Part shown: piece by piece, positions 1-28,099 of the stretch
How the letters are laid out: each line of letters begins with the position of its first letter
How positions within the stretch are numbered: the first letter of the stretch is position 1
DNA from: a virus
IMG/VR virus record: IMGVR_UViG_3300001831_000164
Coordinates: 1 to 28,099 of that record
DNA length: 28,099 nt
Strand: one strand, 5' to 3'
The notes under the pieces: model-generated
Told to the model about the DNA's origin: nothing
Databases searched by the model: none
Seen by the model: only the letters and a program-made list of their open reading frames with translations
Program-made: the position numbers and the translations under genes

Positions 1-3000
1 GGAAATCCAATTTATGGTCCATATGGATATACAAATGCAACTGGTGGTTCTGTAAGAAGAATGAAGTCCAGTTATGAAACACAAGTTACTGGAACCAATA
101 GACCACCAACAACAATTTACCCAGCAGGTTTCTTTGTTGAAGATTATGTCTACACTGGAACTGGTGACCTTGATGAGCACAATGGAAGATACTGCATAAC
201 TCCAGACTATCCAAATGGTGTCTATGCATACTTCACAACTATTAATTTTACAGTTGATTCATCTGGTCCATTCAAGAACTACAGAAGACCTGTCTTCCCA
301 TACCTGATTGGAGATAAGTTTAAGTCAGAACCAAATAATTTCAACTTTAGACTTCAATCAAATCAGGATCATTATGATATTGAAGCATCTGGTCTTCTGA
401 GAAATACTGCAGAATATCACACCAATGATGAGAAGAGTGGATATGACTACATCTTCAATTCTACAAAGGTACAAAAGCAAACCATTGACATTACAGCAAC
501 TTCTACTGGTTCCATTGAGCAAGTGGGAATTCTTACTGGTGGAACAAACTATAGAGTAAATGATAGTGTTTCATTCAATAATGGTTCAACAGGTGGTAGA
601 GATGCTGATGTAAAAGTCTCTAGAGTTCTAGGAAAGCAAATTAGTAGAGTAAGTACTTCTACAACGTCTTTCTATAATGTAGAGTTTATCAGAAATAATA
701 ATTCTTATCTTGGATTTACATCAGTTCCACACAACCTAGAAAATGGAGACACCATACAGATTTCTGGTATCTCCACTTTCTTCAAGGGATTCAATGGTTC
801 TTACACTACAGGAATCAGAAGCGACAATTTTGTTTTAACACTAGGAGTTGGTGACACATCTTCTACTGGTTATGTGGCATATTTCTATGTTTCTGGTGCC
901 CTTCAGTATCCATATATTCGTCCCAATGATGTACTTGGAATTGGAACTGAAAGAGTTAAGGTCTTGAATATAGATCCTATCTCTCAAAGAATTAGAGTAC
1001 TTCGTGCACAAGATGGAACTATAGGTGTTGCTCACACTAATAAGGAAATTTTACTTGAAGATTCAAGAAAGTTCAGAGTCAATATCAGTGGTCTCACTAC
1101 AACAAGATCATATGCAGTCAATGAAGAACTTTATTTTGACCCTGCAGAATCTGTGGGTGTTGGAACAGTATTGTCTACAGGTGCTGGAACAACCATCACA
1201 TTCTCAAATCCTGGTGTTGGAGCAACTCAAGTATTTGTAGAGCCAAGGTCAATTTATTATCCAAATCATGGTCTGAAACTTAATGAGACTATTTCTTACA
1301 ATACCAATGGTGGAGATTCTATTTCTGTATGGAATGGAGCAGTAGGTTCTGCCTTCACATCTTTGAATAACTTCTCTACTTTATATGCAGTACCTCTTTC
1401 TAATGACTTTATTGGTATTAGTTCTAATAAGATTGGACTGAGTAGCACTGGTTATGTTGGTGTAAACACATCACTTTCCCTCCTCTACTTCACATCAAAT
1501 GTTGGAACAGGTGATACACATAGTTTTACCACCAACAAAAATAATGTAATTTCTGGTCAGATATCTCAGAACATTGTTACTGTTTCAACTGCTACCACTC
1601 ATGGTTTAAGTGCAAATGATACAGTTTATATGACAGTTAAACCAACAGGTGAGCAGACTGTTAAAGTTAAGTATGACAAATACAACAGAAGAATTGTATT
1701 TGATCCAAGAAACTTCTCTGCAGGTGATGTAGATACAAACCTCAATACAATTGGTTTTAGTACAGAATATTTTAGTCATGGTGATAGAGTCATTTACACT
1801 TCATCATCACCATCTGGTGGTCTTGTTGATGAGGGAATGTACTATGTCATCCCATACAATGATACTAATGTTAGACTGGTAAAAGAAAAGTTTGAACTTG
1901 ATGCTGCAGAACCAAATTATGTGAACATTACTAGTGCATCTGCAGGAACACTTTCAAAAATTAATCCACTGATTAATTCAAGAAGAAATAATTCACTAGT
2001 ATTTGATCTTTCAGATTCATCATTGGCATTCTTCTACAATAGTCTGCAATATCCTGCATTTGATTTTAATGTCTATTCAGATAAGCAGTTTACTACTAAG
2101 TTCTTTACCTCTGGTCAGTCAAGTACTTTTGAAGTGACTAAGAGTGGAAGTATTGGTGTTGATACTACAGCAAAGGTTACTCTGAAGGTCAGTGATTATA
2201 TTCCACAAAACCTGTACTACAAATTTGAGCCAACAAATCTGAACATTATTCCAGATGTTCAGAGTCAAATCTCCATTGATAATACAGTACATAACTACAA
2301 TGAAATTGGTGTAGTTGCAACAGAGTATGATGGTACTCACACCATATCTGGTGTTGGAACAAATAGTTTCACATATAACATCTCAGTTGCACCAGGTGTA
2401 ACCACCTATACATCTTCAAACTCCAAGTCTTATTATGAGACAAACTCCAGAACTGCATATGGAGAAATCAGACAGTTTAAAGTCTTTGATGGTGGTTATG
2501 GATACAATTCACTTCCTGGAATTACTTCTGTAATTAGTTCTAGTGGAACTGGTGCTATTGTTCAACCAAGTAGCACTAATATTGGAAATATTCTCAATAC
2601 CAGATTTGGTAATATTGGATTTGATTATCCAACTGACAAAACAACAAGAGCAGTTGCTAATCTTCCTGAAGTTCTTAAGATGAATCTCTTGTCTTCATTT
2701 AAGAGCATTGGTATCAATTCAGGTGGTCAAAATTATCTTGTAGCTCCACAACTGGTTGTAGTTGATGGTTTTACAAATCAAGTAGTTACTGATGTTGATT
2801 TGAAGTATGAGATTGGAGACACTCAGGTTTCAATCATCAAGAATACCTCTGGGATGTATAATGTTACACCAAGAATTATTCCAACCTCAAACTCCAATGG
2901 TGTTGGCATCTCATCTCTGACATATACTTCTGGAACAAAAACAGTTAGATTGTATCTTGATACAGAATTTAGTGATGCTATTGATTTCCCATATGAAGTT

Positions 3001-6000
3001 GGTGAAAACATTCTTGTTGAAAATATTAGTGTTGGGATCAACACTACTGGAAAGGGATATAACTCTAAAGACTACAACTATTCCTTGTTCCCAGTTACTG
3101 CACTCAATAGGGCACTGGGCGGTTCTGGAGCATATGTTGAGTATAGTTTGAGTGACTATCTCAGTGGAAGTGACTATCCTGGCAACTTTGATTCTGGAAA
3201 TTCTGCAGGAAGAGCAGTTCCAGAAAAACAATTCCCAGTATTTGATCCTATTTTAGAAATTAATAACTTCTTTGATGATGAAAAGGTCAAAAATGAAGGC
3301 AATTCTGGAACAGTTGAAAGATCAAACAGATTAAATGAATATCTATTTGTAAGTACACCAAAGGAGTTTACTGTAGGAACTAAGGTCGTAGGAGAAAGCT
3401 CCAATACTCAGGGTATTATTGAGAGCAGAAACAACTTTAATGCTCAGATTATTACTGGTGCAGGAGCAACTATCTTTGATGGTTGGCAAACAAATTCTGG
3501 ATTCTTGAATGATAATTATCAAAGAATGCCAAACAATGAATATTATCAGAATCTTTCATATTCATTGAAGTCCAGAGTTCCTTTTGATACTTGGAATGAT
3601 CCAGTAAGTTCTTTAAATCACATTGCAGGTTTTGCCAAATTTGCAGATTTTGTTATTGAAAGTATTGAAGATAGACCTGAGGGTATTGCCAATCCAGAAG
3701 ACAGTTCTATTGAGACAGTTGTAGACATTACTGGTTTTGGATATCTAAACTGCTTCTCTGACTTCGATTTAGTAAGTGAAAATTCAATCAATGTTGGTGG
3801 GCAAATTATTTCAAATGAGATTCTCTTTGATAATACTATTTTGAATGACTACTTTAAGTCAGTTGGAAATAGAGTTCTCTCTATTGATGACTTTAGCAGT
3901 CTCTTCAATAGTGTTCGCAGATATGAGATATATGATACTGTTGCATCATATGAGAGCAACTATATCTACAACAAACTATTCACATTTGCAAAGAATACTG
4001 TTCTTGATGACGAAAAGCAAGCAACTATTGTAACAATTCTGCAGAAAGATGGGATTGGAAAAATTCAAGAGTATGCTGAACTTGAGAGTGGCGCTCCACT
4101 AGGTTATTATGATTACTATGCAGTAGATAATGGATTTGATTTAATATACTATCCAGTAGAGTATGAATATGACAATTACAATACTTCCACTGTTTCCTTC
4201 AACATTTTCGATAATGTTGTTGGTGTTGGTTCTACTAATATTGGAGATGTAGTTTTCATCAATAGTCACAGAACAAATGTTGCTGCTGCTACAACTACTA
4301 CTATTGTTTCAATATCTTCAACCTTTAGATCATCAAAACTTCTGGTCCAACTTGAAAACAATGAAAAAGACTTTGTTGCATCAGAACTAAGTTTGATTCA
4401 TGATGGAACAGATGTGTTCCTCTCTGAGTATGGCAGTATGGAGATGAACAATACTCCTGATTTCATTGGTTTTGGAACCTTTGATGCCTATATCAGCGGA
4501 TCAAATATTAATGTTGACTTTATACCAAATGTAGCAGTTGCTTTGACTGCAAATGCCAATGTAGTTTCAATTTCAAATACATCTGCTGTTGGTGTTTCTT
4601 CAGTAAATCTCGCTGTTTCTGATATAGTCTCATATAAAACTGACATAGCTGCTTCTGGTTCTCCAACAGCAGTTTCAATTGCATCCTTCAATTCACCAAT
4701 TGAAGCATCATATTCTATTGTCTCAGTTGAAGACATGACCAATAGTCAATATGAAATGTTTGAAATGGTTACTCTGGAATCTACTGTAAATGAAGATTCC
4801 TATGTTCAGTATGGTAATGTTTATACTGGTAGTGATAGTCTTGGCACTGTTGGATTTGATACTGCAGGTGGTGGATATCAATTAACATTTACACCAATTG
4901 CAAATGCAGAAATGCAGGTTAGAGTTTACTCTATGCAATTGTTTCTCTATGACAATAATAATGATCCTGGTCAAATTGAATTTAACAATAGCGTAATTGA
5001 TACTGAATCAGGGCAGTTTACAGGAACTCTGTCAGATTTGAAGACATCATTTGGTCTTAATCATGAAGGTCTCCCCATCTTCCAAAGATACTTTAATGGC
5101 AGTGATTCTGGAATTATTGACCTCACAAACAACTTTGTTAAAATTCCACAGCACTTCTTTGTAACTGGCGAAAAAGTATACTATAACTGGGCAGGTGCTG
5201 GAACAACTCAGGCAATTGGTATTGCAACAACTACAGTTCCTGGAATTGGTCTTACAGATAAACTTCCAAATGAATTGTATGTCGTTAAGAGTAGTGATGT
5301 AAACCTTAGGTTCGCTTCTTCTGCTCAAAATGCACTTGCAGAAATTCCAAATACACTTAAACTTACTTCTGTTGGTATTGGTACTTCTCATAGTCTTACT
5401 GCAACCAATCAGAATCCTAAAGTGATGGTTGCTATTGATAATATAATTCAATCACCAATTGTTTCCTCTGGAATCACTGCAACTCTGGATCAAAATATAA
5501 TTTTTGATACTAACTTCAGGTTGAGTGGAGTAACATCTATATTTGCACAAGATCACATTCAAATCAATAATGAGATTATGGTTGTTACTGCAGTGGGTGT
5601 TGGTGGCACTAATAACTTGACTGTCAGAAGAAGACAGATGGGTACAGGAATTGGAACCCATGCATCTGGATCATTGGTCACTAAGATTTCTGGCAACTAT
5701 AACATTGTAGAAAACACTATCCACTTTGTTACTGCACCATTTGGAAATGTTCCTATTGGTGTTGGTTCAACTACTGATCCCGATGCTTATGATTGGACTG
5801 GTATTATTACCAGTTCTACATTCCAGGGAAGAATGTTTATGAGATCTGGTATAACCGGATCCTCTGAGGAGACATATACCAAGAACTATATCTTTGATGA
5901 CATATCACGTGAATTTACTGGAATTCAAAGTAATTTTGTCCTAAGGTCTGGTGGCTCTGATGTTACTGGTATTTCTACAGATAATGCTATCATTCTTATC

Positions 6001-8280
6001 AATGGGATATTTCAAGGTCCTCAAGGTTCTCAACCAATCAATGTTCAGCAAGGTGATTATACACTAGAGGAAAGTGGAATCACAACCATTAGATTCACTG
6101 GTGGTGCAGATAACCCATATGGTTATGATCCAAACAGATCCGACTTACCTGTTGGTGGTCGTATGATCACCATTGGTTCCACAGGAGGATTTGCTTATCA
6201 ACCATTGATTTCTGCTGGTGGTACAGCAACTGTTTCAGTAGCAGGAACTATTCAAACCATTAGTATTGGAAATAGTGGTTCTGGTTATAGAGTAGGTATT
6301 CAAACAATTGTCAATGTTGGAGTTCAGACATACAGTACCGGTACTCCTAATATTGAATTCATTGGTACTGCAGCTATCAGTGGAGGAAACATTGTAAGCA
6401 TTGCAATTACAAATCCAGGATCTGGATACACCTCCACAAATCCACCTCAGGTTATTTTTGATAGTCCACTTCCATATCACAATATTCCACTGATTTACAG
6501 TTCTGAGTCAGTAGTTGGTTCTGGACAAAGTGGAACTATTGATATTGTAGTTGGACAAGGTTCCAGTGTTATTGACTTTGAAATCAGAGATTATGGATTT
6601 GATTATCAATCAGGTGATATTCTGACATTTGCTGTTGGTGGTACAACAGGAATTCCTACAGACACTACTAAAGTGTTCAATGAGTTCCAGCTTATAGTTG
6701 AAGAGTCCTTCTCAGATCAATTTAATGGTTGGTCAATTGGACAACTTCAAGTGCTTGATAATCTTGATTCTCAGTTTGATGGAACACAAACCACATTCTC
6801 CCTCAAGTTAGGAGGAGAACCCTTCTCTGCAGCAACTGAACCAGGATCAAATATTAGTTTGGAAGATGCTCTTCTGGTCTTCATCAATGATGTCATTCAG
6901 GATCCAAAGATTTCTTATGACTATAATGGTGGAAGTAAAATTAGATTTGGAACTGCACCAAAAGCAGGAGACTCTTCTAAGATTATTTTCTACAAGGGAA
7001 CAGGTGATATTGATGTTCAGTTCGTAGACATTCTTGAGTCTATTAAAGTTGGTGATACTCTCAATATTGAAAATAATCCAGCACAAGGTCAAGGTTTAGG
7101 ATTGGATCAGAATGAAAGAACTGTAATTGGAATCAATACAGTTGATAGTGTGAATACCAATCCATACTATGGACCTGGTGTTACTACAGATAGATCACTT
7201 CTGAGACCTGTAACTTGGTGTAAACAAATTGTCGATAAAGTTATCAATGGACAGAAGATTGGAAAGGATAGAATTGAATATGAACCACTGATCTATCCAT
7301 CAGCATTTGCAATCAAGGCAGTTGGAACTGGCACAGATGTTGTATATGTTGATAATCTCAGACCACTGTTCAATGGTACAAATGAGTCCTCATTTAGAGA
7401 TTTCCAAGATGCAATTACAATTAGATCACAAGATACAATTGTAGCTGCTGCAGCAACAGCTGTAGTTTCTGTTGCTGGTACAATCTCATCTCTGATCATT
7501 AATAATGCAGGAGTTGGATATACTGAGGCACCTGAAGTTACTATTGGAAACCCTGTTGGTCTTGGATCAACTCAAAGAGCAAGTGCTACATCTGCTATTA
7601 GTGGTGTAGGAACAATAACTTCTCTAACAGTCACCTCACCTGGAACTGGTTATACCAGCACCAATCCACCTGTGGTCCTTATTGAATCTCCAAAGAGTAT
7701 CATTGAGTCCATTAGTGTTACATCATATGCAGGTGACTATGGAGTAGTTGTTGGAGTTGGAACTACAGTTGTTGCTTCACAAAATCAATTCTACTTTGAT
7801 ACCTTTATCTCTTTAAATTCCTTTATGAGGAATTCTAGTTATGTTGGAACTGCTGTTACAGTAAGTGGAATTTCTACATCTGATTACCTTACAGTATTCG
7901 ACACCAATATTACAATTGGAAGCACTTTTGCATCAGAAGATCAAGATAGTGCAACAATTGGAATTGGAACAACATTCCTTGATTGTGTGTATCAGGTCAG
8001 CAGCTATGAAGACAATGATTTGTTTATTACTGCAGGTTCAACAATTGGTTTTACCACTACTTGCAGAAGAGTATTTGTTAATGTAGATACTGTTGGAAGT
8101 GGAATTGCTTACACAAGTCTTCCAGATATGGGTGAATTTAGTTGGGGCAGAATTAATCTTGGTACAAGAATTGTACCACAGAGTTTCAATGCTCACAATG
8201 ACAATGGTTACACTGGCATTTCAACTTCTGCCCTTGTAACTAGAAGTGCTTCTCTAAAATATAATAATTACACAAGTTGA
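1..8280 (+). CDS. Giant YHYH-domain virion (baseplate/fibre) protein, 5'-truncated by the window edge
   Basis: The reading frame is open from base 1, so the ATG at 61 is internal and the true start lies upstream; 2759 residues are visible. The first ~105 residues look like the C-terminal half of a YHYH-type domain: NPIYGPYGY at residues 2-10, GDLDEHNGRYC near 55-65 and FPYLIG at 99-104. The rest is a beta-rich chain of modules: 'HG(L)xxGDxV' FCCH-like segments near residues 243, 422, 537, 591 and 1717; GxGY-type repeats near 821-840, 2075-2160 and 2481-2567; two copies of a module with a hydrophobic LLVFINDVIQ-like strand near 1966-2040 and 2252-2345; and RxQ-GT-H modules near 305-345 and 1850-1895. 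Its place just upstream of the gp10-like stub and gp8 matches the T4 gp7 slot, but I see no sequence similarity to T4 gp7, so a baseplate-wedge role is inferred from position only. Arginine is written almost only as AGA and CpG is very rare. A virion structural role is likely; the exact role is unknown. Confidence 0.85.
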   Translation, partial: GNPIYGPYGYTNATGGSVRRMKSSYETQVTGTNRPPTTIYPAGFFVEDYVYTGTGDLDEHNGRYCITPDYPNGVYAYFTTINFTVDSSGPFKNYRRPVFPYLIGDKFKSEPNNFNFRLQSNQDHYDIEASGLLRNTAEYHTNDEKSGYDYIFNSTKVQKQTIDITATSTGSIEQVGILTGGTNYRVNDSVSFNNGSTGGRDADVKVSRVLGKQISRVSTSTTSFYNVEFIRNNNSYLGFTSVPHNLENGDTIQISGISTFFKGFNGSYTTGIRSDNFVLTLGVGDTSSTGYVAYFYVSGALQYPYIRPNDVLGIGTERVKVLNIDPISQRIRVLRAQDGTIGVAHTNKEILLEDSRKFRVNISGLTTTRSYAVNEELYFDPAESVGVGTVLSTGAGTTITFSNPGVGATQVFVEPRSIYYPNHGLKLNETISYNTNGGDSISVWNGAVGSAFTSLNNFSTLYAVPLSNDFIGISSNKIGLSSTGYVGVNTSLSLLYFTSNVGTGDTHSFTTNKNNVISGQISQNIVTVSTATTHGLSANDTVYMTVKPTGEQTVKVKYDKYNRRIVFDPRNFSAGDVDTNLNTIGFSTEYFSHGDRVIYTSSSPSGGLVDEGMYYVIPYNDTNVRLVKEKFELDAAEPNYVNITSASAGTLSKINPLINSRRNNSLVFDLSDSSLAFFYNSLQYPAFDFNVYSDKQFTTKFFTSGQSSTFEVTKSGSIGVDTTAKVTLKVSDYIPQNLYYKFEPTNLNIIPDVQSQISIDNTVHNYNEIGVVATEYDGTHTISGVGTNSFTYNISVAPGVTTYTSSNSKSYYETNSRTAYGEIRQFKVFDGGYGYNSLPGITSVISSSGTGAIVQPSSTNIGNILNTRFGNIGFDYPTDKTTRAVANLPEVLKMNLLSSFKSIGINSGGQNYLVAPQLVVVDGFTNQVVTDVDLKYEIGDTQVSIIKNTSGMYNVTPRIIPTSNSNGVGISSLTYTSGTKTVRLYLDTEFSDAIDFPYEVGENILVENISVGINTTGKGYNSKDYNYSLFPVTALNRALGGSGAYVEYSLSDYLSGSDYPGNFDSGNSAGRAVPEKQFPVFDPILEINNFFDDEKVKNEGNSGTVERSNRLNEYLFVSTPKEFTVGTKVVGESSNTQGIIESRNNFNAQIITGAGATIFDGWQTNSGFLNDNYQRMPNNEYYQNLSYSLKSRVPFDTWNDPVSSLNHIAGFAKFADFVIESIEDRPEGIANPEDSSIETVVDITGFGYLNCFSDFDLVSENSINVGGQIISNEILFDNTILNDYFKSVGNRVLSIDDFSSLFNSVRRYEIYDTVASYESNYIYNKLFTFAKNTVLDDEKQATIVTILQKDGIGKIQEYAELESGAPLGYYDYYAVDNGFDLIYYPVEYEYDNYNTSTVSFNIFDNVVGVGSTNIGDVVFINSHRTNVAAATTTTIVSISSTFRSSKLLVQLENNEKDFVASELSLIHDGTDVFLSEYGSMEMNNTPDFIGFGTFDAYISGSNINVDFIPNVAVALTANANVVSISNTSAVGVSSVNLAVSDIVSYKTDIAASGSPTAVSIASFNSPIEASYSIVSVEDMTNSQYEMFEMVTLESTVNEDSYVQYGNVYTGSDSLGTVGFDTAGGGYQLTFTPIANAEMQVRVYSMQLFLYDNNNDPGQIEFNNSVIDTESGQFTGTLSDLKTSFGLNHEGLPIFQRYFNGSDSGIIDLTNNFVKIPQHFFVTGEKVYYNWAGAGTTQAIGIATTTVPGIGLTDKLPNELYVVKSSDVNLRFASSAQNALAEIPNTLKLTSVGIGTSHSLTATNQNPKVMVAIDNIIQSPIVSSGITATLDQNIIFDTNFRLSGVTSIFAQDHIQINNEIMVVTAVGVGGTNNLTVRRRQMGTGIGTHASGSLVTKISGNYNIVENTIHFVTAPFGNVPIGVGSTTDPDAYDWTGIITSSTFQGRMFMRSGITGSSEETYTKNYIFDDISREFTGIQSNFVLRSGGSDVTGISTDNAIILINGIFQGPQGSQPINVQQGDYTLEESGITTIRFTGGADNPYGYDPNRSDLPVGGRMITIGSTGGFAYQPLISAGGTATVSVAGTIQTISIGNSGSGYRVGIQTIVNVGVQTYSTGTPNIEFIGTAAISGGNIVSIAITNPGSGYTSTNPPQVIFDSPLPYHNIPLIYSSESVVGSGQSGTIDIVVGQGSSVIDFEIRDYGFDYQSGDILTFAVGGTTGIPTDTTKVFNEFQLIVEESFSDQFNGWSIGQLQVLDNLDSQFDGTQTTFSLKLGGEPFSAATEPGSNISLEDALLVFINDVIQDPKISYDYNGGSKIRFGTAPKAGDSSKIIFYKGTGDIDVQFVDILESIKVGDTLNIENNPAQGQGLGLDQNERTVIGINTVDSVNTNPYYGPGVTTDRSLLRPVTWCKQIVDKVINGQKIGKDRIEYEPLIYPSAFAIKAVGTGTDVVYVDNLRPLFNGTNESSFRDFQDAITIRSQDTIVAAAATAVVSVAGTISSLIINNAGVGYTEAPEVTIGNPVGLGSTQRASATSAISGVGTITSLTVTSPGTGYTSTNPPVVLIESPKSIIESISVTSYAGDYGVVVGVGTTVVASQNQFYFDTFISLNSFMRNSSYVGTAVTVSGISTSDYLTVFDTNITIGSTFASEDQDSATIGIGTTFLDCVYQVSSYEDNDLFITAGSTIGFTTTCRRVFVNVDTVGSGIAYTSLPDMGEFSWGRINLGTRIVPQSFNAHNDNGYTGISTSALVTRSASLKYNNYTS

Positions 8281-8282
8281 TT

Positions 8283-8290
8283 ACTAAATA
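8283..8290 (+). promoter_or_regulatory. Possible T4-type late promoter, variant
   Basis: ACTAAATA lies 20 bases before the ATG at 8311, just after the stop codon of the giant gene. It differs from the T4 late consensus TATAAATA at two positions, so it is weaker support than the other sites in the window. Confidence 0.35.
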
Positions 8291-8302
8291 CTAAAAAGTA
8301 TT
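8287..8302 (+). other. Short hairpin in the leader of the gp9/gp10-like gene
   Basis: AATACT, four A residues and AGTATT form a perfect 6-bp stem with a 4-base loop, between the giant gene and the next ATG at 8311. No T-tract follows it, so a terminator role is not supported. It may be a leader structure or may have arisen by chance in AT-rich DNA. Confidence 0.4.
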
Positions 8303-8310
8303 GATAGGAA

Positions 8311-8673
8311 ATGGCGAAACAAGGTATTAGTACAGGCACTACGCCTAATGACGGTACTGGTGATTCCCTGTTTACTGGGGCAGAAAAAATCAATGACAAT
8401 TTTAATGAACTCTATGCTGTAGTTGGTAATGGTACTACAACTTTTGTTGGTATTGTTTCGCAAATCACTGCAGGTAACAATGTAAGCATTTCAACTGCTT
8501 ATGGTTCTGTTGATGTTGGTGTTTCAACCAACATCAATACAACTGGTATTATTACTGCTACAGGTGGATTTGTGAGTACAGCAAATACAACTCCTATTCA
8601 GATCACACTTTCGGGGAGTACATTAACCTTCACTGCAAGTGGAATTGGATCAACTAGCTTTACATTATCCTAA
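8311..8673 (+). CDS. Small virion protein with a gp9/gp10-type N-terminal motif
   Basis: This 120-residue protein starts with a stretch (residues 7-37) carrying the motif DGTGDSLFTGAEKINDNFNE followed by LY. The N termini of T4 gp10 (DDGTGDYL..GG.KINENFDELY) and gp9 carry the same motif, where it helps attach fibre-type proteins to the baseplate. Everything that follows gp10's first ~35 residues is missing: the remainder is a short beta-rich tail with the tag TGIITATGGF near residues 77-86, which recurs in two distal fibre genes. It sits 30 bases after the giant gene and 25 bases before gp8. The start has only a poorly placed AGGA (8306-8309), one base before the ATG. It is probably a connector or adaptor at the baseplate edge; the assignment to gp9 or gp10 specifically is unsafe. 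Confidence 0.75.
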   Translation: MAKQGISTGTTPNDGTGDSLFTGAEKINDNFNELYAVVGNGTTTFVGIVSQITAGNNVSISTAYGSVDVGVSTNINTTGIITATGGFVSTANTTPIQITLSGSTLTFTASGIGSTSFTLS

Positions 8674-8679
8674 TAAATA
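8672..8679 (+). promoter_or_regulatory. T4-type late promoter before gp8
   Basis: AATAAATA, one mismatch from the T4 late consensus TATAAATA, overlaps the TAA stop (8671-8673) of the preceding gene and lies 19 bases before the gp8 ATG. The T4 late element is read by the gp55 sigma factor with sliding clamp gp45 and co-activator gp33. No further late-type element is seen before 17946, so this promoter may also serve the 2484-residue gene. Confidence 0.55.
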
Positions 8680-8698
8680 AAGAAAATTCTGTATACAA

Positions 8699-10258
8699 AT
8701 GGCAGCGATAATTACTGACCAACTTCGTATTTTGAATGCAAAGAATTTTGTTGCTGGAGTTCAATCTAGTTCAAATTCTTATTATACATTTATTAGCATT
8801 CCTAATTCTAACGATTATCAATCTGATTGGGACACAAATCCCCCCTCTCCCATTGATAATTTTGAGCAAGACAATAATGTCTATTGGGATGGAATGTTGG
8901 CCCTGAAAAAGATTGCGCCAAGTGATGTAAGTCAGGTTGTTAGAAAAACAACTTGGACTTCAGGTGTAACATATGATATGTGGAGGAATGATATTAGTAG
9001 AGATAACCCATCGCAACCATCTGGTGTTTTTGATATCTATGCTGCAAATTTTTATGTAATGAACTCTGACTACAGAGTTTATGCTTGCCTTTTTAATAAT
9101 GCAAATCCTGAAAATAATTATCAAGGTGGACCTTCACTAGATGAACCAACATTTACTGATCTAGAACCAAGAGCTGCTGGTTCTAGTGGTGATGGATATA
9201 TTTGGAAGTATCTCTACACAATTAGTCCATCACAAGCAATTAAGTTTGATTCAATAAACTATATTCCCATTCCAACCAATTGGTACACCAATAGTACATA
9301 TGCACCTGTTAGAAATAATGCAGCAGCAAGTGGACAGATAAAAGTTGTAACTATTAGAGAAAGAGGAGTTGCTATTGGAGATGCAAATAAAACATATACC
9401 AGAGTACCTATTTTAGGTGATGGTGAAGGTGCAGAAGCAACTATTGTAATTAATAATGATTCCCAAGTAGAGAGTGTTACAGTATCAAAGGGTGGTTCTG
9501 GTTATACTTTTGGAACTGTTGATTTAGAAGCTGGTGGTGTTCCTGCTGGTACAACTGCTCCAGTCTTTAATGTAATCATCCCACCTCCTGGTGGACATGG
9601 TGCTGATATTTACAGGGAGTTGGGTGCATATAATGTTCTGACTTATTCTAGATTTGAGAATGATACTGAAAATCCAGATTTTGTTACTGGTAACCAGTTT
9701 TCTGCTGTAGGATTAGTAGAAAATCCAAAATCATATGGATCCGCAACAAACCTAACATTAGATAAAGCAAGTGCACTTTATGCACTTAAATTGACTGGAA
9801 CAGGTTATAGTTCTGCCACATTTGTAGCAGACTCTGAAATCACACAAACTGTTGGTGTTGGTTCTACTGCTGTTGGTAGAGTTGCATCATATGACCAACT
9901 GACTGGAGTATTGAAGTATTGGCAAGATTACTCTCTTGCAGGATTTAATACTAATGGCACAGCAAATACTGATCCAGAATATGGTTTCCATCTGAACAGA
10001 TTTACTGCAGATATTAACTCTGGAGGAAGTTTCACTATAATTGGTGGAAGTGTAAATCTAGCAATTCAAACCAGTTTTCAGGGTGTGTCGACAGTAATAA
10101 ATAGTAGGACATACTATCTTGGTCAGAATTTTGTAGATGGTGTTTCTCAACCTGAGTCTGAGAAATACTCTGGAAACATCATTTATATTGACAACAGACC
10201 TTCAGTAACAAGGTCTTCCTCTCAGAAAGAAGACGTAAAAATTATCTTGCAGTTCTAA
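8699..10258 (+). CDS. 8: Baseplate wedge protein gp8
   Basis: Recognised as T4 gp8 by conserved segments. These are an N-terminal part with a YYTFISIP strand near residue 27 and a W(D)GMLALKKI region near 63-72; a GDGYIWKYLYTI segment near 164-175 (T4: GDGYVWEYLFEI); and a C terminus SGNIIYIDNRP...EDVKIILQF (T4: GEMIYMENRP...EEINILFTF). In T4, gp8 dimers sit in each baseplate wedge and bind gp10, gp7 and gp6. At 519 residues it is far longer than the 334 of T4. The extra length lies between the GDGYIW segment and the conserved C terminus and includes a GxGYT module (KGGSGYTFG near 263-271) shared with gp14 and both giants in this window. It starts ATGGC with an A-rich leader and no clear Shine-Dalgarno. 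A six-base gap separates it from the next gene, so the two are probably cotranscribed. Confidence 0.93.
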   Translation: MAAIITDQLRILNAKNFVAGVQSSSNSYYTFISIPNSNDYQSDWDTNPPSPIDNFEQDNNVYWDGMLALKKIAPSDVSQVVRKTTWTSGVTYDMWRNDISRDNPSQPSGVFDIYAANFYVMNSDYRVYACLFNNANPENNYQGGPSLDEPTFTDLEPRAAGSSGDGYIWKYLYTISPSQAIKFDSINYIPIPTNWYTNSTYAPVRNNAAASGQIKVVTIRERGVAIGDANKTYTRVPILGDGEGAEATIVINNDSQVESVTVSKGGSGYTFGTVDLEAGGVPAGTTAPVFNVIIPPPGGHGADIYRELGAYNVLTYSRFENDTENPDFVTGNQFSAVGLVENPKSYGSATNLTLDKASALYALKLTGTGYSSATFVADSEITQTVGVGSTAVGRVASYDQLTGVLKYWQDYSLAGFNTNGTANTDPEYGFHLNRFTADINSGGSFTIIGGSVNLAIQTSFQGVSTVINSRTYYLGQNFVDGVSQPESEKYSGNIIYIDNRPSVTRSSSQKEDVKIILQF

Positions 10259-10264
10259 AAAATC

Positions 10265-13200
10265 ATGCCACAGGAAACTAACCTCAATGTTGCTCCTTAT
10301 TTTGATGATTTTGACCCACAGAGTAACTATTATAAGGTCTTATTTAAACCTGGATACCCTGTTCAGGCAAGAGAACTAACTACTCTACAGTCAATTCTTC
10401 AAAATCAGGTTGAGGATGTAGGAAATCACCTCTTTAAAGAGGGTGCACAAGTCATTCCTGGTGGTGTAACATATCTAAATCCCTTCTATGCCATTCAAAT
10501 TGAGTCAGAATTCTTAGGAATTCCTGTTTCAGTTTATCTCGACCAACTTGTTGGCAAGACAATTACAGGTGAAACCTCTGGAATTACTGCAAAAGTAGTC
10601 ACATATATTACTGATAGGACATCTGAGAGGGGAAATTATACACTTTATGTTGATTATTTTGAATCAAGCAGCACAGATTTGGCAACTGAGCAGTTTTTGG
10701 ATAATGAAGTCCTTTTAACTGATGAAAATATTTCTTTTAGCACCACTTTTATCAGTGCTGGAGAAGGATTTTCAAGAACAATTTCAACAAATGCTGCTGC
10801 AACTGCTTCCGCCTTTGCAATTAATGACGGCGTTTACTTTTTGAGGGGTTATTTTGTTGATGTTGCCTCTCAATTACTCATTTTGGATCAATATGGAGAC
10901 ACTCCAAGCTATAGAATTGGTCTAAATGTTGTAGAATCCATCATTTCTTCAGATCTTGACTCCTCTCTGAATGATAATGCTCAAGGATACAACAATTTTG
11001 CTGCTCCAGGAGCAGATCGACTGAAAATTGAAGCAAAATTATACAAAAAAGGCACTGATGACCTTAATGATCAGAGTTTTGTGCAACTCGCAGAGGTCAA
11101 AAATGGTATTTTAAGGGATCTTGTCAATAGAACCAACTATAACCTGCTTGGAGATGAGTTGGCAAAGAGAACTTTTGATGAATCTGGTCATTATTATGTA
11201 AAAGAGTTTGTAACCACTGTCAGAGAGAGTCTGAATAATGGTTATGGTAACAGAGGAATCTATAATGCCAACCAAACAACTGATGGAGGTTCTACTCCCA
11301 ATAATGATTTGGCAATTTACAAGGTTTCACCAGGTAGAGCATATGTAAGAGGATATGAAGTCAATAAAATTGCTTCAACTTTCTTGGATGTGCCAAAACC
11401 AAGAACTACAAACCTAGTTGAGGGTCAATCTGTCAATTTTGGATTTGGTCCAACATTTGCAGTCAACAGAGTCTATGGTTCTGCAACTATTGGATTCAAT
11501 ACTACCAATACTTTGAGTCTCAGAGACCAAAGAGTGGGTGCAACACAAACTACAGCACCAGGAACTGAAATTGGTGTTGCTAGAATCTATGATTTTGCTC
11601 TTGAATCTGGTTCATATGATACAACTACACCAGATTTGAACAAATGGGACCTTTCTCTGTTTGATGTTCAAACATACACTGATGTAACAGTAAATGAATC
11701 AGTCACATTAAGCACTCCAACCTTCATTCAAGGTCAATCTAGTGGAGCAAGTGCATTTTTGAGATATGATGTAAGTGCTGGAACTGCTCTTACTGCATAT
11801 GATGTCAAAGGAGACTTTTTCATTGGTGAGAGACTGCTTTTCAATGGTGTAGTGACCAATGCAAGGTCTGTAACAGATTTAACAAACTATGAACTGTCTG
11901 ATATCAAGTCAGTTTATGGTATTGTTGGTGGTGGAACAACATTTACAGCAGACTTAATTCAAACTCCAGTAAGAACTATTGGAATTGCATCTATTACTCC
12001 TGTTTCAGGTGGTATTTCTACAGTTTCATCTCCAACTACCACATTTCCAGGAATTGTAACCACCGGTGGTCTTGTTCAATACTCCGTTCCAACCAACAGT
12101 GTTCCATCTTATGGAAGAGTAACAGGAGTTAATAACACTTCCTTTACTATTGAGGCAGTTACTACTGTTTCTGGATATAGAATTGGTTCTCTGCCAACAT
12201 CTGCAACAGAAGTTACTGATTTGACAGTTGTTGAGTCCAGATATCAAGGAAATACTGGAAATGGAAATGCTGCATCAAATGCTACTCTGTATAGCAGATT
12301 CCCCAAGAAAAATATCTCTTCAGTAGATCTTACTGGAGCAAGTATTATAATCAGAAAGCAGTACAACACATCTATTACTAGCAATTCAACTGCAACTCTG
12401 TCTGCAGGAGTAAATGAGGTATTTTTGCCATTTGATGAAGAAAGATATATTGTTATTAGATCTGATGGTTCAACAGAAGAACTGACTGCTGATAAATTCT
12501 CACTGACCAGTGGTTCTACTCAATTGACAATCAATGGTCTTGGTACAGATGACCCTGATACCACTGTTATTGCAACTTTGAGAAAGAGTCAAGTTACAGC
12601 AAAAACTAAGAGAAAGTTTATTGCTAATAGTCTTATTGTCAATAAGTCATCAATCTCTGCTTCTGGAACTGGTTCAACAACTCTAAATGATGGTTTGACT
12701 TATGGTGACTATGCATTTGGAACCAGAGTTCAAGACCCAATCATCTCCTTGAATGTTCCCGATGTTGTCAAGATTCATGGCATTTTTGAATCCAATGACA
12801 CTAACAATCCTGTTGCACCATCAATGATTGCTGCATCAATGGATGGTCCCACTGCAACTACAAATGATCTCATCATTGGTGAAGAAATTATAGGTTCAAT
12901 CAGTGGTGCAAGAGCAACTTATCTTGTAAGAGTCAATGACACTAACATTAGATTTACTTATAAGAATAATACAGTATTCCAAAATGGAGAGGTGATTAAT
13001 TTTGTTTCTTCTGGTGTCAATGCTGTTGCAAATAGTATCAATATTGGAAGCAAGAATATTACCTCAGATTTTACACTTTCAAATGGTCAAAGAGAATCAA
13101 TTTATGATATTTCCAGACTTATAAGAAAGGTTAATTCTTCTGCACCAACTAGAAAGATTGTTGTCTACTTTGATAATGCTTATTATGAAACTTCAGACAC

Positions 13201-16200
13201 TGGAGATATCACATTAGCGAATTCATATGCTGAATTTGACTATGGCACTGAAGTATCATCAATCAATGGGGTCAGAAACACTGATATCATTGATGGCAGA
13301 CCAAGAGTTAGTGAGTACAGTGTTGTTGCTGGTGCTAGATCTCCATTTGAATTTGATGGAAGATCATTTACAAATAGTCAGCACAGTTCAAAGAATGTTC
13401 TTGCTTCAGATGAGTCAATTACTGTTGACTATAACTACTATCTTGCAAGAGCTGATAGAGTTTACATTGATAAGAATGGAAATTTCTCAGTTAAGTACGG
13501 AACACCTGCAGATACAGCACAACTTCCAGATGAAGTTAATGGTGCACTGAATATTGCCAATATTTACCTGCCTGCATACCTCTACAATACATCTGATGCA
13601 AGAGTAGACTTTGTTGAGCACAAGAGATATCAAATGACTGATATCTCAAAACTTGAGCAGAGGATTAAGAATCTTGAGTATTATACTCAACTCAATCAAC
13701 TTGAAGCAGATACTCTCAATCTGTTTGTATCTGATGCAAATGGTTTTAATAGATTCAAGTCTGGTGTATTTGTAGATAACTTCTCAACCACTGAACCACA
13801 AGATTCAGGTGTTGGTGTTAGAAACAGTATTGATACTAGAAAGAGAGTTCTGAGACCTGCTCACTACACAACTGCAGTCAATCTTGAAATTGGTAACACA
13901 ACTATTGCTGGTATTGGAACAACCACTGCTGCAAACCAAGATTCCAGATTTGCTGATATTCTTGGAGCCAATACAAAGAGAACTGGTCAGGTTGTAACTC
14001 TTGACTACACTGAGACCCAATGGTTGGATCAACCATTTGCCACTAGAGTTGAGAATGTAACTCCTTATCTTGTCACTTTCTATAATGGTTCTATTACACT
14101 TGAACCAACTGTTGATATCTGGATCGATGTCAATAGAATGGAAGTCAGAGATGTTCTGCAGGAAGGTTCATTCAATGCCATTGCAGATGCAATGAGAGTT
14201 GAAAATATTAGTGAAGTTGATGGTCTGAGACAGGGTGTAAGTCCTGTTCTGTGGAATTCTTGGGAAACCACTGGAGTTGATGTCAATTTCAGTCTTGGAA
14301 TGAATGCAAGTGCTAATGGCACAACAGTCAATGTTGGTGTCAGTGGTAATGTTGGAGTCAACCTCAGCCAGCAAAGAACTGGAACTCAAAATACTGTAAC
14401 TGAAGTCATTGATACTGAATCTCTGGGTGACAGAGTTGTCAGCAGAAATATCATTCACTTCATGAGGTCACGTAACATTCAGTTTACTGCAACCAAACTG
14501 AAGCCATTTACTAGAGTTTACTCATTCTTTGATAATGTAGATGTCAATAACTTCTGTCTCTCTAAACTAGTAGAGATTGAAATGACCTCTGGCACATTCC
14601 AGGTTGGTGAAACTGTTCAGGGTACAATGGGAGATAATACTTCTCAAATCATTGATAGTGGAATCCCCTCAATCTCATTTAGAGTTGCATCAGCAAATCA
14701 TAAGTACGGTCCTTACAATAATCCATCTGATACCTTTGACTCTAATCCATATGATAGAGATAATTCACTTCCAGCAACTTATTCAGAGACTTCAACAGTT
14801 CTGAATATTGATACTTTCAGTCTTGCTGCTGAAGAAGCACCTCAGTTTGCAGGTTATCTGGCAACTGGAATGATTCTCAGAGGTCAGAGCAGTGGAGCAC
14901 AAGCAACAGTTACAAATGTAAGACTTGTATCTGATAGACTTGGTACTCTGATTGGTTCATACAGAGTTCCTGATGCAACCAACACTGCAAACCCAACATT
15001 TGAAACTGGTAGAACTACCTTCAGACTGACTAGCAGCCCAATCAATACACAGGTTCAAGGACAGACATCAACTTCTGCAGAAGAAATCTTCTACTCACAA
15101 GGTGACATTGATAATACTCAGGAAGTAACTCTGTCACTGAGAAATGCAAGAGTTGAAATTGATGATAGTTTTGTTGAAACAAGAACTATTGGTGATAGTG
15201 CTGGTGCAAGTGCTTCTGCATCCGTTCAGATTCCTCAACCTGCACCTCCAAGAAGAGTTGACCCACTGGCACAAACATTCCTGGTTGATGAAGAAAGTGG
15301 AATCTATGTAACCAGTCTGGATCTTTATTTCTCATCTAAGGATGATACTCAACCAGTTACAGTTCAACTTCGTGAAGTAGATCTTGGAACTCCAACTCTT
15401 AAAGTTCTTGCATATTCTGAAGTTGATATCAATCCAGATGATATCACAGTATCTGCTGATGCCACTGTTTCAACTAGAGTCAATTTTGAATCACCAGTTT
15501 ACCTTGCAGGTAACAGAGAATATGCTCTGGTTCTTCTCTCACACTCAACAGAGTATAGAGTTTGGATTTCTAGACTTGGCGAATCTGATGTAAGAACTCT
15601 TGCTACAGAAGCAGGTCAAGTTCTTGTTTCCTCTCAGAACCTACTTGGTTCACTGTTTAAGTCACAGAATGCTGCTGTCTGGACACCTAGCCAGTATGAG
15701 GATCTCAAGTTCACTCTCTATAGAGCAAACTTTGTTCCATCAGGTTCTGTACAATTCTTCAATCCAAAACTGCCAACTGATTTGGAGAGAATCACACCAA
15801 ATGGTATCACAATTACTCCAAGAAATATTAGAGTTGGTCTTGGCACAACACTGTCTGATACTGGACTTGCATTTGGTAACACTATTATTCAGCAGGGAAC
15901 TGATGCAACCGGTTCACTGGTAGGTTATGGTGGTTCTGCAACAGGAACTATGACAATTACCAATGCTGGTGTTGGATATACTCCTGCTTCAGGTTACTTT
16001 GTGTTTACTGGTGTTGCTCTTACTAGTGTCACAGGTAGTGGTTTAAATGCTACTGCAGATATTGCAATTAGTAATGGTGTTGCTATTGGTGCTACACTGA
16101 GTGATGGAGGCAAAGGATATGCCATTGGTGATGTATTGACACCAATTACAGTTGGTACTGGTGGACTTGGTTCTGGTATGAGACTTTCTGTTGCTGGTAT

Positions 16201-17719
16201 CTCTGGTAACAATGAACTGATTATTGAAGAAGTTCAGGGAAGATTTGGAACTTCAGCGGGTCAATACCTCAAGTATATTAATAGCAGTGGAGTTACAACT
16301 ACACTTAATTATAGTGCTGGTGGAAATGTTGTCCCAGAGACTCCAATTAGAATTGATTCAGATGGACTTCACCTGAAGATTTTCCAAAGAAATCATGGAA
16401 TGTATCAGAATACCAACCTTGTTACCCTGAAAGGTATTCAGTCTGATCTAACACCAACCACACTAAGTGCTGTATACAATAATGGTGCTACAGGTGATAT
16501 TTCTATTGCAAGCACATCAATCTTTGGAACATTTGAAAATGTAAGTGTTGCTACTACAAATCCTGGTTATGCTAAGATTGGAAGTGAGATTATCAAATAT
16601 ACTGGAGTTGGTGCTGGCACATTAACTGGTATCACAAGAGGAATTGACAATACTCTCATTGAAAATCATGTATCTTCTGATTTGGTTTATAAGTATGAAC
16701 TGAATGGTGTATCTCTCAGAAGAATCAATACTGAGCACAATCTGAATGAAGTAACAGTATCTAACCCAATCGCTCTTGATTCTTATCATGTTAAAGTTGA
16801 TATGTCTGATACTGACAGAGGTATTGATAGGTCTGCCTCACAAACTGCATTCCCAGAATTGCACTTTAACTCCAAAAAAACTGCTGGTGGACCAAATGCT
16901 AAAGGAACATACAACCTGCCATTTGACCTTCTGATTCCTAATATCAGAACCACAACCCCAACAGGTGTAACTCTGAGTGCTGCTGTAAGAACAGTTACAG
17001 GATCTAGTGTCAATGGAACAGAGAGTTCCTTCATTGATAAGGGATTCCAGGCAATTGCTCTCAATCAAGAGAACTACTTTGATTCAGCAAGAATGGTTGC
17101 TTCTCAGGTCAATGAGAACAATTATACTACTTCACTGCCTGGAAACAAGTCATTCACAATTAATATGAATCTTGCAACTGGTGATTCCAGATTAAGTCCT
17201 GCAATTGACTTGAATAATACTGCAGTCATCTTTACTTCAAACAGAACTAACCAACCTGTTACAAACTATGCAACCAACTTGCAAGTAAATACTGTAAGTG
17301 AAGATCCAAATAGATTCATCTATGTAACCAAGAATATTGTTCTTGAAAATCCTGCAACATCTTTGCAAGTTCTCCTTGATTCATATGTCAGCACATACAA
17401 TGATGTAAGAGTCTTTTATGCACTGAATCAAGATACAGATGTAGATGAGACTGTGTTTGTTCCATTCCCGGGCTACAACAATGTTGATCCAAATGGACAA
17501 GTAATCAATCCAGCAAACAATGACGGAACCCCTGATGTCTTTACACCAAAGACAGATCAATATCAACCAAATCCATCACTGAATCTCTTTAAAGATTATA
17601 AGTTCACTGCTGATAGATTGGCACCATTTACATCATTCCGCATTAAGATCATTGGAACCTCCGTAAATTCTGCAATTGTTCCACAATTCAGAAATCTCAG
17701 AGCAATTGCATTTGCATAA
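10265..17719 (+). CDS. Giant DUF4815-type virion protein (baseplate/tail fibre)
   Basis: The 2484-residue product opens with the pattern of DUF4815 phage structural proteins: NVAPYFDDFDP at residues 7-17, FKPGYPVQARELTTLQSILQ near 27-46 and, later, GRAYVRGYEV near 357-366. Beyond that it is a long mosaic. GE-x-G-x-SGA modules lie near residues 97, 487, 870, 1445 and 1535. A predicted coiled coil (YQMTDISKLEQRIKNLEYYT) lies near 1120-1140. GxGYT repeats lie near 1900 and 1948, an RG-DNT-H module near 2101-2145, and a conserved-looking end APFTSFRIKIIGTS before the C terminus. It directly follows gp8 and precedes gp13, the space that T4 fills with gp9, gp10, gp11, gp12 and wac, none of which is recognisable here. 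It is therefore likely a baseplate-attached fibre or spike; that role is inferred. No Shine-Dalgarno is visible. CpG is very rare (about two dozen by eye in 7.5 kb). Confidence 0.88.
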   Translation: MPQETNLNVAPYFDDFDPQSNYYKVLFKPGYPVQARELTTLQSILQNQVEDVGNHLFKEGAQVIPGGVTYLNPFYAIQIESEFLGIPVSVYLDQLVGKTITGETSGITAKVVTYITDRTSERGNYTLYVDYFESSSTDLATEQFLDNEVLLTDENISFSTTFISAGEGFSRTISTNAAATASAFAINDGVYFLRGYFVDVASQLLILDQYGDTPSYRIGLNVVESIISSDLDSSLNDNAQGYNNFAAPGADRLKIEAKLYKKGTDDLNDQSFVQLAEVKNGILRDLVNRTNYNLLGDELAKRTFDESGHYYVKEFVTTVRESLNNGYGNRGIYNANQTTDGGSTPNNDLAIYKVSPGRAYVRGYEVNKIASTFLDVPKPRTTNLVEGQSVNFGFGPTFAVNRVYGSATIGFNTTNTLSLRDQRVGATQTTAPGTEIGVARIYDFALESGSYDTTTPDLNKWDLSLFDVQTYTDVTVNESVTLSTPTFIQGQSSGASAFLRYDVSAGTALTAYDVKGDFFIGERLLFNGVVTNARSVTDLTNYELSDIKSVYGIVGGGTTFTADLIQTPVRTIGIASITPVSGGISTVSSPTTTFPGIVTTGGLVQYSVPTNSVPSYGRVTGVNNTSFTIEAVTTVSGYRIGSLPTSATEVTDLTVVESRYQGNTGNGNAASNATLYSRFPKKNISSVDLTGASIIIRKQYNTSITSNSTATLSAGVNEVFLPFDEERYIVIRSDGSTEELTADKFSLTSGSTQLTINGLGTDDPDTTVIATLRKSQVTAKTKRKFIANSLIVNKSSISASGTGSTTLNDGLTYGDYAFGTRVQDPIISLNVPDVVKIHGIFESNDTNNPVAPSMIAASMDGPTATTNDLIIGEEIIGSISGARATYLVRVNDTNIRFTYKNNTVFQNGEVINFVSSGVNAVANSINIGSKNITSDFTLSNGQRESIYDISRLIRKVNSSAPTRKIVVYFDNAYYETSDTGDITLANSYAEFDYGTEVSSINGVRNTDIIDGRPRVSEYSVVAGARSPFEFDGRSFTNSQHSSKNVLASDESITVDYNYYLARADRVYIDKNGNFSVKYGTPADTAQLPDEVNGALNIANIYLPAYLYNTSDARVDFVEHKRYQMTDISKLEQRIKNLEYYTQLNQLEADTLNLFVSDANGFNRFKSGVFVDNFSTTEPQDSGVGVRNSIDTRKRVLRPAHYTTAVNLEIGNTTIAGIGTTTAANQDSRFADILGANTKRTGQVVTLDYTETQWLDQPFATRVENVTPYLVTFYNGSITLEPTVDIWIDVNRMEVRDVLQEGSFNAIADAMRVENISEVDGLRQGVSPVLWNSWETTGVDVNFSLGMNASANGTTVNVGVSGNVGVNLSQQRTGTQNTVTEVIDTESLGDRVVSRNIIHFMRSRNIQFTATKLKPFTRVYSFFDNVDVNNFCLSKLVEIEMTSGTFQVGETVQGTMGDNTSQIIDSGIPSISFRVASANHKYGPYNNPSDTFDSNPYDRDNSLPATYSETSTVLNIDTFSLAAEEAPQFAGYLATGMILRGQSSGAQATVTNVRLVSDRLGTLIGSYRVPDATNTANPTFETGRTTFRLTSSPINTQVQGQTSTSAEEIFYSQGDIDNTQEVTLSLRNARVEIDDSFVETRTIGDSAGASASASVQIPQPAPPRRVDPLAQTFLVDEESGIYVTSLDLYFSSKDDTQPVTVQLREVDLGTPTLKVLAYSEVDINPDDITVSADATVSTRVNFESPVYLAGNREYALVLLSHSTEYRVWISRLGESDVRTLATEAGQVLVSSQNLLGSLFKSQNAAVWTPSQYEDLKFTLYRANFVPSGSVQFFNPKLPTDLERITPNGITITPRNIRVGLGTTLSDTGLAFGNTIIQQGTDATGSLVGYGGSATGTMTITNAGVGYTPASGYFVFTGVALTSVTGSGLNATADIAISNGVAIGATLSDGGKGYAIGDVLTPITVGTGGLGSGMRLSVAGISGNNELIIEEVQGRFGTSAGQYLKYINSSGVTTTLNYSAGGNVVPETPIRIDSDGLHLKIFQRNHGMYQNTNLVTLKGIQSDLTPTTLSAVYNNGATGDISIASTSIFGTFENVSVATTNPGYAKIGSEIIKYTGVGAGTLTGITRGIDNTLIENHVSSDLVYKYELNGVSLRRINTEHNLNEVTVSNPIALDSYHVKVDMSDTDRGIDRSASQTAFPELHFNSKKTAGGPNAKGTYNLPFDLLIPNIRTTTPTGVTLSAAVRTVTGSSVNGTESSFIDKGFQAIALNQENYFDSARMVASQVNENNYTTSLPGNKSFTINMNLATGDSRLSPAIDLNNTAVIFTSNRTNQPVTNYATNLQVNTVSEDPNRFIYVTKNIVLENPATSLQVLLDSYVSTYNDVRVFYALNQDTDVDETVFVPFPGYNNVDPNGQVINPANNDGTPDVFTPKTDQYQPNPSLNLFKDYKFTADRLAPFTSFRIKIIGTSVNSAIVPQFRNLRAIAFA

Positions 17720-17721
17720 TT

Positions 17722-17943
17722 ATGACACTTATTCCAGTAAAGGGCAAAGATGGTTTTTATAGAGATAGCAAAACTAATGCTATTGTAAATAAGAACCATC
17801 TTGAATTTGAATCTTATGTTTCTGCTAGACAGAAGATGAATTCCGAAAAGGAAAAAGTTGATTCTATGGAGATTGAGATGGCAAACATCAAACGAGATCT
17901 GGATGAAATCAAAGAACTCCTACGTAAAGTAATTCAAGGGTAG
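17722..17943 (+). CDS. Small coiled-coil protein upstream of gp13, function unknown
   Basis: The 73-residue protein starts two bases after the stop of the DUF4815 gene. The N-terminal half (VKGKDGFYRDSKTNAIVNKN) resembles a short beta-hairpin. The C-terminal half, from about residue 36, is charged and helical with a heptad spacing of hydrophobic residues (M, I, M, I, L, I, L, L, V, I), so a coiled coil is likely. It sits immediately before gp13, where T4 has the fibritin gene wac, also a coiled-coil protein, but there is no sequence match I can point to. Tight spacing suggests translational coupling to the upstream gene. It could be a small virion or assembly protein. Protein existence is well supported; the function is not known. 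Confidence 0.75.
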   Translation: MTLIPVKGKDGFYRDSKTNAIVNKNHLEFESYVSARQKMNSEKEKVDSMEIEMANIKRDLDEIKELLRKVIQG

Positions 17944-17945
17944 GT

Positions 17946-17953
17946 TATAAATA
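17946..17953 (+). promoter_or_regulatory. T4-type late promoter before gp13
   Basis: A perfect TATAAATA lies three bases after the TAG stop of the coiled-coil gene and 22 bases before the gp13 ATG at 17976. It probably starts the neck-gene transcript (gp13 and gp14). Confidence 0.7.
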
Positions 17954-17975
17954 GAAAAAAAGTTTCATCATATAA

Positions 17976-18833
17976 ATGGCGCAGCCTTCTACTAGACAAG
18001 AATTAATTAATTATTCCCTGCGACAGTTAGGTGCTCCTGTATTAGAAATCAATATTGCTGATGAGCAAATCAGTGATTTGGTTGATGATGCTATTCAGAT
18101 GTATAATGAAAGACACTATGATGGTGTCACACAAGTCTACCTGAAGTATGAGGTTACTCAGGCAGATGTAGATAGGGGAAAAGCACGTCCTCCTGGAAAG
18201 GGTGGAGGAACAGTTGGTATTGCTTCAACATCTGCAACTGCAAATATTGTAGGAACAGCAACTACATTTACATATTATCAAAACTCCAATTATCTTCAGG
18301 TTCCTCCCAACATCATTGGAGTTAATAAAATTTTCCAATATGACAATGCTCAATCATTGAGTATGTCAAATATGTTCAGTTTCAAGTATCAGTTGTTCTT
18401 GAATGACATTTACTACTGGGGAACTACTGATCTCTTGTCATATTCTATGGCAATGAGCTATTTGGAAACTCTGAACTTCCTTCTCAATACACACAAGCAA
18501 ATCAGATTCAATATCAGACAAGATAGACTGTACCTTGATATTGACTGGTCTAATCTGAGAGTTGGTGAAATTATCATTCTTGACTGTTGGCAGCAAATGG
18601 ATGGTAATGAGTTTAATAGAGTCTGGAATGACAGATTTGTGAAGAAATATTTGACTGCTCTGATGAAGAGACAGTGGGGTATGAATTTGATTAAGTTTCA
18701 GGGTGTAAAACTTCCTGGTGGTGTGGAACTTAATGGAAGACAAATTTATGATGATGGTCAAAAAGAAATTGATGACATTCTCCAAGAAATGCCAACCACA
18801 TATGAACTTCCCCCATTAGATATGATAGGTTAA
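17976..18833 (+). CDS. 13: Neck protein gp13
   Basis: Recognised as T4 gp13. The N terminus has a (Q)ELINYSLRQLGAPVLEINI segment near residues 8-26 (T4: ELKDVILRRLGAPIINVEL), followed by DQ/EQISD..DDAIQMYNERHYDGV near 29-50 (T4: [22 protein letters not shown]). The C-terminal part has NRVWNDRFVKKYLTALMKRQ near 212-231 and a KLPGGVELNGRQI segment near 246-258 (T4: MLPGGVTIDGQRL), ending in PP..G. At 285 residues it is close to T4's 309. In T4, gp13 and gp14 form the neck at the portal vertex, close the filled head and allow tail joining. It starts ATGGC. The stop is four bases before gp14, and the two are likely a transcription and assembly unit. Confidence 0.95.
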   Translation: MAQPSTRQELINYSLRQLGAPVLEINIADEQISDLVDDAIQMYNERHYDGVTQVYLKYEVTQADVDRGKARPPGKGGGTVGIASTSATANIVGTATTFTYYQNSNYLQVPPNIIGVNKIFQYDNAQSLSMSNMFSFKYQLFLNDIYYWGTTDLLSYSMAMSYLETLNFLLNTHKQIRFNIRQDRLYLDIDWSNLRVGEIIILDCWQQMDGNEFNRVWNDRFVKKYLTALMKRQWGMNLIKFQGVKLPGGVELNGRQIYDDGQKEIDDILQEMPTTYELPPLDMIG

Positions 18834-18837
18834 TTAG

Positions 18838-20340
18838 ATGCTCAATCCATTTTTTCAACAGGGTTCTAAAACAGAGCAAAGTCTTGTTCAAGACTTAATC
18901 AACGAACAGTTGAGGATGTATGGCGTTGAGGTATATTACCTACCAAGAATATATGCAAATACAAATACAGTAATCAGAGAGGTTATCCAATCTGAGTTTA
19001 CAAATGCATATCCACTAGAGGCATACGTTGACAGTTATGAAGGATATGGTGGACAAGGAACAATCCTTTCCAAGTTTGGTATTCAAGAGTTGGATGATTT
19101 GACTCTTATTATTTCTCAAGAAAGATATTCAAATTATATTACACCTTTGGCTAAAAATATTATTAATATTGAATTAGAAACCAGACCAAAGGAAGGTGAC
19201 CTGATTTATTTCCCATTGGGAGACAGATTATTTGAAATTAAGTATGTTGAGCACGAACAACCATTCTATCAACTACAAAAAAATTATGTCTACACACTGA
19301 GATGCTCACTCTTCAGATATGAAGATGAAGTTATTGATACTAATGTTGATGAGATTGATAATGAGATTGAACAACTTGGTTACATTCAGACACTTACTTT
19401 AGTTGGAACAGGAAGAACTGCTAGAGCAGTTGCAACATTCTGTGGGGATGGTGCAGTTACTAGAGTCCATATTACTAATATGGGTAGTGGATATACAAAA
19501 CAACCTATCATTGGATTCTCTTCAGCACCTGCAGGAGGAGTAACAGCTGTTGGTATTGCATCCATCACCACAAGTTACATTGGTTGTGGAGGTTTCAGCA
19601 ATAGTGGAAAGATTGAGGCTATCAATCTCATCAATCCTGGATGCGGATATACTGTTCCCCCTTGGATCACAATTCAAACACGTGATGGTGATACAGGAGT
19701 TGGTGCTGCTGCAACTGCAAGTATTGAGACAACTACAGGATCAGGTTCAATCAGTGGCATCATTACAGTCACAGATGGTGGTGCAGGATATACCACGAAT
19801 CCAAGGGTTACATTTGATGCACCAATTCCAAATTACCCAACATTTGATGTCGATTATAACAGCTTTGACCAAACAAATTATACATTTGACAACAGAGGTC
19901 CTGTAGGATTCTCAAGTGCTTATGGTATTGGTATTATCAATACTGCTGGTATTGTAACTGCTGTTTATGTAAGTTATGCAGGTGCTGGATATGCACTCAC
20001 TTCAAGACCTGCTGTCATCATTGATCCGCCAACAGGAATTGGAGCAACAATTGGTATTGGAACCTTCATCTTCAATGAAATTGTAACTGGTCAAACTTCT
20101 GGCACAACTGCAAGAGTTAAGAAGTGGACTGCATCTACAAATCAACTTGAGATTTCTATTGTTGATGGAACATTTACTCCAGGAGAAATCATTGGTGGTC
20201 AAGAGTCTGGAGCATACTACACTATAAGAGTACAAAATACGGATGATCTTGTAAGTGGATTTGCAGATAATGATACTATTGAGACTGAAGCAGATTCAAT
20301 CATAGACTTTAGTGAAACTAATCCTTTTGGAATGCCTTAA
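18838..20340 (+). CDS. 14: Neck protein gp14 with a large internal insertion
   Basis: The first ~175 residues match T4 gp14: EQLRMYGVEVYYLPR near residues 22-36, SYEGYGGQGTILSKFGIQ near 65-82 and RPKEGDLIYFPLGDRLFEI near 115-133, followed by FYQL. The last residues (SETNPFGMP) resemble the T4 end (ESSPFDNDFMD). Between them lies about 280 residues absent from T4 gp14, which has 256 residues against 500 here. The insert holds four GxGYT repeats near residues 215, 268, 315 and 382, then two GE/GQ-x-SGA repeats near 413 and 447. Thus the neck fold seems kept while a repetitive beta-rich appendage was inserted before a conserved tail. Such an appendage at the neck could serve as a collar or whisker decoration; this is inferred. 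It starts four bases after gp13 with a weak AGG at 18827-18829. Confidence 0.93.
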   Translation: MLNPFFQQGSKTEQSLVQDLINEQLRMYGVEVYYLPRIYANTNTVIREVIQSEFTNAYPLEAYVDSYEGYGGQGTILSKFGIQELDDLTLIISQERYSNYITPLAKNIINIELETRPKEGDLIYFPLGDRLFEIKYVEHEQPFYQLQKNYVYTLRCSLFRYEDEVIDTNVDEIDNEIEQLGYIQTLTLVGTGRTARAVATFCGDGAVTRVHITNMGSGYTKQPIIGFSSAPAGGVTAVGIASITTSYIGCGGFSNSGKIEAINLINPGCGYTVPPWITIQTRDGDTGVGAAATASIETTTGSGSISGIITVTDGGAGYTTNPRVTFDAPIPNYPTFDVDYNSFDQTNYTFDNRGPVGFSSAYGIGIINTAGIVTAVYVSYAGAGYALTSRPAVIIDPPTGIGATIGIGTFIFNEIVTGQTSGTTARVKKWTASTNQLEISIVDGTFTPGEIIGGQESGAYYTIRVQNTDDLVSGFADNDTIETEADSIIDFSETNPFGMP

Positions 20341-20355
20341 ATAGTTTGTTAAATA
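20336..20355 (+). promoter_or_regulatory. Two overlapping variant late-promoter elements before gp15
   Basis: CTTAAATA (20336-20343) overlaps the TAA stop of gp14, and GTTAAATA (20348-20355) follows. Each differs from TATAAATA at two positions. They lie 25-44 bases before the gp15 ATG. The leader also allows GTTTGT (20344-20349) to pair with ACAAAC (20364-20369). Confidence 0.4.
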
Positions 20356-20379
20356 GTAGATATACAAACAACTAGAGTA

Positions 20380-21381
20380 ATGTTTGAGTATTTTTATAAC
20401 GAGATCTTCAGATCTGTAATTATTGGATTTGGTTCTCTCTTCAATGGAATCGAAATTAAGCACAAGGATGCTAGTGATGACACTTTTAGTGTAATCCAGG
20501 TTCCTCTTGCTTATGGACCAACTCAGAAGTTTCTTGCAAGAATGAAGCAAGAGGCAGATCTGAATAAACCAATTCAAATGACGTTGCCAAGAATGTCATT
20601 TGAATTTATTGGTCTTACTTATGATCCAACTCGTAAGTCTACTCAAATACAAACTATTATCAATCAGACTCCTGATGGTGCAAATTTGAAGAGGAACTAC
20701 ATGCCAGTTCCTTATAATATGGCATTCAAACTTTCAATCATGACAAAGTTGAATGATGATATGCTTCAAATTATTGAGCAGATTCTTCCATACTTTCAAC
20801 CATCATATAGTCTTCCCATTAATTTTCTTGGCAACTTAAAAGAAAAAAGAGATGTTGCCATCCAATTAGATTCTATTGAAATGGATGATGATTATGAAGG
20901 CAACTTTGATACAAGAAGAGCACTTATTTATACCCTAAACTTTACTGCAAAAGTTCACCTGTTTGGTCCTATTGCAGATGTTACTGGAGATATCATCAAG
21001 AAGGTATCTGTTGGTTACATTGCTGGTTCAAGAGGAACACAAGCAGCTGCAAGAGATCTTACATATCAAGTTACTCCAAGAGCAACTAAAGATTACAATG
21101 GCAGTGTTGTCACAACATTGGCACAAAATGTCAATCTTGTTGAAACCGTTCTTGATGTTGCAGATGGAACTGCAGTTACAGCACAGACATACATCTATGT
21201 TGGTCAAGAAGAAATGTATGTTGAATCAGTAACTGGCAATAAGATCACTGTTAGAAGAGCACAAGATAACACCACACCACAAAATCATGTTCTTGGTGCT
21301 GCAGTGAATAGCATTACTGCAGCAGATGATGCTCTTATCGAGTTTGGTGATGATTTTGGTTTCAATGGAAGTGTTTTCTGA
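20380..21381 (+). CDS. 15: Tail sheath stabiliser and completion protein gp15, C-terminally extended
   Basis: Recognised as T4 gp15. It starts MFEYFYNEIFRS (T4: MFGYFYNSSFRR) and has LPRMSFEFIGLTYDP near residues 69-83 and the hallmark DDMLQIIEQILPYFQP near 126-141 (T4: DDMFQIVEQILPYFQP), then KRDVAIQL. The T4 end region (VPRDIDPEDWDGTVKQTF) is matched by TPRATKDYNGSVVTTL near residues 232-247. The protein then continues for ~85 more residues, to 333 against 272 in T4. This extension contains a module (VGQEEMYVESV, ITVRRAQDNT, NHV) that recurs in both giant proteins of the window. In T4, gp15 caps the tail tube and sheath as a hexamer and contacts the neck. The extension could reach neck or collar components; that is inference. 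Confidence 0.95.
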   Translation: MFEYFYNEIFRSVIIGFGSLFNGIEIKHKDASDDTFSVIQVPLAYGPTQKFLARMKQEADLNKPIQMTLPRMSFEFIGLTYDPTRKSTQIQTIINQTPDGANLKRNYMPVPYNMAFKLSIMTKLNDDMLQIIEQILPYFQPSYSLPINFLGNLKEKRDVAIQLDSIEMDDDYEGNFDTRRALIYTLNFTAKVHLFGPIADVTGDIIKKVSVGYIAGSRGTQAAARDLTYQVTPRATKDYNGSVVTTLAQNVNLVETVLDVADGTAVTAQTYIYVGQEEMYVESVTGNKITVRRAQDNTTPQNHVLGAAVNSITAADDALIEFGDDFGFNGSVF

Positions 21382-21383
21382 GG
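21380..21383 (+). promoter_or_regulatory. Shine-Dalgarno for gp16, overlapping the gp15 stop
   Basis: GAGG shares two bases with the TGA stop of gp15 (21379-21381) and sits seven bases before the gp16 ATG. It is one of the few well-placed ribosome binding sites in the window and supports translational coupling of gp15 and gp16. Confidence 0.6.
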
Positions 21384-21390
21384 TTGACTT

Positions 21391-21819
21391 ATGTCTGACA
21401 AGTTTGATAAACTAAATGAAACATTTGATATTCAACCAACAGAGGTTGAAGTGGAGGTCCAAAAGCATGATATCGAGAATAAGATTGAAAAAGTCAGGTC
21501 AAGTAGTGAGGACATTCGTAAGGACTATGAGTATACCAGGGGTAATCTATATTCGATCATTGAGAAAGGTCAAGAAGCAATTAATGGCATCTTAGAACTT
21601 GCACAAGAAAGTGAAATGCCCAGAGCATATGAAGTTGCAGGTCAACTTATCAAAAATGTCTCTGATGCAACTGACAAATTGATGGATCTTCAGAAGAAGT
21701 TGAAGGATGTCAATGAAGAGAAAGAAGTCAAGGGTCCAACAACAGTAAACAATGCACTATTTGTTGGATCAACTGCTGAACTTCAGAAACTTCTCAAAAA
21801 ATCAGCCACAGACACATAA
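21391..21819 (+). CDS. 16: Terminase small subunit gp16
   Basis: The 142-residue protein matches the core of T4 gp16 (164 residues). The helical segment DYEYTRGNLYSIIEKGQEAI near residues 45-64 corresponds to [20 protein letters not shown] in T4. The second segment PRAYEVAGQLIKNVSDATDK near 76-95 corresponds to [20 protein letters not shown]. The end NALFVGSTAELQKLLKK near 121-137 corresponds to ATVFMGSPTELMDEV. In T4, gp16 oligomerises as a ring, recognises replicated concatemeric DNA and regulates the gp17 motor-nuclease. It follows gp15 by nine bases with a GAGG site. Unlike T4, where gene 17 overlaps gene 16, the next genes here encode virion or fibre proteins and no gp17 is present in the window. 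Confidence 0.93.
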   Translation: MSDKFDKLNETFDIQPTEVEVEVQKHDIENKIEKVRSSSEDIRKDYEYTRGNLYSIIEKGQEAINGILELAQESEMPRAYEVAGQLIKNVSDATDKLMDLQKKLKDVNEEKEVKGPTTVNNALFVGSTAELQKLLKKSATDT

Positions 21820-21822
21820 ATA
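21815..21822 (+). promoter_or_regulatory. T4-type late promoter overlapping the gp16 stop
   Basis: CATAAATA, one mismatch from TATAAATA, contains the gp16 TAA stop (21817-21819) and lies 12 bases before the ATG at 21835, a spacing that would give a very short leader. Confidence 0.55.
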
Positions 21823-21834
21823 GTTAAAAAAACA

Positions 21835-22167
21835 ATGGCAGTACCAGCAGTCAATATTACAATTGAACAAGGAGCAGATTTTGCTTCAACCTTTACAATT
21901 ACAAACTCTGACGGATCTGCATACAATCTTTTAAACAATTCTGCTGTTGCTAAATTAAAAAAATTTCCAGGATCAGAAACATCATATTCTTTCAGTACAT
22001 CTATTACAGTAAGTACAGGTAAAATTTCATTAACAATGACAGATAGTGTAACTAGCACTATTCCTGCAGGAAGATATTACTATGATATATTGTTAACAAA
22101 TGATACTACCGGATTAAAGACAAGAGTCATTGAAGGTATGGCATTTGTTTCTGCTGCCATTTCATAA
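21835..22167 (+). CDS. Small beta-sandwich virion-type protein
   Basis: The 110-residue protein has the layout of small phage beta-sandwich proteins of the type found at the N terminus of baseplate upper or fibre proteins. It has a GADFASTFTITNSDGSAYNL segment near residues 13-32, a strand-rich middle, a TGKISLTMTDSVTS segment near 61-74, then IPAGRYYYDILL near 75-86 and an acidic RVIEGMAFVS end. The 'PAGrYyYDl...EG' end pattern is common in such proteins. I cannot name a T4 homologue. It starts ATGGC after an A-rich leader, with a late promoter element close upstream, and opens the fibre island. It is likely a minor virion protein or fibre adaptor. Recognition is by pattern only. Confidence 0.75.
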   Translation: MAVPAVNITIEQGADFASTFTITNSDGSAYNLLNNSAVAKLKKFPGSETSYSFSTSITVSTGKISLTMTDSVTSTIPAGRYYYDILLTNDTTGLKTRVIEGMAFVSAAIS

Positions 22168-22170
22168 ATA
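22163..22170 (+). promoter_or_regulatory. T4-type late promoter overlapping a stop codon
   Basis: CATAAATA contains the TAA stop (22165-22167) of the preceding gene and lies 20 bases before the ATG at 22191. It is the same eight bases, in the same relation to a stop codon, as the site at 21815-21822. Confidence 0.6.
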
Positions 22171-22190
22171 ATCGAAAGTGCCTTAAAAAA

Positions 22191-22481
22191 ATGGCAGACT
22201 TTCGAATAAAATTAAATCGAGCAAACAACTACACAGTAACTCAGGAGAAAACCGTTGTGGCAGAGTTTCTTTCTGATTTAGCAGATGTTTCTGTTTCCGA
22301 TTTGCCTTCAAAAGATAATTATGTATTGACATATAATGCATCATTACAAAAATATGAGTTAGTCCCTGCAGATAAAGTTCTTGAAAACTCTGCATCTGAT
22401 TCTGACATTCCCGAGACTTTTGTTAACCAACTTCAAGTAGAACTTGATAATGAAATTGATGTTGACGGTGGTGGATTTTAA
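22191..22481 (+). CDS. Small fibre-associated protein, function unknown
   Basis: The 96-residue protein carries, near residues 28-60, a segment of the kind 'LxDVSvsd...DNYVLTYNaxxxxYELVPaDkVL'. This is common in phage fibre proteins, where it precedes a distal domain. The C terminus is acidic and ends DVDGGGF. It lies between two genes for virion-type proteins, with its own late promoter element and a second one right after it. It starts ATGGC after seven A residues and has no Shine-Dalgarno. There is no recognisable T4 counterpart. It could be a small virion protein or a detached piece of a longer fibre; a virion role is inferred from motif and context. Confidence 0.7.
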   Translation: MADFRIKLNRANNYTVTQEKTVVAEFLSDLADVSVSDLPSKDNYVLTYNASLQKYELVPADKVLENSASDSDIPETFVNQLQVELDNEIDVDGGGF

Positions 22482-22483
22482 AT

Positions 22484-22491
22484 TATAAATA
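22484..22491 (+). promoter_or_regulatory. T4-type late promoter before the PKD fibre gene
   Basis: A perfect TATAAATA starts three bases after the TAA stop at 22479-22481 and lies 21 bases before the ATG at 22513. Confidence 0.7.
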
Positions 22492-22493
22492 TT

Positions 22494-22509
22494 AAAAAGT
22501 CAACTTTTT
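22494..22509 (+). other. Leader hairpin between late promoter and PKD fibre gene
   Basis: AAAAAG and CTTTTT pair around the loop TCAA (T and A closing bases could also pair). The hairpin lies between the TATAAATA element and the ATG at 22513, so it would form at or near the 5' end of the late transcript. The stem is AT-rich and weak. Confidence 0.4.
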
Positions 22510-22512
22510 CAT

Positions 22513-25458
22513 ATGACTGCACCAGTAATTCAGTTTAAAAGGGGTGCTTTTGTAGATCTGCCCGGATTGAGGCAGGGTGAACCGGGATTCACTACTGATA
22601 AGTACGATTTTTATGTTGGACTTACATCAGAAACTTCGACTAATCAGTTCTTTGGATCTGGTCGCTATTGGGGTAGAGAAGACGGTACTAACGCTCTAAC
22701 CTTCAAATTAGTCGATAAAGACGGATCCAATAGCATCAACCTCAAATCCCCGAATACTTTATCGGGAATCACAACATACACTTTTCCAGGTTCACCAACA
22801 GCAAATAAGATTTTGCTAACAGATGGAGATGGAAATCTGTCTTGGACAGATACTATTTCTTCTGATATAACCATCAGTGGCATTTTGACTGCTACTGGTG
22901 GTTTTAATATTGGTATTAATTCTGGCGGATCTGCGATTACAACTGGACCAGTAAAAAATCTTAATTTTATCGGGGCTGGAAACACTTTCTACTACAATCC
23001 ATCAACAGATACTGTTGATATTTCCATTTCTGGAGAAGGTAGCAGTTTAACTCTTGGTTCAGCAACAGATGGGGACTTGGTAACTCCTGGAGCACTCAAT
23101 ACTTTTACAAGCTCAACAAGGATTGTTGATAGTATTGATGATTTAAATGAGTTAGCACTCAATATAATGAAGAACACTGCAGTGTCTGGTCTTGATTTTT
23201 CAACATCACCAACTGCTGGAGGATCTCCATTTTCAGTTACGCTTACTACCTCCGCCACCGGTAATCCAAATAGTTACATTATTGATTGGGGAGACGGAAC
23301 TACTGAGACAACTTCAGATTCAACTCCAAGTCACACCTATACTGAGAATAATGGCGGACAGTTTACCATCGCAATAACTGCTCTTAACACTTCTGGTGCT
23401 GGTGCGGGAAGTTCATTCTCAACTACAAAAACAAATTATATTACAGTATATACACCAGATCCATCTGTTAGTTTTGCACTTTACAGAGCTAGCAGTGGTG
23501 GAAGTGCATTGAGTGGAAACGACCTTTATGTTGTTGAAGGTCAATCCCTTTACATGGACAACAACACAACAAATACTTCTGTTGGTGCTGGTGTCACTTA
23601 TACCATAAATTGGGGAGACGGGTCATCAAATGATGAGATCTCAAGTGATACTGTTGGTGGTGGTGCGAGTACAACTGCTGCAAGACTCCAACATACCTGG
23701 GCTCAGGGAACCAACAGTTCTACAAGCAGAGATACATTAACGCTGACACTAAACAGTCACAGCACAGCAAATCCATCTTCAATCCCAGCAACTGGAACAG
23801 TAACTCTCAAAGTTTACGATGATGCTCCAACTGCTCCTGATGGATTAAGCAGCAAAACACTCTCCAACGTTTCTAGCACAGGAACATCACCAAAACTTGC
23901 TTCTGGATTTACCGACAATACTGGTGGTGCAACATTAAGTGCTGGAGATAATGTAAACAGATTAACTTCTGGAACGGCAACTGCTGGACCAATTACAACC
24001 TTTGCATATGACGCCGACAATGGAACTCTTACAGCAAATGTAAATGGTTCCTCTGATGGATCGAGAGCATTGACCAGTGGTAATGACTCTGGAACTTATA
24101 CAAGTTTGGTTATTGACTCGGAAAGTGATTATCAATTACTCAACTCTGGTGGTTCGAGCACAACATTTGCTAACAGCATTTATCATCCAGGTCTCTATAA
24201 GGGATTCAAAGCGAGAGTGGCAAAGTCAGTTGCTGGATTGTCTACTGGTGTGAACAGTATGCAACTGTCACACAGCACTACAGGAAATACAAACACAGTT
24301 GAATTTGTAAAAGATGATCTAACAGCAACTCCAACAGTTGACATTTCGAGTGCTACATTAACTGAAAATACTGCAGGTACGTATAGATACGTTTCTGGAA
24401 TTCCATACTACAATACAGGATCTCCAAATTTAACATTATCTGGAGTAACAGTCACCAACTTAGTTGGACAATGTTACACAAACCAAAGTGACATTGTTGA
24501 AGTTGATGATGGAACAAATCAAGAGAGCACATCAGCCAACGCAATCACCAATAGTGGTTACACTTACTCTCAGATTGATGGCGCTTCGTCAATGTTAAGT
24601 GGAAGTATTCCAGTTGTAAATACTGGAACATCAAGTGCTTATGCGATTGGTGATCTGACTGTGCCGATCACTAGTTCTAGTGTAAGAACTGTAAGTAGAG
24701 TGATGGTTCGTGCTAAGAACGTAAATGGAACAAGTTCTTACACAAGCGATATTGCAACTAATGTTCAAGTTCATACCGCATCCCAAAGTGGTATTAGTGA
24801 AGTTGGAATTGCTGTTGCTGATGCTCTAGGTGCTACTTTTGATGATGATGGTGTAAGGGTATTTAATTTTGCCTCAGCAACAACGGATACTCCTTCCTTC
24901 AATGGATCAACAAACTTCTACACAAACAACCTTTATACAGAATCTTCTGATCCAGGCATTTCAACCACAAGAGAAGCCACAGTAAGAATCGGCAAAATCA
25001 TACATGATGAAACCGATTATTCTTCTGGTTATCTCCCTGCTGGACCAGATCTTTCGTCTGGTAGAAGTGGAGATCAATACTTTACTTTTGCCTTCAGAAG
25101 AACTTCGACCGCAAACTTCGATATCAATATTACAAGTGGTGGTATTGCTGGTCTTTGGATTGCTGCTCCAGGATCCAATATTGATACTACAAGTGGATTG
25201 AATGGTTGGTTGAGAGCAGATACTGCTTATGCTGGTGCTGGTACACCAGGAAGTGGATCGGGTGGTAACGGAAGTGATGGATGTGCATACAACAGTTCGG
25301 ATAGGATTGTTGCTTCCACTTCATTGAGTGGTGGTTATACAATGACTCTTGGTGAAGAAAACATGAGTAATGCAACAGGAAATGTTGTGTTAGTTAGAAT
25401 CGCTCTAACATCAGGTCAATCTGTAACAGCACTTAGCATTGGGGAGGCAGTAGTCTAA
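22513..25458 (+). CDS. PKD-domain tail fibre / adhesin
   Basis: The 981-residue protein begins with IQFKRGAFVDLPGLRQGEPG (residues 6-25) followed by FTTD, the pattern of the N-terminal beta-prism part of Mtd-like receptor-binding proteins. It then carries the fibre tag SGILTATGGF near 121-130. Two PKD-like Ig folds follow, each marked by WGDG: near residues 259-262, with SHTYTENNGGQFTIAITALN downstream, and near 367-370, with LQHTW downstream. A long Ser/Thr/Gly-rich middle leads to a distinctive C-terminal region from about residue 855. This region has YFTFAFRR, GGIAGLWIAAPG, TSGLNGWL, a Gly/Ser-rich loop (GSGSGGNGSDGCAYN) and TMTLGEENMSNATGNVVLV, and is a plausible receptor-binding tip. PKD folds typically act as stalks or carbohydrate-binding spacers in surface proteins. 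CpG and CGN codons are clearly more frequent than in the genes before it. A host-recognition role is inferred. Confidence 0.85.
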   Translation: MTAPVIQFKRGAFVDLPGLRQGEPGFTTDKYDFYVGLTSETSTNQFFGSGRYWGREDGTNALTFKLVDKDGSNSINLKSPNTLSGITTYTFPGSPTANKILLTDGDGNLSWTDTISSDITISGILTATGGFNIGINSGGSAITTGPVKNLNFIGAGNTFYYNPSTDTVDISISGEGSSLTLGSATDGDLVTPGALNTFTSSTRIVDSIDDLNELALNIMKNTAVSGLDFSTSPTAGGSPFSVTLTTSATGNPNSYIIDWGDGTTETTSDSTPSHTYTENNGGQFTIAITALNTSGAGAGSSFSTTKTNYITVYTPDPSVSFALYRASSGGSALSGNDLYVVEGQSLYMDNNTTNTSVGAGVTYTINWGDGSSNDEISSDTVGGGASTTAARLQHTWAQGTNSSTSRDTLTLTLNSHSTANPSSIPATGTVTLKVYDDAPTAPDGLSSKTLSNVSSTGTSPKLASGFTDNTGGATLSAGDNVNRLTSGTATAGPITTFAYDADNGTLTANVNGSSDGSRALTSGNDSGTYTSLVIDSESDYQLLNSGGSSTTFANSIYHPGLYKGFKARVAKSVAGLSTGVNSMQLSHSTTGNTNTVEFVKDDLTATPTVDISSATLTENTAGTYRYVSGIPYYNTGSPNLTLSGVTVTNLVGQCYTNQSDIVEVDDGTNQESTSANAITNSGYTYSQIDGASSMLSGSIPVVNTGTSSAYAIGDLTVPITSSSVRTVSRVMVRAKNVNGTSSYTSDIATNVQVHTASQSGISEVGIAVADALGATFDDDGVRVFNFASATTDTPSFNGSTNFYTNNLYTESSDPGISTTREATVRIGKIIHDETDYSSGYLPAGPDLSSGRSGDQYFTFAFRRTSTANFDINITSGGIAGLWIAAPGSNIDTTSGLNGWLRADTAYAGAGTPGSGSGGNGSDGCAYNSSDRIVASTSLSGGYTMTLGEENMSNATGNVVLVRIALTSGQSVTALSIGEAVV
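25441..25447 (+). promoter_or_regulatory. Shine-Dalgarno for the 532-residue fibre gene, inside the preceding gene
   Basis: GGGGAGG lies in the last codons of the PKD fibre gene, 12 bases before the ATG at 25460. It is the strongest purine-rich site in the window and explains how the next gene can start one base after the previous stop. Confidence 0.5.
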
Positions 25459-25459
25459 A

Positions 25460-27058
25460 ATGGCCGTAACACAAGCACAAAAGGTTGATTACCTTTGGAA
25501 AAAACTAGGGTACGGCCGAACAAAGACCGATACCAATGCCAACAAAAAGGCATTTAACGAAGCGATTGCAAGTCCACTCTTACTTAGAGGGGATAAAATT
25601 TGGAACCAATCAAGCACTATTCCTGGTACGCTTCCAGGATCTAGTTCTGGTGCAGTAACAGTTTACCCAACTTCAAACCCAGTAGAATGTACTGTGGATG
25701 GTACAGCTACAGCAAATAGGACTTGGAAAACTGGATCAACCGATTGGATTCCACCAGAACTTGGATCAACATATCTTGTAAAAGTATATGTTCATACTTC
25801 AAGTGATGCAGCAAATGCAGCATCCAGTGGAACAACACTTTCCGCTGCTGGTTCTGGTAACGATGACGAATGGTTCTTTGATTATCAGTCTGGTGTTCTT
25901 CACTTCATTGGAGATAACCTTCCAAATGGTGTAAGCTTCAGTGGAAAGAGTGTTTATATTAGTGGAGCAAGATACACAGGATCGTTTGGTCTTGGTGGTG
26001 CTTCTAGTGGTAATTTCACTGGAATTTCTACATTCTCAGATACAACAGACAATACTCTGGGAAATGCAGATACTGGTGCTCTCCAAGTTGACGGTGGTCT
26101 TGGCGTCAATAAGAATGTAACAGTTGGTGCTAATTTATTTGTTCAAGGATACTCCGAATTTGTAGGAGTTGTAACATTTAAAGGTGGCACTATTGGTCTT
26201 GGTGATGCCGACACAGACACGATTACTGTTGGTGGTGAGTTTGGATCCAGTTTAATTCCTACAGATGATGATACACACTCTCTTGGTGAGGGTTCCAAGA
26301 GATGGAAAAATGGTTCTTTCTCTGGAATCATTACTGCATCTTCTTTTGTTGGTGATATAACTGGTATTGCTGCAACAGCAACCACTTTAGAAACAGCAAG
26401 AAACTTTAGTGTTTCTGGTGATGTTGGAACAGCAACTTCAGTTTCTTTTGATGGGACTGGAGATGTAGATTTAGCAGTCACTTTATCAAGTAACTTCGAT
26501 GCTAACACCAGTGGTATTATCACTTCTACTGGAGGATTTGTTGGCGACTTAACTGGTGATGTCACTGGAGATTTGACTGGTGAAGTAAACGCAACTTCTT
26601 TTGATACAAATGCATCTGGTGTTGTAGTCACTGGTATTGTAACCGCAACTACTGGAGACATCTCTGGCAATTTGACCGTTGGAGGAAACCTTTTTGTTAA
26701 TGGATCAACAACTCAAGTTAATACATCAACATTAACAGTTGAAGATGCTTTAATTGAAGTTGGTCTTGTAGATGGATCCGCTCCGGGTTCTGATCTTAAT
26801 TTGGATCTTGGTTTACTTCTGAATTATTATGATGGATCTGCTAAAAAGGCTGCTGTTTATTGGGATGATAGTGCCGCAAGAATTGTTGTGGCATCTGATG
26901 TATCAGAATCATCGGGAACTTTAACTGCATCTTCATATGCTGGTTTAGAAGTTGGATCTCTCTATGTAAATGATTGTGCTGGACAATCTCAGGTTATAAC
27001 TTGCACTGGTTCGGAAAGATTTTTAGAAAATATAACTATAGATTGTGGATCGTTCTAA
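25460..27058 (+). CDS. Tail fibre / virion structural protein with fibre-shaft repeats
   Basis: The 532-residue protein begins with a helical N terminus (AQKVDYLWKKLGYGRTKTD, residues 6-24) of a type common in T4-like marine phage fibres. An IP-rich segment follows, with DDEWFFDYQSGVLHFIGDNL near 136-155. The remainder is a shaft of short repeats: GGLGVNKNVTVGANLFVQG near 213-231, HSLGEGSKRWKNGSFSGIIT near 274-293, TSGIITSTGGFVGD near 350-363, a four-fold G-D/E-x-T run, and NLTVGGNLFVNGSTTQVNTS near 408-427, then VEDALIEVG. The 'LGxxxkRWkNgxxSG' and 'GNLTVGGNLxVNGtTTxVN' patterns are typical of fibre proteins. Three cysteines occur near the end (NDCAGQSQVITCTG...DCGSF). It starts one base after the stop of the PKD gene, so the pair is probably translationally coupled and may form one fibre. 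The role is inferred. Confidence 0.85.
   Translation: MAVTQAQKVDYLWKKLGYGRTKTDTNANKKAFNEAIASPLLLRGDKIWNQSSTIPGTLPGSSSGAVTVYPTSNPVECTVDGTATANRTWKTGSTDWIPPELGSTYLVKVYVHTSSDAANAASSGTTLSAAGSGNDDEWFFDYQSGVLHFIGDNLPNGVSFSGKSVYISGARYTGSFGLGGASSGNFTGISTFSDTTDNTLGNADTGALQVDGGLGVNKNVTVGANLFVQGYSEFVGVVTFKGGTIGLGDADTDTITVGGEFGSSLIPTDDDTHSLGEGSKRWKNGSFSGIITASSFVGDITGIAATATTLETARNFSVSGDVGTATSVSFDGTGDVDLAVTLSSNFDANTSGIITSTGGFVGDLTGDVTGDLTGEVNATSFDTNASGVVVTGIVTATTGDISGNLTVGGNLFVNGSTTQVNTSTLTVEDALIEVGLVDGSAPGSDLNLDLGLLLNYYDGSAKKAAVYWDDSAARIVVASDVSESSGTLTASSYAGLEVGSLYVNDCAGQSQVITCTGSERFLENITIDCGSF
26543..26587 (+). repeat. Short in-frame repeat in the fibre shaft
   Basis: The codons encode GDLTGDVTGDLTGEV, a G-(D/E)-(L/V)-T unit repeated almost four times, at about residues 362-376 of the 532-residue fibre. 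The DNA copies differ at third positions, so this is an old or selected repeat and not a recent slippage product. Confidence 0.7.
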
Positions 27059-27065
27059 TTGATTA

Positions 27066-27251
27066 ATGGCATCTGAAACTGATTTAAAATACCTTCTGAA
27101 TACTTATCAAAAAAAGGCAATGGATTTATTTACACAACTTGTTGTTGCTGAAACAAAACTTGAACAGGCACTTACAAGAATATCTGAATTGGAAAGAAAA
27201 TTAAAAGAGTATGAGTCAAGAGAATCTAACAATTCCGAAGAATCATACTAA
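27066..27251 (+). CDS. Small coiled-coil protein between two fibre genes, function unknown
   Basis: The 61-residue protein starts seven bases after the stop of the 532-residue fibre gene. It is almost wholly helical and charged, with heptad-like spacing of hydrophobic residues from LLNTYQKKAMDLFTQLVV through LEQALTRISELERKLKEYES, and a polar Ser/Asn/Glu tail (ESNNSEESY). A parallel coiled coil is likely. Its position directly after a fibre gene suggests a fibre-assembly helper or a small trimerising piece, comparable in position to the small chaperone genes that follow fibre genes in other phages. No homology supports this and it is inference. It starts ATGGC without a Shine-Dalgarno. Confidence 0.7.
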   Translation: MASETDLKYLLNTYQKKAMDLFTQLVVAETKLEQALTRISELERKLKEYESRESNNSEESY

Positions 27252-27259
27252 TATTTTTT

Positions 27260-27267
27260 TATAAATA
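27260..27267 (+). promoter_or_regulatory. T4-type late promoter before the beta-helix fibre gene
   Basis: A perfect TATAAATA preceded by a T-run lies 72 bases before the ATG at 27340. The leader is much longer than at other late promoters in the window and contains a strong hairpin (27286-27305). Confidence 0.7.
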
Positions 27268-27285
27268 TTTTTAATGCTGATTAAT

Positions 27286-27305
27286 ACTCCGATATATATC
27301 GGAGT
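27286..27305 (+). terminator. Perfect palindrome: terminator-like or leader stem-loop
   Basis: ACTCC and GGAGT flank GATATATATC, making a perfect 20-base palindrome that can fold into a stem of about 8 bp with a small AT loop. Only three T residues follow, so intrinsic termination would be weak. It lies downstream of the TATAAATA at 27260 and upstream of the ATG at 27340, so late transcripts would carry it close to their 5' end. Confidence 0.5.
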
Positions 27306-27339
27306 TTACGGTACATACCACAAATGTTAATTTGACCTG

Positions 27340-28099
27340 ATGGCAAATCCAAAGTTTAAGATAAAACGGTCAGCCGTACCGGGTAAGAAACCAGTAGTTG
27401 CAGATTTGCAACTGGGTGAACTTGGTCTTAATACTTTTGATGCAGAACTATTTGTTCGCAGAGAAAGGACGGGTATCGGTACGGACATTGTTCCCGTTGG
27501 AATGGGAGCAACAGTTACTAATATTTTATATGTAACTGCAGATGGAAATGATAATAATACTGGTAAAAAATTAGGAGATGCAAAGGCAACTATTGCGGGA
27601 GCAGTTGCCATCTCAACTACAGGAACTGTAATTAGAGTTTCTGCTGGAACTTATGCAGAAAATAATCCTATTAAGTTACCACCTCAGGTAAGTATTGTCG
27701 GAGACAGTTTGAGAGAGGTAACTGTACAACCACAAAATTCCAATGAAGATCTTTTTCATGTAGCGCCTGGAAACTACATTTCAGAAATGTCTTTTTCTGG
27801 CACTATAGATGTTGGAAAGGCAGTAATTGCTTTTGATCCAGATACTGTTAGAAATTCAACTCAGTCACCATACATCAGAAACTGCACAAACTTTATTGCT
27901 GGCAGTATAGGAATGAAGATTGATGGTGATGTGGTTGATGGAAATTTCAACAGTATGGTCACCGATTCATTCACCCAATATAACCAGGGAGGAATCGGTG
28001 TATCAATCACCAATGAGGGTTACGCACAGATAGTTTCTTTGTTTACTATTTGCAATGACATTGGAATATTTTGCGGATCTGGTGGTCAGTGTGATATTA
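27340..28099 (+). CDS. Beta-helix-type tail fibre/spike, 3'-truncated by the window edge
   Basis: The frame is open from the ATG at 27340 to the end of the window (253 codons, no stop). The N terminus (FKIKRSAVPGKKPVVADLQL then GELGLNT, residues 5-31) follows the pattern seen at the start of the PKD fibre and of Mtd-like receptor-binding proteins: basic strand, xGELxLNTxD. Near residue 67 a segment YVTADGNDNNTG begins a run typical of right-handed beta-helix (pectin-lyase-like) fibre domains: AKATIAGAV, then TVIRVSAGTYAENNPIKLPP near 96-115, SIVGDSLREVTVQP near 118-131, and strand-turn repeats to the end. Such spikes can bind or cleave surface polysaccharide; no catalytic residues can be judged from the fragment. 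It has a late promoter and a long leader with a palindrome. Confidence 0.85.
   Translation, partial: MANPKFKIKRSAVPGKKPVVADLQLGELGLNTFDAELFVRRERTGIGTDIVPVGMGATVTNILYVTADGNDNNTGKKLGDAKATIAGAVAISTTGTVIRVSAGTYAENNPIKLPPQVSIVGDSLREVTVQPQNSNEDLFHVAPGNYISEMSFSGTIDVGKAVIAFDPDTVRNSTQSPYIRNCTNFIAGSIGMKIDGDVVDGNFNSMVTDSFTQYNQGGIGVSITNEGYAQIVSLFTICNDIGIFCGSGGQCDI

Follow-up and report, generated by a model that had tools for sequence, protein, structure and literature searches.

A giant viral protein that is very probably the baseplate wedge protein gp7 with a large insertion that splits its core

We analysed a 28,099-nucleotide stretch of viral DNA (the window), which begins inside a giant gene. On sequence comparisons, the product of this gene is very probably the baseplate wedge protein gp7 with a split-core anatomy, in which two blocks of the gp7 core lie far apart in one chain. 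The best explanation overall, and in our judgement a likely one, is a gp7 wedge protein whose core is split by a large insertion and which forms an arm.

The giant gene and its place in the baseplate locus

The open reading frame at positions 1 to 8280 (plus strand) is a real frame: it translates into 2759 residues with a single terminal stop, and its 5′ end is open. A nucleotide search of a phage collection with the window gave no match. Two nearly identical metagenomic contigs were available, L004 (15,010 bp; 8717 bp of it align with the window at 99.75% identity) and L005 (99.5% identity over 1294 bp). On L004 the gene is complete (2547 to 14573) and encodes 4008 residues, of which the window holds the C-terminal 2759, two thirds of the protein. 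Window residue n corresponds to full-length residue n + 1249 (the first window residue has the full-length number 1250); full-length numbers are used below unless stated otherwise. A preliminary description of the window had put the protein at no fewer than 2759 residues, over two and a half times T4 gp7 (1032 aa), and had proposed obtaining the upstream sequence for the N terminus. The window part is 2.7 times and the full protein 3.9 times as long as T4 gp7, and L004 supplied the N terminus, including the first of the two core blocks.

The gene lies in a wedge locus. On L004 it is preceded by a 133-aa ORF in the gp25 position (91 to 492, assigned by position alone, with no profile) and by gp6 (493 to 2532, identified by profile), and it is followed by a 120-aa ORF (14604 to 14966) that stands before gp8. 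In the window the 120-aa ORF occupies positions 8311 to 8673 (plus strand); its profile matches are to the N-terminal attachment domain of T4 gp9/gp10, and it is possibly the stub of a fibre gene. After it come gp8 (8699 to 10258, plus strand, profile matches) and a VrlC-type protein of 2484 aa that is separate from gp7 (10265 to 17719, plus strand; assigned from phrog_358 and from the position of the VrlC gene in S-SM2). The giant gene had been described as standing next to gp8; gp8 does follow it, but the 120-aa ORF intervenes.

In a PHROG scan the window protein matched phrog_2885, ‘baseplate wedge subunit’, with 2309 bits. A tblastn search with the giant retrieved 464 phage records. Of these, 457 carry the name Synechococcus, Cyanophage or Prochlorococcus, and many of the best 60 of the 464 matches bear the name ‘baseplate wedge initiator’. 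The giant is not new as a protein because its family is already annotated (phrog_2885, ‘baseplate wedge initiator/gp7’). PDB sequence searches with the window protein, with a profile of the 1200-aa insert and with a YHYH profile gave no match. The source virus is a T4-like marine phage, most likely a cyanophage; T4-like myoviruses are described in PMC3037559 as some of the most common in the sea.

Two blocks of the gp7 core

Profile comparisons identify residues 1-240 of the giant, upstream of the window, as the N-terminus of the gp7 core (block 1). We compared a profile built from 58 distinct giant N-termini (650 aa) with a T4-type gp7 profile by hhalign, a comparison with T4 gp7 that the preliminary description had also called for. 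The sole profile-profile match aligned giant residues 189-222 with T4 gp7 residues 725-758 (probability 95, E = 3.2e-8). Against T4 gp6, gp8, gp9, gp10, gp11 and gp12 the same N-terminal profile reached probabilities of at most 1.4 (the gp11 and gp12 profiles contained one sequence each). As positive controls, gp6 from the giants’ loci matched T4 gp6 with E = 1.7e-45 and their gp8 matched T4 gp8 with E = 2e-10. A block 1 HMM matched at least 22 of the 26 T4 gp7s, with no decoys or reversed sequences among the matches listed. The Pfam family Baseplate_wedge (PF23786) scored 21.6 bits on residues 1-300 of the L004 protein against a cut-off of 27, exceeded this cut-off in S-SM2 (28.9) and S-SM1 (39.8), and had no match in the block 2 piece of the window protein. 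A counterpart of the N-terminal ∼640 aa of T4 gp7 was not detected in the giant.

Block 2 lies within the window (3454 to 3678, plus strand; residues 2401-2475) and is likewise identified by profile as gp7 core, homologous to T4 gp7 residues 861-892, with the motif YYQ..SY.(I/L)KS......W...V....H.AGF. A profile of giant residues 2330-2490 matched the compact gp7s of Melnitz (1.8e-23), HTVC008M (9.9e-21), phiM12 (4.4e-16) and Ochrobactrum phage OC (5.8e-16; all whole-protein E-values), and it also matched P-SSM2 and S-SM1. This first HMM search did not extend to T4 gp7, whose best E-value (0.033) ranked after that of a gp9 decoy (0.028), and hhalign of the giant block 2 against T4 alone gave a probability of 1.4%. 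An iterated block 2 profile reached all 26 T4 gp7s at about residues 861-892 with E-values from 4e-5 to 0.024, three of the 26 ranking below the best decoy (0.013); with hhalign it matched T4 with E = 2.7e-4 and probability 42. A compact-gp7 (OC) profile aligned with T4 gp7 residues 645-892 over 240 columns with the blocks collinear (E = 3.7e-7, probability 93). The link between the giant and T4 in block 2 runs through these intermediate compact gp7s, the direct match to T4 being weak. The AlphaFold2 model of the compact HTVC008M gp7 had a pLDDT of 37.5 and was excluded from fold searches, and the core homology is sequence-based.

With both core blocks present, in order and in the gp7 slot, the earlier suggestion of a massively expanded wedge component holds up, and its alternative, a replaced wedge component, is not supported because the giant is a gp7 homologue. 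Nor is a separate fibre attached to the wedge supported, as one chain carries the gp7 core as well and no attachment domain of the gp9/gp10 type scored above the Pfam cut-off in the full protein. A separate gp7 homologue elsewhere in the genome had been raised as a point against the assignment. A gp7 N-terminal query found one place in S-SM2 and two places in some records; in S-SM1, both lie within a single insertion-bearing gene.

In the literature, a 2020 comparative study (PMC7029224) states, in the passages concerned with these genes, that cyano- and pelagimyophages are without T4 gp7 and that VrlC has ‘substituted’ for it. The giant would then be an unrelated structural or fibre protein in the place of gp7, with VrlC doing the job of gp7. 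A VrlC gene is indeed encoded in the window, and YHYH is the sole domain that Pfam gives above its cut-off on the full L004 protein. Yet profile comparison, which detects the gp7 core in the giant, finds none in VrlC: a profile of three VrlC sequences gave a probability of 0.2 against T4 gp7, and on this comparison of three sequences we rejected VrlC as the gp7 equivalent. The VrlC family phrog_358 was absent among the PHROG matches listed for the giant. Furthermore, a gene annotated as VrlC or VrlC-like adjoins a clear gp7 in HTVC008M and in phiM12, and VrlC is therefore no gp7 substitute in those two phages. Judged by sequence homology, the block 1 match largely refutes the unrelated-protein reading, which we regard as highly improbable, and the view that gp7 is absent and VrlC is used instead is not supported for such phages.

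The gp7 assignment also fits the protein families. T4 gp7 matched phrog_2885 (1.3e-4) and phrog_26741 (1.7e-5) in the PHROG scan, and gp7 of Sinorhizobium phage phiM12 bridges the families, matching both phrog_964, the T4 gp7 family (8.9e-7), and phrog_2885 (1.8e-21); phrog_964 was absent among the PHROG matches listed for the window protein and for S-SM2 gp7. In the open-access literature searched, we found no report of the split-core anatomy, nor of its being the answer to the claim of a missing gp7. Finding gp7 present identifies ∼300 residues for structural biologists to fit beside gp6, and our literature searches found no baseplate structure of a marine T4-like cyanophage. It also accounts for mislabels, such as a gp7 family called ‘head closure’, and turns the labels ‘virion structural protein’ and ‘hypothetical’ into a testable wedge arm.

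The insertion, its YHYH domain and its modules

In T4 gp7, Pfam domain V (766-861) takes up the interval from one block to the other. In the giant its place is filled by ∼2160 aa of beta modules and YHYH, and ∼1530 residues follow block 2. We measured the gap between the blocks in 15 gp7s. It is 78 aa in OC, 103 in T4, 370 in Melnitz, 502 in HTVC008M, 785 in phiM12 and 1071 in S-CRM01; 1573 in Syn1, 2136 in S-CAM7, 2142 in S-T4, 2161 in this virus and 2196 in S-SM2; and 2211 in P-SSM2, 2337 in P-HM2, 2693 in S-SM1 and 2697 in S-RIM2. A YHYH domain was found in all nine gp7s with a gap of at least 1573 aa, always after block 1 and before block 2, and no YHYH match was found in the six with a smaller gap. 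S-PM2 was left out of this survey (the stretch examined was without wedge genes), and the first 1483 aa of P-HM2_094 contained no gp7 block. The same order was found in 50 of 50 giants longer than 2600 aa (S-SM2 and 49 metagenomic ones, some near-duplicates), a count that is partly circular. The giant set as a whole consists of 63 metagenomic loci, several of them near-duplicates, plus S-SM2, and counts on it are partly circular because most giants sit inside the profiles. One locus (L055) was left out of the profiles; its gene is in two frames, the long frame having block 2 and YHYH and being without block 1. None of the profiles contains T4, Syn1, S-RIM2, P-HM2, S-T4, S-CAM7, S-CRM01 or S-CREM2. 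The sequences of phiM12, OC, Melnitz, HTVC008M, S-SM1 and P-SSM2 went into the iterated block 2 profile but not into those for the N-terminus, block 1 and YHYH.

Expansion is seen at other sites as well: S-SM1 and S-RIM2 have an extra ∼500 aa that separates the N-terminal helices from block 1. An N-terminus search found the gp7 N-terminus in open frames of 7292, 7352 and 7476 aa on contigs filed as archaeal or bacterial. As a tentative idea that we hold to be possible rather than probable, the stretch between the blocks may be a general cargo bay of T4-like baseplates, where, together with two other sites, gp7 would have grown from ∼600 to several thousand residues by taking up virion modules. 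In this way a single chain in each wedge would have turned into a built-in adhesin, assuming the work that separate pin and fibre proteins (gp9-gp12) do in T4. The size series of gp7s with both blocks, from 631 to >6000 aa, is suited to asking how host contact evolves in baseplates.

The preliminary description had placed a YHYH domain at the visible 5′ end, and this was confirmed. Pfam YHYH (PF14240) matched window residues 1-85 at profile positions 103-186 of 193 (E = 1.4e-18), its 68 bits exceeding the cut-off of 25. In the full-length L004 protein the domain covers residues 1223-1334 (95.7 bits, same cut-off). It is thus a mid-protein domain cut by the window edge, and its C-terminal part occupies positions 1 to 288 (plus strand) inside the between-block insertion. 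A family YHYH profile matched window residues 1-96 with E = 2.6e-47, a value that is partly circular as the profile includes L004.

A 2021 study (PMC7824862) predicted, in its section on these domains, that the YHYH domains of jumbo phages have a zinc site made of a His triad plus Asp, and guessed at a hydrolase. The domain in the giant could accordingly be a Zn-dependent hydrolase carried on the tail and breaching the host envelope. In favour of this, all 48 of 48 aligned giants retain H1240 (of HSP), D1249, D1297 and D1307, and 41 of 48 retain H1198, adjoining the lost YHYH motif. We aligned YHYH domains from 34 of 53 genome-collection loci with six phage domains. The HSP, DG.PIYGP and LD..NGR cores are kept almost everywhere in this set, and the short bacterial-genome proteins (PF14240) share with the phage domain the cores HSP(I/L)xG....DG.PIYGP and LD..NGR. 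In contrast to these short proteins, the phage gp7 domain is without the namesake YHYH and without the upstream histidine, which is missing in all six phage rows. The namesake motif is confined to 12 of the 34 loci, all of them frames of ≤680 aa with an A/G-H histidine upstream; the longest frames among the 34 are probably phage contigs (gp7 N-terminus in 7 of 8 genomes tested). At the motif the phage domain reads Y-(mostly S/A/T)-H-(mostly L/V); the namesake motif occurs in 0 of 64 giants, and in a 29-row alignment the two namesake His positions hold His in 0 of the 28 phage rows with letters there. The His triad plus Asp of a metal-dependent hydrolase, with the triad placed by alignment alone, was not found, and the AlphaFold2 model of the region is poor (pLDDT ∼43-74). 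The metal site looks altered and a hydrolase is therefore unlikely; we give this proposal little credence. As H1198, H1240 and D1249 are kept, a rearranged metal site is possible. From these sequence patterns the YHYH domain is unlikely to be catalytic, and a binding or structural module is more likely than an enzyme.

The remainder of the insertion was predicted to consist of small beta modules, which agrees, as far as tested, with the many such modules noted earlier. In the AlphaFold2 model of residues 1141-2340 (mean pLDDT 76.9) almost all of the structure is beta. From model residue 281 onward most 10-residue blocks reach ≥80, and the model is poor before model residue 270 (YHYH included) and at 980-1002. 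A profile self-search revealed recurrent module families in the giant, with no reversed-sequence match at E < 1e-3. Family ‘beta’ is seen at 1654 to 1953 (L004 residues 1801-1900), with matches to L004 residues 806-895 (4e-12), 927-1008 (1e-9) and 2954-3044 (2e-6), the last being the further copy that the self-search placed at 5113 to 5385. Family ‘alpha’, of a G-x-G-Y type, is seen at 2374 to 2673 (L004 2041-2140), with matches to L004 717-783 (2e-5), HTVC008M gp7 488-558 (2e-12) and the window gp14 (9e-4). Further ‘alpha’ copies lie at 6214 to 6513 (L004 3321-3420, matching L004 3732-3816 with 8e-14), within the best conserved stretch of the giant, and at 7294 to 7833 (L004 3681-3860, matching window gp14 254-329 with 1e-11 and gp8 211-270 with 1e-5); the ‘alpha’ match in the window gp8 is at about residues 209-278. 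This module also occurs between the gp7 blocks of HTVC008M and Melnitz. C-terminal to block 2, a family ‘gamma’ has about three mutually similar copies (3934 to 4962; L004 ∼2561-2660, 2710-2776 and 2809-2903; 1e-5 to 1e-8), and a module at 5374 to 5793 is common to the giant and the window gp15 (residues 242-313; 2e-8, 5e-7). All of these modules are on the plus strand.

One module gave a Z-score well over background in fold searches, a predicted beta-barrel of ∼84 aa (817 to 1068, plus strand; window residues 273-356, model residues 382-465). It matched 8rk3_b (Z 12.8, rmsd 1.5 over 79 residues), 9in6_M (Z 11.0, rmsd 1.8 over 75) and 8vjh_A (Z 10.0, rmsd 2.1 over 75), so that the solved structures most similar to it are small barrels from baseplate, capsid and tail-tip proteins of phages; judged from the model, these matches point to a common small fold, not to a function. 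F1-ATPase barrels (Z 7-7.7) were put down to a widespread arrangement. When the 1200-aa insert model was compared with the PDB by Foldseek, there was no match at E ≤ 0.001, the top ranks including unrelated viral spikes and capsids. In BFVD the baseplate wedge initiator of Bellamy ranked first, and those of the best 50 matches listed that bear names were mostly cyanophage structural proteins. Pfam scores below the cut-off (NPCBM, E1_FCCH, DUF1672, Laminin_G_2, bCoV_S1_RBD and a few others) were disregarded.

Virion presence, proposed role and comparison with known gp7 proteins

The preliminary description had named presence in virions of a related phage as a check, and published proteomics provides it. 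In S-CREM2 virions, mass spectrometry detected 91 unique peptides of ORF122 (77594-83407), at a coverage of 27.2% (PMC10665884, Table 3). Our profile search found that this gene carries block 1 (residues 148-236), YHYH (763-922) and block 2 (1861-1925) in a product of 1937 aa. A YHYH-bearing split gp7 is thus a virion protein in this relative.

As in T4, one gp7 copy per wedge, or six per virion, would clamp two gp6 chains. The inserted chain would branch off from the core where T4 has domain V, on the wedge's outer flank, and would form a long monomeric beta arm round the baseplate. This arm may contact the host envelope and/or dock tail fibres, and its movement on contact might help the wedge to switch, triggering sheath contraction. 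By analogy with other systems, we slightly favour the reading in which the insert serves mainly as an arm for adhesion or fibre docking. A wedge-flank arm of this kind is suggested because the counterparts bind fibres or spikes. In the descriptions given in the respective papers, T4 gp7 is monomeric, with six copies, and one of its domains binds the N-terminal domain of the fibre attachment protein gp9 (PMC3004832), the gp7-like part of AlgoCIS is laterally exposed, contacts fibres and is called a re-engineering hotspot (PMC8894135), and the 242-aa gp7 orthologue of Vibrio phage XM1 binds the tail spike through flexible parts (PMC10457771).

The giant could still be gp7 with an insertion that is a passive spacer or armour, serving baseplate stabilisation or size. 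The same modules match the window gp8, gp14 and gp15. No receptor binding is known for neck proteins, and the modules shared with them may therefore be general decoration. In addition, conservation extends over the whole length of the giants (mean majority-residue share of 0.43 to 0.82 per 50-aa stretch), in contrast to a receptor tip that evolves fast. Speaking against a passive insert are the fibre and spike binding of T4 gp7 and of gp7-like parts elsewhere and the fact that the length of the cyanophage insert differs by over a thousand residues. We consider the passive insert doubtful, with perhaps a minor share of the probability, and keep the arm as the preferred reading.

Compared with known gp7 proteins, the giant is closest to those of cyanophages. 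The gp7s of phrog_2885 in S-SM2, S-B05, Bellamy and P-TIM68 show 37-48% identity to it in the best 15 of the 464 matches, and the S-B05 homologue is 48% identical over 100% of the window part. S-SM2 gp7 (4156 aa) has the same slot, YHYH at the same place and a split core as in the giant, while its locus is without the 120-aa gp9/10-N stub that stands before gp8 in ours. S-CREM2 gp122 has block 1, YHYH and block 2 ordered as in the giant but is half as long, with hardly any tail after block 2. The compact gp7s of OC (vB_OspM_OC, 631 aa), Melnitz (896 aa), phiM12 (1007 aa), HTVC008M (1016 aa) and S-CRM01 (1454 aa) share both core blocks and differ by a shorter gap and by having no YHYH match. 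T4 gp7 (Pfam Gp7_helical and Gp7_5th) shares blocks 1 and 2 and the gene order with the giant, whereas it is without the ∼2160-aa insert and the long C-terminal extension.

The interval between gp7 and gp8

Between the gene for the giant gp7-type baseplate wedge protein and gp8 lies an ORF of 120 aa (window positions 8311-8673), which carries a gp9/gp10-like N-terminal attachment domain. By tblastn, this domain was matched in 17 loci, among them L004, the metagenomic contig with the complete giant gene. In six loci (L021, L022, L023, L028, L036 and L052) it opens a frame of 616 to 993 aa in the gp7-gp8 interval (the L021 frame within this set is cut), and in many other loci the interval is merely a gap of 20-110 bases. 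The interval looks like an optional fibre slot, reduced in the window to a stub, the 120-aa ORF. Downstream of the small terminase gene there are two further ORFs of 981 and 532 aa (window positions 22513-27058); their PHROG matches were only to families of unknown function or of structural/fibre type, and they are possible fibre genes.

Very long gp7-type frames in cellular assemblies

The longest gp7-type frames in this analysis were found in the Flavobacteriales TMED113 genome (L162, 7476 aa), in the assembly of the cultured flavobacterium Nonlabens xiamenensis 1Q3 (L199, 7352 aa) and in the Euryarchaeota TMED129 genome (L152, 7292 aa). The Nonlabens frame, which has the N-terminus of the giant gp7, lies on contig C10, and a gp8 match was detected on the same contig. 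A 1000-residue frame from L209 was 100% identical to a viral metagenome contig over 971 residues. C10 is probably a phage contig inside this assembly.

Shared modules and gp7 labels

Modules of the giant were also matched in the neck proteins gp14 (window positions 18838-20340) and gp15 (20380-21381) and in the wedge protein gp8 (8699-10258), which suggests that such modules spread from one virion protein to another, unrelated one within a single genome. In P-HM2, a second gene is annotated as gp7 (PHM2_094, L213 28551-33001), and its first 1483 aa matched neither of the two conserved gp7 core blocks nor the YHYH domain. The gp7 of pelagiphage HTVC008M (L112 6436-9486) matched, over its full length, phrog_3465, whose name, 'head closure Hc2', is apparently a labelling error that arose because gp7 and gp14 have a module in common.

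Follow-up and report, generated by a model that had tools for sequence, protein, structure and literature searches.

What occupies the long middle of a neck stopper whose two ends are conserved, and what could it do there? The question is raised by gp14, the neck/stopper protein (head closure Hc2) encoded on a 28-kb IMG/VR virus fragment (28,099 nucleotides, the whole record), hereafter the window. The gene spans positions 18838-20340 on the plus strand, which carries all gp13, gp14 and gp15 features given below, and encodes 500 residues (PF11649, E 3.8e-33; phrog_460, E 7e-125).

Conserved ends of a T4-type stopper

The T4 gp14-type stopper core (residues 1-168; 18838-19341) is delimited by sequence and by structure: Pfam T4_neck-protein covers residues 1-174 at 115.4 bits against a curated cut-off of 25, T4 gp14 sequences from the PDB align with residues 2-168, and VIA matches the core to T4 gp14 (9lu5_M) with a Z of 13.3 over 138 residues, at 39% identity and an rmsd of 4.7 Å. 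These limits bear out a first-pass annotation of the locus, which had run the core to about residue 175 and had proposed an alignment of related gp14 proteins to see where the additional residues begin. In our alignment of 19 phages they begin after the core, at a conserved linker or helix around VDEIDNEIEQLG (residues 169-182; 19342-19383), of which the insert-free Salmonella phage SFP10 has the counterpart TGVSEIDDID. The identified neighbors give the gene order gp13-gp14-gp15-gp16, as in T4. The nearest named relatives come from cyanophages P-TIM68, S-B43, S-SM2 and P-SSM2, with P-TIM68 gp14 60% identical over its full length, and the window protein is the stopper of a T4-like cyanophage of the Kyanoviridae type.

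A conserved C-terminal tail (residues 470-500; 20245-20337), defined by alignment, a tail count and pairwise comparison, ends in FADNDTIETEADSIIDFSETNPFGMP. Tails of the NPF, SPF, PFG or PFD type close 248 of the 250 complete gp14 proteins, from isolates and IMG/VR, in our wider set, where sampling follows queries (best 80 per scan) and counts are therefore not natural frequencies; the exceptions are SFP10 and a Campylobacter phage. SFP10 gp14, at 213 aa, consists of the core followed almost directly by a related tail. By analogy with T4, the tail would be the end that docks on gp15. Since such a tail closes these 248 proteins, a plain C-terminal extension is ruled out, and the repeats lie between conserved ends, as the annotation had placed them. 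Its description of the tail as T4-like holds for the conserved PF-type ending, but outside the PF pair the tail matches SSPFDNDFMD, the C terminus of T4 gp14, only weakly. The insertion itself, put at ~280 residues, is indeed absent from T4, Vibrio K575, Aeromonas Aswh_1 and SFP10, but measures ~300 residues; with ~300 of 500 residues between core and tail, it nearly doubles the protein, as had been stated. T4 gp14 (PF11649; PDB 9lu4-9lu7, 9mkb) thus shares with the window protein the core fold, the order 13-14-15 and a short acidic/PF C-terminal tail, whereas its plain C-terminal tether of ~75 residues stands where the window protein has a barrel-plus-array cassette of ~300.

A repeat array nested in a small barrel

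The intervening stretch comprises an array of ~210 residues and a barrel of ~70. The array (residues 196-405; 19423-20052), delimited by motif counts and indel comparison, has four units, marked by the GxGY motifs GSGY at residue 216 (19483-19494), GCGY at 268 (19639-19650), GAGY at 315 (19780-19791) and GAGY at 382 (19981-19992). Four such motifs compare with 0.37 expected from shuffles, none of 500 reaching that number, and the two SGA-type motifs (residues 421 and 457) with 0.08 expected (3/500 shuffles). The first-pass annotation had counted four GxGY and two SGA repeats side by side; the counts stand, but the SGA pair belongs to one barrel that encloses the array.

This barrel begins with the strand IQTLTLVG (residues 183-190; 19384-19407), ahead of the array, and continues after it (residues 408-468; 20059-20241). 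VIA matches to single small barrels extend over model residues 182-468, with ~70 residues aligned, and use strands that lie before as well as after the array; hence the barrel encloses the array. The first strand has a mean identity of 0.76 and no indels, unlike the array. Moreover, a profile HMM of the SGA barrel matched 245 of 250 gp14 proteins, in most of them at 32-44 residues from the C terminus; the five without a match are all non-cyanophage controls. The SGA motifs belong to a single fixed barrel, and independent repeats of equal status are thereby ruled out. When the insert alone was modeled with AlphaFold (pLDDT 79.6, pTM 0.67), array and barrel were well modeled, the array being predicted as all-beta without a coiled-coil fiber. 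Confidence is low at the insert junctions, and placement of the insert on the neck is therefore by analogy.

Distribution and exchange among relatives

Gp14 proteins form a size series. The insert region is absent from T4 (256 aa), Vibrio K575 (276), Aeromonas Aswh_1 (268), SFP10 (213) and the Campylobacter phage (215), and the ~300 intervening residues are missing in Ackermannviridae gp14. S-RIM44 (292 aa) and P-RSM3 (308) possess only a ~70-residue piece bearing both SGA motifs, and the gp14 of locus L126 is also of this barrel-only form. In S-RIM2, S-RIM8 and ACG-2014j (374-390 aa), two GxGY-type units lie within the ~70-residue SGA piece; in P-SSM2, P-TIM68, S-SM2, Bellamy, S-B43 and the window (470-500 aa), a longer array precedes it. 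S-CAM9 gp14 reaches 657 aa, that of Sf-FS3 763 and metagenomic relatives up to 1109, so that barrel-bearing proteins range from 0 to 8 array units and from 292 to 1109 aa; 77 of the 250 proteins have the barrel without an array. Members of PHROG 460 (cyanophage head closure Hc2, including P-TIM68, S-B43, S-SM2 and P-SSM2 gp14) share family and cassette with the window, but differ in array length and units. Residues 182-500 used as a query matched 254 records, all cyanophage or marine. Judged from these sequences, the barrel is fixed in cyanophage gp14, and the array is the variable part.

A search of BFVD with the gp14 model also returned A0A5S9C1A0 and A0A1W7GKQ7 from Tenacibaculum phages PTm1 and pT24. 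Both the 619-aa 'neck protein' of PTm1 and the 552-aa protein of pT24 match the model, and other marine myophages may therefore have long neck proteins.

Two different loops of the barrel receive arrays. At site A, used in the window's clade, the array follows the first barrel strand; at site B, used by S-RIM2, S-MbCM6, ACG-2014j and locus L178, it follows the strand GEEIVG. In a quick core tree with many weak nodes, a single branch sets the 84 site-A rows apart, and three changes are required to account for the site-B arrays among lineages that have only the barrel. Closely related pairs can differ widely. For example, L101 and L178 have cores 95.8% identical, almost identical tails and flanking DNA of 80-85% identity, with 126 versus 206 residues after the core; L208 and L249, with cores 95.3% identical, have 481 versus 290, ~190 apart. 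Across 57 relatives, almost all gp14 indels are located in the array, the mean number of indel columns per pair being 18.4 there, against 0.4 in the core, 0.0 in the barrel and 0.8 in the tail. Mean pairwise identity is 0.77 in the core, 0.49 in the array, 0.53 in the barrel and 0.66 in the tail, and median dN/dS, over pairs that are not independent, is 0.10, 0.44, 0.38 and 0.22, respectively. These comparisons indicate that the array has been inserted, lengthened, shortened and exchanged, and that core and tail stayed conserved. In MK tests on one wild cyanophage lineage, gp14 was among the genes with a positive-selection signal, of a kind that the authors considered indistinguishable from false positives (PMC5112629).

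The same repeat type recurs in the window. The baseplate ORF at 61-8280 contains 8 GxGY motifs versus 1.3 expected and itself matches phrog_460 (E 1.4e-17), and the gp8 ORF at 8699-10258 contains 3 versus 0.2; the repeat type is therefore common to several structural proteins. Together with the high indel load and raised dN/dS of the array, this sharing could mean neutral expansion, whereby GxGY repeats recombined among structural genes, from baseplate to neck, and were tolerated on a loose tether. We consider this improbable: the array dN/dS of 0.44 is well under 1, several glycines and prolines and a GY tyrosine of the array are invariant across 75 sequences, and the array was retained in 84/84 rows of one large clade.

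Folds and related modules

Foldseek returned no solved relative of the insert with E below 0.001, and a profile of the insert gave no significant match among PDB sequences. The best VIA matches of the barrel, T4 gp7 (Z 7.5) and aIF2-gamma domain 3 (Z 6.5), are weak and unspecific; those to gp7 and to domain 3 of aIF2-gamma/EF-Tu may reflect only a common barrel arrangement. They give little encouragement to a further thought, that the fixed barrel forms a second gate under the stopper ring, replacing the Hfq hexamer that T4 takes there from its host. In favor of this, only cyanophages have the barrel as a fixed part, and it starts a few residues past the core, near the T4 gp14-Hfq contact S177 (PMC12270204); even so, we give such a gate only the slightest of chances.

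For the array, VIA pointed to T4 gp18 domain I (3fo8/3foa residues 99-188; Z 6.0, 75 residues, 2.8 Å, 20% identity), which is an outward-facing domain of the sheath. Its resemblance, to residues 208-298 of the window gp14, is weak, and it carries GSNY/GKNY motifs. Homology between the two was rejected, profile support being nil (no match with a single-unit HMM; HHalign probability 0.8%).

Pfam found no Laminin_G, lectin or carbohydrate-binding domain in the window gp14, and no Ig family either, nor was an Ig family among the VIA matches listed. Within the insert of Sf-FS3 gp14 (L088:2995-5286), Pfam does identify Laminin_G_3 (E 2.9e-7), and the 1109-aa gp14 of another locus (L229:1566-4895) probably holds a divergent LamG-like domain, as its sequence suggests, which received no Pfam call. 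Ig-like domains are known as decoration domains inserted in phage structural proteins. The gp14 cassette shares with them its in-frame, lineage-sporadic occurrence in virion parts that are, or here would be, exposed, and its spread over different structural proteins; it differs in the module, GxGY beta-repeats nested in a barrel, and in the site, the neck stopper. It would belong with the decoration modules inserted in phage structural proteins.

Whiskers and the neck of cyanophages

The first-pass annotation recognized no whisker gene and suggested that the insert is a built-in replacement for the fibritin whiskers of T4. The first point stands and extends beyond the window: fibritin phrog_1056 has no match there at E up to 10, gp14 itself matches no fibritin family, and two fibritin profiles, which do detect the positive controls T4, Vibrio K575 and Aeromonas Aswh_1, found nothing along the full length of 13 cyanophage records, of which 12 are of genome scale. 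The suggestion drawn from it fails on three counts: where fibritin docks, how whiskers and insert are distributed among phages, and the fold predicted for the array. In T4, the docking site for fibritin is domain III of gp13 (residues 193-238; PMC12270204). This domain of ~45 residues is present in the wac-positive T4, K575 and Aswh_1 and missing in SFP10 and every aligned cyanophage gp13, including that of the window (285 aa; 17976-18833; identified by family match and the gp13 alignment), so that cyanophages lack both whisker and socket. The gp14 site corresponds instead to the tether to gp15: residues 178-256 of T4 gp14 are disordered in the free neck and bind gp15 in the virion, making new, extensive contacts (PMC12270204). 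Furthermore, SFP10 has neither whiskers nor insert, and S-RIM44-type cyanophages have no whiskers and only the ~70-residue barrel, so the absence of whiskers and the presence of an array are uncoupled. The all-beta fold predicted for the array also differs from a coiled-coil fiber. We therefore reject whisker replacement, which we hold to be very improbable.

T4 fibritin (wac) and the neck fibers of A-1(L) do share the insert's location on the neck. Both differ in kind: fibritin is a separate trimeric fiber docked on gp13, and the A-1(L) fibers are separate trimers docked on gp5 (PMC10966104), whereas the insert is part of the stopper protein. The literature searched, which took in few subscription papers, held no description of whiskers, or of inserts in gp14, for T4-like phages of marine origin, and we found none in it of the nesting and exchange that the sequences suggest for the gp14 cassette.

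Several other genes of the window and its relatives deserve mention. At the T4 wac position, a 73-aa ORF (17722-17943) matches the virion structural protein phrog_473; its C-terminal half is likely coiled-coil, with no similarity to fibritin seen. Downstream of gp16, a 981-aa ORF (22513-25458) has a PKD domain and a weak Mtd N-terminal-like match, and is likely a fiber-like protein. A 120-aa ORF at 8311-8673 retains only the N-terminal domain of T4 gp9/gp10 (PF07880) and is a much shortened baseplate connector. S-CAM9 gp13 (373 aa, L087:1871-2992) carries a separate insert of ~90 residues near residue 80.

The neck-tail joint and a possible brace

Next to gp14, the gene for the tail sheath stabilizer/terminator gp15 (20380-21381; family match and alignment), partner of the gp14 tail, encodes an extra domain of its own. 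It comprises ~74 residues (242-315; 21103-21324), before the conserved DDFGF tail, and was defined by the gp15 alignment and a locus count. The domain is present in S-SM2, P-TIM68, Bellamy, S-B43, S-CAM9, Sf-FS3 and P-RSM3, and absent in P-SSM2, S-RIM2, S-RIM44 and T4; it occurs at 102/132 loci with a site-A array versus 1/76 other cyanophage loci, a comparison confounded by descent.

Such an addition at site-A loci could also mean a brace at the joint: barrel and array would pack on gp15 and on the uppermost part of the sheath, making the connection of neck and tail stiffer, without a binding role. The T4 counterpart segment contacts gp15 extensively in the virion (PMC12270204), the gp15 domain lies beside the gp14-binding part and occurs mostly in array-bearing lineages, and the fixed barrel shows no indels. 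The array, however, is absent in 77 of 250 proteins, varies widely in length and differs between near-identical cores, and a part that is absent, variable and exchanged is not what is expected to bear a load. Moreover, the two additions come apart, as P-RSM3 has the gp15 domain without an array and P-SSM2 the array without the domain. A brace is thus possible but, to our minds, somewhat unlikely.

A proposed decoration cassette on the gp14 tether

The reading we favor, and to which we assign about an even chance, is an exposed, exchangeable, two-level decoration cassette on a flexible tether, with the array as a surface for weak contacts. By analogy with T4, barrel and array would sit on the tether between the gp14 ring core and the tail-docking end; since the insert interrupts this tether, it would be expected outside the neck-tail joint. 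In T4, the corresponding stretch is disordered in the isolated neck and runs along gp15 in the virion; on that account, six copies of the insert would project outward from the neck where gp14 meets gp15, after tail attachment. That an array may be missing, varies in size and has been exchanged suggests an exposed surface on which changing pressures act. Less surely, the array might bind weakly to glycans, on the host surface or in the environment, or to neighboring virion parts, as other inserted phage decoration domains are thought to do. The Laminin-G-like domain at the same place in Sf-FS3 fits adhesion, and the repeats shared with the baseplate ORF and the added gp15 domain also speak for such a cassette; the window's array, with no recognizable lectin or carbohydrate-binding domain, and the insert, with no solved relative by Foldseek, speak against it. 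The cassette is probably adhesive or reinforcing. A bolder version seems to us unlikely: the stopper of marine cyanophages would be a general port for exchangeable adhesion modules, with the fixed barrel as a socket into whose loops GxGY arrays or lectin-like domains are taken up by recombination, so that the head-tail joint gains a host- or particle-binding surface independent of the tail fibers.

Tail fibers are the usual place for the fast-changing exposed parts of phages. In the present case, abundant ocean viruses have an essential ring protein with constant working ends and a swapped middle, and the neck probably serves as a changeable outer surface. Its relatives provide a natural series for structural work on the neck, with no insert, barrel only and barrel plus array. 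If the cassette is both exposed and adhesive, it would give cyanophages a second variable surface.
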